DNA of 64,000 nucleotides from positions 2,148,001-2,212,000 of the forward strand of contig CP053680.1 of assembly GCA_019623805.1 (NCBI GenBank), given 5' to 3'. A program made the translations under genes and the position numbers. Positions 1 through 64,000 of the stretch are shown here, one piece after another. Every line of letters begins with the position of its first letter. Within the stretch, counting starts at the first letter, position 1. The notes beneath the pieces are model-generated. The model was not told the origin of the DNA. It did no database searches and saw nothing but the letters and a program-made list of their open reading frames with translations. This DNA comes from Gammaproteobacteria bacterium (ex Lamellibrachia satsuma) (GTDB lineage: Bacteria > Pseudomonadota > Gammaproteobacteria > Chromatiales > Chromatiaceae).

Positions 1-170
<170 letters not shown>

Positions 171-171
<1 letters not shown>

Positions 172-731
172 TGGCGCGTATTAATCTTCTGCCATGGCGC
201 GAAGCCGAACGCACAAAGCGCAAACGCGAATTTGGTTTTATGATTCTCGGCGGAGTCATTGTCACTATCGCCGCCATCTTCTTCATGCACATGCATATGG
301 AGAGCCTGATCTCGGCGCAGAATCGCCGCAATGCCTATCTGCAGCAGGAGATCGATGTGGTCAAGCAGCAGATCAGAGAGATCAGGAATCTGGGCAAGAC
401 CAAAGCCGGCCTGTTGGCGCGCATGGATATCATTCAGCAGTTGCAGAGCAGCCGTCCCCAGATCGTGCATCTGTTCGATGAACTTGTTGCCACGCTGCCC
501 GATGGCGTCCATTTAACGAGCGTTAAACAAAGTGGGGCGTTGGTGTCGGTAGCGGGACGGGCTCAGTCGAACGCCCGGGTTTCTGCTTATATGCGCAACA
601 TTGAACGTTCGGAATGGCTGGGTAATCCCCGTCTCGATGTTATCGAGAACAAGGAGGCCACCGGTACCGGGATGAGTCACTTCAAACTCACTGCGAAGCA
701 GCTTGCGAGTGGCGGGGAGGCGACGCCGTGA
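171..731 (+). CDS. pilN: Type IV pilus inner-membrane assembly protein PilN
   Basis: 186 aa bitopic inner-membrane protein. It opens with MARINLLPWREAERTKRKRE, the conserved cytoplasmic PilM-binding tail (INLLPWR), followed by one transmembrane helix at about residues 22-42 and a coiled coil (about 43-90) leading to a ferredoxin-like periplasmic domain. PilN pairs with PilO and links cytoplasmic PilM to the PilP-PilQ complex in the periplasm. The start ATG overlaps the pilM stop (TGATG), and the end overlaps the next gene by 4 nt, so the pil genes are translationally coupled in one operon. Length is normal for the family. Confidence 0.95.
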
Positions 732-1330
732 ATCTGCAGGATCTGAACGAACTCGATTTTAACAACATCGGCGTCTGGCCGGGACCGGTTAAGTTTGTGC
801 TGATGCTCATTGTCTGCGCGCTGGTTGGTGTTGGTGGTTACTACCTGGATACAGAAAAGCAGTTTAAGCAACTCGAAAGAGTGGAGATGAAAGAGGTTGA
901 ATTACGCAGAACCTTTCAGGAGAAACAGGCAAAAGCCGCCAATCTGGATGCGTATAAGAAGCAGTTGGAAGAGATGAAGCAGTCGTTTGGCGCCATGCTT
1001 CGGCAACTGCCCAACAAGACAGAAGTGGCCGAGCTGCTGGTTGATGTTTCCCAAACAGGTTTGGCCTCCGGTCTTGAATTTGAGTTGTTCAAACCACAGG
1101 GAGAAGTCCCCAGAGAATTTTATGCGGAGCTGCCGATAAAGCTGACCGTCACTGGTCAGTATCATGAGTTTGGCGATTTTATCAGCGGTCTTGCCGCACT
1201 TCCGCGCATTGTCACCATTCACGATATCAATATCAGTCCGAAAAAATCCAAGCGTGGCAAAAGCGATGGACTGGTGTTGCAGGCGACTGCCAAGACCTAT
1301 CGCTACCTGGATGAGGAGGGTGAGCAATGA
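728..1330 (+). CDS. pilO: Type IV pilus inner-membrane assembly protein PilO
   Basis: 200 aa. The start is a GTG whose bases overlap the pilN stop (GTGA), with the purine-rich tract GGCGGGGAGG just upstream as ribosome binding site. A short cytoplasmic segment is followed by one transmembrane helix (about residues 23-41, FVLMLIVCALVGVGGYYL), a periplasmic coiled coil (about 50-95) and a ferredoxin-like domain. PilO heterodimerises with PilN and contacts PilP, forming the alignment complex between the inner-membrane motor and the secretin. Its stop overlaps the ATG of pilP. Confidence 0.95.
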   Translation: MNLQDLNELDFNNIGVWPGPVKFVLMLIVCALVGVGGYYLDTEKQFKQLERVEMKEVELRRTFQEKQAKAANLDAYKKQLEEMKQSFGAMLRQLPNKTEVAELLVDVSQTGLASGLEFELFKPQGEVPREFYAELPIKLTVTGQYHEFGDFISGLAALPRIVTIHDINISPKKSKRGKSDGLVLQATAKTYRYLDEEGEQ

Positions 1331-1860
1331 GTCGCATCAGTAAAGTGCTCTGGATGCTCGCCTGTGTGCTGCCGGTGCTGTTTGTCGTGGGTTGTGCCAA
1401 GCCACAGATCAATGATCTGAAGAAGTTTGTGGCGAAAGAGAAAGCGGCAAGCCCGTCGCAGATTGAGCCGATTCCAGAGATCCGCCAGATCGAGACTTTT
1501 CTCTACGATCATCAAGACAGGCGCGATCCCTTTGCACCCTCTTCGGAGCAGCCGTCTGCAGAGCGAACCGTCGTTGATAGCGGGATAGCTCCCGATTTCA
1601 ATCGGCGCAAAGAGGAGCTTGAATCCTACTCTCTCGATACCCTTCGAATGGTTGGTACCCTGGAGCAGAATGAGATTGCCTGGGCCTTGGTGCAGACGAG
1701 GGAGGGCACTATTCACAGGGTGCGTAGTGGTAACCACATGGGCCGTAATTACGGGCGGATAACACAAATTTCGGAAGAGAAGATCGGCTTGACCGAAATT
1801 GTGCAGGATGGGTTGGGCGGCTATCGTGAACGCCCGGCATCGCTTGCGTTGACAGAATAG
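1327..1860 (+). CDS. pilP: Type IV pilus lipoprotein PilP
   Basis: 177 aa lipoprotein. A hydrophobic signal peptide ends in a lipobox (VVGC, lipidated Cys23). A short unstructured stretch with the conserved RRDPF motif (about residues 60-65) precedes a small beta-sandwich domain (about 95-170) that in this family binds the N-domains of the secretin PilQ. It connects the PilN-PilO heterodimer to PilQ. It overlaps pilO by 4 nt (ATGA) and lies 17 nt before pilQ, in line with the usual pilMNOPQ order. Confidence 0.95.
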   Translation: MSRISKVLWMLACVLPVLFVVGCAKPQINDLKKFVAKEKAASPSQIEPIPEIRQIETFLYDHQDRRDPFAPSSEQPSAERTVVDSGIAPDFNRRKEELESYSLDTLRMVGTLEQNEIAWALVQTREGTIHRVRSGNHMGRNYGRITQISEEKIGLTEIVQDGLGGYRERPASLALTE

Positions 1861-1877
1861 TTCTGAGGAATTGCGAG

Positions 1878-4046
1878 ATGAACGTTATGCCTATGGCATT
1901 CTGGCGTAGAGGGGAGAATGCCTCAGTCGCTGCTAACCAAAAGAGACGCGGTCACGCTGTACTCTTTTTGCTCCTGTTGTGGACGCTTCCCGCGCTGGTT
2001 TGGGGTGGGGTTTCACTTGAGGATATTGATTTCTCGGCGCTTCCCGGAGATCGGGTGCAGATCACACTGGCCATGTCGGGCGATGTGCCTGAGCCGAGCA
2101 GTTTCATTACTGAATCCCCGGCCCGTATCTCCCTTGATTTTGCCGGTGTCAGCAGTAGTCTGGCTTACAAAAGCAAGCAGATCGGTATCGGCGCTGCACA
2201 CAGTGTCAATATCCTGGAAGCGGGAAACCGGCTGCGAGTGGTGGTCAATCTGTTGAGCTCAGTGGCTCACCGTATTGAGGCTCAGGGCGGTAACATTGTG
2301 ATCACCCTTGATGCTGGGGGCCGCGCTACTGCGGAGTCTGCCGAACCGGTGGCCGTTGCAGAGACTGCAGGACATATGGTGCAGACCCCTGTGTCTACGG
2401 AGACAGAGGCGGGTGAGGGGATCGTCGGAGTTGATTTTCGTCGTGGCGAAACCGGTGAAGGCCGTGTGCTTGTCACGCTCGCAGATTCCGCTATCCCGGT
2501 CGACGTGCGGGAAGAGGGAAGCCGCGTTGTGATGGAGTTCCTCGGCACCACGGTTCCGGGAAAACTGGTCCAGAGCCTGGACGTGATGGATTTCGCAACG
2601 CCGGTGACGCTTGTCGAGACCAGGCCACAGGGAAACAATGTGGTGATAGAGATCACGGTAACCGGCGAATACGATTACATGGCCTATCAGACAGGCAATG
2701 TCTTTGCCGTTGAGTTACGGGGCCTGAGCAAGGCGGAAAAAGAGGCGCAACAGAAAGAGCGCATGGTCTTCTCCGGTGAGCGTCTCTCACTTAATTTTCA
2801 GGATATTGAGGTGCGTTCCGTACTGCAATTGCTGGCGGATTTCACCGAACTCAATCTGGTTACCAGTGATACGGTCAGCGGCCGCATTACACTGCGTTTG
2901 AAGAATGTTCCCTGGGATCAGGCGTTGGATATCATCCTGAAATCCAAAGGTCTCTCCATGCGCAGCAATGAAAATGTGATCATGGTTGCGCCAACGGAAG
3001 AGATCGCGGCACGCGAGCAGTTGGAGTTGGAGTCGCAACAGAAGATCGAAGAGCTGGCCCCACTGCGTTCCGAATTTGTACAGGTCAATTATGCCAAGGC
3101 TAAGGACTTGGCGACGCTGCTGAAGTCCTCGGAGAATCGTCTGCTTTCCGAGCGTGGTAATGTGACCGTGGACATGCGAACCAATACCCTGCTGCTGCAG
3201 GATACAGCGGCAAAACTGGAAGATATTCGCCGTTTGTTGCAGAAGCTGGATATCCCGGTGCGTCAGGTATTGATCGAATCCAGGATTGTGATTGCCAACA
3301 ACGACTTTGCCAAGGATCTGGGTGTTCGTTTCGGCGCCACGTTTAACGCGACTTCCGGTGACAGTGGTGGGTTGTTTGCCGGCGGTATGCCTGGCCACCT
3401 CACACCCGGTGCCGGTGTCACCGGCATCGAGAATCCCGCGGGTTCAGGTAATGAGTCGCTGATTGTCAATCTACCGGCGACTGCGCCATCCGGGGCATTA
3501 AACCTGCTGGTGGGCAAGGTGGGCTCATACCTCCTGCAACTGGAGATCTCCGCGATGCAGAATGAGGGCAAGGGCGAGGTCATCTCCAGTCCCCGGGTGA
3601 TCACTTCCGACCAGAGCAAGGCTTCCATCAAGCAGGGTGTCGAGATCCCCTATCAGGAGAAAACCTCCAGTGGCGCCACTTCTGTGAGCTTCAAGGAGGC
3701 TTTATTGAAGTTGGACGTAACACCTCATATCACGCCCGATGACCGGATCCGGATGGATCTGGCGATCAACAAAGATAATCCTGACTTCTCAAATAGCGTT
3801 TTGGGTGTGCCGCCGCTCCAAACCCGAAAGATAGAAACCACCGTGTTGGTTGATAACGGTGAAACGGTGGTTCTGGGTGGCGTTTTTGAACGCACCAAGA
3901 CCAAGAACGTCGATCAGGTTCCTTTCTTTGGTGATCTTCCCTACGTGGGTGTGTTGTTCAGGAAAAATGAACAGAAGGATGAGAACGGTGAGCTGCTGAT
4001 CTTCGTGACGCCCAAGATTCTCAAAGATTCATTACGGGTTCGCTGA
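1878..4046 (+). CDS. pilQ: Type IV pilus secretin PilQ
   Basis: 722 aa outer-membrane secretin through which the pilus leaves the cell. After a long N-terminal extension and signal peptide (hydrophobic segment about residues 28-42) come two AMIN domains (about 45-145 and 180-275) that bind peptidoglycan, an STN/N0 domain starting near LNFQDIEVRSVLQLLADFT (about 300-350), an N1/KH-type secretin N-domain (about 390-460) and the secretin beta-barrel (about 470-720). The barrel carries the signature VPFFGDLPYVGVLFR near the C-terminus. The transcript probably ends at the hairpin 25-50 bp downstream. Confidence 0.96.
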   Translation: MNVMPMAFWRRGENASVAANQKRRGHAVLFLLLLWTLPALVWGGVSLEDIDFSALPGDRVQITLAMSGDVPEPSSFITESPARISLDFAGVSSSLAYKSKQIGIGAAHSVNILEAGNRLRVVVNLLSSVAHRIEAQGGNIVITLDAGGRATAESAEPVAVAETAGHMVQTPVSTETEAGEGIVGVDFRRGETGEGRVLVTLADSAIPVDVREEGSRVVMEFLGTTVPGKLVQSLDVMDFATPVTLVETRPQGNNVVIEITVTGEYDYMAYQTGNVFAVELRGLSKAEKEAQQKERMVFSGERLSLNFQDIEVRSVLQLLADFTELNLVTSDTVSGRITLRLKNVPWDQALDIILKSKGLSMRSNENVIMVAPTEEIAAREQLELESQQKIEELAPLRSEFVQVNYAKAKDLATLLKSSENRLLSERGNVTVDMRTNTLLLQDTAAKLEDIRRLLQKLDIPVRQVLIESRIVIANNDFAKDLGVRFGATFNATSGDSGGLFAGGMPGHLTPGAGVTGIENPAGSGNESLIVNLPATAPSGALNLLVGKVGSYLLQLEISAMQNEGKGEVISSPRVITSDQSKASIKQGVEIPYQEKTSSGATSVSFKEALLKLDVTPHITPDDRIRMDLAINKDNPDFSNSVLGVPPLQTRKIETTVLVDNGETVVLGGVFERTKTKNVDQVPFFGDLPYVGVLFRKNEQKDENGELLIFVTPKILKDSLRVR

Positions 4047-4068
4047 TTACGTCACCACTGTTTAGGTT

Positions 4069-4096
4069 AAAGGCGCGCCATTTGGCGCGCCTTTTT
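4069..4096 (+). terminator. Rho-independent terminator after pilQ
   Basis: A perfect GGCGCGCC / GGCGCGCC stem with a four-base ATTT loop, extended by flanking A-T pairs and followed by a run of T. It closes the pil operon and separates it from aroK. Confidence 0.9.
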
Positions 4097-4153
4097 GTTT
4101 TTTTGGAAAGGATGACTTGCCGCTGCCGGTAAAATCTGGCATATCTGCTGATT

Positions 4154-4675
4154 ATGAAACGAAATCAGAATCTTTTTCTTGTGGGACCGATGGGTGCCGG
4201 CAAGACGACCGTTGGCAAACAGCTGGCGGAAGCACTGGGTATGACGTTCGAGGACAGTGATCGGGAGATCCAGCGTCGAACCGGCGTGGATATCCCCACG
4301 ATCTTCGAGTTCGAGGGTGAGGAGGGCTTTCGTAACAGGGAGCGGGCCGTCATCGACGACCTCTCTGCGCAGGAAGGCGTCGTGCTGGCAACCGGAGGTG
4401 GCGCTATCCTGGATGCGGACAACCGGCGCAATCTCTCCTCCAGAGGCATAGTGGTCTATCTCTACTGCACGCCTGAGCAGCAGTACGACCGGACCTATCG
4501 TGATCGCAATCGACCGTTGTTGCAGACCGAGAATCCTCTGGCCAAACTGGAGAGTTTGATGGAGCAGCGGGACCCCCTCTACCGACAGACTGCGGATCTG
4601 GTGGTGATTACCGAACAGCGTAACACTCAATCCGTGGCTCGCGAGGTTCAGGAAAAACTGGAATCGTTGGATTAG
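4154..4675 (+). CDS. aroK: Shikimate kinase
   Basis: 173 aa, the usual length for AroK. It phosphorylates shikimate to shikimate 3-phosphate with ATP, step five of chorismate synthesis. Visible motifs are the Walker A loop GPMGAGKTTVGK (residues 11-22), the shikimate-binding DSDREI segment with Asp and Arg, the FRNRE motif and the GGGA shikimate loop (ATGGGAIL). The lid arginine region is RDRNRPLL. It is separated from aroB by a MITE-like palindrome rather than joined directly to it. No Shine-Dalgarno of note. Confidence 0.95.
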   Translation: MKRNQNLFLVGPMGAGKTTVGKQLAEALGMTFEDSDREIQRRTGVDIPTIFEFEGEEGFRNRERAVIDDLSAQEGVVLATGGGAILDADNRRNLSSRGIVVYLYCTPEQQYDRTYRDRNRPLLQTENPLAKLESLMEQRDPLYRQTADLVVITEQRNTQSVAREVQEKLESLD

Positions 4676-4834
4676 GGAGCCTCTGAACAAGTCATGGACC
4701 TACAACTTGCGGCTGAAATGCACTGCTTCTTCGTTGGAAATCTTCGCAATAGCCTGCTATTACGTGCGATTTCCGCCTCAAATCAGCGCATTTCATCTCA
4801 CAATCTGAACGGCCCAGACTTATTCAGAGGCTCC
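4676..4834. repeat. MITE-like palindromic element, 159 bp, 18-bp terminal inverted repeats
   Basis: The element begins GGAGCCTCTGAACAAGTC right after the aroK stop and ends with the inverted copy GACTTATTCAGAGGCTCC, 17 of 18 bases matching. The interior holds further inverted pieces (GGAAATC / GATTTCC and TGAAATGC / GCATTTCA), so the whole can fold as one long hairpin. It has no coding capacity. Size, terminal repeats and intergenic position fit a miniature inverted-repeat element; no clear target duplication is visible. Confidence 0.7.
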
Positions 4835-4871
4835 TTAACGGCTCACAAACAATAATTGAGAAGGAATCAGC

Positions 4872-5963
4872 TTGAACGCAGTAGTTAACAGGCTTGAAGT
4901 GGATCTGGGGGAACGCGGATATCCTATCTACATCGGTGCCGGTATCCACGCCAACGCAGATTACTACCGCCCTCATATCAGTGGCACGCAGGTTATGGTG
5001 GTAACCAATGAAACCATCGCGCCGCTCTATCTGAAAAATGCCCTGCAGGCATTGGATGGCTTCGAGGTTGCCAGTGTCATTCTGCCGGATGGTGAGCAGT
5101 TCAAGACCCTGGAAGTCCTCAGCCGGATCTACACCGCACTGCTGGAACAGCGCTTTACCCGCAAATGCACCCTGGTTGCCCTCGGCGGAGGTGTGATTGG
5201 TGACATGACCGGTTTTGCCGCCGCCTCCTACCAGCGGGGGGTGCCCTTCATTCAGGTGCCGACCACGCTGCTTTCCCAGGTCGACTCTTCGGTGGGTGGC
5301 AAGACGGGTGTGAACCACCCGCTGGGCAAAAACATGATTGGGGCCTTCTATCAGCCCAAAGCCGTACTGGCGGATATAACGACACTCAATACCCTGGATG
5401 ACAGGCAGTTGGCATCGGGTATCTCCGAAGTGATCAAATACGGACTCATCAACGACCGCCCATTTTTCGAATGGCTGGAGGCCAATATGGAAGCCCTGCT
5501 GGCCCGTGAACCTGAAGCGCTGACCTATGCCATAGAGCGCTCCTGCCGGGACAAGGCGGAAGTGGTGGCGGCGGATGAGAAAGAGGCGGGTCAGCGGGCT
5601 CTGCTGAATCTTGGACACACTTTTGGCCATGCCATAGAGACCGGCATGGGCTACGGTGAGTGGCTGCATGGCGAGGCGGTCGCCGCCGGTATGTGCATGG
5701 CAGCGGACCTTTCGCGTCGATTGGGCTGGATTGATGGTAAAGATTTTGAGCGCACCTGTCGCCTTATTGAACAGGCTGGACTGCCGACGGATCCGCCGAA
5801 GGCGCTCTCCAGCGAGCAGTTCATGGCGCTGATGGCTGTGGACAAGAAAGTATTGGACGGAAAGCTGCGGCTGGTGCTCTTGCGTGGGATTGGAGAGTCG
5901 GTGGTCAGCGACGATTTTGACCATGAGATGTTGCAGGAATCCTTGGGAGTCTGTCTGGTTTAA
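4872..5963 (+). CDS. aroB: 3-dehydroquinate synthase
   Basis: 363 aa. It converts DAHP to 3-dehydroquinate using NAD and a divalent metal, step two of the shikimate pathway. The conserved nucleotide motif [14 protein letters not shown] lies near residue 105, followed by [20 protein letters not shown] and the metal-binding [12 protein letters not shown]. The start is TTG at 4872 with AAGGA eight bases upstream; no ATG lies near the family's usual N-terminus, and [18 protein letters not shown] matches the expected beginning. It shares its neighbourhood with aroK and the DamX-like gene, the usual gammaproteobacterial order. Confidence 0.95.
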
Positions 5964-6062
5964 CACTGTTTGGCTGCTTTTGCTCCAAGCGGATAAACCC
6001 GACAGACTCCTGGACCAGCAGACAAACTGACACACGGATTGGCCGGCGGGGGCGGGCGAACA

Positions 6063-7646
6063 GTGGCAAATTCCGATAACTATTTCAGCACGTTGGAGCT
6101 TGCTCAGCGGCAGGATCTCATCCGCCACCTGATCGAGAATAGTGAAGTCGTGCCCTTGGTGCGTGGTCCTGGTGGTATCGGAAAGAGTGCCATGGCGGCA
6201 CAGATACAGCTCCATGCGCCTGACGCCTGGGTGATCAGCCATTTCGATGCGGACCCGACACTGCAGCCCGAGCTGATGCTTGCGCATATCGCCCGTGGTT
6301 TTGGGCTGGCAGATGAACATCCAAGCCTGATGGATCTGCTGATTGATCACTTTGAGCATCTACACCAGCAGGGGCGTGTGCCGGTTGTTCTCCTGGATGA
6401 TGCACAACTGCTGCCGCCTGCCAGCCTGATTACACTGCTGCGTCTGTTTGAACATCAGGTGGAGGGAATCTCCCAGGTCAGTATTGTCCTCTTTGCCAAC
6501 ACCCAGATTGATCTACTCCTGGCGACGCCCCAGTTGCAGGCCATGTCTCACCATGCGTTGCATATCATCGATATGCCGGTAATGGGATTTGAAGCCGCCA
6601 ATGCATTCATGGGTTATCTGATCAAGGCCGAGGGGTTGCCTGAAACGCTTGCCCTGGACGATGACCTTCTCGGTCGGATACTTCGTGAAACTCAGGGACG
6701 AATTGGGCCGCTCGGGGAGTCGATCCTTGAAGCCATCAGCACCAGACCGCTCCGGTCCGGGGGGGCGAAGTCGGGCCAGTCCACCTTTCGTTGGTTGCTG
6801 ATAGCTGCGTCAGCGCTGATTGTTGGCGGGGTGCTGTGGTTTCAGGATGAGATCAATCGTCTGTTCGTTACAGGAAAATCAGCGCTGCCAAATGTAGAGG
6901 AGAGGCAGCAGGCCATACCGGCGCAGCAGGAGGTGCTGACCCTTGATCGTCGCACCATTGAGCCGGTGCAGGAGAGGGCGCCTGTAGTGGAGGTGATTCC
7001 GGAAGCCGACTCTGCATCGGCCGAGGATCAATATCTCGCCGAGATAGATGTCAAGGAGCCGCCAATCGAGGTTCCCGTGGAAATTGAACAGGGGGGCGAG
7101 ACGATTGATGCGGCGCCGCAGTCTGAAGAGCCGGTGCCGCAGACTGAGCTGCAGTCTGCCGAAACAGATAAACCATTGGCGGAGTCTGCTGCGGTCTCTG
7201 AATCTGAAGAGGAGGTGTCTGAGGTGGCTCAGACCGAAACCGTACGGGAGCAGATTGAGGAGCCAGCCATCGAGCCGGAAGTTCTCCCGAAAAAGGCACG
7301 GCTGCCGGAGGTGGTTCCTGAGCCGCAGGTGCCGGCTGATCCCTTGGACAGGAACAACTGGTTGCTCGAACAGAATCCTGAGCACTACACATTGCAGTTG
7401 ATCGGTGTCGAGCAGCTCGCCTCGCTGCGGCGGTTTGTGAAGCGACATGGCTTGGAAAAACAGGCGGGATATATCAGGACAAAGCGCAAGGGCAAGGCGT
7501 GGTATGTGTTGCTCTGGGGTGTCTATCCTGAACGCGATGCGGCGCAGAAGGCGAAACGAAAACTGCCCCGTTCTCTGAAGAGTAGAGATGCTTGGGCGCG
7601 TACTGTGGGTTCGCTACAGCAGGAACTGAATGCATCGCTTCCGTGA
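6063..7646 (+). CDS. DamX-like AAA ATPase with C-terminal SPOR domain
   Basis: About 527 aa from a GTG start at 6063; the frame is also open from a TTG at 6039. An N-terminal AAA/ExeA-like ATPase domain (about residues 10-230) has Walker A GPGGIGKSAM and Walker B VVLLDDAQ. One transmembrane helix (about 247-266, WLLIAASALIVGGVLWF) precedes a long acidic, Pro/Glu-rich periplasmic linker and a SPOR domain (about 445-515, YTLQLIGVEQLASLRRFV) that binds denuded septal glycans. The position after aroKB is that of damX in gammaproteobacteria, so a role at the division septum is inferred. Confidence 0.85.
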   Translation: MANSDNYFSTLELAQRQDLIRHLIENSEVVPLVRGPGGIGKSAMAAQIQLHAPDAWVISHFDADPTLQPELMLAHIARGFGLADEHPSLMDLLIDHFEHLHQQGRVPVVLLDDAQLLPPASLITLLRLFEHQVEGISQVSIVLFANTQIDLLLATPQLQAMSHHALHIIDMPVMGFEAANAFMGYLIKAEGLPETLALDDDLLGRILRETQGRIGPLGESILEAISTRPLRSGGAKSGQSTFRWLLIAASALIVGGVLWFQDEINRLFVTGKSALPNVEERQQAIPAQQEVLTLDRRTIEPVQERAPVVEVIPEADSASAEDQYLAEIDVKEPPIEVPVEIEQGGETIDAAPQSEEPVPQTELQSAETDKPLAESAAVSESEEEVSEVAQTETVREQIEEPAIEPEVLPKKARLPEVVPEPQVPADPLDRNNWLLEQNPEHYTLQLIGVEQLASLRRFVKRHGLEKQAGYIRTKRKGKAWYVLLWGVYPERDAAQKAKRKLPRSLKSRDAWARTVGSLQQELNASLP

Positions 7647-7924
7647 ATTGGATTCATAAGTCTTGTAAAATCAAATAGTTGTGTCGTCGCTCGGCGATGT
7701 TTCCGGGGCAGCACACCCCTGTATTTTTTGTGTGAAATCGTTACAAACTGGCCTGATCGGCCAATCTCAAGTATCCTACGCGGCTCTGTGCGCCCCGACT
7801 TCGGGGCGGGTTGGTGGGTGCGCGAGAGGGTTTTCCCGCCAATTGATTTTTTTCAGGTTAGTGCATACAGGTCCTTCTGGCGGAGAGTCTCCGCTATCAG
7901 GGCCCGACAGCAACGAGGTTTGCA
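7647..7924 (+). promoter_or_regulatory. Upstream region of gltBD
   Basis: This stretch before gltB holds a strong hairpin CGCCCCGA-CT-TCGGGGCG at 7791-7808 that lacks a T-run. The last 20 bases before the gltB ATG contain no strong Shine-Dalgarno. It presumably carries the gltBD promoter and a structured leader; no operator was recognised and no small gene is convincing here. Confidence 0.35.
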
Positions 7925-10900
7925 ATGAGCCAAGGTGCTTTACCACCGAAGCAGGGACTCTATGATCCCGCTAACGAACATGATGCCTGTGGTGTCGGCT
8001 TTGTCGCCAACATCAAAGGTAATAAAAGTCATCAAATTGTCCGGCAGGGTCTGGAGATTCTGGATCGCCTGACCCATCGTGGTGCGGTCGGCGCAGATCC
8101 GAAGGCGGGTGACGGCGCAGGTATCCTGCTGCAGATCCCCGATGTCTTTTTCCGCGCCCAGGTCGATTTTGATCTGCCCGAGGCGGGGGGTTATGCCATT
8201 GGTATGCTTTTTCTTCCGCAGAACGAGGCGAGCCGGAACGAGTGCGAGGAGACCGTCGAAAAACTGGTCACTGCCGAGGGTCAGTCGGTAATCGGTTGGC
8301 GCGACGTGCCTGTGGACAACAGTGGCCTGGGTTACAGCGTTGTGCCCACCGAGCCGGTCGTACGGCAGATATTCGTCAGTCGTGGCGATAACTGCGCCGA
8401 TCAGGATGCCTTTGAGCGCAAGCTTTTCGTCATCCGCAAACAGATCGAGAAGCTGATTCGCGAAGCAGAGATGGAGGGTGGCGAATCCTTCTATTTTACC
8501 TCTTTCTCATCCCGTACCATCGTCTACAAAGGCATGCTGCTCTCGGGGCAGGTGGGTGAGTATTTTAACGATCTCAATGACGAGACAATGGTCACAGCCC
8601 TGGCGCTGGTGCATCAGCGTTTCTCCACCAACACCTTCCCCACCTGGGATCTGGCGCATCCGTTTCGCATGATCGCTCACAACGGGGAGATCAACACCCT
8701 GCGTGGCAACGTGAATTGGATGGCCGCGCGCAAGAGTTCCATGGCTTCGGAGATTCTGGGTGAAGATCTGGATAAGATCTGGCCGTTGATTCCTGAAGGG
8801 CAGTCCGATTCGGCCTGTTTCGATAATGCGCTGGAGCTGCTGGTGGCCGGTGGCTACTCCCTCTCCCACGCGATGATGATGCTGATTCCAGAGGCCTGGT
8901 CCGGCAACAAAGTGATGGACCGGAAGCGCCGTGCTTTCTATGAGTACCATGCCGCGCTGATGGAGCCCTGGGACGGTCCGGCTGCGGTCGCCTTTACCGA
9001 TGGCCGCCAGATAGGCGCCACCCTGGATCGCAATGGCCTGCGCCCCGCCCGCTATCTGATCACCGATGATGATCTGGTGGTGATGGCGTCCGAGATGGGT
9101 GTGCTCGATATTCCGGAAGAGAAGATCGTCAAAAAATGGCGGCTGCAGCCGGGTAAGATGTTCCTCATCGATACCGAAGAGGGCCGCATCATCGATGACG
9201 TTGAGCTGAAGGCCAATATCTCCGGCGCCCAGCCCTATCGGGACTGGCTCGACAAGACCCAGACTCACCTGGATCAGCTGCCTACCGACGTGGCGCCGAT
9301 GGCGCCGGATGCGACTAGGCTGCTGAATGGTCAGCAGGCGTTCGGTTATACCCAGGAAGAGATCAAGTTTCTCCTGATTCCGATGGTCATGACCGGCATG
9401 GAGGCGACTGGCTCCATGGGCACCGACCTGCCTCCGTCCGTGCTCTCCAACAAGTCGAAGCACCTCTCCAGCTATTTTCAGCAGAACTTTGCCCAGGTGA
9501 CCAATCCGCCGATCGACCCGATCCGCGAAGAGATCGTCATGTCCCTGGTCTCCCTGATCGGCCCCCGTCCCAACCTGCTGGGAATGGCGGATGCGGGTAA
9601 GAACATGCGCCTGGAGGTGCCGCAGCCGATCCTCACCAACGGTGACCTGGAACGAATCAGGCACATCGAGGATAATACCGGAGGTGCGTTCCGCACCAAG
9701 ACCCTGGATATGACCTACAGGATCACCGAAGGTGCGGAAGGGATGAAAGGGGCACTGGCCGCACTCTGCGAACTGGCCGAGACCAAGGTTCGGGAGGGCT
9801 ATAATATCCTGATCCTCTCCGATCGCAAGGTCGATACGGATCGCATAGCGATCCCTTCACTGCTGGCGACCTCCGCAGTGCACCATCATCTGATCCGCAA
9901 AGGCTTGCGCACAGAGTCGGGCCTGGTGGTCGAGACCGGCGCCGCGCTGGAGGTCCACCACTTTGCCACCCTTGCGGGATACGGTGCAGAGGCGATCAAT
10001 CCCTATCTGGCTTTCGACACTATCGATGCACAGCTACCCGATTTGCCTGAACCGTTGACGTTCAGCGAAGGCCAGAGCCGTTACATCAAGGCGATCGGCA
10101 AGGGTCTGAAGAAGGTGATGTCGAAGATGGGCATCTCAACCTATCAATCCTATTGTGGCGCGCAGATATTCGATGCCGTTGGTCTGCACAGCAGTTTTCT
10201 GGCGGACTATTTTACCGGCACCAGTACTACCATCGAGGGTGCCGGGCTGGCGCAGATCGCCGAAGAGGCAAAGCGTTGGCACGAGGCGGCCTACGGTGGC
10301 GCCGAGATCTATCGCAAGCATCTGGATGTGGGTGGCGACTACGCCTACCGTATCCGCGGCGAGGCGCATAACTGGTCCCCTGACAGCATCGCCAAGATTC
10401 AGCATGCGGTGCGCAGTAACGACTGGAATACCTACGAAGCGTTTGCCCGGCAGATCAACGAGCAGAATGAGACATTGCTGACCCTGCGTGGCCTCTTCGA
10501 GTTCAAGTTTGCCGATCAGGAGATCCCGCTGGACGAAGTGGAACCGGCAAAGGAGATCGTCAAGCGCTTTGTTACCGGTGCCATGTCCTTTGGTTCCATC
10601 TCCTATGAGGCGCATTCGACGCTGGCCGTCGCAATGAACCGCATCGGCGGCAAGTCCAATACCGGCGAAGGTGGTGAGGAGTCCGAGCGCTTCGACCCGC
10701 TGCCGGACGGATCCCCAAATCCCGAACGCTCTGCCATCAAGCAGGTTGCCTCCGGACGTTTTGGTGTGACCACCGAGTATCTGGTCAACTCCGATGACAT
10801 CCAGATCAAGATGGCCCAGGGCGCGAAACCCGGCGAGGGTGGTCAGTTGCCAGGCCACAAGGTTAACCAGCAGATAGCCCGGGTGCGCCACTCAACCCCC

Positions 10901-12562
10901 GGTGTTGGTTTGATCTCGCCGCCGCCGCACCACGACATCTACTCCATCGAGGATCTGGCTCAGTTGATCCACGATCTGAAGAACGTACAGCCGAAATCCC
11001 GTATCAGCGTGAAACTGGTCTCCGAGGTGGGTGTGGGTACGGTTGCCGCGGGCGTCTCCAAGGCCCATGCCGACCACGTCACCATCTCCGGTTACGACGG
11101 CGGCACCGGCGCATCGCCTCTGACCTCTATCAAACACGCGGGTTCACCCTGGGAGATTGGTCTTGCCGAGACCCACCAGACCCTGGTGCTGAACCGTCTG
11201 CGCAGCCGTATCGCGGTGCAGGCCGATGGTGGTATGCGTACCGGACGCGACGTGGTGATTGCCGCGCTGCTGGGGGCCGATGAGGTCGGTTTTGCGACTG
11301 CTCCCCTGATCGCCGAAGGCTGCATCATGATGCGCAAGTGCCATCTCAACACCTGCCCCGTGGGCGTTGCAACACAGGATCCCGAGCTGCGCAAGCGCTT
11401 TACCGGAAAACCCGAACATGTGGTGAACTACTTCTTCTTCGTAGCGGAAGAGGTTCGCCGCCTGATGGCCAGGCTCGGTTTTCGCAATTTCCAGGAGATG
11501 ATCGGCCAGATGGACCGCCTCAACATGCGTAGCGCCATCGACCACTGGAAGGCACGGGGTCTCGATTACAGTCGATTGCTGACCAAGCCGGTTGCTGCCG
11601 ATGGTGATGAGGTCTACAACAACGAGGCTCAGGACCACGGTCTTGATCAGGCGATCGATAATGTGTTGATCAGGCAGGCGGCACCGGCCCTGGAAAGGGG
11701 CGAGGCGGTGAAGATCGAGATCGATATACACAACTACAACCGCACCTTCGGCACGATGCTCTCGGGTCGTTTAGCCGAGAAGCATGGTTTTGCCGGACTA
11801 CCGGACGACACTGTTTACATCAAGGTAAAAGGTACAGCAGGCCAATCCTTTGGTGCCTGGGTCACCAAGGGTGTCACGATTGAGCTGTCCGGGGAAGGCA
11901 ACGACTATGTCGGTAAGGGGCTTTCCGGTGGACGCCTGGTGATCTATCCGCCTTCACACTCCAAGATCGGCAAGGCGGAAGAGAACATCATCGTCGGCAA
12001 TACCGTGCTCTACGGCGCGATCTCCGGCGAGTGTTATTTCAATGGTGTTGCGGGCGAGCGCTTCTGCGTACGCAACTCCGGTGCCACCGCGGTCGTGGAG
12101 GGCGTGGGTGACCACGGCTGTGAATATATGACTGGTGGCGTCGTGGTCTGCCTTGGATCCACAGGACGCAACTTCGCGGCAGGCATGTCTGGCGGTATCG
12201 CCTATGTGCTCGACGAGGAGGGCGGTTTCGAGGATCGCTGCAACATGGCGCAGGTCGAGTTGGAGCCGATACCCGCGGAAGATGATGCCTTGGAAGAGCT
12301 GGAGCATCAGGGTGGTGATCTGGAAACCCAGGGCAGGGTTGATGTCAGCCACGATATGACACGTTTTGATGCAACCCGTCTCCGGCAGCTGATCGAGAAT
12401 CATCTGCACTACACCAACAGCGCGATGGCGAAGAAAATCCTCGACAGCTGGGAGAACTTTCTGCCGAAGTTTGTAAAGGTTATGCCGGTGGAGTATCGCC
12501 GGGCCTTGAAAGAGATGCAGGCACAACAGATCAGAGAAGCCGGCAGCAAGGGGGAACGTTAA
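7925..12562 (+). CDS. gltB: Glutamate synthase (NADPH) large subunit
   Basis: 1545 aa, full length. With GltD it makes two glutamates from 2-oxoglutarate and glutamine. The N-terminal class II amidotransferase domain has its nucleophile Cys22 ([12 protein letters not shown]), so a 21-residue propeptide must be removed. The central and FMN-binding synthase domains follow, with the 3Fe-4S cysteines in [19 protein letters not shown]. The C-terminal part is the GXGXG beta-helix domain (about residues 1270-1470). Only one base separates its stop from gltD. Confidence 0.97.
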
Positions 12563-12563
12563 G

Positions 12564-14012
12564 ATGGGTAAGCCCACAGGTTTCAAAGAGTATGTCCGTC
12601 AGGATCGCACCTATGCGCCGGTTGCTGACCGCGTGGCCCATTTTGAAGAGTTTGCCATTGCCCCAGGCGATGAGGTGCTCAGTCAACAGGGCGCGCGCTG
12701 TATGGATTGCGGCATTCCCTTTTGTCATAACGGCTGCCCGGTCAACAACATCATTCCTGACTGGAATGACCTGGTCTACCGGAACGATTGGAAAGAGGCG
12801 ATTTCGGTGCTGCACAGTACCAATAACTTTCCAGAGTTTACCGGCCGTGTCTGCCCTGCTCCCTGCGAGGCGGCCTGCACCCTGAATCTGGATGATGTCC
12901 CGGTAACGATCAAGAATATTGAATACAGCATTATCGAGAAGGCTTGGGAAGAGGGTTGGATCAAGCCGCAGATTGCTGAGCACAAGAGCGGCAAGCGGGT
13001 GGCTGTGGTCGGTTCCGGTCCTGCCGGCATGGCATGTGCGCAGCAGCTGGCGCGGGCTGGCCATGAGGTGCATCTGTATGAAAAGCAGAACCGCATCGGT
13101 GGTCTATTGCGTTACGGTATTCCCGATTTCAAGCTGGATAAGAAGATCATCGATCGCCGCATGGCGCAGATGCGCGCCGAGGGTGTCGAATTCCATACCA
13201 ACACCCATATTGGGGTGGATCTGCCTGCCAGGCCGCTGATGAATGTGTTTGATGCGGTTGTGCTGGCGGGGGGGGCGGAGCAGCCGCGTGATCTGCCGAT
13301 TCCGGGTCGCGAATTGAAAGGCGTCGAGTTCGCGATGGACTTCCTGCGCAGAAACAGTCATCGGGTACAGGGTGACCAGGTGGAAGATTTCATCTCCGCC
13401 GACGGTAAACACGTCGTGGTGATCGGTGGCGGTGATACTGGCTCCGACTGTGTCGGGACATCAGTGCGTCATGGTGCGCTTTCGGTGACCCAGGTGGAGC
13501 TGATGCCGCAGCCGCCCGAGAAAGAGGACAAAGGTACCACCTGGCCCGACTGGCCCAACAAGATGCGTACCTCCACCTCTCAGGAGGAGGGTTGTGAGCG
13601 CATGTGGTCGGTGGCGTCGAAAGAGTTTATCGATGATGGTAACGGCAACCTGGCCGGCGTAAAGTGCGTTAAGGTGGAGTGGAGTCAGGATAAGAACGGC
13701 CAGTGGCAGATGTCCGAGGTCGAAGGTTCTGAATTCGAAATCAAGGCCGAGCTGGTGACGCTGGCGATGGGTTTTGTACACCCGGTCCATGAAGGCATGC
13801 TCGATGAGTTGGCTGTGGAGCGTGATGGACGCGGCAACGTCAAAGGGGAGACCGATGGCGTTGATGCCTACAAGACCTCCCTGGACAGCGTGTTTGCCGC
13901 CGGTGATATGCGCCGCGGCCAGTCGTTGGTGGTCTGGGCGATCCGTGAAGGCCGCCAGTGCGCGAAGGCAGTAGACGAGTTCCTGATGGGGGCGAGTGAT
14001 TTGCCGCGCTGA
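12564..14012 (+). CDS. gltD: Glutamate synthase small subunit
   Basis: 482 aa flavoprotein that passes electrons from NADPH to GltB. N-terminal cysteines for two 4Fe-4S clusters are visible ([17 protein letters not shown] and [11 protein letters not shown]). They are followed by the FAD-binding [20 protein letters not shown] and the NADPH-binding [20 protein letters not shown]. The C-terminal FAD segment [16 protein letters not shown] is present. It is co-transcribed with gltB and ends at a strong bidirectional terminator. Confidence 0.97.
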
Positions 14013-14032
14013 TTGCGGGTTTACGCGATAGT

Positions 14033-14063
14033 GAAAACGGGGGCCTGGAGCCCCCGTTTTTTA
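14033..14063. terminator. Bidirectional terminator between gltD and a convergent gene
   Basis: AAAACGGGGGC and GCCCCCGTTTTTT form a long stem with a very short loop. The A-run and T-run on the two sides make it work for gltD (plus) and for the convergent M15-like gene (minus). Confidence 0.9.
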
Positions 14064-14075
14064 TTGGAGCGCCAG

Positions 14076-14486
14076 TCAGGTCAGATGAAAGACCGTGAGT
14101 TCTCCGTTCGGATTGAAACGCCAGTCGATGTGAGTCCATGTGGGGGCGAGTTCCACTCCGCCGATATTGAATTTTGCGTAGTGTGTCTGCACCACTTCCT
14201 GCAGCTCCTGCGGTGTGAGGCCGCTACAGATGATGTCGTAGGCGTTGGCTATCGAATGCTGCGAGGTTGGGGAGAAATAGGGGCTTTCCGGCGTCCTGAA
14301 TCCTGACCACTCACGCTGGCCTCCGTCACGATAGTTATTGATGATGAAAGGCTTGCCCACATACTGCCTGATCTTCACGAGGTTTTTGTAGGCGCGACGG
14401 TTGACAAAATTCCAGGATCGCTGGTCTCCAAATCTTTCGTAGATGCTTGGGGGAACCAGTTCGGCGATATGGAAATAGCTGGGCAT
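14076..14486 (-). CDS. M15-family-like peptidase (small, cytoplasmic or phage-endolysin type)
   Basis: 136 aa with no signal peptide. The motifs SQHSIANAYDI (about residues 75-85) and THIDW (about 116-120) match the metal-binding SxHxxGxAxD and HxD ligand positions of the M15 D,D-peptidase fold, as in phage endolysin and peptidase M15A C-terminal proteins. This suggests a zinc peptidase or a structural relative. The usual Gly of SxHxxGxA is replaced by Ala-Asn, so activity is uncertain. It stands alone, convergent with gltD. Confidence 0.6.
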   Translation of the reverse strand: MPSYFHIAELVPPSIYERFGDQRSWNFVNRRAYKNLVKIRQYVGKPFIINNYRDGGQREWSGFRTPESPYFSPTSQHSIANAYDIICSGLTPQELQEVVQTHYAKFNIGGVELAPTWTHIDWRFNPNGELTVFHLT

Positions 14487-14565
14487 GGCGCTGTCTCCTT
14501 TTGGTCACTCTCAGTCAGGGAAAACGGTCAATTTTTATCGTTTGCTTTGCGCATTTAAGTGCAGG

Positions 14566-14589
14566 TTGGGTTCGCGAAGCGTAACCCAA
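14566..14589. repeat. REP-like palindrome, GGGTTA family
   Basis: TTGGGTT and AACCCAA arms enclose a short loop rich in GCGAAGCG. A close relative lies at 49927-49947 (GGGTTA / TAACCC around GCGATAGCG). A second half (CGTTGGGTTATGAG) follows within 25 bp. It lies between two minus-strand genes. Confidence 0.6.
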
Positions 14590-14635
14590 TATTTCCACCT
14601 GTTCGTTGGGTTATGAGTTTCTGGACGGATACAAG

Positions 14636-15319
14636 TCAGTATCTCGGCGATTCGTAGGCCGTCTCTTCATCACCCTCTACGATGGGTTTGACATAGACTT
14701 CAACCCGGCGATTCAGCTGGCGCCCGGCTTCTGTTGCGTTGGTGGCGCGGGGTTCCGACTCGCCTCTCCCTTCGGTGCGGATGCGGGCGCCAGGCACGCC
14801 CCTGTCCTCAAGATAGAAAGCGACATGGTCTGCGCGTCGGCTGGAGAGGGTTTCGTTGTACTCATTAGAACCCCTGTTGTCTGTGTGGCCTATGATATGC
14901 ACTACGGTCTTGTTGTACTTGTTCAGTAGCCTGGCAAGCTTGCCCAGGGTCGGTTTGAAGGCTGGGGAGATGTCGGCGCTATCGAAGGCGAAGGAGACTT
15001 CATTGTTGACGCTGAGCTTCAGCGTGTCGTCTTTCAGGCGCTCGATCTCCACGTCGTGGCGTTCCTGCTCCGCTGCAAGGCTCTCCTCAAACTCTCTCTG
15101 TTGATCGTCCATATAGTTACCGATGGCAGCGCCTGCCAGGGCGCCAACCGCTGCCCCGACGAATTTCCCGGATTTATCGTTCATCTGGTGTCCGGCAACT
15201 GCGCCTACTACTGCACCGATGGCAGCGCCGGTTTTTGCCCGTTGGTGAGGATCGTCCGTAGTACAGGCACTGAGAATGAGCAGTAAAAGTAGTGCAAGGA
15301 TAAGCGGCTTTGATTTCAT
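14636..15319 (-). CDS. OmpA-family lipoprotein with glycine zipper
   Basis: 227 aa. A signal peptide ends in the lipobox LSAC (Cys about 19). A glycine-zipper segment follows (GAAIGAVVGAVAG and GAAVGALAGAAIG, about residues 31-70), then a short coiled coil and a C-terminal OmpA domain (about 100-210) with the peptidoglycan-binding pattern GHTDNRGSNEYNETLSSRRA and LNRRVEV. This layout is that of YiaD-type outer-membrane lipoproteins that tie the outer membrane to the wall. It is divergent from the small gene at 15531. Confidence 0.88.
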   Translation of the reverse strand: MKSKPLILALLLLLILSACTTDDPHQRAKTGAAIGAVVGAVAGHQMNDKSGKFVGAAVGALAGAAIGNYMDDQQREFEESLAAEQERHDVEIERLKDDTLKLSVNNEVSFAFDSADISPAFKPTLGKLARLLNKYNKTVVHIIGHTDNRGSNEYNETLSSRRADHVAFYLEDRGVPGARIRTEGRGESEPRATNATEAGRQLNRRVEVYVKPIVEGDEETAYESPRY

Positions 15320-15530
15320 AGTGATAGGTAATTCTTTGAGTCTGGGCCTGATCGCCGGGAAGGTGGATTGTATGTATGAGATTAGCAGGTTTTTATGTTT
15401 GATGAATCAGATAGGGGGGGTATCATCACAGCTGATATCCGCAAATCCTGTTCAAGATAATTTCTTGCCGGACGTGATGCAGGATCAACCCAATCTGATG
15501 GCAGTAACCAACACTGCAAGGTGAGTATAC

Positions 15531-15755
15531 ATGAGTGAAACCCTGATGCTGTTGCCCAGTGCTCAATTCGAGCGCATTCGGGTGGTGCGGATTCCTGACG
15601 ACCTGGATACCAATGAAGCCTATCGGTTTGCCACGGGTATCATCGCGCAGGCGGAAGAGTCGAAAGCAGGCTATGTCTGGGAGGATATTGCCGAGGCGCT
15701 GGAAGGGCGCGGTTTTGACCCGGTGGCGCATATCCTGGGGCCTGAACTGGATTGA
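15531..15755 (+). CDS. Conserved hypothetical small protein
   Basis: 74 aa, MSETLMLLPSAQFERIRVVR at the start. AAGGTGAG 8-10 bases upstream of the ATG is a good ribosome binding site. The protein is acidic and has no membrane segment or cysteine; a helix with YVWEDIAEALEGRGFDP occupies the C-terminal half. I do not recognise the family. It is divergent from the OmpA-like lipoprotein and followed by a REP-like palindrome. Confidence 0.6.
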   Translation: MSETLMLLPSAQFERIRVVRIPDDLDTNEAYRFATGIIAQAEESKAGYVWEDIAEALEGRGFDPVAHILGPELD

Positions 15756-15777
15756 TCAGGGGATGGCGTTCTCGTAG

Positions 15778-15803
15778 GCCTGATCAAGCATAGCGGATCA
15801 GGC
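15778..15803. repeat. REP-like palindrome, GATCAAGCGTAG family
   Basis: A 26-bp palindrome with arms GCCTGATC and GATCAGGC around AAGCATAGCG. The same unit recurs at 22508-22533 and 48194-48219, and in part at 58503. Confidence 0.7.
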
Positions 15804-15890
15804 AAAGGCTTGGGATCAAGAGCGGCTTTTTCCGGTTACACAAGCTTGAACCGGCCTACGACTGCAAATCCATCGAGTCAAACAGGTCTG

Positions 15891-16961
15891 CTATTCGACG
15901 TCGTCGAACTCATCCATGTCCATCTGCAGCAAAATGGCTTTGCGCAGCAGTTTCTGTTCGTTGCGCATGGTCTTTTTCAGGCTGCTGATCTCTTTCTCCA
16001 GCTCTTGAATCCGATAGATAAACTCATCGGCGTTGGACATCATCTCCGGCGCAGCATTTGAGGTGGACATCTGTGCGCCAGTGCCACGAGAGGGCAGTTG
16101 TGAGACGGAAGCGAGCTGCTGTTGTCCCTGGGTGCCGGGCTTCTGATAGCTGACTTCCTGCTCCAACTCCTCGATCACGGCGTCCACCGCTTTCTCGTCC
16201 ATGGCGTGCAGCTCTTCCAGGCATCCGTACAGCATCAGGCGATCACACATGGAGTTGATGCGGCGAGGCACGCCCTCGGTGAAGTCGTAGATTTTTTGGA
16301 ATACCTCATCGGCAAACGCCGGATCGTCTTCCCAGCCGACGAGCTGTAAACGGTGCTTGATATATTTTTCGGTTTCGTCGCCGCTCAAGGGCTCCAGATG
16401 GTAAGAGGCGATGATGCGCTGGCGGAACTGTTCCATGCCAGGGCTCTGCAGCGTGCGCTTGAACTCCTCCTGGCCGAGCAGGAAGGTCTGCACCAGCGCT
16501 TTCTCCCCAACCTGGAAGTTGGAGAGCATGCGCAGCTCCTCTACAGACCGGGCAGGGAGGTTCTGCGCTTCGTCAACCACCAGCAGTATCTGCTTGCCCT
16601 CGGCGTGGCGGGTGCGGGCGATGGCTTCGAGATTGTGTAATAACGTGGCTTTGTTGAGGCCTTCATGGGCGAGGCCAAAAGAGGCACAGACCATGCGCAG
16701 CATGTCGTCTGGATCGACCTGGGTGGTAACCAGCTGGGCCGCCATGACGTTTTTGTTGGAGAGCTCCTGAAACAGGTTTCTGACCAGCGTGGTTTTGCCG
16801 GTACCTATGCCACCGGTGATCACGATAAACCCCTCACCCTGCTCAAGTCCGTAACGCAGGTAGGCCATTGCCCGATTGTGCCCCTTACTGTTGAAGAAGA
16901 ACTTGTGGTCGGGTGTCAGCTGAAAGGGTTTGCCTTTCAGTTTGTAAAAATCGTCATACAT
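15891..16961 (-). CDS. ExeA/XrtA-associated-type AAA ATPase
   Basis: 356 aa. It begins MYDDFYKLKGKPFQLTPDHK and has Walker A GGIGTGKTTLVR (about residues 49-60), Walker B ILLVVDEAQNLP (about 130) and a PRRINSMCDRL sensor-2 segment (about 234). A Q-rich linker and a C-terminal coiled coil (about 320-350) end the protein. The text closely resembles the ATPase found with PEP-CTERM/exosortase A loci and, more distantly, ExeA and MshM. No exosortase, PEP-CTERM or secretion gene is nearby, so the role here is open. Confidence 0.8.
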   Translation of the reverse strand: MYDDFYKLKGKPFQLTPDHKFFFNSKGHNRAMAYLRYGLEQGEGFIVITGGIGTGKTTLVRNLFQELSNKNVMAAQLVTTQVDPDDMLRMVCASFGLAHEGLNKATLLHNLEAIARTRHAEGKQILLVVDEAQNLPARSVEELRMLSNFQVGEKALVQTFLLGQEEFKRTLQSPGMEQFRQRIIASYHLEPLSGDETEKYIKHRLQLVGWEDDPAFADEVFQKIYDFTEGVPRRINSMCDRLMLYGCLEELHAMDEKAVDAVIEELEQEVSYQKPGTQGQQQLASVSQLPSRGTGAQMSTSNAAPEMMSNADEFIYRIQELEKEISSLKKTMRNEQKLLRKAILLQMDMDEFDDVE

Positions 16962-17477
16962 GTTTGGTTGCCTGTGATTCCCTGGCCAGAATTGCCCGAC
17001 AAGTGGAAATAACCATGAATTTTCAGTTGGTCGAATACAAGTACAAAGGTTGATGCGACCTTTCAGAGGGCTGATTATGCAATGAAATCGACAGTTTGCC
17101 TACCTTGTTTGATGAGGGAGGGGGGGGTCATCTGTTACAGATGAGCAAAATGCGGAAAGGTTGGGAGAAGTGGGGGAGTTGACGTTCCATGGCTGGCTCA
17201 CTATCTTCATGGGTAGACAAAGAGTGCATCAGTCGCTGCCGCTGTTTGGCAAAGTACGGATATTGAGTGGCATCTAAATAATCCGCGCTGATTTTTTATA
17301 CCTTAAAAGGAAGCTCTGATAAACGTCATTTCGAATGCAGTGAGAAATTTCATACCCCGAAGCCTGGCTATGCGCCTTGTAGTTTGAGATCTCTCCCCAT
17401 GGCCAGGATGACAGTGGCCCAAATAAACAGGGCTTCCTTAAGTTTCAGCTTCATAATGAGAAGAATAAGGAGTATTT
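16962..17477. other. Gene-free interval with a MITE-like repeat
   Basis: No convincing coding frame lies between the ATPase start and bcp. The right part (17302-17442) is a repeat element described separately. The left part has a G-run (17111-17129) but no recognised site. Confidence 0.5.
17302..17442. repeat. MITE-like element with AAGGAAGC ends
   Basis: About 141 bp bounded by CTTAAAAGGAAGCTCTG and CAGGGCTTCCTTAAG, imperfect inverted repeats. It has no coding capacity. GTTTGAGATCTCTCCC inside it (17382-17397) recurs in inverse at 26407-26422 near the dsrE-like gene, so it belongs to a dispersed family. Confidence 0.55.
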
Positions 17478-17942
17478 ATGCTGCAAGTTGGTCAGAAGGC
17501 ACCCCCTTTTCAGTTGCCTGATGCGGATATGTACATGGTCGATTCCAGTGATTATCTGGATAAGAAAAACCTTGTACTCTATTTCTATCCCAAGGATGAC
17601 ACGACGGGCTGTACGATCGAGGCAGTGGAGCTGTCCGATTTAATGGAGGATTTTGAAAGGCTGGATACCCTGGTTTTCGGCATCAGTCGTGACAATTGCG
17701 GGAGTCACGCCTCTTTTCGCGACAAGCACGGGCTTACGGTGCGCTTGCTGGCGGACCCCGAGGGGGAAGCTTGTGAGGCCTTCGGTGTCTGGCAGGAGAA
17801 GGAGGCACATGGCCAGAAACGCATGGGAATCGTGCGTTCCACGTTCATCATTGACAAATTGGGCGTGGTGCGTGAAGCGCTCTATGACGTGAAACCCAAG
17901 GGGCATGCCGGGCAGGTTTTACAGTTGGTCGAGTCGCTCTGA
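17478..17942 (+). CDS. bcp: Bcp-type peroxiredoxin
   Basis: 154 aa thioredoxin-fold peroxidase of the Bcp/PrxQ group, which reduces hydrogen and organic peroxides with thioredoxin. The peroxidatic cysteine is Cys45 in DDTTGCTIEAVEL; the usual TPGCT is TTGCT here. The next Cys, in SRDNCGSHASFRDK, is in the region of FGVSxDSxxSHxxF. FYPKDDT and the FGVWQEK segment are family landmarks. AAGGAG lies a few bases before the ATG. Confidence 0.9.
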   Translation: MLQVGQKAPPFQLPDADMYMVDSSDYLDKKNLVLYFYPKDDTTGCTIEAVELSDLMEDFERLDTLVFGISRDNCGSHASFRDKHGLTVRLLADPEGEACEAFGVWQEKEAHGQKRMGIVRSTFIIDKLGVVREALYDVKPKGHAGQVLQLVESL

Positions 17943-18022
17943 TCGTGATTTTGATGCAGTGCAGGTCAGCGAATGCTCCCTCTCTGATCTCCGGCATCAT
18001 TGGATTGGCGCAGGATGTGTGA

Positions 18023-20392
18023 ATGAAACTGCGCACTCAGATTCTGCTGTTTCTCTTCCTGTTTGGTCTGGTTCCACTGACCGTGATGGTTGTCTCCAAT
18101 CTGCCATTTGTCCTGGACCGGCTGGAACTCTTCTACCATAAGGCGCATCTGCAGAATCTGCGGGCTGATTTCAGGGATCTTGATGAGCACCTGGCCAGTC
18201 GCCATGAAATGTTGCGATTGCTGGCCAAACTGCCAGAACCGGGCGGCGTGTTGGGAGAATCCGGGGTGGAAGGCGAGGCGCGCATCGACAAGGCGCGAGT
18301 GAACTATACCGGGTGGATCAACAAGGTTCTGCGGGACCAGTTTGATATCATCCAGATCCTTTTTTTGGACGATCAGGCAAGGCCCTATTTCTGGCTGGAG
18401 CGGAATTCTCGAACTCAGCGGTGGGAACCCACTGCCACTCAGCCCGATCTGCCGAATCTGGAGATGAGACAGGCGGGCATGCGGCAGGAGCTTGGAACCG
18501 TTGCGGTAAGTCTGATCAGCCTGAACCCCGCAGCGGCACACGATGACCCCAGGCGCTTCATGACGCTGCGCATGATCAGTCCGATCGAAGGTAGTGGCCC
18601 CCAAGGTTTCGGCAAAACGGTTGGGGCAGTGGTTGCCAATATCGATGTCGGCGGCATGGCCAGGGCGTACCTGAATACACTCTGGGTCAACAATGACGGT
18701 GTCTATCTGGAGGAGCAGATCTCCGGTGGCCAGACGCCCCGCGCCTTCACCGATTTTGCCGGTCTGAAAGAGATCTTTACGGCGGGCAAGCTGGCCCTCT
18801 GGAAGGGAGATGCCGGTCAGCAGGTTATCTGGGTGCCGCTGTTCATGACAGAGGATTCGGGGCCGCTCTGGGTTGGGCGGGCGGTGGATCCTTCTCCGCT
18901 CTCCGAGTTTCGTAATACGCTGGTCCTGCGAGTGCTTACCATTGTCTTTGTCGTCTCGCTGCTTGTGCTGTTATCAGCCAGGTGGATCGCCTTGACCGTT
19001 TCCCGTTTTGGCCAGACCCTGACGGAGGGCGTCGGGCGGGTATTGCGTGAGGATGAGCCGGTTCGCTTCCATTGGCGGGGACCCAGGGAGGTAAGCGAAC
19101 TGGGTGAGCAGTTGACGGTACTGGCCGAGGCGCATACTCACCATTCGGAAGAGCAGCGGCAACATGCCCGTCAACTGGAGGAGTCGAACCGCTATAAGTC
19201 GGAGTTTCTGGCTAATGTCAGCCATGAGCTGCGCACCCCGCTGAATTCCATTTTGCTGCTCTCCAAAATGCTTACAGAGGGGCCGGAGGCGCTGCATGGA
19301 GCGCAGCGCAAACAGGTTTCGGTGATCCATGAGGCAGGAGCAGATCTGAAAGCGCTGATCGACAATATTCTCGATCTTTCGCGCATAGAGGCGGGGCAGG
19401 CCAGTTTCAGCCTGGAACGAATTGATCTGCGGCGTTTGATCGAGGAGTTGATGGAGCTTGTGAAGCCCCAGTTCGATGCAAAATCCCTCTCTTTAGCGGC
19501 AAATATCGCCCTGAACGCCCCGGAATCCTTTGTCTCAGATCATGAGAAGGTACGGCAGATACTGAAGAATTTTCTCTCCAATGCGGTCAAATTCACCAAA
19601 AGTGGTGGAGTGACGATACATGCCTATGAGGGCGAAGATAGCGCCTGTCCAGTCTGTATTGGGGTGGAGGATAGCGGCATCGGGATTCCTGGCGACAAGC
19701 TCGGGGAGATCTTTGAGGCGTTCAAGCAGGCTGATGGCTCCACCAGCCGTCGTTTTGGTGGTACCGGCCTGGGCCTGAGCATCAGCCGGGAACTTGCCCA
19801 TCTGATGGACGGCAATATCAGGCTGGAGAGTGAGGAGGGGGAGGGTTCAGTATTCACCCTCTGCCTGCCGCTGGAGTTCGACCACTCCGATATTGATGAG
19901 GCGCGGCTGGAGCATGTAGAGCCCGAGGCACCAGGATTGCAGGAACATCAGCCGGAACCGTCGGCAGAGCCGGAGGATGCAGTGTTGCCGCAATCTGCAA
20001 CAACCGGGGAGGCGGATTTCAATGGCAAGCGCGTATTGTTGGTTGATGATGACCTGCGCAATCTGCTGGCGTTGACGCCCCTGCTCGAAAGCTGGGGGTT
20101 GGAGATCACGGCAGCGGGGGATGGCCGGGAGGCGTTGGAGACCCTTGAAGAGGACCCGGAATTTGCCATTGTGTTGATGGACATCATGATGCCGGAGATG
20201 GATGGCTATGATACGATCAGACATATCCGCGAAGATGGCCGTTTCAGAGATCTGGCCGTAATCGCGCTCACCGCAAAAAATACGGCGTTAGACCGGGAGC
20301 GGTGTATAGAGGCAGGTGCGGATGACTTTATCCCAAAACCGATCGATGCCGATGAGTTGAAGGCGTTGATTGCCCGGCACCTGCCGTTGTAA
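18023..20392 (+). CDS. Hybrid sensor histidine kinase
   Basis: 789 aa. A first transmembrane helix (about residues 7-28), a periplasmic sensor region of about 270 residues and a second helix (about 299-318) precede a HAMP-like linker and coiled coil. The HisKA domain has His401 in NVSHELRTP; the ATPase domain shows NAVKFT, VEDSGIGIP and GTGLGLSIS. A C-terminal receiver (about 672-789) has Asp720 in LMDIMMPEMDG. The signal is unknown. The next gene encodes a receiver-PAS protein that likely works in the same pathway. Confidence 0.92.
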   Translation: MKLRTQILLFLFLFGLVPLTVMVVSNLPFVLDRLELFYHKAHLQNLRADFRDLDEHLASRHEMLRLLAKLPEPGGVLGESGVEGEARIDKARVNYTGWINKVLRDQFDIIQILFLDDQARPYFWLERNSRTQRWEPTATQPDLPNLEMRQAGMRQELGTVAVSLISLNPAAAHDDPRRFMTLRMISPIEGSGPQGFGKTVGAVVANIDVGGMARAYLNTLWVNNDGVYLEEQISGGQTPRAFTDFAGLKEIFTAGKLALWKGDAGQQVIWVPLFMTEDSGPLWVGRAVDPSPLSEFRNTLVLRVLTIVFVVSLLVLLSARWIALTVSRFGQTLTEGVGRVLREDEPVRFHWRGPREVSELGEQLTVLAEAHTHHSEEQRQHARQLEESNRYKSEFLANVSHELRTPLNSILLLSKMLTEGPEALHGAQRKQVSVIHEAGADLKALIDNILDLSRIEAGQASFSLERIDLRRLIEELMELVKPQFDAKSLSLAANIALNAPESFVSDHEKVRQILKNFLSNAVKFTKSGGVTIHAYEGEDSACPVCIGVEDSGIGIPGDKLGEIFEAFKQADGSTSRRFGGTGLGLSISRELAHLMDGNIRLESEEGEGSVFTLCLPLEFDHSDIDEARLEHVEPEAPGLQEHQPEPSAEPEDAVLPQSATTGEADFNGKRVLLVDDDLRNLLALTPLLESWGLEITAAGDGREALETLEEDPEFAIVLMDIMMPEMDGYDTIRHIREDGRFRDLAVIALTAKNTALDRERCIEAGADDFIPKPIDADELKALIARHLPL

Positions 20393-20434
20393 CGGACCAG
20401 TTTCACACCAGCAGACAGACCATAATAAAGAGAG

Positions 20435-21280
20435 ATGAAACGTTACTCCGGGTTCAAGTTGCTGATTGTCGATGATCATGAGCATAATCTGTTTACGCTC
20501 AGAACCCTTGTCGAGCGGCATATGGATGTGGATATCTTTGAGGCAACCTCCGGCCAGCAGGCCCTGGATATTGCGGTCAAGGTGCCGGGTATCGATCTGA
20601 TAATTCTGGATGTGCAGATGCCGGAGATGGACGGATTTCAGACCGCATCGATGCTGAAGATTCGCAAAAAAACCAAAGACATTCCCATTATCTTTCTCAC
20701 TGCGGCCTTCAAGACTGAAGAGTTCCAGCAGAAAGGCTATGAGGTGGGCGCCGTGGACTATTTACTGAAGCCCATTGACGACAACCAGCTGATCAACAAG
20801 ATCAGTACCTACTTCCGTCTCATCGAGAAAGAGCGCCAGATGAACCGGGTGCTGGAGCAGAAGGTGGCGGAGCGCACCGCAGAACTGGCAGCCGCCAAAC
20901 TGCATCTGGAAAATATCATCACCTACATGGGCGAGGCCCTGCTGGTGCTGAATCCCGAGGGTGGGATCGAATCAGCCAATCCCGCCGCCTGCCGGATGCT
21001 CGACTATACAGAGAGTGATCTGCGGAGCCTGTGGATCAGCGACGTGTTCGAAGAGGCGGAAGAGGAGCAGGCCGGGGCGTTTTTCGGTACCTGGCTCGAG
21101 GCGCTCATTCGTACCGGGGCTATAAGCCGCATCGAAGCACGTTTCATCGCCAAGGACGGGCGCCGTGTACCGATACTTTTTGCCCGTACCGCAGTCAAAG
21201 ATCAAGATGGTAAGATCAGCCATATTATTTGCATCGCAAAAGATATGACCGGATATATTCGTGATGAGGATGCAGCTTAG
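20435..21280 (+). CDS. Response regulator with PAS output (REC-PAS)
   Basis: 281 aa. The N-terminal receiver (about residues 7-125) has DDH acidic residues and phospho-acceptor Asp59 in LIILDVQMPEMDG, with Lys in YLLKPIDD. A helical segment (KERQMNRVLEQKVAERTAEL, about 130-152) links to a PAS domain (about 155-275). There is no DNA-binding, kinase, GGDEF or EAL output, so it probably acts by protein contact or as a phosphate intermediate for the hybrid kinase 42 bp upstream. Confidence 0.88.
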   Translation: MKRYSGFKLLIVDDHEHNLFTLRTLVERHMDVDIFEATSGQQALDIAVKVPGIDLIILDVQMPEMDGFQTASMLKIRKKTKDIPIIFLTAAFKTEEFQQKGYEVGAVDYLLKPIDDNQLINKISTYFRLIEKERQMNRVLEQKVAERTAELAAAKLHLENIITYMGEALLVLNPEGGIESANPAACRMLDYTESDLRSLWISDVFEEAEEEQAGAFFGTWLEALIRTGAISRIEARFIAKDGRRVPILFARTAVKDQDGKISHIICIAKDMTGYIRDEDAA

Positions 21281-21289
21281 GAGTTAGTT

Positions 21290-21625
21290 ATGAGCGAGCC
21301 GAACGAACCGCAAGTGACCGAGGAAGATACTGCCCTGACCGCCAACGCTTTGAAAGCGATGGCCCACCCGCTGCGATGGAAGATACTCTGCTCTCTGGGC
21401 GAGAGTGAACTCTCCGTCGGTGAGATCGTTGAAAGGACAGGTACATCCCAAAGCAATATCTCCCAGCATCTGGAGCAGCTGCGCAACAAAAATATTGTGG
21501 TCTCCCGCAAGGAGGCGAATCGAATCTACTACCGTATTCGCAATCCTCAGTTGCTGGATCTCATCGGAATCATGCGTAATGTGCTCTGCCCCGCCAATCT
21601 CGATGACCGTTACCCCAGGTCCTAA
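21290..21625 (+). CDS. ArsR-type winged-helix regulator
   Basis: 111 aa. The family pattern is clear: ALKAMAHPLRWKILCSLGE, then helix-turn-helix ELSVGEIVERTGTSQSNISQ, then the wing with NIVVSRKEANRIYYRI. The metal-binding ELCVCDL of ArsR/SmtB is replaced by ELSVGEI, so it probably does not sense metal at that site; a Cys is present at the C-terminus (RNVLCPANL). It follows the REC-PAS gene after 9 bp and may share its transcript. Confidence 0.88.
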   Translation: MSEPNEPQVTEEDTALTANALKAMAHPLRWKILCSLGESELSVGEIVERTGTSQSNISQHLEQLRNKNIVVSRKEANRIYYRIRNPQLLDLIGIMRNVLCPANLDDRYPRS

Positions 21626-21626
21626 G

Positions 21627-21830
21627 ATGGATGCGCGGCTGATTGAACTGGAGACCCGGCTGGCGTTTCAGGAGGAAAATATCCAGTCGCTCAACCAGTC
21701 GGTAGGGCATCAACAACAGATTATAGACAGCCTGCAGCAGGAGATTGAGGATATGCGGCAGCGTCTCCAGGCGTTGAGTCCTTCGCCACTGGAAGGGCAT
21801 ACCGACGAGCCCCCGCCTCCACACTACTGA
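21627..21830 (+). CDS. slyX: SlyX family protein
   Basis: 67 aa, start ATG one base after the ArsR-type gene. The protein is nearly all coiled coil (RLIELETRLAFQEENIQSLN) and ends in the proline-rich tail EPPPPHY, the hallmark of SlyX. The biochemical role of SlyX is not established. The gene lies inside a longer reading frame that begins in the preceding gene; the ATG at 21627 gives the normal family length. Confidence 0.85.
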   Translation: MDARLIELETRLAFQEENIQSLNQSVGHQQQIIDSLQQEIEDMRQRLQALSPSPLEGHTDEPPPPHY

Positions 21831-21864
21831 GCCAGCGCTCACTTGCTCCACACCCCGGGTTCTC

Positions 21865-22503
21865 ATGTCCAAAACACCTCCTGATGCACTGCTGCTGCTA
21901 GCCACTGGCTGCGCACACTGCCCTGCGGTCCTTGAAGCGCTGAGTCGTCTGCTCAAAGAGGGGCATCTGGGGCGTCTGGAAGCGATCAATATCGTGGAAC
22001 ACCCTGAAGCGGCTAAAGCGGTGGGGACGCGCAGTGTTCCCTGGACCCGCATTGGGCCGTTTGAGTTGGAAGGGCTGCACAGCCAGTCTGAACTGGCGCA
22101 TTGGTGCGAGCTGGCCGCCAGCGGCAAGGGTTTTGGTGAATATTTCACTCATCTGCTTGAGACCCAGCGCCCGCACAAGGTGGCGGAGGTCATTGAGCGT
22201 GATCCCGCATCCCTGACCAGCCTGTTGGCACTGCTCGAAGATAGCGGCACACCGATGGCGGCACGCATCGGCATCGGCGTGGTGATGGAAGATCTGCAGG
22301 GCAATGAGTTGCTGTCTTCTGCTGCGCCTGCCCTGGTACGATTGGCCGATTCCCCGAAGGCCAATATTCGCGCCGATATTGCCCACTATCTTGGGCTGGT
22401 TGCTACCCCGGAGGTTATTCCGGTGCTGCGAAAATTACAGCAGGATGAACACCCGGATGTGAGAGAGATTGCAACAGATTCTCTGAATGAGCTTTCTCCA
22501 TAG
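21865..22503 (+). CDS. Thioredoxin-fold domain fused to HEAT repeats
   Basis: 212 aa. The N-terminal 75 residues look like a thioredoxin/glutaredoxin-type fold with a CxxC (LLATGCAHCPAVLEAL) and a cis-Pro region (GTRSVPWTRIGPFEL). The C-terminal half (about 95-212) holds HEAT-like helical repeats (ASLTSLLALLEDSG, IRADIAHYLGLVATPEVIPV, DVREIATDSL). No signal peptide is seen, so it is probably a cytoplasmic redox protein with a protein-binding half. The substrate is unknown. Confidence 0.7.
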   Translation: MSKTPPDALLLLATGCAHCPAVLEALSRLLKEGHLGRLEAINIVEHPEAAKAVGTRSVPWTRIGPFELEGLHSQSELAHWCELAASGKGFGEYFTHLLETQRPHKVAEVIERDPASLTSLLALLEDSGTPMAARIGIGVVMEDLQGNELLSSAAPALVRLADSPKANIRADIAHYLGLVATPEVIPVLRKLQQDEHPDVREIATDSLNELSP

Positions 22504-22507
22504 GAGT

Positions 22508-22533
22508 GCCCGATCCGCTACGCTTGATCGGGC
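22508..22533. repeat. REP-like palindrome, GATCAAGCGTAG family
   Basis: GCCCGATC and GATCGGGC arms with CGCTACGCTT between, 4 bp after the preceding stop codon. Same family as the copies at 15778 and 48194, in inverted orientation. Confidence 0.7.
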
Positions 22534-22573
22534 CTACGTCTGCTTTTACGATGAAAACAAATCAGGAATTTTT

Positions 22574-23116
22574 ATGGATCGCCGCGAACAGATACTCAGC
22601 GTGCACGCCCTTTTTATCAACGAAGTGGTAAAGAGCGGCACTGACCCGGACCGCAAAGTCGAATTTGAGCAGCTGCTGAAGGCGGCTGAAAATAACGAGT
22701 GGACCGACTTGGTGGCGGCCATCCGGCGCATCATGGGCGGTCGCCGGGATATAGAGATATTGAATGGCCTCGATGAGGAGGATCAGGTCATCGCAGAAGC
22801 GATCCTGAGGGGGTTGCAGGATCCCTCCACCCTGCCCGATCCCAACGCCAAACCTGATCCGGCCCAGGCAGCGCCGGGACTGGCATCCATGATCCATGCC
22901 GCTGCGACCGGCAATGTGCAGGCGCTGCAGCTGATCGCGGATATGGCGGACCAGATGAGCAGGGCAGGTGGTCCCATGGCACAACTGGCTTCGGTGATTC
23001 GTCCGCTGATCAATGGCGAGAGGAATCCGGATAAGCTCTGCAGGAAGCTGGACGAATCCACTGAGAAGATGGTGCTGGCCATCCTTGAGGAATTGAAGTC
23101 GTTGGAGCAGCATTGA
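22574..23116 (+). CDS. Conserved hypothetical protein
   Basis: 180 aa from the ATG at 22574, which has AGGA seven bases upstream; the frame is open further upstream only into the REP palindrome. The protein is helical and acidic, with DRREQILSVHALFINEVVKS at the start, no signal peptide and no membrane helix. A low-complexity PNAKPDPAQAAPGLASM region sits in the middle. I do not recognise a family with a known function. Its stop overlaps the start of the DUF423 gene (TGATG), so the two are translationally coupled. Confidence 0.7.
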   Translation: MDRREQILSVHALFINEVVKSGTDPDRKVEFEQLLKAAENNEWTDLVAAIRRIMGGRRDIEILNGLDEEDQVIAEAILRGLQDPSTLPDPNAKPDPAQAAPGLASMIHAAATGNVQALQLIADMADQMSRAGGPMAQLASVIRPLINGERNPDKLCRKLDESTEKMVLAILEELKSLEQH

Positions 23117-23487
23117 TGGCGCGCAATTTCCTTTTTATCGGCGCGGTGAGTGGTTGTCTGACAGTCGTCATTGGTGCCTTTGGCGCCCACAGTCTGAAAG
23201 AGCTGGTCACCCCAGAGATGCTGCTGGTCTTCCAGAAGGGTGTCCACTATCAGGGAGTGCACAGCCTGGCGCTGTTGGCAGTGGGCTTGCTGGCGCTTCA
23301 CACACGTTCGACGGCACTAACAATTTCCGGCTGGTCTTTTATCACCGGCATACTGCTCTTCTCCGGCAACCTCTATCTGCTCGTCCTCACAGGCGTGAAT
23401 CCGTGGGGCATGGTCACCCCCATTGGCGGCACTGCATTTATCGTCGGTTGGATATCACTCGCCCTGGCGGCGCGACGTATCGGCTAA
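23116..23487 (+). CDS. DUF423 membrane protein (YgdD-like)
   Basis: 123 aa with four predicted transmembrane helices. The pattern GAVSGCLTVVIGAFGAHSLK and the C-terminal MVTPIGGTAFIVGWISLA are typical of DUF423. Function is unknown in the family. The start ATG overlaps the preceding stop, and its own stop TAA (23485-23487) overlaps the ATG of the original start of the methyltransferase gene, which is now cut by an insertion sequence. Confidence 0.88.
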   Translation: MARNFLFIGAVSGCLTVVIGAFGAHSLKELVTPEMLLVFQKGVHYQGVHSLALLAVGLLALHTRSTALTISGWSFITGILLFSGNLYLLVLTGVNPWGMVTPIGGTAFIVGWISLALAARRIG

Positions 23488-23502
23488 TGTCAGATCTGAC
23501 CC

Positions 23503-25013
23503 GAATGGCACTTACTTAAGAACTAACATATTGATATAACAATAAAAAAAGGCTGGTTCAGGTGATAAGATGCAAATCGCCAAACCCACACCAATCAATT
23601 CAGGAACCAGCCTTAATGCATCCTAGCCAACGCGTCCGTATACATCAACAAAAACGTATCAGTGCCCACGCTGCAAACAGCGACTCCTATGAGTTCTTCA
23701 ACCTGCTGACCGCCCCGGAATTCCTGGATAAAGTGGAATCATTACTACCTGACCACCGGGAACGCCTGTTTCCCCCAACTGAGACGCTATCGATGTTTCT
23801 GGCACAGGCAATGAGTGCCGATCGCTCTTGTCAGAGCGTGGTAGATGATGCAGCAATCAAACGATTGATGGGGGGACTCTCAGCCTGTAGCACCCATACG
23901 GGTGCATACTGCAGGGCACGGAAACGGCTACCAATGGAAATGGTTTCTACATTGGCTCGTTACACTGGACGCATGATGACCGAGTCCACCCCGGAGACTT
24001 GGCACTGGCGAGGACGGCCTGTCAGGTTAGTGGATGGGGCAACCGTTGCATTGCCTGATACAACGGACAATCAGGAAGCCTATCCTCAGCCACGTAGTCA
24101 AAAACCTGGTTTGGGTTTTCCTCTTTGCCGCTTTGTCAGCATCATTTGCCTTGCCAGTGGTGCAGTACTTGATACAGCCATGGGACCTTGCCGGGGAAAG
24201 GGAAGCGATGAGCAGTCATTGCTTAGATCAATGCTGGATACCCTGGAAGCGGGTGACATCCTATTAGGGGATGCCTTTTTCGCAACCTATTTCCTGTTGT
24301 GTGCATTGCAGGAAAAAGGCATGGATGGTGTTTTCGAACAACATGGTGCACGGAGACGTAGTACGGATTTTCGCCGTGGTCAGCGACTGGGGCAGCGTGA
24401 CCACTTGATAGAACTGCATAAGCCAAAGAAAAAGCCCGACTGGATGAGCCGGGAAGCGTACGACCAGGCACCAGACACACTGAACGTGCGGGAGCTGCAT
24501 ATCGGCGGAAAAACTTTAGTGACAACGCTGCTTTGTTCGAAGCAAACAAGCAAAACAGCCCTGAAAACACTCTATCATGATCGCTGGCAGATCGAGTTGG
24601 ATCTGCGTAACATCAAGACCACCCTGGGTATGGAGATATTGAGTTGTCGCACTCCGGCTATGGCGGAAAAAGAGATCTGGATCTATCTGTTGGCCTATAA
24701 CCTAATCAGACTTTTGATGGCTCAGGCAGCTCTGTTGGCCGACCTGATACCCCGCCAACTCAGCTTCAAGCACACCTTGCAGTTGTGGCTTTCCTGGAGG
24801 CGGGGCGATCCTGGAAATTACGATGATGAAAAACTTGGCCGCTTGTTCATCCTAATTGCACAACAGCAAGTCGGGAAGCGACCAGGACGCATTGAACCGA
24901 GGGCACTCAAGCGACGAGCGAAATCCTTTCCTCTACTTGTCAAACCCAGGCATGCAGCGAGGGAGGAAGTCAGGATAAATGGACATCCCAAGAAGCTTAA
25001 GTAAGTGCCATTT
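23503..25013 (+). mobile_element. IS4-family insertion sequence, 1511 bp
   Basis: The ends are AATGGCACTTACTTAAG (23504-23520) and its inverse (24996-25012), an 18-bp terminal repeat with one mismatch at the outermost base. AGATCTGACCC is present on both sides (23492-23502 and 25014-25024), an 11-bp target duplication as known for IS4-family members. The element carries one transposase gene whose stop codon lies in the right terminal repeat. It interrupts the methyltransferase gene after its fifth codon. Confidence 0.93.
23616..25004 (+). CDS. IS4-family transposase
   Basis: 462 aa from the ATG at 23616 (AGGAACC upstream); an upstream frame extends to 23562. DDE residues are visible: Asp in LVDGATVALPD, Asp in ILLGDAFFATYFL and Glu in YHDRWQIELDLRNIK. 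That last segment fits the IS4 signature Y-x2-R-x3-E-x6-K exactly. The frame is intact, so the enzyme may be active. The stop TAA is part of the right inverted repeat. Confidence 0.93.
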   Translation: MHPSQRVRIHQQKRISAHAANSDSYEFFNLLTAPEFLDKVESLLPDHRERLFPPTETLSMFLAQAMSADRSCQSVVDDAAIKRLMGGLSACSTHTGAYCRARKRLPMEMVSTLARYTGRMMTESTPETWHWRGRPVRLVDGATVALPDTTDNQEAYPQPRSQKPGLGFPLCRFVSIICLASGAVLDTAMGPCRGKGSDEQSLLRSMLDTLEAGDILLGDAFFATYFLLCALQEKGMDGVFEQHGARRRSTDFRRGQRLGQRDHLIELHKPKKKPDWMSREAYDQAPDTLNVRELHIGGKTLVTTLLCSKQTSKTALKTLYHDRWQIELDLRNIKTTLGMEILSCRTPAMAEKEIWIYLLAYNLIRLLMAQAALLADLIPRQLSFKHTLQLWLSWRRGDPGNYDDEKLGRLFILIAQQQVGKRPGRIEPRALKRRAKSFPLLVKPRHAAREEVRINGHPKKLK

Positions 25014-25935
25014 AGATCTGACCCCCTTTGCCAATCGTCTGCGCAAAAACTTTCGCCACTGGAGCAAGTGGGCCAAACGTCGGGAGGTAAGCTGTTACCG
25101 TATCTACGATCGGGATATTCCAGAATTTCCCCTGGCCATCGACTGGTATGAGGGACAGGTGCATGCCCAGGTGTTTGCCCGCAAGGGAATAGATGATCTG
25201 GACGAGGTACAGGAGAAGGCTATCGCGGGGGTTATCTGTGAGGTGCTGGAACTACCGGTCGAGGCGCTTGCGTTCAAGACCCGGCGTCGGCAGAAAGGGG
25301 CAGCGCAGTATGAGAAGAGCCGGATCTGGGGCAGGCCAAAAATTGTGCACGAGGGCGGACTGGCCTTCGAGGTCGACCTGCACAGCTATCTTGATACCGG
25401 CCTCTTTCTTGACCACCGAAATACACGGGCCATGGTGCGGGAGCGTGCATCAGGGCGGCGTTTCCTCAATCTGTTTGCATACACCGGCAGTTTTACCGTC
25501 TATGCAGCGGCGGGTGGTGCTGAGGGCTCGGTCACTGTCGACCTCTCCAATACCTATCAGGCTTGGAGTCAGCGCAATCTGCAACTGAACGGCTTCAGGG
25601 GTAAATCGCATCAGTTGGTGCGCGAAGATGTCTTCAAGTACCTGCATCTGTCCAGAGAGCGTGAGCGTTTCGATATGATCATGCTCGACCCGCCGAGTTT
25701 CTCCAATTCAAAAAAGATGCGCGATGTCCTGGATGTGCAGCGTGATCATCCCAAGTTATTGGAGGGGTGCGTGCAACTGCTTAATCCCGGCGGCGAGATT
25801 ATCTTCTCCAACAATCTGCGCAAGTTCAAACTTGATCCGGCGATTGCGGAGCATGCTGAAGATATCACCCGCCAAACCGTTCCGGATGATTTCAAGCGTC
25901 ATACCTCACATCGTTGCTGGCTGTTCAAGGCCTGA
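24979..25935 (+). CDS. RlmK/RlmI-like SAM-dependent 23S rRNA methyltransferase, 5' end replaced by an IS
   Basis: 318 aa. The PUA-like N-part (YDRDIPEFPLAIDWYEGQVH) and Rossmann methyltransferase domain (FLNLFAYTGSFTVYAAAGGA; catalytic-type motif IMLDPPSFSNSK) match the RlmK half of RlmKL. The native start was ATGTCAGATCTGACC at 23487 (MSDLTPF). The IS cut it there, but the duplicated AGATCTGACCC keeps DLTPF in frame with a new ATG at 24979 inside the IS. That ATG has GGGAGG 12 bases upstream. The product is therefore probably intact apart from 12 IS-encoded residues. Confidence 0.85.
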   Translation: MDIPRSLSKCHLDLTPFANRLRKNFRHWSKWAKRREVSCYRIYDRDIPEFPLAIDWYEGQVHAQVFARKGIDDLDEVQEKAIAGVICEVLELPVEALAFKTRRRQKGAAQYEKSRIWGRPKIVHEGGLAFEVDLHSYLDTGLFLDHRNTRAMVRERASGRRFLNLFAYTGSFTVYAAAGGAEGSVTVDLSNTYQAWSQRNLQLNGFRGKSHQLVREDVFKYLHLSRERERFDMIMLDPPSFSNSKKMRDVLDVQRDHPKLLEGCVQLLNPGGEIIFSNNLRKFKLDPAIAEHAEDITRQTVPDDFKRHTSHRCWLFKA

Positions 25936-26366
25936 TGGACCCAGCCGGGCCACTCACCCTTTTTATCGGAAGTTTTCTCGCCTCCACACTACTGCCCGGT
26001 GGTTCGGAGGCGATGCTGCTATTTGCGGTGTACGAAACTCCCGATTCGGCATTTCTATTTTGGACAGTGGCAACCCTGGGAAATACATTGGGAGGACTCA
26101 GCAGTTGGCTCATCGGCTGGTGGCTGATGAAACGCTTCCCAGGCCGGGGATTGAAGAAGGCCGGGCAACAGAAGGCACTGGCGCGGATAGCAAAGTACGG
26201 CGGTCCCGTCCTGCTCTTCTCCTGGCTGCCAGTGGTGGGTGATCCACTCTGTCTGGCGGCGGGCTGGAGTGGTGTGCGGATACTGCCGGCGCTGGTCTAC
26301 ATATCGATTGGCAAGGCGGCGCGTTATGCGGTGCTGCTGGGAGTCATCAATGAACTGATGGGCTAA
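25935..26366 (+). CDS. YqaA-family membrane protein
   Basis: 143 aa from the ATG that overlaps the methyltransferase stop (TGATG). Several hydrophobic segments and the pattern STLLPGGSEAMLL plus GNTLGGLSSWLIGWW and FSWLPVVGDPLCLAAGWSG match YqaA, a small relative of the DedA/SNARE-associated family. Those are membrane proteins linked to lipid or ion homeostasis; no reaction can be assigned to this one. It is translationally coupled with the gene before it. Confidence 0.88.
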   Translation: MDPAGPLTLFIGSFLASTLLPGGSEAMLLFAVYETPDSAFLFWTVATLGNTLGGLSSWLIGWWLMKRFPGRGLKKAGQQKALARIAKYGGPVLLFSWLPVVGDPLCLAAGWSGVRILPALVYISIGKAARYAVLLGVINELMG

Positions 26367-26406
26367 ACAAGGCCTGGGTGAAAGCGTCTCTGGCATCTCG
26401 ACCGTA

Positions 26407-26422
26407 GGGAGAGATCTCAAAC
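26407..26422. repeat. Fragment of a dispersed palindromic repeat
   Basis: GGGAGAGATCTCAAAC is the inverse of a segment in the MITE-like element at 17302-17442. The surrounding 26367-26549 holds no gene. Confidence 0.45.
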
Positions 26423-26549
26423 CTCTGTGCTTTCCAGATTAGCGCATAGCATTTGCACAAACCGGACAATAGAAAGGGTCGTTTTTCGGGCAAAGGGTGC
26501 TAAATATGAAAGTATCGAGTGGTTAACTATTTCCATTCCGGAGGCGGCC

Positions 26550-27062
26550 ATGGAGAAATTCCTGATGTTGTTTTTATGTCTGTTTGTTCTGCCGCTTATG
26601 GCAGATGAGGAGGATGGCGCGGAGGTCGTCAATACACCCTACGCAGCCCAGAAGGTTCTGTTCGAATTCTATTACAACGATCCTGCACATCTCGCCTCAG
26701 CGCTGTACTGGGTACGTGCCACAATGAATCCCCTGATGGCCGCACCCTATGACTACTCACCGGAAGAACTCTCATTCAAGGTAGTCATCCATGGGGCGGA
26801 GATCGTCACGCTGGCGAAGTGGAATTATGATAAATACAAGGACTTGGTGGAGCGCATGCGCTATTACTCAGAGCTGGGAGTGGAGTTCAAAATCTGTGGC
26901 CTTGCCGCTCATGATTACGGCTATCAGGCGCAGGACTTCCAGGATTTTGTGCAGGTAGTGCCTTCTGCCATGACTGAGATTGCCCACTGGCAGATGTTGG
27001 GCTATGCCCTTATCTATCCTCAAGTGATGGAGAAGAAGTTTGCGATTGAGGAGATAAGGTGA
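26550..27062 (+). CDS. Exported DsrE-family protein
   Basis: 170 aa from the ATG at 26550, which has CCGGAGG about 7 bases upstream; an upstream extension of the frame is not needed. A signal peptide (MEKFLMLFLCLFVLPLMA) is followed by a DsrE/DsrF-like domain: VLFEFYYNDPAHLASALYWV, KVVIHGAEIVTLA, and a conserved Cys in VEFKICGLAAHDYG. DsrE-type proteins carry sulfane sulfur on such a cysteine. Export to the periplasm sets it apart from cytoplasmic DsrEFH. A role in sulfur handling is inferred from fold and organism. Confidence 0.75.
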   Translation: MEKFLMLFLCLFVLPLMADEEDGAEVVNTPYAAQKVLFEFYYNDPAHLASALYWVRATMNPLMAAPYDYSPEELSFKVVIHGAEIVTLAKWNYDKYKDLVERMRYYSELGVEFKICGLAAHDYGYQAQDFQDFVQVVPSAMTEIAHWQMLGYALIYPQVMEKKFAIEEIR

Positions 27063-27327
27063 CATGGAAGAAGCGCAAGTCCGCATGATGGGTTCATAAT
27101 ATGCGGCTTTATATTTGGAAAACTTCCGGCAGGCTTTAGGACGATTCGCCGGTAACTGTGTGCCGATCAATTTTCAAAAGATTTAAATTGCCATATAAAG
27201 AATGTGGTCTATACTGAATCGACGTGACATCAGATAATTATTATTAGTCGTCCATGGGCTCTGGTTGTCTTCCGTTTATCCGGGTTGCCTGTTGTCGGCA
27301 TGTGACAAATTTTTGTTGGGGGATCTT

Positions 27328-28002
27328 ATGAAAGAGAGTGTCCAAGGCCGCCTTCGCCAGGCTGGCGGGGTTTCCGTTTGGGTTATTTTTCTTGTAGCCG
27401 CCGTCATCACCCAGAGTGCTCACGCGCGTGAGCTGTTTCCTGAGGGAACTGCGGGTCAGGATGTCTATGCGGGTGTCGGTGTGGGAGCGACGAACAACGA
27501 TGCGCCGGACGACTGGGACGACGGGTCGGTTTCGTCTATCTCGACAGACAAAGCGGATGCGAGTGCGAAGGTTTTTGTGGGGTACGAGGTTACTCCGAAT
27601 GTGGCGGTAGAGGCCTCCTACAGCGATTATGGCAAATCGGAATTCTCCGCCACCTCTGACGGGAGTGGCGATTCCTGGGCGCCTGGGCAGGTCAGCGGAG
27701 TCAACGAATCCTCTGGATTTGGCCTGTCCGCAGTTGGCAGCTGGCCGATGACCGACCGGATTACTGTCTTCGGCAAGTTGGGCCTGCTCTGGTGGAAGTC
27801 GAAGAATACGTGGAATGAAAGCGGATTTATCTCGGTGGAGGAAAGCTCCGGTAGCGATCTCAGCTACGGTGCAGGTTTGGAATACGATGTGGGACTTCCA
27901 CAACGTTTCGTCTACCGGTTCGAATTCGAACGTCACGAGGTGGATGATTCTCAATACCAGCTAAACACTGGATCAGCGAGCCTGGTCTACCGATTTCCCT
28001 GA
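27328..28002 (+). CDS. Outer-membrane beta-barrel protein, OmpA-like
   Basis: 224 aa from the ATG at 27328 (TTGGGGGAT upstream). A signal peptide (about residues 1-34, ending AHARE) precedes an eight-strand-type barrel with alternating aromatic strands: GQDVYAGVGVGATNN, KVFVGYEVTPNVAVEASYSD, FGLSAVGSWPMTDRITVFGK and a C-terminal strand ending in Phe-Pro (SLVYRFP). There is no periplasmic OmpA domain. Function cannot be assigned. A strong terminator follows. Confidence 0.8.
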   Translation: MKESVQGRLRQAGGVSVWVIFLVAAVITQSAHARELFPEGTAGQDVYAGVGVGATNNDAPDDWDDGSVSSISTDKADASAKVFVGYEVTPNVAVEASYSDYGKSEFSATSDGSGDSWAPGQVSGVNESSGFGLSAVGSWPMTDRITVFGKLGLLWWKSKNTWNESGFISVEESSGSDLSYGAGLEYDVGLPQRFVYRFEFERHEVDDSQYQLNTGSASLVYRFP

Positions 28003-28042
28003 TAGACAGTGCAAATGTAATCTCGATCTAACACTCGAAACG

Positions 28043-28079
28043 GAAAAGGCCTGGAGCAATAACTTCAGGCCTTTTTTTC
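28043..28079 (+). terminator. Rho-independent terminator
   Basis: AAAAGGCCTG and TCAGGCCTTTTTTT pair around an 11-base loop, 40 bp after the beta-barrel gene. Confidence 0.92.
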
Positions 28080-28416
28080 AGGATATTTCGAAAAAGATGC
28101 TTTTCTGATTGTGCGGTTCAATCACCGCTAAAGACCCATTTCTCTCTAACTGATGGCGTAACATTCTATATCGTTGCAGCTTATTAAGTGGATGAAATTG
28201 GTGGGAGATTGCCTGTCAACACAATTGCCTCGACCGGTCTGCAGCAGGGGGGCAGCTATCAGCTGATAAGCTATTATTAAGTTAATGGTAATTAGCTTAT
28301 TGGGGCGGGCTTGTGTTCGGTAAGCGGAAGATTAAGGGTGCGGAGGGATTATTATCTTTTTCTCCGCCCCCTGTTTCCGCTGTTCCCAGGGATCTTCCAT
28401 GAAGTGAGGAAACGCC
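28080..28416. other. Gene-free interval
   Basis: No coding frame is convincing. A hairpin GGTGCGGAG / CTCCGCCCC (about 28337-28371) and AT-rich DNA with several AGCTTAT-type repeats (28257-28303) occur upstream of the next gene, whose ATG has GTGAGGAAA as ribosome binding site. A reverse frame across 28297-28713 mostly mirrors the plus-strand gene. Confidence 0.4.
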
Positions 28417-29853
28417 ATGAGCATGAACGATGATGTCAAAGGCGTAAGGTTCGTACTGGATCGTGTGGCCGGGCAACTCCCGGGCTTGAATGCAGCGAAA
28501 CAACACCTGCAGGCGGTCTCCGGTCATCTGACTCGATTCCTGGAGCATGACGAGTTCCGGCCCGATCTGTTGAGCCTGCGCATCGGCGCCCTGGCCAATG
28601 CCCTGGTGCCTCTCTCCCAGGCTATCCACAGCAACGCCTTGGCAGATCCGCCCGATCCCAATCCAGGTAACCAGTTCTCCCGGCGACATGTCACCCAGGC
28701 CGGCTGGGCCCAATTCGCTTGGGGCGTACTGACACCGTTCATCAAAGACCTCAATGAAATAAATCAGTTTTACATGAAGAACTCGTCGCGTTGTGACAAG
28801 GTCGCATTGACCTCGGGAAAGATACCCGCCTTCATAAAGCAGGGGGATACCTATCAGTGGTCAAAACCGTTGCGCTCCGACGACCTCGCGAGACGTAACC
28901 GCAACTTGATGGAGAAAGAGTTGGGTACGGCCTACACGAAATATTCCCGATGGCTCCTGAACCAGGACCGGCAGTTCAGGGAAGAAAAATCGACGGCCTG
29001 GCTCGCCACCGTGTTCCTGCTCAGGCATTCGCTGGCACGCTCGCCGCAGGCAGCCCCTTCCACCAAATCCTATATCGAGAAGTGTGGATACAACCGCTTC
29101 AACAAGACCGATGTGTTAGACGTCGACAACATAACGATCCATTTCGAGCAGGGAATCGCAAAGGCCTTCTTCCAGATCAAAGACCGCCCCAACAAACCCA
29201 GCTTCGCCTACCCGGGAGCGGGGCTTCCAGGTATCGTGCCGACCCTGACCCCTTTCCATACCCTGGAGATCAACCTGGAGATCGACAATCGACAGGTGAG
29301 ATATATCAGCCGTCGCGAACGGGTACTCACCAAAAACCGCAAACAAAAACTGGTCGAGATGCCGAATTCGTTGAAATACGTAATGCGCCACGACGAGATA
29401 CTGTTTGATCCCAATCCGAAGGTGGACAAATCCTTCCACTCCTTCCTGGTGGACGAGAAGTCCATCCAGGCAGCGGGGGGAATCACGGCCAACAACGGCA
29501 AGATCATCGCCATCGACAACATGAGCGGACACTATCGCCCCGGCTGGCGATTGCTCGCGCAGGCCGTTGACCGGCTCGCCGAGGTCCTCGATAACAACGC
29601 GGTCGTCGGTGTATTCAGTGATGGGGCGCCGGGAGGCGGTGAGACCTGGTTCTTCCCGGCCAGGGTTTTTGCACGATTGGCGGGCAATGATTTTAGGGCA
29701 GATGCAATCGAATCCGCCATAAAAACCTCCGGTACCTGGCAGCTTCCAGTCACCGCTGATGATAATTTCAACGCGTATCTTGCTTTGAACCTGCCAGGCA
29801 ATAAGTCCACCGACGAGATCGGGAAATATGCTGAAAAACTCCAGCGTTTCTAG
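28417..29853 (+). CDS. Large protein of unknown function with a C-terminal SGHY motif
   Basis: 478 aa, no signal peptide or transmembrane helix, basic middle section. No known domain is recognised in residues 1-320. The C-terminal part has HSFLVDEKSIQAAGGITANN, then GKIIAIDNMSGHYRPGW, a pattern that recalls a short module seen at the ends of otherwise unrelated bacterial proteins, some of them predicted effectors or toxins. This likeness is from memory and weak. The gene stands alone, between a terminator and the broken integron integrase. Confidence 0.7.
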   Translation: MSMNDDVKGVRFVLDRVAGQLPGLNAAKQHLQAVSGHLTRFLEHDEFRPDLLSLRIGALANALVPLSQAIHSNALADPPDPNPGNQFSRRHVTQAGWAQFAWGVLTPFIKDLNEINQFYMKNSSRCDKVALTSGKIPAFIKQGDTYQWSKPLRSDDLARRNRNLMEKELGTAYTKYSRWLLNQDRQFREEKSTAWLATVFLLRHSLARSPQAAPSTKSYIEKCGYNRFNKTDVLDVDNITIHFEQGIAKAFFQIKDRPNKPSFAYPGAGLPGIVPTLTPFHTLEINLEIDNRQVRYISRRERVLTKNRKQKLVEMPNSLKYVMRHDEILFDPNPKVDKSFHSFLVDEKSIQAAGGITANNGKIIAIDNMSGHYRPGWRLLAQAVDRLAEVLDNNAVVGVFSDGAPGGGETWFFPARVFARLAGNDFRADAIESAIKTSGTWQLPVTADDNFNAYLALNLPGNKSTDEIGKYAEKLQRF

Positions 29854-29956
29854 ATGGAGAGAAGGCGTTTATTTTTTGCACTTCTGTAAAAATGAACCCC
29901 TTTCTTGTGCGATCAGTAGATGAGTTTCCTCAAGGTGTAAGAGTAGCGATTGGATC

Positions 29957-30385
29957 TCATCGTGCCAAGGAGTGCCAGAAGTCTTTGAGGTTATTTTGCC
30001 CGAGTGACGCTTTCAAGCGAGGGAGGTTCTTTTTGAGCACCTCCTGGTAGAGAAAGAGAATGGCACTAAGCGCCTGATTATGAGTCGACGTGGCAACATT
30101 TCTGTCGACGGCAAGATGAGACAGAAAGGTTTCAATCTCTTTGGCGCCCATCTGCTCGGGGTGGCGTTTGTCGTGATAAAGGATAAAACGACGGATTCAT
30201 TCGGCGTATGCCTGCTCAGTCCGAATACTATAGTGTTTAACTCGGATTATATTTCGAACACGAACCAGCAGACGGAGTTTACCTTCCTTAGTCATGATGC
30301 ATTTCCCTATATCCTTTAGGTAATCTATATTATGCTGTTGGGAAGTAAAATCAATAGGTTGAAAGTATTCTGGCGGATTAGTCAT
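29957..30385 (-). pseudogene. Integron integrase (IntI-like) remnant
   Basis: The minus-strand frame encodes HYSIRTEQAYAE, then TGA, then IRRFILYHDKRHPEQMGAKE and FLSHLAVDRNVATSTHNQAL followed by LSAILFLYQEVL. These are the N-terminal SAM-like DNA-binding part of IntI-type tyrosine recombinases. The TGA stands exactly where the family has Trp (YxxWIRRF), a one-base nonsense change. After LYQEVLKKNLP the homology ends and the frame stops at 29957, so the whole catalytic domain with its R-H-R-Y residues is missing. The gene points away from the cassettes on its right, as expected of intI. Confidence 0.85.
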
Positions 30386-30542
30386 CAGTTTTGACGTGTT
30401 TTATCACGTCGTTTAGGACGCCTATATATAGTTAGGCAAACAAAAAAATGATGTACATCCGAAATCGTCAAGTTATGAGAATAAGTGGCATTATGCTTGG
30501 TGCATATCACCTCGAATTAACGTTAACCATTTAGAGATAAGT
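30386..30542 (+). promoter_or_regulatory. attI-like site and presumed cassette promoter region
   Basis: Between intI and the first cassette lies AT-rich DNA with a perfect inverted repeat GACGTG-TTTTAT-CACGTC (30393-30410), a TATATATAG tract (30424-30432) and a core site GTTAACC (30522-30528). Recombination at G|TTAACC would place the first cassette at 30523. The inverted repeat may be an integrase or repressor binding site. No well-spaced -35/-10 pair could be fixed. Confidence 0.55.
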
Positions 30543-31271
30543 ATGAAATATATACCATCGTTACTTTCTTGTTTTCTTTTATCTTGCTCCTTCAATATAC
30601 AGGCCAGTCCAAATTATTGGGTTAAACACTCTGGCGATAGAATGAATATTATCAAACAAGGAGATTTTAGTGGAACCATTGACCTACAAGATCTAGAAAA
30701 TATAGATCACCTATTTGCCGTAGGCCCACTTGAAGGTTTAAAGGGTGAAATAACTATCAGCAATAGTAAACCATCAATAAGCACACTTACCAAAGATAAA
30801 CAGCAAAAAGATGTGTCCAGCTTCAAGCATAAGGCAATTTTCTTGGTTTACGGGAGTGTTAAAGAATGGAAAGAAATTGTAATTAGTAAAGAATTAAATT
30901 CGCTGAATGAAATCGAACAATTTATAAAAGAACGCGCTGTAAGGCACAATCTGCCGTTGGATAAGGCATTCCCCTTCAAAATTAAAGGAATGGCTGAAAC
31001 AATCACATACCATGTTATCTATAAACAAGATAGTAAACCTCATAACAAAAAAGAGCATCAGCGTTCAAAAGCTAAATTTAGCAAGAAAAATGAAGACAAC
31101 ACGATAATTGGCTTTTGGTCAGACGCAAAAGGAGAAGGCGTATATACTCACCCTAATAAGAGAACTCATATGCACTATATATCAGAGTCTTCTAAAGACT
31201 CCGGTCATATCGATGCTATTAAACTTAACAGTGGTGCGGTTCTTTTTATACCTAAACCCAATGAGCAGTAA
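30543..31271 (+). CDS. Secreted acetolactate decarboxylase-like protein (cassette 1)
   Basis: 242 aa with a signal peptide (about 1-22, with SLLSCFLLSCS; a lipobox is possible). FAVGPLEGLKGEITISNSK matches the start of the alpha-acetolactate decarboxylase fold. Near the C-terminus THMHYISESSKDSGHID gives His-x-His and a third His 11 residues on, the same spacing as the three zinc ligands of the Bacillus enzyme. GAVLFIPKP closes the domain. A metal-binding exported member of the family is likely; the substrate need not be acetolactate. It follows the attI-like core directly. Confidence 0.65.
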   Translation: MKYIPSLLSCFLLSCSFNIQASPNYWVKHSGDRMNIIKQGDFSGTIDLQDLENIDHLFAVGPLEGLKGEITISNSKPSISTLTKDKQQKDVSSFKHKAIFLVYGSVKEWKEIVISKELNSLNEIEQFIKERAVRHNLPLDKAFPFKIKGMAETITYHVIYKQDSKPHNKKEHQRSKAKFSKKNEDNTIIGFWSDAKGEGVYTHPNKRTHMHYISESSKDSGHIDAIKLNSGAVLFIPKPNEQ

Positions 31272-31272
31272 C

Positions 31273-31386
31273 ACTTAACGCATTGTTATAAAGATAATGT
31301 CTGGCTTATTTCAATTGCCTATCAATACAATACACCCGACCGCTACGGTCGCTGCGCTCACTTCGCGTCGGGTGATTGTAGGCGTT
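31273..31386 (+). other. attC site 1, split by an IS1182-like element
   Basis: ACTTAAC (31273) opens the site. Long arms CAATACACCCGAC (31328-31340) and GTCGGGTGATTG (31367-31378) pair. The site runs to GCGTT at 31386, where the insertion begins; the remainder (GTTAGCC) resumes at 34637 after the insertion sequence. Confidence 0.75.
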
Positions 31387-32663
31387 GAGGCTGTAGAAAA
31401 ACCCAAAAAACGGTAAAATATGGGACACGGTAAAAGGCTAAAGGAATTGGATCATAGCCAGGTACAAGGACTACAACTACGATCAGATGAAAATGATCCC
31501 TGTGGCTTTTGATCGTCAGATATTAGCTGGCAGTTTTGAATATTCTCTCGCTTGGTTGATCGACCAGGAGCTCAATCTCTCTTCATTTGAGTCCCACTAT
31601 CATAACGATGACAACGGTCGTCCTGCTTACGATCCCCGCCTCTTACTGAAAATTGTCATCCTGGCCTATTCCAAAGGCATTACCAGCAGCCGTCAGATTG
31701 AAAAACTCTGTCATGAGAACATCATTTTCATGGCACTTTCGGCAGACACGCGCCCCCATTTCAGCACCATTGCCGATCTCTTCAGTCAGGTCGTACTGAT
31801 GTGTGATGACCTGGGCCTGATCGGTAAGAAGATGTTTGCCATAGACGGTTGCAAGCTGCCTTCCAATGCCTCCAAGGAGTGGAGCGGTACCCATGCCGAG
31901 TTAAAAAAGAAACGGCAGAAGATTGATCGTGCCGCTCGCCGCATGTTACACCGGCATCGAGAAGAGGATGTGGCGGAACTGCTACCGGACATACACGCCA
32001 GAGAGCAGGCACAGATCAAGAAGCTGCGCGCTGCCTCGCGCAAGATCAAGACCTTTCTTGCATCGGAGAACGAGCGTACAGGCAGCAGCGGCAAAGCGGT
32101 GAAGAGTAATATTACTGATAACGAAAGCGCCAAGATGAAAACCTCGCATGGTGTGATCCAGGGCTACACCGGCGTAGCAGCGGCAGACAGTCAATATCAG
32201 GTTGTCGTTGAGGCTGAAGCCTTCGGGCAGGGTCAGGAGCATGATCTGCTGAAACCGGCCATTGAGTCGATCCACGATACGTTTAGCCAGACAAATACCA
32301 AGACACAAGCCAAGATCAGAGAGACCAAGATCACGGCGGACTCCGGTTACCACAACAGAAAAAGTCTGGAGTACCTGGAGTCGGAAGGGATAGATGATTA
32401 TCTGGCCGACACCGGTTTTCGATCCCGTGACCCACGTTTCAAGGATCACAAGGAAAAACCTGAGCGTAACCGGCGCAAAGTGCAGGCCCGCTTCACTCAG
32501 TCAGATTTTCGTATCGACCGCAAACAACAGACTGCTCACTGCCCGGCAGGTCACGCGATGTGGCTCAAGGCGAAACAGGCTCGTATCGGTCACCATCTGT
32601 TCATGCAGTTCCAGGCCTATGAAAAGGACTGCGCAGGTTGCACACTGAAAGTACGCTGCCTAA

Positions 32664-34187
32664 TTCTACTTTGTCAGATTAGATCTATAAGTAACTCACT
32701 GAATAATATAAAATATATGCTGTGAATTTCTTGGCAATCATCGTAAGGAAGAGCATCAAATGACAAGCACCAAGGTCATTTGAATTACCTGATACGCGCA
32801 TAAGTAGAATCGATCGCATAGCGGAGCGATTCCAACGTTTCCAGTACCGCTTTGAATCCCATTTTCGAAGCAAGACGAGGTCGGTGTTTCAACCGGTCAC
32901 ACACTATCTCAAAGGCCTGATGCAAGCGCAGAGAAAGAACATGGAACGCATGGAAGAGGTGGTTGCAGGCGCAGATGATCAGCGTCTCCAGCATATGCTC
33001 ACCGAGTCCCCGTGGGATCATCGTGCGGTGTTAGACCAAGTGGCGCTGGAAGCCGATCAATGGCTGGGTGGAACCGCGGATACCTGTCTGTTGCTCGATG
33101 AGAGTGGCCTTGCCAAGAAGGGTAAACATTCAGTGGGGGTTAAACGCCAATGGAATGGCCGCCAGGGCAAGGTGGATAACTGCCAGGTTGGTGTATTCGC
33201 AGCACTGGGTAAAGGGCACTTGTCCACGCTGATAGATGAACGTCTCTATCTACCCAAAGAGTGGGTATCGAACCCGGCTCGCTGTCGCAAGGCGGGTATC
33301 CCGGAAGTTGAACGGAAACATCAAAGCAAGTCAGAGTTGGCGCTGGAGATGGTGCGTCATCAGAGGACGCTTGGCCTGCGTTTTGCCTGGGTGGGTGCAG
33401 ATGGGGGATACGGGAAGGATCCGGCTTTTCTGAGGGGTTTGGAGGCGATGGGTGAAACCTTTGTGGTGGACATCCACAAAGACCAACAGGTCTACCTGGA
33501 AGATCCACAGCCGTTCATACCGGAGAGCACGACAACGCGCGGTCGTCGTCGAAGTCGTCTGCAAGCCCAGGCAGCCCGTCTGCGCGTTGACCAGTGGCTC
33601 AATGAGCAACGGGACAGCGAGTGGCAGCAAGTGGTATTACGGGATAGCAGCAAGGGCAAACTGCGCGTCGAGATCCTGCATCATCGGGTTTGGCTTTGGG
33701 ATGGAAAAGAAGCCCAGGCACATCAATGGCACCTGATTGTACGACGAGAGGTCAATTCACCGGAGACGATTAAATACACCTTGTCGAATGCACCGGAAGA
33801 AACGCCATCCCATTGTCTTGCAAAGATGCAGGCGCAGCGGTTCTGGGTTGAGCGTTCGTTCCAGGATGGTAAGAGTGAATCAGGTCTTGCTGATTATCAG
33901 GCCCGTAAATGGAAATCCTGGCATCACCATATGGCCTTGGTCATGATGGCGATGTTATTCATGCTCGAAGAGCGAATTGTGCAAAAAGATGATCACCCCT
34001 TACTCAGTTGTTCAGACATCGAATCGCTATTGCGTGCCTTCCTGCCACGGCGAGATATTGAACGCGATGAAATACTACGGCAAATGACGAAACGGCATCG
34101 TAAACGACAAGCGGCTATCGACTCCCAATATCGAAAACAGACGCTGGAACAGTCGGTTGCCGGGTGATGGAATCTGACAAAGTAGAA
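32664..34187 (+). mobile_element. IS701-like insertion sequence, 1524 bp
   Basis: TTCTACTTTGTCAGATT (32664-32680) and its perfect inverse AATCTGACAAAGTAGAA (34171-34187) are the ends. CTAA is duplicated on both sides (32660-32663 and 34188-34191), which fits the YTAR target rule of the IS701 family. It lies within the IS1182-like transposase gene. Confidence 0.93.
32884..34167 (+). CDS. IS701-family transposase
   Basis: 427 aa from GTG at 32884. LLLDESGLAKKGKHSVGVKR (first Asp), WVGADGGYGKDPAFLRGLEA (second Asp) and WVERSFQDGKSESGLADYQ (Glu) form the DDE triad of the DDE_5 / IS701 group. In-frame codons upstream give SRIDRIAERFQRFQYRFESH, which looks like the real N-terminus, but they begin at ATA (32800), with no ATG, GTG or TTG before it. 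Translation may use GTG 32884, a non-canonical start, or be defective. Confidence 0.9.
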   Translation: MFQPVTHYLKGLMQAQRKNMERMEEVVAGADDQRLQHMLTESPWDHRAVLDQVALEADQWLGGTADTCLLLDESGLAKKGKHSVGVKRQWNGRQGKVDNCQVGVFAALGKGHLSTLIDERLYLPKEWVSNPARCRKAGIPEVERKHQSKSELALEMVRHQRTLGLRFAWVGADGGYGKDPAFLRGLEAMGETFVVDIHKDQQVYLEDPQPFIPESTTTRGRRRSRLQAQAARLRVDQWLNEQRDSEWQQVVLRDSSKGKLRVEILHHRVWLWDGKEAQAHQWHLIVRREVNSPETIKYTLSNAPEETPSHCLAKMQAQRFWVERSFQDGKSESGLADYQARKWKSWHHHMALVMMAMLFMLEERIVQKDDHPLLSCSDIESLLRAFLPRRDIERDEILRQMTKRHRKRQAAIDSQYRKQTLEQSVAG

Positions 34188-34664
34188 CTAAGGAGCGTCC
34201 AACAGATCACACCCCGACAGATCAACGTCACACTGGATATCACACAGGAGCAGAAGGCAGGCATCATCGAACGCATGAAGCGCAAGATCGATAGTGTGGC
34301 AGGACGCCATATCTACAGCCAGAGGCTGGGTACCGTGGAGCCGGTGTTTGGTCATATCACAGATGCCATCGGCATCCGGCGGTTCAGTCTTAGAGGCAAA
34401 CACAAGGTGGATGGTCAATGGAAATTGATGATGATGCTACACAACATCCTCAAGATTCACCGTTATGGATGGGCATGGGGTTAGTGGATGGAAATGGCGG
34501 CGGTTACGAGATGGATTTAGACAGAAACTACGCAGTGATTGAAAATACGGATCAATTAACCGATTAATGAAAAAGCCTTGTCGAAAATCGACTCCATGCA
34601 GGATGCCGTGTGAAATGTTGGTTTTTCGACAAGCTCGTTAGCCGTAAAAAAGGAGGTATCACAC

Positions 34665-35081
34665 ATGATCGAACCAAAAAGCTCATTTCCCGTATTTATC
34701 GTTAAGGATCTCGATGTAGCGAAATCCTTCTACACAGAGAACCTTGGCTTTGATGTTGTCTTCTCGGGTGATTGGTATATTCACCTAGTTTCGAAGTCAG
34801 GCGTTCAGGTTGGTTTTATGTTGCAGGATCAACCCACTCAACCACCAATATTTCAAAAACCATACATTAGCGAAGGCGTCATTTTCAGCTTGGAAGTAGA
34901 AGATGCAGATGCCGCTTTCGCAGTAGCTAAATCGAAATCGCTTAATATCGCGCTCGAGTTGCGGTCTGAGGGCTGGGGGCAGCGACACTTCTGTATCCAG
35001 GATCCGAACGGGGTTTATTTGGACATTGTTCAGTCTTTTGAGCCAACCGAAGAATATCAGAGTGATTATGAATCGGAATAA
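34665..35081 (+). CDS. VOC (glyoxalase/bleomycin-resistance-like) protein (cassette 2)
   Basis: 138 aa single VOC module pair. KSSFPVFIVKDLDVAKSFYT and NLGFDVVFSGDWYIHLVSK open the first beta-alpha-beta-beta-beta unit; RHFCIQDPNGVYLDIVQSFE closes the second. Such proteins bind or modify small toxic electrophiles or antibiotics; this one cannot be assigned a substrate. AAAAAGGAGGTATC before the ATG is a strong ribosome binding site. It overlaps the next gene by 14 bases inside the same cassette. Confidence 0.85.
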   Translation: MIEPKSSFPVFIVKDLDVAKSFYTENLGFDVVFSGDWYIHLVSKSGVQVGFMLQDQPTQPPIFQKPYISEGVIFSLEVEDADAAFAVAKSKSLNIALELRSEGWGQRHFCIQDPNGVYLDIVQSFEPTEEYQSDYESE

Positions 35082-35331
35082 AAACCTTACCAACCTTAAA
35101 AATATCGGCAAGAAAATTGCCGGTCGATTGAAGGAAGTAGGGATTATTTCAGAAGATGATTTAAGGATAGTTGGCGCTGTTGGCGCACATCGTCTGATCA
35201 AGGAGAGTCATCCGAATGAGGCATTGCCTGTCTGTTACTACCTATATTCATTTGAAGGCGCTTTGACTGACAAGCATTGGAATGAAATTGGTGAGCAAAG
35301 AAAACAGCAGCTCAAAGCACAAGTCGGCTAA
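35068..35331 (+). CDS. TfoX C-terminal domain protein (cassette 2)
   Basis: 87 aa from ATG 35068. TNLKNIGKKIAGRLKEVGI and LRIVGAVGAHRLIKESHP match the TfoX C-terminal, helix-hairpin-helix-like domain found alone in many bacteria. It has no N-terminal TfoX part and is not evidence of competence control. Its start lies within the end of the VOC gene, so the two form a coupled pair within one cassette. Confidence 0.8.
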   Translation: MNRNKNLTNLKNIGKKIAGRLKEVGIISEDDLRIVGAVGAHRLIKESHPNEALPVCYYLYSFEGALTDKHWNEIGEQRKQQLKAQVG

Positions 35332-35418
35332 CAAGCGATTTGACCATACAAGGCGTTTCCAGTCGGATATTTTGCTCTGCTGCGCGCCGCAAAATCCCGC
35401 TGAAACGCGACGTTATGT
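35326..35418 (+). other. attC site 2
   Basis: GGCTAAC (35326-35332) to GTTATGT (35412-35418). The arms TTTCCAGTCGG and CCGCTGAAACG and an inner ATTTTG / CAAAAT pair make a long imperfect hairpin. It is about 80 percent alike over some 80 bases, judged by eye, to the attC at 37680-37761. Confidence 0.85.
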
Positions 35419-35441
35419 GCAACACAATTCAGAGATCTTTC

Positions 35442-35915
35442 ATGAACCTTATATTCCGACTGTTTAGACTATTCATAGCTTCATTTTTCAAATCGAGGCT
35501 TCGAGTAGAAAGGCCGACAAACTCATTGATCTTGCGAGTTCTCCCAAATGATATCGACCTCAATATGCATATGAATAATGGTCGGTATCTAACAATCTGT
35601 GATTTATCCAGAGTGGACATGTTTATCCGTACTGGGCTTGCAAGAACAATGATCAAAGAAAAGTGGATGCCAATTATTACTGAACACACTATGAAGTACA
35701 TAAAACCATTGATGCCATTCCAAAAGTATGAGGTAAAAATGGAAGTAGCCGATTTGGATGGTAAATCATTTCAGATGTTACATTCTTTTCACATAAACAA
35801 CAAAATCGTTGCCGAAGGTACATCAAGAGGAATCATACTCAGTAAGACCGGTGTTATAGCACCAACAGAAGTTATGAAGAAAGTTACCGAACGTTTAAAC
35901 AAAAATGCTACATAA
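35442..35915 (+). CDS. Acyl-CoA thioesterase-like (4HBT) protein (cassette 3)
   Basis: 157 aa from ATG 35442; an earlier ATG at 35415 overlaps the attC core. A hydrophobic start (MNLIFRLFRLFIASFFKSRL) leads to a hot-dog fold: VLPNDIDLNMHMNNGRYLTI has the Asp-His-Asn arrangement of 4-hydroxybenzoyl-CoA-type thioesterases, and ITEHTMKYIKPLMPFQKYEV continues the family pattern. It probably hydrolyses an acyl-CoA; the substrate is unknown. Confidence 0.82.
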   Translation: MNLIFRLFRLFIASFFKSRLRVERPTNSLILRVLPNDIDLNMHMNNGRYLTICDLSRVDMFIRTGLARTMIKEKWMPIITEHTMKYIKPLMPFQKYEVKMEVADLDGKSFQMLHSFHINNKIVAEGTSRGIILSKTGVIAPTEVMKKVTERLNKNAT

Positions 35916-35966
35916 CAAAAATAGCCAGCCGCTCTCCTTCGTTGGTAGCTGATTTTAACGTTATAT
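35911..35966 (+). other. attC site 3
   Basis: ACATAAC (35911-35917) to GTTATAT (35960-35966), 56 bp, which is short. The ACATAAC is the exact inverse of the GTTATGT at the start of the same cassette and overlaps the end of the thioesterase gene. Confidence 0.82.
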
Positions 35967-35987
35967 GTGAAAGGTATAGAGCCCGTT

Positions 35988-36407
35988 ATGGATAAAATTG
36001 AGAATCCTGATGTTGCAAAAGTATTCAAATATTATCCACAATCCATTCGAGAACGATTATTGTTTCTTCGTCAGCTGGTTCTGGACACAGCAACAGTAAC
36101 AGAGGGTGTCAATAAATTGGAAGAAACTCTGAAATGGGGAGAGCCAAGTTACATTACGAGGAACGGGAGTACAATCAGAATGGGTTGGAAAGAATCAATG
36201 CCAAATCAATATGCAATGTATTTTCATTGTAAAACTCAGTTAGTTGATACATTCAAAGAACTTTACAAAGATAAACTCAAGTTTGAAGGCAACAGAGCTA
36301 TTGTGTTTCATGAGGATGATGAAATACCTATTGAAGAGATAAAACATTGCATTAGCTTATCTCTCACCTATCATAGTAGAAAACACCTGCCAATGCTGGG
36401 CGTATGA
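35988..36407 (+). CDS. DUF1801 protein (cassette 4)
   Basis: 139 aa from ATG 35988; GTG 35967 is an alternative. VNKLEETLKWGEPSYITRNG and TIRMGWKESMPNQYAMYFHC match DUF1801 (YdhG-like), small soluble proteins related to iron-binding frataxin-like folds, function unknown. They are common as integron cassettes. The A- and T-rich codon use is unlike that of the flanking chromosome. Confidence 0.85.
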   Translation: MDKIENPDVAKVFKYYPQSIRERLLFLRQLVLDTATVTEGVNKLEETLKWGEPSYITRNGSTIRMGWKESMPNQYAMYFHCKTQLVDTFKELYKDKLKFEGNRAIVFHEDDEIPIEEIKHCISLSLTYHSRKHLPMLGV

Positions 36408-36414
36408 ATAGAAC

Positions 36415-36489
36415 AAATAACAAGTCACTCCTGCTGCCCGCCTACATCGCTGTCGCTCCTTCGGCGGCAGCAGAGTTCAACCGTTAGCC
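36415..36489 (+). other. attC site 4
   Basis: AAATAAC (36415-36421) to GTTAGCC (36483-36489), 75 bp. Arms CTGCTGCCCGCC and GGCGGCAGCAG pair almost perfectly. Confidence 0.85.
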
Positions 36490-36513
36490 GTAGGGATGAA
36501 AATAGGGAAAAAT

Positions 36514-36774
36514 ATGGCACAAGATTTCACCAAATTGAAAAGAGATAGATACCAGATGCCAGAATACATAAAGCAGGCATTGAAAAATAATGGTGTGGCA
36601 CCTGATTATGAATCGCGTCCTGCATACCAACAAAATGACTACATTGGCTGGATAGAAAGAGCAAAAAGGCAAGAAACAAAAGAAAAACGTCTCCAGCAAA
36701 TGGTCGATGAACTAAAAGTAGGCGGTGTTTATATGAAAATGAAGCATCCAGCATCACGCAAGAATAAACGGTAA
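36514..36774 (+). CDS. YdeI/OmdA-like small protein (cassette 5)
   Basis: 86 aa from ATG 36514 (AGGGA five bases upstream; ATG 36496 lacks room for one). YQMPEYIKQALKNNGVAPDY and YIGWIERAKRQETKEKRLQQ match the C-terminal bacteriocin-protection YdeI/OmpD-associated module, whose helices end in Lys-rich tails. A protective role against envelope-targeting peptides is known for some relatives only. Confidence 0.72.
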   Translation: MAQDFTKLKRDRYQMPEYIKQALKNNGVAPDYESRPAYQQNDYIGWIERAKRQETKEKRLQQMVDELKVGGVYMKMKHPASRKNKR

Positions 36775-36799
36775 TCATGTGTATCAATCACCATACAAA

Positions 36800-36900
36800 G
36801 TAAATTCAGCGGATAGCGCAAAGCGTCAGGAATTTTGCTACGCTACAGCCACATCGCTTTTGGCTGCCGGTGATGCGAAGCGTTGAACTAAGCGTTATGT
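36800..36900 (+). other. attC site 5, degenerate
   Basis: The right core GTTATGT is clear at 36894-36900, and GCTGCCGGTGATGCGAAGCG precedes it. The left inverse core expected for this cassette (GGCTAAC) is absent, so the left half has decayed or recombined. Confidence 0.5.
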
Positions 36901-37296
36901 GTCAGAAATTGCATTCTGCAAGTTTAGGTGCAAGTGAAAAGGCTCAAAATCCTTGTCGGAATGGAGTAACGGAAGGTTATTGTTAATACAATATGTCGCA
37001 ATCATTACATCAATAGTTTTTCTTACGGTCACGCCGCGCTTTCGTAGAAAGCGGAAGTTATCTGCACTCCTTACAGCAATATCTTGGCCGCCTAAATCAA
37101 AAATGGTAAGAGAAGTTAATAATTCTTTTGCAGTTTCATAATCGCGGTCATGTCTAAAGCCTTGCAGAACTTCAATAAGAACCAAATCACCAAGTCCTAT
37201 TGGCTCCGTGCCAAGCAGGCTATCAAGTCTGTTCGTTTGAATAGACAGATTACCATTAAAAAAATCAATCCAAACGCTAGAATCGACAAAGATCAA
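36895..37296 (-). CDS. VapC-type PIN-domain ribonuclease toxin
   Basis: 133 aa PIN domain. MIFVDSSVWIDFF carries the first metal-binding Asp (residue 5); IEVLQGF has the conserved Glu; TIDVMIATYCINNNLPLLHS has further acidic residues and DKDF the last. VapC toxins cleave specific RNAs when free of their antitoxin. The stop lies within the attC core. It overlaps vapB by 4 bases (ATGA) and is read opposite to the other cassettes, so it must use its own promoter. Confidence 0.88.
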   Translation of the reverse strand: MIFVDSSVWIDFFNGNLSIQTNRLDSLLGTEPIGLGDLVLIEVLQGFRHDRDYETAKELLTSLTIFDLGGQDIAVRSADNFRFLRKRGVTVRKTIDVMIATYCINNNLPLLHSDKDFEPFHLHLNLQNAISDT

Positions 37297-37487
37297 TCGT
37301 CTGATCTCATCTCATCAAGATCTCCTTCCCAAGTTAACTTGCCTCTGAATCGGCGAATATTCTCTTGTTTCTTTAGTTTAATCAAAGTCTTAAGGCCAAG
37401 CTCAACAGCCTCGCGTTTGGTTCTTAAGCCAGTCATTTTCAAGGCGTTAGCCATGAGGTCGTCATCAATTACAATGTTTGTACGCAT
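37293..37487 (-). CDS. VapB-type antitoxin
   Basis: 64 aa from ATG 37487 (GGG eight bases upstream; a TTG at 37499 is less likely). MRTNIVIDDDLMANALKMTG and LRTKREAVELGLKTLIKLKK form a ribbon-helix-helix type DNA-binding N-terminus; the acidic tail binds the toxin. It precedes vapC and overlaps it, as in type II toxin-antitoxin operons, which it presumably represses. Confidence 0.86.
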   Translation of the reverse strand: MRTNIVIDDDLMANALKMTGLRTKREAVELGLKTLIKLKKQENIRRFRGKLTWEGDLDEMRSDD

Positions 37488-37564
37488 GTCAAAACCCAAT
37501 GTGTATGAAATTAACTTATGCTACACATTAAAGCCGCAAAACAAACCTTGGTCAAGGAGCAATC

Positions 37565-37761
37565 ACATAACAAGTGCCCCCGCTTGTTAACGGTCTGTGA
37601 GACCATGGCATCATCGGGCTACTGGATCGGTAACTTGTTTGCCCAAGTTACGGGCTCCATTTAATCAGATTAATGAAAGGATTTGACCATACAAGGCATT
37701 TTCAGTCGGAAATATTTTTTCGCTGCGCTCTCAGAAATCCCGCTGAAATGTGATGTTAGGT
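37565..37761 (+). other. Composite attC region 6
   Basis: ACATAAC (37565-37571) is the exact inverse of the start of the vapBC cassette. The right core GTTAGGT is at 37755-37761, 197 bp away, too long for one attC. CTTGTTAACGG at 37581-37591 could close a first, very short site. The right part (37680-37761) is a good copy of attC 2 with TTTTCAGTCGG and CCGCTGAAATG arms. An empty or eroded cassette probably lies between them. Confidence 0.65.
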
Positions 37762-37782
37762 GTATATAGATCCTGAGGAAAG

Positions 37783-38418
37783 ATGATGCCAATCGAATCA
37801 ATCGTAGCGTTTGTCATCGCATCGGCTTTGCTAAGCCTTGCGCCAGGCCCGGACAATATCTTCGTACTTACTCAGTCAGCTTTATATGGTAAGAAATCAG
37901 GTGTTCTGGTTACGCTTGGTCTTTGTACGGGGTTAATCGTTCATACAATCGCTGTGGCGCTGGGTGTCGCCGCAATATTCCAAACTTCAGTCGTGGCATT
38001 TACTGTTCTGAAAGCAGTGGGGGCCTTGTACTTGGCATACTTGGCTTGGCAGGCATTCCAAGCATCGGTCAGCATCCTCGAAGCACCAAGCTCAAATCTG
38101 CGTTCTAGTGGTGCTTTGTACCGTCGCGGAATCATCATGAATATCACCAATCCAAAGGTATCGATTTTTTTCCTTGCTTTCTTACCGCAGTTCGCATCAC
38201 CTGGGCATGGCCCAATCGCGCCGCAGATATTTCTTTTAGGTGGCATATTCATCTGCGTCGCCTTGGTGGTTTTTTGCGTAATAGCTTTTTTGGCGGGTGC
38301 CTTGGGCGGATGGTTGCACAACTCGCCGAAAGCCCAAGTCTATCTGAACCGAATTGCAGGCACCGTATTCGCGGGTTTGGCTCTGAAATTGGTAACCACT
38401 AGTGCAGATGGCCAGTAA
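37783..38418 (+). CDS. LysE/RhtB-family exporter (cassette 7)
   Basis: 211 aa with about six transmembrane helices. IVAFVIASALLSLAPGPDNI with the conserved APGPD and the later RRGIIMNITNPKVSIFFLAF are the LysE/RhtB signature. Members export amino acids or related compounds such as threonine and homoserine lactones; this substrate is not known. GAGGAAAG precedes the paired ATGATG start. The cassette begins with TTAGGT just after the attC. Confidence 0.9.
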   Translation: MMPIESIVAFVIASALLSLAPGPDNIFVLTQSALYGKKSGVLVTLGLCTGLIVHTIAVALGVAAIFQTSVVAFTVLKAVGALYLAYLAWQAFQASVSILEAPSSNLRSSGALYRRGIIMNITNPKVSIFFLAFLPQFASPGHGPIAPQIFLLGGIFICVALVVFCVIAFLAGALGGWLHNSPKAQVYLNRIAGTVFAGLALKLVTTSADGQ

Positions 38419-38420
38419 GC

Positions 38421-38476
38421 ACCTAATGAATAAGGTTCAGATCGCGCGAAGCCGCGATCTGAACCGTTTGTTGGAA
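38421..38476 (+). other. attC site 7
   Basis: ACCTAAT (one base off the ACCTAAC expected from its cassette start) to GTTGGAA at 38470-38476, 56 bp. GGTTCAGATCGCG and CGCGATCTGAACC form a near-perfect stem, the strongest hairpin in the array. Confidence 0.8.
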
Positions 38477-38493
38477 TTGGCTACATATTCAAA

Positions 38494-38546
38494 AGCTAGA
38501 TAATTCAGTCGGTCTCCTTGATCGGCGGCTGATTATTACGTTATGT
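38494..38546 (+). other. attC site 8, following an empty cassette
   Basis: AATTCAGTCGG and GGCTGATTATT arms end in the core GTTATGT (38540-38546). Only about 20 bases lie between the previous core and this site, so the cassette between them carries no gene. Confidence 0.6.
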
Positions 38547-38575
38547 GACCATAAACAAAGGGCGCTTGAAAATAA

Positions 38576-39118
38576 ATGATCTGGTATTCAATATCGCTCA
38601 GGCAACAGGGTGGAAGTAATCAGAGGAAACTTCTTGCTGAATACAATATACATGGCTCAAAGTTGGTTGCATGGTCATTAATGATATTCTCACTAATATT
38701 TGGACTCGAAGCGATAGTCGAAACAATCAATGCAATTATGGAGAGTCAGCTGTCAAATTTATCAAACGTAGACGTGGCATGGGTAATTTTCAGTTTTATA
38801 TTGTTTCTGCTGGGTTTGGATCAGATGTTTATAAAGGGGAAGCTAATAATTAATAAGAATTCAGTATTATGTAAATACAAGCATTTGTTTGGGAATAGTG
38901 AGTGGAATGAGCCAATGAATAACTATAAGGGATTAATAAGGAAAAAAGAACTAAATAGAGCTTCAGGTGCATTCGACCAGATTGTTTACACAATATGGCT
39001 AATCCACAAGAATAAAAAAAAGAATGTGAAGATATATAAAGCTTGGAGTAATGATGGTATTGAAAAGGATATATTAATGTACCAAGAAATGCTTGGCTTA
39101 CCTGAGGTAATTGCGTAA
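38576..39118 (+). CDS. Two-TM membrane protein of unknown function (cassette 8)
   Basis: 180 aa. Two hydrophobic helices (SLMIFSLIFGLEAIVETINA, about residues 34-53, and WVIFSFILFLLGLDQMF, about 69-85) are followed by a basic, probably cytoplasmic C-terminal half. I do not recognise a family. AT-rich codon use matches the other cassettes. It begins 30 bases after the attC core, and the attC that should follow it is degenerate. Confidence 0.65.
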   Translation: MIWYSISLRQQGGSNQRKLLAEYNIHGSKLVAWSLMIFSLIFGLEAIVETINAIMESQLSNLSNVDVAWVIFSFILFLLGLDQMFIKGKLIINKNSVLCKYKHLFGNSEWNEPMNNYKGLIRKKELNRASGAFDQIVYTIWLIHKNKKKNVKIYKAWSNDGIEKDILMYQEMLGLPEVIA

Positions 39119-39427
39119 CGAACTCTTGAGATAATAGTGCCACAGAACAATGCAAATTCAGTCGGATTTCCTGGGAGCTCAATTAGCAGAGAGGCTGAAT
39201 TAAGTGCACTGTTCCTAGAATTAAAACTCCTTTTCCATACGGCTTCGAAGGGCCTGGGAGATTGCCAGAACCCTCTGGTTTCCAGGTTCTGCAAACTCCG
39301 TGAATCATGTTTTTCTGCTATAAATATAGTAGAAGAGAGGTCGCTAGATTAACAGTTGATTACTGTGTAATCACGAAAGAATGATGAAGATATTCTATCG
39401 TGAGAAATGTGATAAGGAGGTTTGATA
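39119..39427. other. End of the integron array; degenerate attC, no gene
   Basis: AAATTCAGTCGG (39148-39159) and GAGGCTGAATTAAG (39189-39203) are recognisable arms of the local attC family, but no right-hand GTTRRRY core follows. The rest up to the next gene is unannotated and ends with AAGGAGG, the ribosome binding site of the HMA-like gene. Confidence 0.5.
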
Positions 39428-39661
39428 ATGGATATTCAACTTGCTGATGTCACCATCCATGTCGATAAAAATGTAGGCGCAGAAGAGCGTTCCGGTATAG
39501 AAGAGGTATTACGAAATATCGATGGTGTTGTAAGCGTGCACAATCCAGTTGAGGCAGCTCATTTGTTTCTCGTGGGATATAGTCCAGAAAAGGCCAATTC
39601 GCATGATTTGCTGAGTGCCGTGACTGGAAAATACGGACATGGAGAGTTAGTCGGTCTCTGA
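39428..39661 (+). CDS. Small HMA-like ferredoxin-fold protein
   Basis: 77 aa from ATG 39428, with AAGGAGG eight bases upstream. DIQLADVTIHVDKNVGAEER and VLRNIDGVVSVHNPVEAAHL plus HDLLSAVTGKYGHGE have the beta-alpha-beta-beta-alpha-beta spacing of heavy-metal-associated domains, but the metal-binding CxxC is absent. A carrier or partner function is possible. It lies 112 bp upstream of dsrE2, with the same orientation. Confidence 0.65.
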   Translation: MDIQLADVTIHVDKNVGAEERSGIEEVLRNIDGVVSVHNPVEAAHLFLVGYSPEKANSHDLLSAVTGKYGHGELVGL

Positions 39662-39773
39662 TGTATGGTGTGTAGCCTGTAAAACAGAACACGTCAAGAT
39701 GGGAGAGTGAGTTCAATACGGTGTTCGCTACCGAGGAGGAGGTTCATCTGCTTTGCAGAAGAGAGGTTTTGTT

Positions 39774-40394
39774 ATGTCATTACAGTCACAAAATGAGAAA
39801 CCTAACTTCCTTGAAAAAGACACCAAACTATTCAATGCGTTATTTGATGTGCGCTTCGAAGAGAAGATGGCGGACAGGGAATCTGATAACCCCCCTTCTA
39901 TTTGCATAATGGTTACAAAAGGGACCCTGGACTGGGCCTATCCCCCATTTATAATTGCTTCTACGGCATGCGCACTTGGTTGGAATGTCACCATGTTTTT
40001 TACCTTCTACGGCATGGGCCTACTCAAAAAGCGATTGGATCTGCAACTCAGTGGACTGGGCAATCCAGCTATGCCGATGAAAATGCCATACGGACCGGAG
40101 TGGTTTCGCGAAATAGAGTGGAAGATACCTAACCTGGTTATGGCCAATGTCCCAGGATTCGAGAACATGGCTACAACCATGATGAGTAAGACTCTGGCAG
40201 ACAAAGGTGTCGCACCGATTAGCGAGTTGCGAAAAGTTTGTATCGAAGAGGGCGTCAAACTTATTGCCTGCCAGATGACGTTTGACCTCTTCGGTTGGCC
40301 AAAAAATGAGTTCATCGACGAGATTTCCGAATGGGCTGGTGCAGCCACCTATCTGGCTATCGCGCAGAATTCCAAGGTGAATCTGTTCATGTAG
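39774..40394 (+). CDS. DsrE2-like sulfurtransferase
   Basis: 206 aa from ATG 39774 (GAGAGG upstream). SICIMVTKGTLDWAYPPFII and ACALGWNVTMFFTFYGMGLL match DsrE2, and ACQMTFDLFGW holds the conserved cysteine thought to carry sulfane sulfur. In sulfur oxidisers DsrE2 works with rhodanese and TusA in delivering sulfur to the Hdr or Dsr oxidation route; neither partner is next to it here. A small HMA-like gene precedes it. Confidence 0.82.
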   Translation: MSLQSQNEKPNFLEKDTKLFNALFDVRFEEKMADRESDNPPSICIMVTKGTLDWAYPPFIIASTACALGWNVTMFFTFYGMGLLKKRLDLQLSGLGNPAMPMKMPYGPEWFREIEWKIPNLVMANVPGFENMATTMMSKTLADKGVAPISELRKVCIEEGVKLIACQMTFDLFGWPKNEFIDEISEWAGAATYLAIAQNSKVNLFM

Positions 40395-40418
40395 ATCTGA
40401 AGAGGGCTTCGTGTGGAG

Positions 40419-40586
40419 TCAGGGCTTTTGTGCGTTACCAGGAAAACAAGCAAACTCCACCACAAACCCGATCAGTGCTAGTAGAACCAGGCCCTCATAG
40501 AGACTGAACCAGAGCAAGGGCAGTCCAAGGCTGAAATAGAGTCCATAGCGAAACAGTCGGCTGCGTTTCCAGATGGGTTCTTTCAT
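40419..40586 (-). CDS. Small membrane protein downstream of polA
   Basis: 55 aa. MKEPIWKRSRLFRYGLYFSL leads into two short hydrophobic stretches (LYFSLGLPLLWFSLY and GLVLLALIGFVVEFACF). It starts 5 bases after the polA stop on the same strand, so it is probably co-transcribed and coupled. I recognise no family. Short, so the call rests on codon continuity, hydrophobic pattern and position. Confidence 0.5.
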   Translation of the reverse strand: MKEPIWKRSRLFRYGLYFSLGLPLLWFSLYEGLVLLALIGFVVEFACFPGNAQKP

Positions 40587-40591
40587 GGCGA

Positions 40592-43306
40592 CTAGTGGGC
40601 TTCATCCCAGTTGTTGCCGATTCCCACATCAACCACCAGGGGAACCGCAAGTTCTGCGGCGGACTCCATCTTCTCTCGCAGCATAACGCTGGCGGTTTCG
40701 ACGTAATCCTCTTTTACCTCCACAACCAGTTCATCGTGGACCTGCATCAGCAGTCTCACCGGGGGGTGCTGCGACTCTATCCAGCCATCGACGTCGAGCA
40801 TGGCGCGCTTGATGATATCTGCGGCTGTGCCCTGCATCGGGGCATTGATTGCGGTGCGCTCCGCGGCTGCCTTGCGCGGTTCCCGGGCGTTGATTTCCGG
40901 CAGGTAGAGACGGCGTCCGAAGAGGGTCTCGACGTATCCCAATTCATGGGCCGACTCACAGGTGCGGTCCATGAACGTCCGCACGCCAGGATAGCGGGAG
41001 AAATAGAGGTCGATATACGCCTGCGCCGCACTGCGTTCTATTCCCAGCTGTTTTGCCAGTCCGAAGGCGGACATTCCGTAGATCAGACCAAAGTTGATCG
41101 CCTTTGCGGAACGACGCTGATCCGGGGTCACCGCTTCCAGTGTTTCGCCGAACACTTCGGCGGCGGTGGCCCGATGGATATCCTTGCCTTCGGCAAAGGC
41201 CTGCAACAGCCCTTCGTCGCCAGAGAGGTGGGCCATGATACGCAGTTCGATCTGGGAGTAGTCTGCGGCAACCATCTTCCAGCCGGGTTGGGGCACGAAT
41301 GCCTGGCGGATTCGGCGGCCAGCCTCGCTGCGCACCGGGATGTTCTGCAGATTGGGGTCGGAGGATGAGAGTCGGCCGGTTGCGGCAACTGCCTGGTGGT
41401 AGGAGGTGTGAACCCGTCCGGTAACGGGATTGACCATCTCAGGAAGCTTGTCAGTGTAGGTCGATTTGAGTTTCGACAGGCCGCGATGCTCCAGGATCAG
41501 GGCTGGCAGTTGATGGCCCTGCTCCGCAAGTTCCACAAGCACGGATTCTGCGGTTGAGGGGGCGCCTTTGGGGGTCTTGGAGATGATCGGCAGTTCCAGC
41601 TCTTCAAAGAAGATCTGTCCTATCTGCTTGGGGGAAGCCATGTTGAAGGGGCGCCCTGCGACCTCATAGGCCTGCTGCTCAAGATTGTGCATACCTTCCG
41701 CGAGCTCCCGACTCTGGGCCGTAAGCATCTCCCTGTCGATCAGAACCCCATTGCGTTCGATGCGGGAGAGTACCGGCACCAGGGGAATTTCGATCGACTG
41801 CAGTACGCGTGTTAGTGAAGACTCACTTTCAATCTTTGGCCAGAGTCTCTGATGCAATCGAAGCGTGATGTCTGCATCTTCTGCGGCGTAGGGGGCCGCC
41901 TGTTCGAGGGGAATCTGGTCGAACGTCAGCTGTTTCTTGCCCTTTCCGGCGATATCCTCGAAGTGGATCGTCTCATGCCCCAGATACTTTTTTGCCAGCG
42001 AGTCCATGTCGTGGCGGGTGGCGGTGGAGTCCCAGACGTAGGATTCGAGCATGGTATCGAAGGCGATGCCGCGCAGTTCGATGTCGTAGCGGGCCAGCAC
42101 GCTCATATCATATTTCAGGTTCTGACCTACCTTTGCTCGCGTCGGGTCTTCCAGCAGCGGCTTTAGCTGAGTGAGTACCCACTCACGGTCTAGCTGTTGT
42201 GGTGTGCCGGGGCAGCTATGGGCAACCGGGACATAAGCGGCCCGGCCCGGTTCGATGGAAAAGGAGACGCCGACGATCTCCGCCAGCATATAGTCGAGGC
42301 TGGTGGTTTCGGTATCGAAGGCAAAAAGATCCGCTTGCTGAAGTTGTATTAGCCAATCGTTGAAATCGGCCTTTGTCAGGATGGTCTCATAGTGCTGCTC
42401 GAAGATGGTGTGCTGTTCAATAACGGCTGGTTTCACCTCCGCGGGCGTGTCACGGTTTTCCAGCGTGGAGAGCAGCCGGGAGGACTCCATGCGGGTGTAG
42501 TGTTCGCGCAACCGCCCGGTATCCGGTGGGGTCGGCAGATACTGCTTCGGCCCAAGTTCCAGCGGCACGTCCAGCTTGATGGTGGTGAGGGTGCGCGAGA
42601 GGGGCAGGAAGTCGAGGCTGTTGCGCAGGTTTTCGCCGATCTTGCCTTTGATCTCGTCGGCGTGGCCCATGAGATTGTCGAGATCGCCGTAGGCGGCAAG
42701 CCATTTGGCGGCGGTTTTGGGACCGCACTTCGGCACGCCGGGAATATTGTCCGCGCTGTCCCCCACCAGTGCCAGATAGTCGATGATCTGTTTCGGTGTG
42801 ACGCCAAATTTGTCCATCACGCCCTGACGGTCGGAGAAGGTCTCAGACATGGTATTGACCAGGCTGACATGCGCGTTGACCAGTTGGGCCATGTCCTTGT
42901 CGCCGGTGGATATCAGCGTCTCCAGGCCCAGGTCAGTGGCTTGTTGCGCCAGGGTGCCGATGACATCGTCCGCCTCCACGCCTTCGATCATCAGTAGCGG
43001 TAGCCCCATGGCCCGGATGATGTCGTGCAGAGGTTCGATCTGCACACGCAGGTCTTCCGGCATCGGTGGACGGTGCGCCTTGTACTCACTGTAGAGCTGG
43101 TTACGAAAACTGCCGCCAGGGGCGTCGAAGACCACGGCAATGTATTCCGGGCTGTAGTCGTCGATAATTCGACGCAGCATATTGAGCACGCCGACGATTG
43201 CCCCGGTGGGTTCACCCTTTGAATTAGCTAGCGGCGGCAGTGCGTGAAATGCACGAAACAGATAGGAGGAGCCGTCGATCAGGATGAAGGGTTTACTGGA
43301 TGTCAT
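40592..43306 (-). CDS. polA: DNA polymerase I
   Basis: 904 aa, all three domains. The 5'-3' exonuclease (about 1-290) has ILIDGSSYLFRAFHALPPL and GVEADDVIGTLA. The 3'-5' exonuclease (about 320-500) has FDTETTSLDYM with intact acidic residues. The polymerase (about 510-904) has motif A DYSQIELRIMAHLSGD, motif B RRSAKAINFGLIYGMSAFGL and motif C MQVHDELVVEV. It fills gaps in repair and removes Okazaki primers. Confidence 0.97.
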   Translation of the reverse strand: MTSSKPFILIDGSSYLFRAFHALPPLANSKGEPTGAIVGVLNMLRRIIDDYSPEYIAVVFDAPGGSFRNQLYSEYKAHRPPMPEDLRVQIEPLHDIIRAMGLPLLMIEGVEADDVIGTLAQQATDLGLETLISTGDKDMAQLVNAHVSLVNTMSETFSDRQGVMDKFGVTPKQIIDYLALVGDSADNIPGVPKCGPKTAAKWLAAYGDLDNLMGHADEIKGKIGENLRNSLDFLPLSRTLTTIKLDVPLELGPKQYLPTPPDTGRLREHYTRMESSRLLSTLENRDTPAEVKPAVIEQHTIFEQHYETILTKADFNDWLIQLQQADLFAFDTETTSLDYMLAEIVGVSFSIEPGRAAYVPVAHSCPGTPQQLDREWVLTQLKPLLEDPTRAKVGQNLKYDMSVLARYDIELRGIAFDTMLESYVWDSTATRHDMDSLAKKYLGHETIHFEDIAGKGKKQLTFDQIPLEQAAPYAAEDADITLRLHQRLWPKIESESSLTRVLQSIEIPLVPVLSRIERNGVLIDREMLTAQSRELAEGMHNLEQQAYEVAGRPFNMASPKQIGQIFFEELELPIISKTPKGAPSTAESVLVELAEQGHQLPALILEHRGLSKLKSTYTDKLPEMVNPVTGRVHTSYHQAVAATGRLSSSDPNLQNIPVRSEAGRRIRQAFVPQPGWKMVAADYSQIELRIMAHLSGDEGLLQAFAEGKDIHRATAAEVFGETLEAVTPDQRRSAKAINFGLIYGMSAFGLAKQLGIERSAAQAYIDLYFSRYPGVRTFMDRTCESAHELGYVETLFGRRLYLPEINAREPRKAAAERTAINAPMQGTAADIIKRAMLDVDGWIESQHPPVRLLMQVHDELVVEVKEDYVETASVMLREKMESAAELAVPLVVDVGIGNNWDEAH

Positions 43307-43547
43307 GGTTTGTCGTCGTGGTGGGGAAGAGAGGGGATGTTAGCCGATCTGCCGCCTGTTTGTCGCCGGGCCTTTGCAAAGAGAGCGGAGCAGCGATGTA
43401 TGATCGAAATGGGATTTTTGTGATTTATTGCTAAAGATAGCAACAACCCTGCCGATGCCATGTTTGATCGCGGGATATTACCCTCCCCCTGTTGCCTGCG
43501 TTTCGCCGTATACCTTCATCACTATTAAAAAAATATTAGGTAACACT

Positions 43548-44603
43548 ATGTCTGAACTCATGCCCTGCTTTCACATTGATCTGCCGGACAAAGCGCAACA
43601 GCATCATGCTGCAGCGCTTGATTTTCTCGAGCGACATGGAATTTCGCCAAATCCAATTTGTTACGCGATTGCCTATGAGTATGATGCCGGCCGCAAGCCG
43701 GAGTTGAATCTGGAGATCGAATCGCATCTGGATAAAGGAAGGGATCTTGATGCGCACTACCTTAGGGAGTTTTTTGATACCCATTTTATGGGACAGTCGG
43801 ATGAAAAGATGGGTGAACATATCGCCGATCTGCACAATCTGCTCTATAAGGTGTTGGAGGGCGTCTCCGGCGCCTGCTCAGGTGCAGCTGATTTCGGCAA
43901 GGTGCTTGAGGCTCAGACAGAAGAGTTGAAAGGGGATGTCGACATGGCCGGATTGAAGGAGATCGCCGGAAATTTGCTGACAGCCACAAAAAAGGCCATA
44001 TCGTCCAATCAATCGATGCGCGATCAGCTCGAATCCGTTGAGAAGGATACCTCTGACCTCAAGAGCCAGGTCAAACAGCTGCAGGATCAGGCCAGCAGGG
44101 ATTCTCTGACCGGGCTTTACAATCGTAACGCTCTGTCGCAACAGCTCGACTCTATGATCGAACGAGGTGCCAGCAAGGAAGCTCCGCTCAGCCTGTTGAT
44201 GGTGGATATCGACCATTTTAAACGTTTTAACGACAATTTCGGCCATTTAATCGGGGATGAGGTTATCCGGCGGGTGAGTATGGCCCTGCAACAAGGCGTG
44301 CGGAACGTGGATGTCGCGGCGCGTTTTGGCGGAGAGGAGTTTACCGTGGTACTGCCGGGTACAGGTCTGGATAAGGCGATGGAGGTAGCGCAAAAGCTCC
44401 ATGAGGCCATCAGTAAGTTGGTGTTGGTCAGACGTAGTACGAAGGAGAAGTTACCCGGTATTACGGTCTCGATGGGTGCCTCCTGTCTGCATCCGGGTGA
44501 TTCGCGGGAGTCACTTATTGAGCGGGCCGATCAGGCCCTCTATCACGCCAAGGAGAGTGGTCGAAATCGTATTGTCAGCGAAACCGAGACCTTGATTCAT
44601 TGA
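43548..44603 (+). CDS. Diguanylate cyclase (GGDEF)
   Basis: 351 aa from ATG 43548. An N-terminal helical region (about residues 1-180, with a coiled coil at 155-185) leads to a GGDEF domain with DSLTGLYNRNAL, LMVDIDHFKRFNDNFGH and the active-site RFGGEEFTVVLPG; GGEEF is a functional variant. It makes cyclic di-GMP from two GTP. No transmembrane helix is present, so it is a cytoplasmic enzyme; no RxxD inhibitory site is seen at the usual place. An upstream frame to 43428 seems non-coding. Confidence 0.9.
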   Translation: MSELMPCFHIDLPDKAQQHHAAALDFLERHGISPNPICYAIAYEYDAGRKPELNLEIESHLDKGRDLDAHYLREFFDTHFMGQSDEKMGEHIADLHNLLYKVLEGVSGACSGAADFGKVLEAQTEELKGDVDMAGLKEIAGNLLTATKKAISSNQSMRDQLESVEKDTSDLKSQVKQLQDQASRDSLTGLYNRNALSQQLDSMIERGASKEAPLSLLMVDIDHFKRFNDNFGHLIGDEVIRRVSMALQQGVRNVDVAARFGGEEFTVVLPGTGLDKAMEVAQKLHEAISKLVLVRRSTKEKLPGITVSMGASCLHPGDSRESLIERADQALYHAKESGRNRIVSETETLIH

Positions 44604-44633
44604 GTCAGTTCGAGGGGGTGCGGCGGATGGTGG

Positions 44634-45095
44634 TTACTTTCTGCACCATTGCGCCACATCAGCCTTTAACTGCTCAATGAATCGGGCTCTCTCCTCATAG
44701 CTGAAATAGCGCCGTCCATGCTCTTCGGTGTAATCGTAAATGCTGCCGGCGGTTGTGTAGCTCTCCAGCCTTGAACGGGCTTCTTTGCAGCGAGCCGTGC
44801 GTTCGGTTTTTTTCTGCTGTGCTTTCTTCTTCGCCTCTTTGCGTGCCGCCCGCTCTTCACGATAGATGTCGAGCATGCGCTGCCGGGTCGCCTTCCTGTC
44901 GTTGCGGATCGGAGGTGGGGTGCCGTTACCGGGTGAAGTGCGTAACTCTATCTCCTGCCGGTTTTCGGCTATGGGACGGTCGCTGTAGTGAGTTCGCCCC
45001 GCCTCATCCACCCATTTATAGATGCCAGCCTGGGTGCAGGGGATGATCAGCAGACCGACAATAAAACCGACTGTCCACTGAGAGATATGTCCCAT
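44634..45095 (-). CDS. DUF4124 domain protein
   Basis: 153 aa. A signal peptide (about 1-23) ends TQAG and is followed by the DUF4124 motif IYKWVDEAGRTHYSDRPI. A basic coiled coil (about 75-115, ERAARKEAKKKAQQKKTER) and a C-terminal helical region end it. A periplasmic or envelope location is likely. Function of the domain is unknown. It is convergent with the cyclase gene. Confidence 0.82.
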   Translation of the reverse strand: MGHISQWTVGFIVGLLIIPCTQAGIYKWVDEAGRTHYSDRPIAENRQEIELRTSPGNGTPPPIRNDRKATRQRMLDIYREERAARKEAKKKAQQKKTERTARCKEARSRLESYTTAGSIYDYTEEHGRRYFSYEERARFIEQLKADVAQWCRK

Positions 45096-45153
45096 TTGCC
45101 GCTTTCCCTATCTGCCTGATACTCAAGATTACCACGAATGTATTTTTTCGAGA

Positions 45154-45181
45154 CATAAAAAAGGGCGCCAGAGGCGCCCTG
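45154..45181 (-). terminator. Rho-independent terminator after amt
   Basis: On the minus strand AGGGCGCC-TCT-GGCGCCCT is followed by TTTTTT. It ends the porin-glnK-amt transcript. Confidence 0.92.
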
Positions 45182-45208
45182 AAATAGAGAGATAATCGTT
45201 ATTATTCG

Positions 45209-46507
45209 TTACAAACCTGAGCCGCGGGAGCCGGTGAACTCGGGATAGGCTTCCATACCGCACTCGCCGATATCCACGCCTTCATACTCCTCTTCCTCGC
45301 TGACTCGGATACCCATCACGATCTTGATGATCATCCAAACCACAAAACTCGCACCGAATACCCAGATAAAGATCGTCAACAGGCCGACGAGCTGACCTAT
45401 AAAGGTTGCGCCATCATTGGTTAGCGGCACAGCCAGCAGGCCCCACATGCCCACCGCACCATGAACGGAGATCGCACCCACCGGGTCATCGATCTTCAGC
45501 TTGTCCAGGGTAATGATGGAGAAGACCACCAACGCGCCACCTACTGCACCAATCAGTGTTGCCACCAAAGGAGTCGGGGTGGAGGGCTCTGCGGTAATCG
45601 CAACCAGTCCAGCCAAGGCGCCATTCAGAATCATCGAGAGATCCGCCTTGCCAAACAGCATGCGTGCCACGAGCATTGCTGCAACCACACCACCGGCAGC
45701 CGCCGCATTGGTATTGAGGAAGACCATGGCAACAGAGTTGGCGCTGGCAACATCACCCAGCTTGAGCACAGAGCCACCGTTGAAACCGAACCAGCCCATC
45801 CAGAGGATGAAGGTGCCCAGGGTTGCCATCGGCATGTTGGCGCCAGGGATCGGATTCACTCGGCCATCGGCAGAGTATTTGCCCTTTCGAGCGCCCAGCA
45901 AAAGCACACCTGCAAGGGCTGCAGAGGCACCGGCCAGGTGCACGATGCCGGAGCCGGCAAAGTCAGAGAAGCCAAAGTCATCGCCCAGGCTGAAGAGGCC
46001 GAAGACCGACTGGCCGCCCCAGGTCCATGCGCCTTCCATCGGATAGATGACCGAGGTCATCACGACGGCGAAGAGCAGGAAGGCCCACAATTTCATCCGT
46101 TCAGCCACAGCGCCTGAGACGATAGACATAGCCGTCGCCACGAACACTACCTGAAAGAAGAAATCGGAGGCATTTGAATAGACCGAATCACCACCAAAAC
46201 CGGCTTCGGCTGACTCTTTAAGCACGGTCGCGGTCAACGCATCCGCACTCTCCGCTCCATCCAGCGCAATGGCGTTCAGGAAGAGGCCGCCGTCATACAT
46301 GAGGTCGTAACCGACAACCAGGTAGGCGGTACATGCGATGGCGAAAAGCGCCACGTTTTTGGTCAAAATTTCGGTCGTATTCTTGGCCCGAACCAGACCC
46401 GCTTCAAGCATGGCAAACCCTGCTGCCATCCACATCACCAGCGCACCCATCACCAGAAAGTAAAAGGTATCCAGGGCGTACTGTAGTTCGAAAATCTGAT
46501 TTTCCAT
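45209..46507 (-). CDS. amt: Ammonium transporter
   Basis: 432 aa with about eleven transmembrane helices. The family landmarks are present: MWMAAGFAMLEAGLVRAKNT, DFAGSGIVHLAGASAALAGV with the first pore His, and ILWMGWFGFNGGS. The second pore His is in ISVHGAVGMWG. The C-terminal VSEEEEYEGVDIGECGMEAY is the cytoplasmic tail by which GlnK gates the channel. It moves ammonium into the cell. It lies 21 bp after glnK and shares its nitrogen-regulated promoter far upstream. Confidence 0.96.
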   Translation of the reverse strand: MENQIFELQYALDTFYFLVMGALVMWMAAGFAMLEAGLVRAKNTTEILTKNVALFAIACTAYLVVGYDLMYDGGLFLNAIALDGAESADALTATVLKESAEAGFGGDSVYSNASDFFFQVVFVATAMSIVSGAVAERMKLWAFLLFAVVMTSVIYPMEGAWTWGGQSVFGLFSLGDDFGFSDFAGSGIVHLAGASAALAGVLLLGARKGKYSADGRVNPIPGANMPMATLGTFILWMGWFGFNGGSVLKLGDVASANSVAMVFLNTNAAAAGGVVAAMLVARMLFGKADLSMILNGALAGLVAITAEPSTPTPLVATLIGAVGGALVVFSIITLDKLKIDDPVGAISVHGAVGMWGLLAVPLTNDGATFIGQLVGLLTIFIWVFGASFVVWMIIKIVMGIRVSEEEEYEGVDIGECGMEAYPEFTGSRGSGL

Positions 46508-46528
46508 CTGCTTAACCTCTCAATTGAC

Positions 46529-46879
<351 letters not shown>

Positions 46880-46888
46880 TTAATTCGT

Positions 46889-46912
46889 CCGGCCCGCCAG
46901 TGGGCGGGCCGT
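46889..46912. promoter_or_regulatory. Intercistronic hairpin between porin gene and glnK
   Basis: GGCCCGCC-AGTG-GGCGGGCC is a strong stem (46891-46910) without a T-run in either direction. It may stabilise the upstream porin message or lower read-through into glnK-amt. Confidence 0.5.
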
Positions 46913-46933
46913 GGGTTATGATGCAGGCCTGAA

Positions 46934-47638
46934 TTAGAAGGACTTACTCCAGGAGACAAAGAATTTAATGTCGGAGCCATCCATGTCTGTATCCGCAAGG
47001 CTCAGGCTGACATCACCGTAGTCACCGGCGGTCTTGCTCACGTCGACCTGGTAGTGGGTGTAGTCATCATCGCTGCTGTTGGTGAAGTCATACTTGCCGA
47101 CAGTACCGCCGATGCTGAAATCCTGGGGCAGGTCGAAACTCACGCCAGCGTAGTAGTACATGTCGCCACTGACGTAGAGGCCGGTGTCGTCATCGGCTTG
47201 GCCGCTGAGAGTGTAGTTCAGACCTGCGGAGAGGAATTTCCAGCTACCGCTCAAACCGAGTTCGAGGAAATTGGAGTCTGCAGTGTCATCATAGGTGTAG
47301 TAGATCAGGCCTGCGTCGTAGCCGAAGTCGCCGATCTCACCGGCATAACCGCCATAGAGATCGAGTTCATAACTGACTGGACTGGGAGTTGTTGCACCGG
47401 CACCGTCAACTGTGCTCCAGTCAACGTTGGAAGCCCATGCGCCAGCGTAGAAACCGCTGCCGTGAGCGTAGTCCACGCCGCCGGAAACAGCTGCGCCGTC
47501 ATCTGTCTGAGTCACGCCGCGCCAGATATAGTTACTCGTGACGCCAATGTTCATGCTGAACTCATTGTCCGCAACGGACAGGCCAGACATGCTCAGCATA
47601 ACTGCACCGCAGGCCAAGGCGATTTTATTCATCTTCAT
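46934..47638 (-). CDS. TorF-family outer-membrane porin
   Basis: 234 aa. A signal peptide (about 1-23, ending SVADN) precedes a beta-barrel that opens with NIGVTSNYIWRGVTQTDDGA, the typical beginning of the TorF/TIGR02001 group, and ends in the membrane-targeting SWSKSF. Strands such as GGVDYAHGSGFYAGAWASNV alternate polar and aromatic residues. Being first in the operon with glnK and amt, it probably lets nitrogen compounds through the outer membrane under nitrogen limitation; this is inference from position. Confidence 0.85.
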   Translation of the reverse strand: MKMNKIALACGAVMLSMSGLSVADNEFSMNIGVTSNYIWRGVTQTDDGAAVSGGVDYAHGSGFYAGAWASNVDWSTVDGAGATTPSPVSYELDLYGGYAGEIGDFGYDAGLIYYTYDDTADSNFLELGLSGSWKFLSAGLNYTLSGQADDDTGLYVSGDMYYYAGVSFDLPQDFSIGGTVGKYDFTNSSDDDYTHYQVDVSKTAGDYGDVSLSLADTDMDGSDIKFFVSWSKSF

Positions 47639-47726
47639 GTTCGTTTCCTCACTCTAGGTTTCTAAAATTAATCAATTCGGTGCAGTGTCTGATGCAGCTG
47701 CAATTATGGATCTCACGCATAGGAAA

Positions 47727-47741
47727 GCAGAAGTCGTGCCA
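47727..47741 (-). promoter_or_regulatory. Sigma-54 promoter of the porin-glnK-amt operon
   Basis: On the minus strand TTGGCACGACTTCTGCT matches the sigma-54 consensus YTGGCACGRNNNTTGCW except CTGC for TTGC, with correct 5-base spacing between GG and GC elements. It lies about 90 bases before the porin ATG. Confidence 0.85.
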
Positions 47742-47816
47742 ATCTATTTTTTTATTAGTTATTTCAGTATGTTGCACGATTTTATGGTATTCATTGTTCA
47801 TGCGTAACATCTATCT

Positions 47817-47862
47817 TGCACCAGGATGAAATGAGATTCGGTATAGGGCACCACCTTGGTGC
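47817..47862 (-). promoter_or_regulatory. NtrC enhancer sites
   Basis: GCACCACCTTGGTGC (47848-47862) is a perfect NtrC palindrome GCACCA-N3-TGGTGC. A weaker second site, TGCACCAGGATGAAAT, is centred 30 bases closer to the promoter. Their centres fall about 140 and 110 bases upstream of the expected start of transcription, as at glnA of enteric bacteria. Confidence 0.75.
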
Positions 47863-47938
47863 GCTGTTTTGGTGCGTAGCTAAAATGTTAGCGAAAGGGG
47901 CTCTGGACAAGCGCCTGACTGCCCGTTAAGGTGCTTTC

Positions 47939-48193
47939 ATGCTTGACCCGAAACTCATTGATGACTTGGCCGAACGGCTTGCCGGAAGCGTGCCGGGCGG
48001 TATCCAGATCCTGCAGGATGATCTGGAGAAGAACCTGCGTGCGACTCTGGAGGCCGGACTCGCCAAACTCGACCTGGTGACAAGGGAGGAGTTTGATGTG
48101 CAGAGCGCTGTGCTGCTCCGTACCAGAGAAAAACTCGATCGGCTGGAAGCCATCATCCGGGAGTTGGAGGCAAAACAGTCGCCAGGGGCGTAG
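47939..48193 (+). CDS. ubiK: Ubiquinone biosynthesis accessory factor UbiK
   Basis: 84 aa coiled-coil protein of the UbiK/YqiC family. MLDPKLIDDLAERLAGSVPG at the start and the C-terminal helix DVQSAVLLRTREKLDRLEAI match the family. UbiK binds UbiJ and helps the aerobic ubiquinone assembly complex at the membrane. It is divergent from the porin operon. A REP palindrome followed by ATTTTTA lies 1 base after the stop and may serve as its terminator. Confidence 0.9.
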   Translation: MLDPKLIDDLAERLAGSVPGGIQILQDDLEKNLRATLEAGLAKLDLVTREEFDVQSAVLLRTREKLDRLEAIIRELEAKQSPGA

Positions 48194-48219
48194 GCCCGAT
48201 CAAGCGTAGCGGATCGGGC
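48194..48219. repeat. REP-like palindrome, GATCAAGCGTAG family
   Basis: GCCCGATC and GATCGGGC arms around AAGCGTAGCG, directly after ubiK and followed by ATTTTTA, so it may act as a terminator. Confidence 0.7.
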
Positions 48220-48268
48220 ATTTTTAGCATGGCCAGCCTGATAATGTGGTTGCCGGCTCCGCCAGGAT

Positions 48269-48297
48269 GTAGGGTGTGCCGTGCGCACCATGATTGC
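48269..48297. repeat. REP-like unit, GGTGCGCC family
   Basis: GTAGGGTGTGCCGTGCGCAC then CATGATTGC; close copies lie at 51913-51942 and 58515-58543. The inverse GGTGCGCATGGCGCACC follows at about 48310-48326. Confidence 0.65.
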
Positions 48298-48370
48298 AGC
48301 TTGTTTTGGTGCGCATGGCGCACCCCACACATCCTAATTTAATTAAACCGGTATGCCAGGGAAGGTATCC

Positions 48371-49897
48371 ATGTCACTCGCAATCCTCTATTGCCGCGCC
48401 CGTGAGGGCATCAAGGCGCCGCTCGTCACCGTCGAGGTGCATCTCGCCAACGGTCTTCCCAGCCTCTCCATCGTAGGCCTGCCTGAACTGGCGGTCCGGG
48501 AGAGCAAGGATCGTGTGCGTGGGGCGCTGCTCAACAGCCATTTCGAGTTTCCGGCCCGACGTATCATTATCAATCTCGCCCCTGCTGATCTGCCCAAAGA
48601 GGGCGGGCGTTTCGATTTACCCATTGCGCTGGGGATCCTGGCAGCCTCGGGCCAGTTGCGACTGGAAGGGCTCGATAATTACGAGTTTGTCGGTGAATTG
48701 GCGCTTTCCGGGGCGCTAAGACCGATAAAAGGGGTGTTGCCGGTGGCGCTGGCCGCCAGAGATGCCGGGCGCAGCCTGATCCTGCCCCAGGAGAATATTG
48801 CTGAGGCGGCGTTGGTGCAGGGTGGGCAGGCACTCTCCGCAACCCACCTGCTGGAGGTCTGCGCTCATCTGGACGGGCGGGAGAAGATTCCGGACTGGGA
48901 GGCCGGTAATGAAACGCCAATAGTGGACAGCCTGCCTGACCTTGCGGATGTCCAGGGACAACACCAGGCTCGCCGTGCCTTGGAGATCGCAGCGGCAGGC
49001 GCCCATTCGCTGCTCTATCTCGGTCCTCCGGGAACCGGCAAATCGATGTTGGCGACCCGCCTGCCTGGCATCCTGCCGGAGATGACAGAGGTCGAGGCGC
49101 TGGAGAGTGCGGCCATTCGATCCGTGGCAGGCCGGACGCTGGAGGTGGCCCGGTGGCGGCAGCGCCCATTTCGCGCACCTCACCACACGGCATCTGCGGT
49201 GGCTCTGGTGGGTGGCGGAGGCAATCCCAAGCCGGGGGAGATCTCCCTGGCCCATCACGGTGTGCTCTTTCTGGATGAGCTGCCGGAGTTTGAGCGGCGG
49301 GTGCTGGAGGTGCTGCGGGAGCCGATGGAGACGGGGCAGATCACCATCTCGCGGGCCAGTCGCCAGGCGGAGTATCCTGCCCATTTCCAACTGATTGCGG
49401 CGATGAACCCCTGCCCCTGCGGCCATCTTGGCGATGGTACCAGCCGCTGTCGCTGCACCAGTGAACAGATCGCCCGTTACCGTGGGCGTATCTCCGGTCC
49501 TCTGCTCGACCGCATCGATATGCATGTGGAGGTTCCCCGGCAGGATATTCAACTGATCTCCCGACCGCAGTCGTCTGTGGCGGAATCGAGTGCCCAAGTG
49601 CGGTGCAGAGTGGCGGCGGCGCGGTTGCTGCAACAGGCGCGCCAAGGCAAACCCAATCGGGCGCTGGAGGGAGTGGATGTGGATCGCTTTGCACCGCCGG
49701 ACGAGGCGGGGCGGCAGTTGTTGCAGCGCGCAATGGAGCGATTGGGGCTCTCCATGCGGGCCTACCACAGGATTTTGAAAGTGGCCCGCACCATCGCAGA
49801 TCTGGAGGGTGAGGCGCAGATCCAGTCGGTTCACCTGAGCGAAGCGATTGGACTACGGCGTTTTGACCGGACCCTGCCTGGCACTACGCCGATCTAG
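48371..49897 (+). CDS. comM: YifB/ComM Mg-chelatase-like ATPase
   Basis: 508 aa from ATG 48371. The N-terminal Lon-protease-like domain (LAILYCRAREGIKAPLVTVE, about 1-170) is followed by an AAA+ core with Walker A LGPPGTGKSMLATRLPGILP, Walker B FLDELPEFE and the ISRASRQAEYPAHFQLIAAM region, then CPCGHLGD and the lid (MRAYHRILKVARTIADLEGE). ComM is a hexameric helicase that promotes branch migration in natural transformation. Finding it does not prove competence. Confidence 0.94.
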   Translation: MSLAILYCRAREGIKAPLVTVEVHLANGLPSLSIVGLPELAVRESKDRVRGALLNSHFEFPARRIIINLAPADLPKEGGRFDLPIALGILAASGQLRLEGLDNYEFVGELALSGALRPIKGVLPVALAARDAGRSLILPQENIAEAALVQGGQALSATHLLEVCAHLDGREKIPDWEAGNETPIVDSLPDLADVQGQHQARRALEIAAAGAHSLLYLGPPGTGKSMLATRLPGILPEMTEVEALESAAIRSVAGRTLEVARWRQRPFRAPHHTASAVALVGGGGNPKPGEISLAHHGVLFLDELPEFERRVLEVLREPMETGQITISRASRQAEYPAHFQLIAAMNPCPCGHLGDGTSRCRCTSEQIARYRGRISGPLLDRIDMHVEVPRQDIQLISRPQSSVAESSAQVRCRVAAARLLQQARQGKPNRALEGVDVDRFAPPDEAGRQLLQRAMERLGLSMRAYHRILKVARTIADLEGEAQIQSVHLSEAIGLRRFDRTLPGTTPI

Positions 49898-49926
49898 CCT
49901 TATGGCAAGAGGGCAAAATGTAGGAT

Positions 49927-49947
49927 GGGTTAGCGATAGCGTAACCC
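49927..49947. repeat. REP-like palindrome, GGGTTA family
   Basis: GGGTTA and TAACCC arms around GCGATAGCG. Relative of the unit at 14566-14589. Confidence 0.6.
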
Positions 49948-49993
49948 AACAAAACCAGGCGCGCTTTCCTCTGCACTGGTAAACTCCGCAGCC

Positions 49994-51901
49994 ATGTTGC
50001 GCTTTGAAAAACTGAGTCTGCGTCGCGGTATCAAACTGTTGTTTGAGAATGCTTCGTTTACGCTACACACTGGATGGAAAACCGGCATCACGGGTGGTAA
50101 CGGCACGGGTAAATCGAGCCTGTTCAGCCTGATCCTGGGTCAACTGCAGGCGGATGAGGGTGAATTGCATCTGCCGCCCAAGCTTGAGATCGCGCACGTT
50201 GCCCAGGAGACACCCTCTTTGGCACGGCCTGCCATCGAATATGTCATCGACGGAGACAGTGAGCTGCGCAAATGCGAGCAGGCATTGGCAGAGGCCGAAT
50301 CAGCAGGCGATGGTGGCGCCCAGGCCCGGCTGCATGAACTGCTGCATACGATAGGCGGATATACCGCCCGCAGCCGCGCCGGTCAGTTGATGCACGGACT
50401 CGGTTTCACCGCTGTCGAGGAGGAGCGGCCGGTCAACAGCTTCTCCGGTGGATGGCGGATGCGTCTCAATCTGGCGCAGGCGTTGATGTGCCGCTCGGAT
50501 CTGCTGCTGCTGGACGAGCCGACCAACCACCTGGATCTGGATGCAGTGATCTGGTTGGAGGAGTGGCTGCGCAGCTATCCCGGCACCCTGCTGCTGATCT
50601 CCCATGACCGGGATTTTCTCGACCGGGTGGCGGATCACATCGCCCACATTGAACAGCAACGGGCAGAACTCTATACAGGCAACTACGCCACCTTTGAGCA
50701 GACCCGGGCCGCCCGGCTGGCAAACCAGCAGGTGGAGTACGAAAAGCAGCAGCGGGAGGTGGCGCATATCCGCAGTTATGTGGACCGGTTTCGGGCAAAA
50801 GCGACCAAGGCCCGCCAGGCCCAGAGTCGGCTGAAGGCACTGGAGCGGATGGAACTGATCGCGCCGGCCCATGTGGATTCACAGTTCCATTTCAGCTTTC
50901 TTGAGCCGGAGAAGAACCCGCATCCGCTGCTGCAGCTGGAGCAGGTGGATGGGGGTTATGATGAGTCGCCGGTATTCAGAAAGGCCACCGTGTTGATCGA
51001 GCCGGGCGACCGCGTAGGCCTGCTGGGCCCCAATGGGGCAGGTAAATCCACCTTGATCAAACTGCTAGCCGGATCACTCGAGCCGCTGGCCGGGCTCAGG
51101 CATCCGGCCCAGGATTTGCGCATCGGCTATTTTGCCCAGCACCAGATTGAACAGCTAGATCCTGAGGCGAGTCCACTGTTGCACCTGGAACGGCTCGACC
51201 CCCTGGCATCTGAGCAGCGTCTGCGGGATTTTGTTGGCGGTTTCGGTTTTCGCGGAGATCGCGCCAAGGAGAAGGTGGCGCCCTTTTCCGGCGGCGAGAA
51301 GGCGCGCCTGGTACTGGCATTGCTGGTCTATCAGCGCCCCAATCTGCTGCTGCTCGATGAGCCGACCAACCATCTCGATCTGGAGATGCGTCATGCCCTG
51401 GGTTCGGCGCTGCAGGAATTTGCCGGGGCGATGGTGATCGTCTCCCATGACCGCCACCTGCTGCGCATCACCACCGATCAGCTTTGGCTGGTGCATGCTG
51501 GACGGGTAGAGGAGTTTGCCGGTGATCTGGATGACTACCCGGCCTGGCTGGTGGAACAGCGACGCCAGACCAATGGCGGTGAAAATCAGTTGGCGGATGG
51601 CGAGCATACCGCCAAAACACGCCGGGACCGCAAGCGACAGGAGGCGGAGTTACGCAGGCAGCTAAAGCCCTTGCGCAACAGGCTGAAAAAACTCGAAACG
51701 GAGATGGAACGTTGTCAGCAACAACAACAGGATTTGGAAGAGATTCTGGCCGATACGGGACTCTATCAGGATGATCGTAAAGAGGAGATGCGCAGACGGC
51801 TGGCTGAGAAGGCGGCGATTGATGCGTTGTTATCAGACACCGAAGAGGCATGGCTGGAGGCAGGAGAGGCGCTCGAAACTGCGCAGTCTGAAATCGGCTG
51901 A
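49994..51901 (+). CDS. ABC-F family ATPase, YheS-like
   Basis: 635 aa with two ABC cassettes and no transmembrane helix. Walker A GGNGTGKSS (first) and GPNGAGKSTLIKLL (second), signatures FSGGWRMRLNLAQAL and FSGGEKARLVLALLVYQ, and LLLDEPTNHLDL in both. The linker with QQREVAHIRSYVDRFRAKA is the ribosome-facing P-site motif of ABC-F proteins. A C-terminal coiled coil (about 545-630) resembles YheS/Uup. Such proteins act on stalled ribosomes. It is not a transporter. Confidence 0.92.
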   Translation: MLRFEKLSLRRGIKLLFENASFTLHTGWKTGITGGNGTGKSSLFSLILGQLQADEGELHLPPKLEIAHVAQETPSLARPAIEYVIDGDSELRKCEQALAEAESAGDGGAQARLHELLHTIGGYTARSRAGQLMHGLGFTAVEEERPVNSFSGGWRMRLNLAQALMCRSDLLLLDEPTNHLDLDAVIWLEEWLRSYPGTLLLISHDRDFLDRVADHIAHIEQQRAELYTGNYATFEQTRAARLANQQVEYEKQQREVAHIRSYVDRFRAKATKARQAQSRLKALERMELIAPAHVDSQFHFSFLEPEKNPHPLLQLEQVDGGYDESPVFRKATVLIEPGDRVGLLGPNGAGKSTLIKLLAGSLEPLAGLRHPAQDLRIGYFAQHQIEQLDPEASPLLHLERLDPLASEQRLRDFVGGFGFRGDRAKEKVAPFSGGEKARLVLALLVYQRPNLLLLDEPTNHLDLEMRHALGSALQEFAGAMVIVSHDRHLLRITTDQLWLVHAGRVEEFAGDLDDYPAWLVEQRRQTNGGENQLADGEHTAKTRRDRKRQEAELRRQLKPLRNRLKKLETEMERCQQQQQDLEEILADTGLYQDDRKEEMRRRLAEKAAIDALLSDTEEAWLEAGEALETAQSEIG

Positions 51902-52274
51902 ATCTGCCGAGCGTAGGGTGCGCCGTGCGCACCATAGATTGCTAACGCTGCGCGCCATGGAGAGCGAAGCGAGGGCGCGTAGTCCCCGGAAGGCGTAGGC
52001 GCGGGCGTATGGCCGGAGTGGCGGAAGAACGAAGTTCTGCAGCCAGCGGAGGCCATATGCAAGCGCATCCGACACGCCGTCTAGCCATTTGAGGTAGTGC
52101 TGCGTAGCCAGCGCCGAGCGAAGCAATGGTGTGGCGAAGCGGCACGGACGCAGGGCGGCCGGGGCACAATAGGCTGTCGTGACAAGCGAGGGCGAAAGGG
52201 GGACTGGGATGTCCCGTTTCGCATCCTGAGCGTCGCGACACACTTGATAACTATTTTTTTCTGGTATCCTCGAT
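51902..52274. repeat. Gene-free GC-rich block with strong nested hairpins
   Basis: It begins with a GGTGCGCC-type REP unit (51913-51942). A long nested stem follows at 51993-52079: GCGTATGGCC (52006-52015) pairs with GGCCATATGC (52052-52061), enclosing AGAAC-GAA-GTTCT (52027-52039). The rest (52080-52230) is rich in GCGAAGC-type motifs. Long reverse frames cross it but have no protein-like features. It looks like a repeat cluster or an unrecognised structured RNA. Confidence 0.5.
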
Positions 52275-52745
52275 ATGAAAAGTCTGCTGTTTTCCCTGTT
52301 TCTGCTGCTTGTCGCTTACGTCGTCTGGCCTTATACGACGGTCTATCAGTTGGATCGGACGATGCAGGAGAGCGATCGTGAGGCCTTTGCCGGCCTGGTG
52401 GATATCCGCTCCATCCGCGAGCAGATTAAGCGCAAGATGAATAAAGACCTGGAGAGTGGCGTTGGGGACGTCTCCAATGAATTTGTCGACTGGCTGCAAA
52501 ACGGTATCCAGACGCTTGGCAGCAATGCGGTGGAACATCTGGTCGATCTTGACTGGGCGGTATTGCAATTACGCGCCCACAATCCGGACAAGCGTAGAGG
52601 TGGTTTTCTGAAGCAGCTCGATTACGCTTTCTTCGATGGCCCGGACAGCCTGTTGCTTCGCATTGGCGATTTGGGCGACGATCCTGTGCACGCACGTCTC
52701 ACTCTGGAGAATTGGAGCTGGCGGGTAACGGCGATCTATAACTAG
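52275..52745 (+). CDS. DUF2939 protein
   Basis: 156 aa. A short N-terminal hydrophobic helix (LLFSLFLLLVAYVVWPYTTV) is a signal anchor, followed by QLDRTMQESDREAFAGLVDI and SIREQIKRKMNKDLE, the DUF2939 pattern of a membrane-anchored periplasmic domain. The function is unknown. A REP-like palindrome follows the stop. Confidence 0.8.
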   Translation: MKSLLFSLFLLLVAYVVWPYTTVYQLDRTMQESDREAFAGLVDIRSIREQIKRKMNKDLESGVGDVSNEFVDWLQNGIQTLGSNAVEHLVDLDWAVLQLRAHNPDKRRGGFLKQLDYAFFDGPDSLLLRIGDLGDDPVHARLTLENWSWRVTAIYN

Positions 52746-52757
52746 CTGCGATGTATT

Positions 52758-52826
52758 TGTAGGAGCGGTGCCCTCGCCGCGATTTATCCATCTACGGAGT
52801 AATCGCGGCGGGGCGCCGCTCCCACA
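52758..52826. repeat. REP-like inverted pair (GTAGGAGCGG type)
   Basis: TGTAGGAGCGGTGCCC with CGCCGCGATT (52758-52784) is answered by AATCGCGGCG and GGCGCCGCTCCCACA (52801-52826). This resembles the paired repeats common in pseudomonads and other gammaproteobacteria. Confidence 0.75.
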
Positions 52827-52858
52827 ATTAAATAGACGCTCCAATGAGCGGAGACTGA

Positions 52859-53410
52859 CTATTCTTTCCGGCAGTGCTGCAACTGATCCCGCACCTTATC
52901 CAGCCCCAGTTCACGCATCTTCTCTACGTTACGCTTTGGGATCTGCTCAGGACTGGGGTAGTGCTTTAGCGCACGGGCCATGGGCTCTTCACGGATCAGG
53001 TGGAACATGGGGAAGGGTGAACGATTGGTATAGTTGGCCGGATCGTCTGCCTCTGCTTCCTCGAAGCGGTAGTCTGGATGGAAGCTGGCCAGTTGCAGGA
53101 CACCGCCAAGACCTGCTTCCGCTATGGCTTCATCGGCCGAATAGAGCAGCTCCAGGTAGTCGTCGAAGGCGTCCAGCCCCTCCGGCGCGATGAAGAGTCC
53201 GGTCTCGACTTCTGTCTCGGGCAGGTTTACCAGCGTATCCATCTCTGACAGCAGGGCGCGGTAGATCTCCTCGGGGGTTTGCCCAGCGCAGACGCTGAAG
53301 CGGATGAGCCCCGCCTGTAACGGCGCAGATGCAAAGGGGCAGAGGTTGAGTCCCACCACTACGTCACGAACCCAGTTTTCCGTGATGCGAATGACCGCTG
53401 TGCTATCCAT
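52859..53410 (-). CDS. DUF1415 protein
   Basis: 183 aa from ATG 53410. ITENWVRDVVVGLNLCPFAS is the DUF1415 signature with its conserved NLCPFA cysteine, and LQLASFHPDYRFEEAEADDP then NRSPFPMFHLIREEPMARAL fit the rest of the family. No function is established. The start overlaps the end of the MOSC gene by 8 bases, so the two genes are coupled. Confidence 0.85.
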   Translation of the reverse strand: MDSTAVIRITENWVRDVVVGLNLCPFASAPLQAGLIRFSVCAGQTPEEIYRALLSEMDTLVNLPETEVETGLFIAPEGLDAFDDYLELLYSADEAIAEAGLGGVLQLASFHPDYRFEEAEADDPANYTNRSPFPMFHLIREEPMARALKHYPSPEQIPKRNVEKMRELGLDKVRDQLQHCRKE

Positions 53411-54215
53411 CTGTTTTATCCAGAATCTCGACGGGCATGCCTGCTTCCAGAAATCCTGGCCCATTGTGCAGCAGGTTCTGGCCAAAGAAGACCTTGTTTC
53501 CCTGCCAGCGGTAACCTGCCAGTGTTTTTAGGGGTTCCGGCCCCCGTTGTCCCGTCTCCGTATCCACCGTGGTGATGGTGCAGCGGGAGCAGGGTTTGAC
53601 CACCCGGCAATCGAGTTCGCCGATGCGGATCCGGTGCCAGTTGTCCTCGGCATAGGCGTTGCAGCCGCGGACGATTAGATTGGGCCGAAAGCGGGACATC
53701 GGCAGTTTCTGTTCGAGGCGTGCATTGAGGTCTTCCAGAGATGCCTCAGATATCAACAGCAGAGGAAAGCCATCGGAGAAGGCGGTGCGGTCCTGGGGTT
53801 CAGCATATTCCAGATCGACCGGGCGCTCCTCCCCGTCCGGGAAAAAGACCAGTCGACAGGGCTGTCCCAGCGCATCACTGAGCCAGGTGTCGGCCTTTGA
53901 GCCGCAGGGGATGGCCTGGCAGTGGTCGTGCCAGACCTCCACCTCTATCCGATTTGTCTCCAGGGGAGTGAGTGGCAGGTGCAGGTCGGGTTTTCCGTCG
54001 GTGGAGAGCGTCAATCCATCAGCAGTTAGGGTTTGCCGGATCAAGGCCATTTGCGGTAGTTCCCGCTGGCTCAGGAATTTTCCGGCAGCGTTTACCACCA
54101 TCCAGCGCCTGTCGTGCCGGAGTCCAAAATGGTCGACTTCGCTCTGGTTCAATTCGATACCTGCCAGTGATTTGACCGGATAGATCATCAATCCTGAAAG
54201 GATTGTTTCGTTCAC
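53403..54215 (-). CDS. MOSC-domain protein (YcbX/YiiM-like)
   Basis: About 270 aa from GTG 54215; TTG 54236 is also open. The N-terminal beta-barrel (LSGLMIYPVKSLAGIELNQS and FGLRHDRRWMVVNAAGKFLS, about 1-115) and MOSC domain (about 120-265, SRFRPNLIVRGCNAYAEDNW and VVKPCSRCTITTVDT) match YcbX, with the Cys that coordinates the molybdenum cofactor in KPCSRC. There is no C-terminal ferredoxin domain. It may reduce N-hydroxylated compounds. Confidence 0.85.
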   Translation of the reverse strand: MNETILSGLMIYPVKSLAGIELNQSEVDHFGLRHDRRWMVVNAAGKFLSQRELPQMALIRQTLTADGLTLSTDGKPDLHLPLTPLETNRIEVEVWHDHCQAIPCGSKADTWLSDALGQPCRLVFFPDGEERPVDLEYAEPQDRTAFSDGFPLLLISEASLEDLNARLEQKLPMSRFRPNLIVRGCNAYAEDNWHRIRIGELDCRVVKPCSRCTITTVDTETGQRGPEPLKTLAGYRWQGNKVFFGQNLLHNGPGFLEAGMPVEILDKTDG

Positions 54216-54361
54216 AGTTTTTATCACAAAGAACAAAATTCCTCTGTTTTTAACATTACCGCCCTTAATTACCGGCGGCAGCTGCCGCTAACCGGTTAGA
54301 TCAACTATATCAAGGCGCACCGGCAAATTGCCAAATGGTCCGCTGCAATGAGGAAAACTCC

Positions 54362-55471
54362 ATGGATATCGTGCCCTATCTAAAATTGATGGTGCAGAAA
54401 AATGCATCCGATCTCTTTTTCAGTACTGGTGCACCACCCAATCTCAAGGCCGAGGGTGAAACCCGCCCGGTTGGCTCGTCGGCGCTTCAACCGGGGCAGG
54501 TGCGCAAGCTGGCCTACGCAATCATGAGTGACGATCAGATCAAGGAGTTTGAAGCAACCTACGAATGTAACCTGGCAATCTCCATCAGCAAGCTGGGGAG
54601 ATTTCGCGTCAACGTTTTCAAGCAGCGAGGCGATGCGGCGATGGTGATTCGCTACATCAAGGGTGTGATCCCGCCGGTGGAAAAACTTAATTTACCGCCT
54701 ATTTTGAAGGATCTGATCATGGAGCCCCGTGGTTTGATCCTGGTGGTGGGCTCCACAGGATCGGGCAAGTCCACCACGCTGGCATCGATGATAGAGCATC
54801 GAAATCAGACCAGGACCGGTCATATACTCACCATCGAAGATCCCATAGAGTATCTCTACACCCATAAAAAGTCGGTGGTGGATCAGCGGGAGGTGGGGAT
54901 CGATACCCTCTCCTACGAAAATGCCCTGAAGAATGCCATGCGTGAGGCGCCGGATGTCATCCTCATTGGCGAGATTCGGGATATGTACACCATGCAGCAT
55001 GCCGTTGCCTATGCTGAAACCGGGCATCTGTGTCTTTCCACGCTGCATGCCAACAATGCCAACCAGGCACTGGACCGCATTATCAATTTCTTCCCCGATA
55101 CTGCGCAGCGACAGCTCTATATGGATCTCTCCCTCAATCTCAGGGCGGTTATTTCACAGCGCTTGGTGAAAGGGAAAAATGGTCAACGGCTGCCTGCAGT
55201 GGAGATTCTGCTGTTGACCACCTATATCTCTGAATTGATCCAGAAAGGGGATATCCATGCCATCAAGGAGGTGATGGAGCAGGGTAATGAGCGTGGCATG
55301 CAGACCTTCGATCAGTCACTCTACAAACTCTACCAGGAAGGCAATATCACCCTGGAAGAGGCGTTGAGCCACGCCGATTCCCGAAATAATCTCTCGTTGA
55401 AGATCCGTTTGGCGGATACCGGTCATGTCGATGTGCCGGGGGCGATGGGGATGAGTGATGATGTTTTCTGA
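54362..55471 (+). CDS. pilU: Type IV pilus retraction ATPase PilU
   Basis: 369 aa from ATG 54362 (GAGGAAAA upstream). N-domain (MVQKNASDLFFSTGAPPNLK), Walker A VGSTGSGKSTTLASMIEHRN, Asp box ILTIEDPIEYLY, Walker B VILIGEIRD and His box GHLCLSTLHANNANQALDRI define the PilT/PilU family. The extended C-terminal tail after LSLKIRLADTG and the sequence KKSVVDQREVGIDT point to PilU. PilU helps PilT retract pili; pilT is not in the window. Confidence 0.9.
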   Translation: MDIVPYLKLMVQKNASDLFFSTGAPPNLKAEGETRPVGSSALQPGQVRKLAYAIMSDDQIKEFEATYECNLAISISKLGRFRVNVFKQRGDAAMVIRYIKGVIPPVEKLNLPPILKDLIMEPRGLILVVGSTGSGKSTTLASMIEHRNQTRTGHILTIEDPIEYLYTHKKSVVDQREVGIDTLSYENALKNAMREAPDVILIGEIRDMYTMQHAVAYAETGHLCLSTLHANNANQALDRIINFFPDTAQRQLYMDLSLNLRAVISQRLVKGKNGQRLPAVEILLLTTYISELIQKGDIHAIKEVMEQGNERGMQTFDQSLYKLYQEGNITLEEALSHADSRNNLSLKIRLADTGHVDVPGAMGMSDDVF

Positions 55472-55678
55472 TGGGTAACAATAATAACGGGGCACTGTTT
55501 TCACTACGAAGCGTACGAAGTGCATGAATAAAACTTGCGGTTAATCAATCTCTTGTCTTCGTGCGATTCATGCTATTTGTGGTTGGATGTGGGTTTCCGG
55601 GGACACTAACTAGCATTGAACAGCCCTACAACGGCATAATGGGGGTTTTTCCCTATTAGAATCGGGTGAGCCAGATCC

Positions 55679-58210
55679 ATGACTGCCAAGAGAAGCGAGC
55701 AGCAAGCTACTAAGAATAAATGCGATCCAGAAAATAGAAAACTGGTTGAATTGCCTCCGTTGGGAATGGATCAAGCATCGATCTCCGACGATTTCAGGCG
55801 CTATTTCGCCCATACTCTGGGGCGCGACGATCACTGCACATCAAGCCACTATCCCTACAAGGCGCTGGCCTTTGCCATGCGCGACCGCCTCATCGAGCGC
55901 TGGAAAAACACGCGTCGTGTCTATGAGGATACCGACTGCAGGCGTACTTTCTATCTCTCCCTGGAGTTTCTTATGGGACGGGCTCTGAGCAATACCATGC
56001 TCAATCTGGGGATCGCAGATGAAGTCAGTGCAGCAATCTACGACCTGGGCCTGACACTCGAGGATATTCGGGAGAGTGAGCCGGATGCCGGTCTCGGCAA
56101 CGGTGGTTTGGGTCGTTTGGCGGCCTGTTTCCTCGACAGCTGTGCCACCCTGCAGCTGCCGGTGCGAGGTTATGGCCTCCGTTATGAATACGGCATGTTT
56201 CGTCAGCATATCTCCAACGGGCAGCAGGTTGAGGACCCGGACCACTGGCTGCGGGACGGCAACCCCTGGGAGCTGGAACGTCCCGAGTATTTTCAACGGG
56301 TCCAGTTCGGTGGGCGTACGGAGCATCATACGGATGCGAATGGCCACGTACGGGTCAGCTGGGTCGATACCCATGATGTGCTGGCGGTGCCCTACGACAT
56401 CCCGATACCCGGTTTTCGCAATGGTACGGTCAATACCCTGCGCCTCTGGAAGTCGGCGGCCACCGATGAGTTCGACCTGGAGGAGTTTAATGCCGGAGGT
56501 TACACGGAAGCCGTGGCGGCTAAGAACTCTGCCGAAAACATCACCATGGTGCTCTATCCCAACGATGCGAGCGAAAATGGCAAGGAGTTGCGTCTGCGAC
56601 AGCAGTATTTCCTCGCCTCGGCGAGCATCAAGGACGTGATGCGGGAGTGGCGTGAGAGCCATGAGGATCTCTCCAGCTTTGCCGAGAAGAACTGTTTCCA
56701 GCTCAACGACACCCATCCCAGTGTCTCGGTTGCCGAATTGATGCGTCAGTTGATGGACGAACACGGGATGCTGTGGGATGAGGCCTGGACGATTGTCTCG
56801 TCCACCATGGCCTATACCAACCACACTTTGTTGCCGGAGGCTCTTGAGCGGTGGCCGGTGCGGCTCTTCGAACAGCTTTTGCCCCGGCTTCTGGAGATCA
56901 TCTACGAGATCAACGCCCGTTTTCTTACCCAGGTGGCCCAGCACTGGCCCGGGGATACCGACCGTCTGCGCCGTATGTCGATCATCGAGGAGGGTCATGA
57001 GCCGATGGTGCGCATGGCCTATCTGGCGCTGGTTGGAAGTTTTTCGGTGAATGGCGTGGCCGCACTCCATACGCAATTGTTGAAAGAGGGGCTGTTTCTT
57101 GATTTCTATGAAATGTGGCCTGAGCGTTTCAATAACAAGACCAACGGTGTGACCCCCCGCCGCTGGCTGGCGGCCTGTAATCCAGGTCTGCGCGATCTGA
57201 TCGATGAAACCATCGGTAATGGCTGGATCGCTCACCTGCCAAACCTGGAGCAGTTGGCGGAAAAGGCCGAGAGTCGCACCTTTCGGCGTCTCTGGCGCAA
57301 CATCAAGCAGGAGAACAAGGCGCGGCTGGCCAAGATGGTTAAGGCCGATTGCGATGTGGAGTTCAATACCGAAGCCATGTTCGACGTGCAGGTCAAGCGT
57401 ATCCACGAATACAAGCGTCAGTTGCTCAATATTCTACATGTCATCCACCTCTACAATCGCATCAAGGCTGGCGATACGGAGAACTGGACCAATCGCTGTG
57501 TGTTGATCGGTGGCAAAGCCGCGCCCGGTTACCAAATGGCAAAATTGATCATCAAACTGGCCAGCAGTGTCGCTCGGGTGGTCAACAATGACCCGGATGT
57601 GGGTGATCGGCTGAAACTTGCGTTTCTGCCCAACTACCGGGTCTCGGCGATGGAGGTTATAGCGCCAGCTGCCGATCTGTCGGAGCAGATTTCGACTGCA
57701 GGTAAGGAGGCCTCGGGCACCGGCAACATGAAATTTATGATGAACGGCGCCGTGACCATCGGCACCCTGGATGGCGCCAATATCGAGATCCTCGAAGAGG
57801 TGGGTATCGATAATTTCTTCCTCTTCGGTCTTACCACCGTCGATGTGGAGGCGAAGCGGCGCCACTACGACCCCAATGCCATCATCGACAGGGATCCAGC
57901 ATTTCTGGAGGTGATGAAGCTGTTGGAGAGCAGCTATTTCAATCAGTTCGAACTGGGACTCTTCGACACTATCATCGAGTCGATTCGCAGCCCCTATGAT
58001 CCCTGGATGACGGCTGCGGATTTTCGTGGTTATATCGATGCTCAGGAGCAGGCGGCCCTGGCCTACCACGATCAGGATGAGTGGGTGCGCATGAGCATCA
58101 TGAATACCGCGAAAAGCGGTCACTTCTCCACCGACAGGACCATGGAAGAGTACAACCGGGATATCTGGCGGCTGGAGCCCGTGACGGCGCCGCCGGTTGC
58201 CCCGGCTTAA
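55679..58210 (+). CDS. glgP: Glycogen phosphorylase
   Basis: 843 aa. It splits glucose 1-phosphate from glycogen using phosphate and pyridoxal phosphate. GLGNGGLGRLAACFLDS and RGYGLRYEYGMFRQ are N-terminal signatures; the cofactor lysine is Lys685 in EASGTGNMKFMMNG. The C-terminal part is complete (TMEEYNRDIWRLEPV). A stored glycogen pool is thus likely. The YcgL-domain gene starts 3 bases after the stop. Confidence 0.96.
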   Translation: MTAKRSEQQATKNKCDPENRKLVELPPLGMDQASISDDFRRYFAHTLGRDDHCTSSHYPYKALAFAMRDRLIERWKNTRRVYEDTDCRRTFYLSLEFLMGRALSNTMLNLGIADEVSAAIYDLGLTLEDIRESEPDAGLGNGGLGRLAACFLDSCATLQLPVRGYGLRYEYGMFRQHISNGQQVEDPDHWLRDGNPWELERPEYFQRVQFGGRTEHHTDANGHVRVSWVDTHDVLAVPYDIPIPGFRNGTVNTLRLWKSAATDEFDLEEFNAGGYTEAVAAKNSAENITMVLYPNDASENGKELRLRQQYFLASASIKDVMREWRESHEDLSSFAEKNCFQLNDTHPSVSVAELMRQLMDEHGMLWDEAWTIVSSTMAYTNHTLLPEALERWPVRLFEQLLPRLLEIIYEINARFLTQVAQHWPGDTDRLRRMSIIEEGHEPMVRMAYLALVGSFSVNGVAALHTQLLKEGLFLDFYEMWPERFNNKTNGVTPRRWLAACNPGLRDLIDETIGNGWIAHLPNLEQLAEKAESRTFRRLWRNIKQENKARLAKMVKADCDVEFNTEAMFDVQVKRIHEYKRQLLNILHVIHLYNRIKAGDTENWTNRCVLIGGKAAPGYQMAKLIIKLASSVARVVNNDPDVGDRLKLAFLPNYRVSAMEVIAPAADLSEQISTAGKEASGTGNMKFMMNGAVTIGTLDGANIEILEEVGIDNFFLFGLTTVDVEAKRRHYDPNAIIDRDPAFLEVMKLLESSYFNQFELGLFDTIIESIRSPYDPWMTAADFRGYIDAQEQAALAYHDQDEWVRMSIMNTAKSGHFSTDRTMEEYNRDIWRLEPVTAPPVAPA

Positions 58211-58212
58211 CC

Positions 58213-58485
58213 GTGGCCGAAGGCAAGCTGAATTGTTGGGTCTATCGCAGCCCTCGTAACGAGCAGATGTACCTCTATCTAAGGGAGGAAGAGTGCTTCG
58301 AGCTGGTTCCTGCGCCACTGCTGGAGCGTTTCGGCACGCCAGCACTGGTGATGGAGCTGGAGTTGCATGCTGGCCGAGTCCTGGCTCGGGAGGATGTGTC
58401 AAAGGTAATGGCAAACCTCTCCGAGTTGGGATTTCATCTGCAGATGCCGCCGGAGATCAAACCCAATCTCTATTTTGGTGAGTGA
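58213..58485 (+). CDS. YcgL-domain protein
   Basis: 90 aa from GTG 58213, three bases after glgP. NCWVYRSPRNEQMYLYLRE and PALLERFGTPALVMELEL-like text, then LSELGFHLQMPPEIKPNL, match the YcgL domain, a small alpha/beta fold of uncertain role. A longer in-frame extension into glgP exists but is not expected. Confidence 0.82.
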   Translation: MAEGKLNCWVYRSPRNEQMYLYLREEECFELVPAPLLERFGTPALVMELELHAGRVLAREDVSKVMANLSELGFHLQMPPEIKPNLYFGE

Positions 58486-58502
58486 CCCTGGGTGAGCCAT
58501 AG

Positions 58503-58543
58503 GCCTGATCAAGCGTAGGGTGTGCCGCACGCACCATGATTGC
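58503..58543. repeat. Chimeric REP-like unit
   Basis: Left half GCCTGATCAAGCGTAG of one family joins GGTGTGCCGCACGCACC then ATGATTGC of another, the junction being the shared GTAG. It lies between convergent ycgL-like and znuA genes. Confidence 0.65.
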
Positions 58544-58548
58544 TTGAG

Positions 58549-59430
58549 TTACTTATTTGCCAGGCACTGCACCAACTGGTTCGCAACCCTTCTCATCAGT
58601 TGGAAATAGGCATCCGGGCCGGCTGGCAGATCACTCCCCAATGGATCGAGTTCCGCATGGCGTGTAGCCGTGTCCTCAATGAGTGATTCCACCAGCCGGG
58701 GTTCAAATTGGGGTTCGGTGAAGATGCAGCCCACCCCGGTGTGGCGGATCTTCTGCTGGAGATCGCGAATATGCCGGGCGCCACTCAGGCGTTCAGGGTC
58801 GAGGATTACCGTGCCGACTGAATTGAGCCGGTAACGCGCTTCCAGATACCCGTAGGCGTCGTGAAAAGCGATGTAGGGGGTAGGACGCACAGGCGCCAGG
58901 CGGGACTCCAGCTCGTGATGTAGCCGGTCCAGACGCTGTTGTAGTGTCCGTGCATTCTCTTCATATGACCCGTGGTGTTTTGGGTCCAGCAGGCTGAGAC
59001 GATCCGCAATCAGCTGTACGACCCGTTTTGCCAGCAGAGGATCGAGCCAGAGATGGGGGTCGCGCCCGGCATGATCTTCATGGTCGTGATTGTGGCTTGT
59101 TTTGTTTTCAATCTTGAGCAGATCCAGCAGCACGATATTGGGCCGTTCTGAAGCGGTCAGAATTCTTGGCAGAAAAGATTCCATTTCCGGCCCTATCCAG
59201 ATGATCAGATCCGCTTGCTGGATGTTTCGCGCATCAGAAGGTTTAAGTGTGTAGCGGTGTGGTGACTGGCCGCCGGATAGCAGCAGTTGTGGATCCTCTA
59301 CCCCCTGCATGATGCCCGCTACCAGCGAATGGATCGGTTTGATGCTCACCAGCACGGCAGCCTGGGTCCAGGAAGAGCAGCAAAATAGCAGCAAAAGGAG
59401 GAAGTGCAGGGAAAGTCTGGCGTGAGTCAT
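58549..59430 (-). CDS. znuA: Zinc ABC transporter substrate-binding protein ZnuA
   Basis: 293 aa. A signal peptide (about 1-24) precedes the cluster A-I metal-binding fold: VLVSIKPIHSLVAGIMQGVE, then SGGQSPHRYTLKPSDARNIQ with the first His, and the short His-rich loop SHNHDHEDHAGRDPHLWLDP. YIAFHDAYGYLEARYRLNSV supplies the next His. It catches zinc in the periplasm for ZnuBC. It is divergent from znuCB across 142 bp. Confidence 0.94.
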   Translation of the reverse strand: MTHARLSLHFLLLLLFCCSSWTQAAVLVSIKPIHSLVAGIMQGVEDPQLLLSGGQSPHRYTLKPSDARNIQQADLIIWIGPEMESFLPRILTASERPNIVLLDLLKIENKTSHNHDHEDHAGRDPHLWLDPLLAKRVVQLIADRLSLLDPKHHGSYEENARTLQQRLDRLHHELESRLAPVRPTPYIAFHDAYGYLEARYRLNSVGTVILDPERLSGARHIRDLQQKIRHTGVGCIFTEPQFEPRLVESLIEDTATRHAELDPLGSDLPAGPDAYFQLMRRVANQLVQCLANK

Positions 59431-59474
59431 TATCGTTTGCGGTTTGGCGGAGGGAGGTAATTGACCGGCTGGGG

Positions 59475-59490
59475 CGCTATATTATCACTC
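59475..59490. promoter_or_regulatory. Possible Zur operator between znuA and znuCB
   Basis: GCTATATTATCAC resembles one half of the Zur consensus (GTTATAWTATAAC). It lies between the divergent znu genes, the usual place for the operator. The match is only partial. Confidence 0.35.
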
Positions 59491-59572
59491 CTCGTTTATG
59501 GAGAGTGCGGAATTTGGACAGTGATTGAGTTGATGCCAAAGTTGGGAGCGGGAGTGGCACAGGAGATGATGG

Positions 59573-60346
59573 ATGGCTGAGGGCGATCTGTTACTGGAGG
59601 CCGATAGTGTCTGCATGGCCTTTGGCAGCCGTGAGGTGCTGCGTCATGTGAGCCTGGTTCTGCATCGGGGTGAGATTCTTACCCTGATCGGCCCTAATGG
59701 CTCCGGCAAGAGTACCTTGGTGCGCCTGCTGCTGGGTCTGCTCACGCCAACCGCGGGTGCTCTGCGTCGTTCGGATGGACTCCGTATTGGTTATATGCCG
59801 CAGAAGCTGCAGGTTGATGAGGTTCTGCCTCTCACCGTAGCCCGTTTTCTGACCCTCACCGGTCGCTATGCGAGGGGGAAGGTGGCAGCGGTTCTGCGAG
59901 AGGTGGGTGCCGATCACGTGTCTGACCATTCCCTGCAGAGTGTGTCAGGAGGAGAGCTGCAGCGTGTCCTGCTGGCTCGGGCTTTGCTGCGGGAACCGGA
60001 CCTGCTGGTGCTGGATGAGCCGGTGCAGGGTGTCGATGTCAATGGTCAGGTCGCGCTCTACAACTTGATCGGCCGCATTCGTGACCAGCGTGGCTGTGGA
60101 ATACTGATGGTCTCCCATGATCTCCATCTGGTGATGGCTGCCACGGATCGTGTGCTCTGTCTCAACCATCATGTCTGTTGTTCGGGTACCCCCGAGGTGG
60201 TGACGCGTCACCCTGCCTATTTGGATCTCTTCGGCGGCGCAGCCTTCGCTGTCTATTCTCACCATCACGATCATGCACATGATCTGCATGGCAATGTGAT
60301 CCCGGGGGACGAAGCACGTTGCGAAACAGGTGACACCGATGGATGA
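59573..60346 (+). CDS. znuC: Zinc ABC transporter ATPase ZnuC
   Basis: 257 aa from ATG 59573 (AGGAG eight bases upstream). Walker [18 protein letters not shown], signature [20 protein letters not shown] and Walker [13 protein letters not shown] are followed by the His-switch VSHDLHLV. The C-terminal His-rich tail ([15 protein letters not shown]) fits zinc. It drives zinc uptake with ZnuB; the stop overlaps the znuB start region. Confidence 0.95.
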
Positions 60347-61133
60347 ATTCCTGCTGCGTGCGTTGCTGGCCGGGCTGGGTGTCGCCTGTCTGGCTGGGCC
60401 ACTGGGGGCTTTTGTGGTCTGGCGGCGCATGGCCTACTTCGGCGAGGCGATGTCCCATACGGCCCTGTTGGGGGTTGGGCTTGGGCTGTTGTTGGGCGTC
60501 AGCACCCAGCTGTCGGTAATGCTGGTGTCGGTGACGCTGGCGGTATTGCTGGTGGCGATGCAGCAGCAGCGGCAGCTGGCTAGCGACACCCTGCTGGGTA
60601 TCTTTGCGCATACTGCACTCTCCCTGGGTCTGGTGCTGCTGGCCTTTATGGAAACGGTGCGTGTCGATCTCATGGGTTACTTGTTCGGGGATATCCTCGC
60701 GGTTTCCACTTTCGATCTCTACTGGATCTATGGCGGCGGTTTGCTGGTGCTGATCGTGCTGTCGCTGATCTGGCGCCCACTATTGGCTTTGACCGTGCAT
60801 GAAGAGCTGGCTCGGGTCGAGGGTGTGCCGGTTACCCAGGTGCGCTTGCTGTTTATGATATTGATCGCCCTGGTGATTGCAGTGTCCATGAAGATTGTGG
60901 GTATTTTGCTGATTACTTCCATGATGATCATACCGCCTGCTGCGGCCCGGCGATTTGCTGTGGGACCAGAGCAGATGGCGCTGCTGGCGGCGGCTATCGG
61001 GGCTGTTTCTGTTGCTGCAGGACTCTGGGGGTCGTTGCAATGGGATACGCCGACCGGTCCTTCGATGGTGGTGGCTGCGGGATTGTTGTTTGTGCTGGTG
61101 CAGCTTACCGGCCTGTTTTTCCAGAGAAAATAA
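60339..61133 (+). CDS. znuB: Zinc ABC transporter permease ZnuB
   Basis: 264 aa from ATG 60339 (AGGTG six bases upstream); GTG 60330 is also in frame. Seven to eight transmembrane helices; [20 protein letters not shown] followed by HTALLGVG is the ABC-3 metal permease signature, and [20 protein letters not shown] and [13 protein letters not shown] continue it. It overlaps znuC by 8 bases. Confidence 0.94.
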
Positions 61134-61448
61134 GCATTTACTAATCCTACTGTTTTGGTTGGTATTTCAATAAGCTAGCTCAATAAGCGGATTTTATGAT
61201 GCCAGATTGAAAATTGTTTGGCGTATCGGGGAGGAAAACCGTATTGTTTACCGCCCTGATGACCGCGTGTGCGTGATTTTTGCCCGAAAAGGCTGGCCAC
61301 GTGGGGGATCAAACCATCTTCAGTAGTCCAGTCTGCATTGCAGGTCTCGACCGCATAAGGATGGAGACTGGACTTAAAAAGTGCTTCTAAGCCGTGGCAT
61401 TTTGCGGCGGCAGAAATCACTGCAGTGAAACCTAGGAGAAATAAAACC
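61134..61448 (+). promoter_or_regulatory. aprBA leader with a 10-bp inverted repeat
   Basis: This stretch has no gene. AGTCCAGTCT (61325-61334) and AGACTGGACT (61375-61384) are a perfect inverted repeat with a 40-base loop, 65 bases before the aprB ATG. CCTAGGAGAAATAAAACC gives aprB an excellent ribosome binding site. Promoter elements for aprBA could not be fixed. Confidence 0.55.
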
Positions 61449-61922
61449 ATGCCAACATTTGTGCGTACTGAGAAGTGCGATGGCTGCAAAGGCCAGGACA
61501 AGACCGCTTGCATGTACATCTGCCCACATGACCTGATGAAGCTGGATATGGACGGTTCTGAGACCGGCCATGCCATGAAGTCCTTCAACCAGGAACCTGA
61601 GCAGTGCTGGGAGTGCTACTCCTGCATCAAGATCTGCCCTCAGCAGGCAATCGAAGCGCGTCCCTACGCCGACATCGTACCCATGGGTGGCTCTGTACAG
61701 CCTCTGCGCGGTACCGATTCCATCATGTGGACCATCAAGTTCCGCAACGGCACCATGAAGCGTTTCAAGTTCCCGATCCGTACCACGCCTGAAGGTTCGA
61801 TCGATCCCTATGGTGATAAGCCTGCTGCTGACTATGCGAAGATCGGCGACGTAGGCTTCTTCAACCATAATGAGCAGAATGGCTACCGCGCTGGCGATCC
61901 CAGCGAGCTGATCTGTAAATAA
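61449..61922 (+). CDS. aprB: Adenylylsulfate reductase beta subunit
   Basis: 157 aa from ATG 61449 (AGGAGA nine bases upstream). VRTEKCDGCKGQDKTACMYI with CPHDLM and the second cluster CWECYSCIKICPQ bind two 4Fe-4S centres; the C-terminal tail wraps AprA (KRFKFPIRTTPEGSIDPYGD). With AprA it oxidises sulfite with AMP to APS in sulfur oxidisers (the reverse of the sulfate reducers). Codon use (CGT, GGT, GAG, AAG, CTG) is strongly biased, as in very highly expressed genes. Confidence 0.96.
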   Translation: MPTFVRTEKCDGCKGQDKTACMYICPHDLMKLDMDGSETGHAMKSFNQEPEQCWECYSCIKICPQQAIEARPYADIVPMGGSVQPLRGTDSIMWTIKFRNGTMKRFKFPIRTTPEGSIDPYGDKPAADYAKIGDVGFFNHNEQNGYRAGDPSELICK

Positions 61923-61973
61923 GTCGGATTCAGACAGAATCTACGGAACTTGAATTAACTGAGGTATTTAGAA

Positions 61974-63962
61974 ATGGCTGAATTCGGTAATCCTGATGTC
62001 GTCGAAGAAGAGGTAGACATCCTCATCATCGGCGGTGGCATGGGTGCATGTGGCGCCGCTTATGAGCTTGGTCCCTGGGTCGAGGCTGCTGGTGCAGACA
62101 TCAAGATCAAGTTGGTCGACAAGGCTGCTATGGATCGCTCCGGTGCTGTTGCGCAGGGTCTCTCTGCTATCAACACCTACATCGGTGCTGAGCAGGATCC
62201 TGCAGACTACGCCCGTATGGTCTCCAACGACCTGATGGGCATCACCCGCGACGATCTGGCGTATGACCTGGGTCGTCACGTTGATGAATCCGTACATCTG
62301 TTCGAAGAGTGGGGCCTGCCCATTTGGAAAACTGATGAGAACGGCGAGCGTTTCGACGGCTCCAAAGGCATGACCCCCCTGAAAGACGGTGGCAAGCCTG
62401 TACGTTCCGGTAAGTGGCAGATCATGATCAACGGCGAATCCTACAAGTGGATCGTTGCTGAGGCTGCCAAGAAAGCACTGGGCATGGACAACATTGAAGA
62501 GCGTATCTTCGTTGTCAAGCTGGTTAACGACAAGAACGACAAGAACCGCGTTGCCGGTGCTGTTGGTTTCTCTGTTCGTGAAGACAAGGTTGTAGTCTAC
62601 AAGTTCAAGGCCTGCCTGCTGGTTGCCGGTGGTTGTGTGAACATCTTCCGTCCCCGTTCTGTGGGTGAGGGTCAGGGCCGTGCCTGGTACCCCGTATGGA
62701 ACGCTGGTTCCACCTACACCATGGCTGCTGAGGCTGGTGCCGAGCTGACCCTGATGGAAAATCGCTTCGTACCTACCCGCTTCAAAGACGGTTACGGTCC
62801 TGTTGGCGCATGGTTCCTGCTGTTCAAATCACAGGCTACCAACGCCTTTGGTGAGACCTACATGACCCGCAACAAGGAGATGTTGAACGACTATCCTCCT
62901 TATGGTCAGGCCGCAGTTCCTGCTTCCTGCCTGCGTAACCACCTGATGCTCAAAGAGATGAAGGAAGGTCGCGGTCCCATCTGGATGGACACCGTTACCG
63001 CCCTTGCCAACCTGCGTGAGACTCTGTCTCCTCGTGAGGTTAAGCATCTGGAAGCCGAGGCATGGGAAGACTTCCTCGACATGTGTATCGGCCAGTGCGG
63101 TATCTGGGCTGGTGAGAACATCGAGCCAGAGAAGAAGAACTCTGAGCTGATGCCCACCGAACCCTACCTGCTGGGTTCTCACTCCGGTTGCTGCGGTATC
63201 TGGGTTTCTGGTCCTGATGATGTTGGCGCGCCGACTGAAGAAGGTCTGGGCGAAGGTATTCCCGAGCATCTGCCTTCCGGCTGGAACTGGGGCTACCGTG
63301 GTATGACCACCGTAACCGGTCTGTTTACAGCGGCTGACGGTGTTGGCGCTTCTGGTCACAAGTTCTCCTCCGGCTCTCACGCTGAAGGTCGCATGTGCGC
63401 CAAGTCCATGGTCAAGTTCGTCATGGACAACAAGGATTGGACGCCTGAGCTGGATACTTCGGTTGAACAGCTGGTTGAGGATATCTACCGTCCGGTTCGT
63501 AACTTCCTTGAGTTCAAGGATTACAGCACCGCGATCGATGTTAACCCCAACTACATCACTCCCAAGATGCTGCAGTTCCGTCTGCAGAAGCTAATGGATG
63601 AGTATGTTGCCGGTGTTGCTACCTACTACACCACCAACGCCAACATGCTGGAAGTTGCCGAAGGCAAGCTGAACGACCTCAAAGAGGACGCTCTGAGAAT
63701 GCGCGCCAAAGATCTCCACGAGCTGCTTCGTGCTTGGGAGAACTATCACCGCATCCTGACTGCTGAAGCTCACATGAAGCACATTCAGTTCCGCCAGGAG
63801 TCCCGTTACCCGGGCTTCTACTACCGCGCCGACAAGAACTTTGTTGACGAGGAGAACTGGCACTGCTTCGTGAACTCCGTCTACAACAAAGAAACCAAAG
63901 AGTGGACCTGCTTCAAGCGCGCCCACGTTGATCTGGTCGACAAGTCCAAGCTGTTCAAGTAA
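61974..63962 (+). CDS. aprA: Adenylylsulfate reductase alpha subunit
   Basis: 662 aa FAD flavoprotein. IIGGGMGACGAAYELG is the FAD-binding start, DRSGAVAQGLSAINTYIGAE follows the fumarate-reductase fold, and GVGASGHKFSSGSHAEGRMC with the active-site Arg region and RADKNFVDEENWHCFVNSVY near the C-terminus match AprA. It combines sulfite and AMP to give APS while passing electrons to AprB. Codon use is highly biased. The window ends 38 bases after its stop, so any downstream partner (aprM or qmo/hdr genes) is not seen. Confidence 0.97.
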   Translation: MAEFGNPDVVEEEVDILIIGGGMGACGAAYELGPWVEAAGADIKIKLVDKAAMDRSGAVAQGLSAINTYIGAEQDPADYARMVSNDLMGITRDDLAYDLGRHVDESVHLFEEWGLPIWKTDENGERFDGSKGMTPLKDGGKPVRSGKWQIMINGESYKWIVAEAAKKALGMDNIEERIFVVKLVNDKNDKNRVAGAVGFSVREDKVVVYKFKACLLVAGGCVNIFRPRSVGEGQGRAWYPVWNAGSTYTMAAEAGAELTLMENRFVPTRFKDGYGPVGAWFLLFKSQATNAFGETYMTRNKEMLNDYPPYGQAAVPASCLRNHLMLKEMKEGRGPIWMDTVTALANLRETLSPREVKHLEAEAWEDFLDMCIGQCGIWAGENIEPEKKNSELMPTEPYLLGSHSGCCGIWVSGPDDVGAPTEEGLGEGIPEHLPSGWNWGYRGMTTVTGLFTAADGVGASGHKFSSGSHAEGRMCAKSMVKFVMDNKDWTPELDTSVEQLVEDIYRPVRNFLEFKDYSTAIDVNPNYITPKMLQFRLQKLMDEYVAGVATYYTTNANMLEVAEGKLNDLKEDALRMRAKDLHELLRAWENYHRILTAEAHMKHIQFRQESRYPGFYYRADKNFVDEENWHCFVNSVYNKETKEWTCFKRAHVDLVDKSKLFK

Positions 63963-64000
63963 GTCTTACTTGATAGCCTGATGGCGTGAAAAGTCCGGGT

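What the first reader, a model, noticed from the sequence alone, without database searches (positions are those of the whole stretch)
23487..25030. IS4 insertion that re-creates the start of the gene it hit
The native start MSDLTPF (ATG 23487) is cut after codon 5. The 11-bp duplication AGATCTGACCC gives back DLTPF, and an ATG within the IS (24979), preceded by GGGAGG, continues in frame through the IS terminal repeat into the methyltransferase. The IS thus supplies start and ribosome binding site, replacing the first residues. The transposase stop and the new start overlap, so expression may now depend on transposase transcription.
Basis: partly seen in the sequence, partly recalled or inferred. 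Interest (0 to 1): 0.6.

Follow-up and report, generated by a model that had tools for sequence, protein, structure and literature searches.

The report
Jumping gene supplies new start codon
In a tubeworm-symbiont bacterium, a mobile DNA element landed just behind the start codon of a ribosome-modifying gene, and an ATG near the element's own end happens to read in frame into the gene, so the gene may survive the hit; the same kind of rescue is seen once more in a sister symbiont, but expression is untested.

Summary
A 1,511-bp IS4-family element (23503-25013) with an 11-bp target duplication (AGATCTGACCC) lies 16 nt into a single-copy gene for a stand-alone RlmK-type 23S rRNA methyltransferase. 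Four same-genus tubeworm symbionts have the empty site and the native start MSDLTPF, overlapping the stop of the preceding DUF423 gene. In this genome the only start that gives full-length protein is the IS ATG at 24979, in a frame different from the transposase and overlapping its end by 26 nt. The ATG and GGGAGG are coding by-products of the conserved transposase C-terminus, not a dedicated signal. GGGAGG is 12 nt from the ATG (long), and the ATG lies in a predicted hairpin, so initiation is probably weak and helped by ribosomes finishing the transposase. The IS is recent (four identical copies), so the open frame alone does not prove selection or expression. Start donation therefore recurs, but function is unproven.

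The parts
23116..23487 (+). DUF423 gene, intact; its stop TAA overlaps the native methyltransferase ATG (TAATG)
   Evidence: PF04241, E 1.1e-27; sequence
23487..23489 (+). native start codon of the methyltransferase, now leading only to MSDLTRMALT*
   Evidence: same start at the empty site in four same-genus genomes
23492..23502 (+). target-site duplication, left copy (AGATCTGACCC)
23503..25013 (+). IS4-family, IS4-subgroup insertion sequence, 1511 bp; four 100% identical complete copies in the genome
   Evidence: family features in PMC2266710
23549..23614 (+). perfect 11-bp inverted repeat AAGGCTGGTTC/GAACCAGCCTT folding over the region just before the transposase ATG
   Evidence: RNA fold z = -2.9
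23616..25004 (+). transposase (DDE, Y-2-R-3-E-6-K present)
   Evidence: NF033592 222 bits, cut-off 115; PF01609; YREK motif
24961..24966 (+). GGGAGG, possible Shine-Dalgarno, 12 nt from the ATG
24979..25935 (+). re-capped ORF, 318 codons: MDIPRSLSKCHL (IS-encoded) + DLTPFANRL... RlmK-type methyltransferase
25014..25024 (+). target-site duplication, right copy
24961..25031 (+). predicted hairpin pairing the start region AAAUGG with CCAUUU of the IS end, and GUCAG with CUGAC of the TSD
   Evidence: MFE -26.6 kcal/mol for 24945-25033, z -1.9; ATG unpaired probability about 0

Best explanation
A recently active IS of the IS4 subgroup inserted by ordinary target duplication into its preferred palindromic site (GGGTCWGACCC-like), 16 nt into a stand-alone rlmK gene, in the same orientation (shown). 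By chance of frame, the ATG inside the last codons of the transposase gene reads through the terminal repeat and the TSD into rlmK, so the gene keeps an intact frame with a short N-terminal swap (12 IS-encoded residues in place of MS) outside the conserved domain (shown). Native translation was probably coupled to the DUF423 stop (TAATG, no good SD). It is probably replaced by weak translation from ATG 24979, helped by ribosomes that finish the transposase at 25004 and open the hairpin over the ATG (inferred). The result is most likely a lowered but non-zero supply of RlmK (inferred).
For: Empty site with the same native start in four same-genus genomes. Exact TSD, and four identical IS copies each with an 11-bp TSD. 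Single gene copy. Only one possible full-length start. The RlmK domain matches from residue 15 of the fusion, so the lost residues are outside the domain. Purifying selection on rlmK across the genus, dN/dS 0.04-0.14, with no excess of amino-acid changes on this lineage (2 nonsynonymous, 4 synonymous). Native start has no SD at normal spacing (-0.7 kcal/mol), whereas the IS start reaches -11 kcal/mol with the long-spaced GGGAGG. Blocking the tnp-terminator region frees the ATG in the fold. A second in-frame start donation, fecR in sister genome G004.
Against: No transcript, peptide or ribosome data. The IS is too recent for frame retention to mean anything. SD spacing is long, and the SD stays paired in the fold even when the ATG is freed. 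In sister species G003, with an IS at the same base, the rlmK region is missing from the assembly, so the gene may be dispensable. The leader hairpin may suppress transposase translation, and with it the coupling.
Confidence: 0.55

Rival explanations
1. The gene is simply inactivated: a very young pseudogene whose frame is open only because the insertion is recent, with the in-frame ATG a coincidence without effect.
For: Four identical IS copies imply a recent burst. Start codon and SD are predicted to be buried. The gene region is absent from the G003 assembly, where an IS sits at the same base. Of the five intact right ends of this IS in this genome only this one gives a long ATG-frame ORF.
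Against: A same-frame, same-offset rescue also occurs at fecR in G004. Gene-start insertions in the ATG frame are rarer by chance (rough expectation 0.03 in about 14 events). The conserved domain is complete.
Confidence: 0.35
2. A shorter protein is made from a downstream start such as GTG 25159, independent of the IS ATG.
For: GTG 25159 is the next in-frame start.
Against: It would remove 60 residues, including conserved N-terminal parts of the RlmK domain (profile match starts at residue 15).
Confidence: 0.05
3. The insertion is old, shared with sister species G003, and the IS-capped gene has been kept by selection since their split.
For: The G003 contig ends 16 bp into an IS at exactly the same base; flanks are 96.8% identical.
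Against: The G003 copy has the G003-type terminal repeat (ACTTT), while the local copy is identical to three other local copies. That fits two independent hits on a preferred target, and rlmK is not in the G003 assembly.
Confidence: 0.15

Closest known systems
IS4 family, subgroup IS4 (De Palmenaer et al. 2008, PMC2266710)
   Same: Length 1511 bp (range 1400-1650), ends -AATR...WTW, YREK signature, single transposase ORF, 11-bp duplication (range 10-13)
   Different: No name could be assigned (no ISfinder access). The target palindrome GGGTCWGACCC is its own; my recollection is that the related IS231 prefers GGG-N5-CCC.
ISAba1 insertion in adeS of Acinetobacter baumannii (PMC3498117)
   Same: An IS inside a gene, with the downstream part still expressed from IS-borne signals and a functional product
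   Different: There the IS gives an outward promoter and the product is an N-terminally truncated AdeS. Here the IS offers start codon and RBS and nearly the whole protein is kept; no outward promoter was found by consensus scan.
RlmKL / RlmK (NF008748, PRK11783)
   Same: Residues 15-317 of the fusion align to positions 396-701, the RlmK half
   Different: Stand-alone gene, below the curated cut-off for the bifunctional enzyme. No other match in the genome covers the profile's RlmL half.

Membership tests
IS4 family, subgroup IS4 | DDE transposase with Y-(2)-R-(3)-E-(6)-K signature in one ORF | tested here: met
   YHDRWQIELDLRNIK at transposase residue 320; NF033592 222 bits versus cut-off 115
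IS4 family, subgroup IS4 | ends -AATR--------WTW and direct repeats of 10-13 bp | tested here: met
   GAATGGCACTTACTTAAG, 11-bp TSD at all four complete local copies; definition from PMC2266710
IS4 family, subgroup IS4 | clusters with the subgroup in a transposase tree | not tested
   no ISfinder set at hand
RlmK 23S rRNA methyltransferase | full RlmK domain of RlmKL | tested here: met
   NF008748 positions 396-701, E 2e-115; below the curated cut-off because the RlmL half is lacking
RlmK 23S rRNA methyltransferase | methylates 23S rRNA (E. coli G2069, m7G) | not testable with these tools
   needs rRNA analysis
start-codon donation by an IS | the IS ATG is the only in-frame start for the full product | tested here: met
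start-codon donation by an IS | protein produced from the IS start | not testable with these tools
   needs N-terminal proteomics or ribosome profiling

The most novel reading that the evidence does not exclude
This IS subfamily carries at its right end a portable translation-start cassette (GGGAGG + ATG, frame-shifted from and overlapping the transposase stop). It repeatedly re-caps genes hit just behind their start codon, so insertions at gene starts are tolerated and the genes become translationally coupled to the transposase. Cases: rlmK here (and the same site hit in G003), and fecR in G004.
Probability: 0.13. Interest if true: 0.6.

Novelty: new variant of a known kind. Interest (0 to 1): 0.42.

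Why it matters
IS insertions inside genes are routinely annotated as gene loss. If an IS end can donate a start codon and couple the gene to its transposase, some such 'disrupted' genes are alive, and expression of a housekeeping rRNA methyltransferase would be tied to a mobile element. Two cases at the same offset in different genes of one symbiont genus make this testable with existing proteomes or by reporter fusion.

Tried and rejected
A dedicated outward start signal: rejected, because ATG and GGGAGG are codons of the conserved transposase tail (...EEVRINGHPKKLK*); one distant relative lacks the ATG (TAC GGG CAT) and an old fragment lacks GGGAGG. Complementarity between the IS tail (GTCAGGA) and the target (TCTGAC) as a guide for targeting: rejected, because relatives with other tails use the same target. 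A third same-offset case in G004 (contigs C203/C144): an ATG at -5 with an open frame of about 100 codons, but no family match, so not counted. Several other right ends enter long ORFs in the GTG frame (GTG 25005-equivalent; L001, L005, L048, L049), but L001 is interior to an MCP-like gene and there is no SD, so no rescue is claimed. Resolving whether G003 deleted rlmK through IS recombination: its contigs do not settle it. Searches for a paper describing IS-donated start codons found only indirect precedent.

Full report
What is there. Window 23116-23487 is an intact DUF423 gene. Its stop TAA shares a base with the ATG of the next gene (TAATG). Sixteen nucleotides into that next gene a 1,511-bp IS begins (23503-25013), flanked by AGATCTGACCC on both sides. 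Downstream the gene continues to 25935 and is followed by a DedA-like (VTT-domain) gene. The encoded protein is a stand-alone version of the RlmK half of RlmKL (NF008748 positions 396-701, E 2e-115). It is present once in the genome; the next match is a 33%-identical paralog. No other match in the genome covers the RlmL half of the profile.

The empty site. The genome belongs to a genus of vestimentiferan tubeworm symbionts: named relatives are symbionts of Escarpia laminata, Lamellibrachia barhami and L. anaximandri. Four same-genus genomes have the uninterrupted gene with start ATGTC(A/T)GATCTGA(C/T)CCC, MSDL(T/I)PFANRL, overlapping the DUF423 stop as TAATG or TGATG.

The IS. Four complete copies in the genome are 100% identical, each with an 11-bp duplication; a fifth has a damaged left end and a sixth is an old fragment. 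Family features (YREK, ends -AATR..WTW, 11-bp TSD, length) fit subgroup IS4 of the IS4 family. From 17 other insertions of the subfamily in the genus, the duplicated target has the palindromic consensus GGGTCWGACCC; the rlmK site scores above the mean of those sites (9.35 vs 6.70), with 5 positions as good in 64 kb, about 340 per genome.

The new start. In the gene's frame an in-frame TAA stands directly before ATG 24979, so this is the first possible start; the next ATG/GTG/TTG is 60 codons further on. The ATG lies 26 nt before the end of the transposase gene, in another frame. Across the subfamily the region is conserved as transposase sequence (NGHPKKLK*), so the ATG is a by-product. GGGAGG pairs strongly with anti-SD (-11 kcal/mol) but 12 nt away; at normal spacing the value is -6.0, against -0.7 for the native start, which therefore probably relied on coupling to DUF423. 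In the predicted RNA the start region pairs with the IS end and the TSD (AAAUGG/CCAUUU, GUCAG/CUGAC; z -1.9). Blocking the stretch that a ribosome ending at the transposase stop would cover frees the ATG, though not the GGGAGG. This suggests exchange of one coupling partner (DUF423) for another (transposase), with lower efficiency. That is inference.

Transcription. IS and operon point the same way, and no convincing promoter or terminator was found by consensus scan, so read-through from the operon is possible. An 11-bp perfect inverted repeat ends just before the transposase ATG. From general knowledge of IS10/IS50, such fold-back structures block translation of the transposase from read-through transcripts, which would also reduce coupling here. 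Untested.

Is it more than chance? For a random same-strand insertion inside a coding region, one frame in three would continue from the ATG, so a single case means little. Two further facts raise interest. First, in sister species G003 (upstream flank 96.8% identical) the contig ends 16 bp into an IS at exactly the same base, with the repeat variant typical of G003 copies. This looks like an independent hit on the same preferred site, or a shared insertion later homogenised. The rlmK side is missing from that assembly. Second, in G004 (the symbiont of L. anaximandri 'Palinuro', matched by contig coordinates) the IS lies between contigs C79 and C171 with TSD GCGTTATACCC. The joined flanks read ATG TTG CGT TAT ACC CGT..., the start of a secreted FecR/LysM protein, and the IS ATG gives MDIPRNLSKCHS-RYTRFITAIALLILLL..., in frame to the end. 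Both insertions lie at the same offset (ATG plus 2 nt, then the TSD). A rough, post hoc estimate expects 0.025 such gene-start, ATG-frame insertions in about 14 events (P about 3e-4 for two or more). Survival of insertions that keep genes readable would explain this; so might an unrecognised target bias.

Selection. rlmK is under purifying selection in the genus (dN/dS 0.04-0.14) and the lineage with the IS shows 2 amino-acid versus 4 silent private changes. Because the IS is very young this does not test function after insertion.

Literature. Closest experimental precedent found: ISAba1 in adeS, where IS-borne signals drive a truncated but active product (PMC3498117). No paper was found that describes an IS4 element donating a start codon and coupling to its transposase, but the held library is partial.

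Verdict. Functional rescue is plausible but unproven, at roughly even odds. It is an ordinary transposition event with an uncommon, recurring consequence.

Noticed in passing
L151:1-1506 and L152:2040-2060 (sister genome G004): Second start donation by the same IS: insertion at ATG plus 2 nt of a FecR/LysM secreted-protein gene, with the IS ATG in frame (448-aa native ORF).
   Followed up: yes
L086:3324-3355 (G003:C7 end): An IS of the same subfamily sits at exactly the same base of the rlmK start in a sister species; rlmK and the following genes are absent from that assembly.
   Followed up: partly
window 23549-23614: Perfect 11-bp inverted repeat covering the leader just before the transposase ATG, resembling fold-back protection against read-through transcription.
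   Followed up: partly
insertions in L001-L005, L048, L131-L138, L151-L170: The IS subfamily prefers the 11-bp palindrome GGGTCWGACCC, often within REP-like CAATAGGGGTCTGACCCCTATTG contexts.
   Followed up: partly
L001 (genome 4055089-4056599): An identical IS copy interrupts what looks like a chemoreceptor (MCP)-type gene, about 690 nt from the first start codon.
   Followed up: no
window 2959-4837 versus L039:5025-6909: A 1.9-kb segment of the window is found, 94% identical and inverted, downstream of rlmK in the L. anaximandri (Eratosthenes) symbiont, suggesting a mobile or rearranged block.
   Followed up: no
window 29900-39100: Stretch with further transposase-like ORFs (31487-32725, 32884-34167) and sparse genes between rlmK and polA; hardly matched in the G003 assembly.
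   Followed up: no
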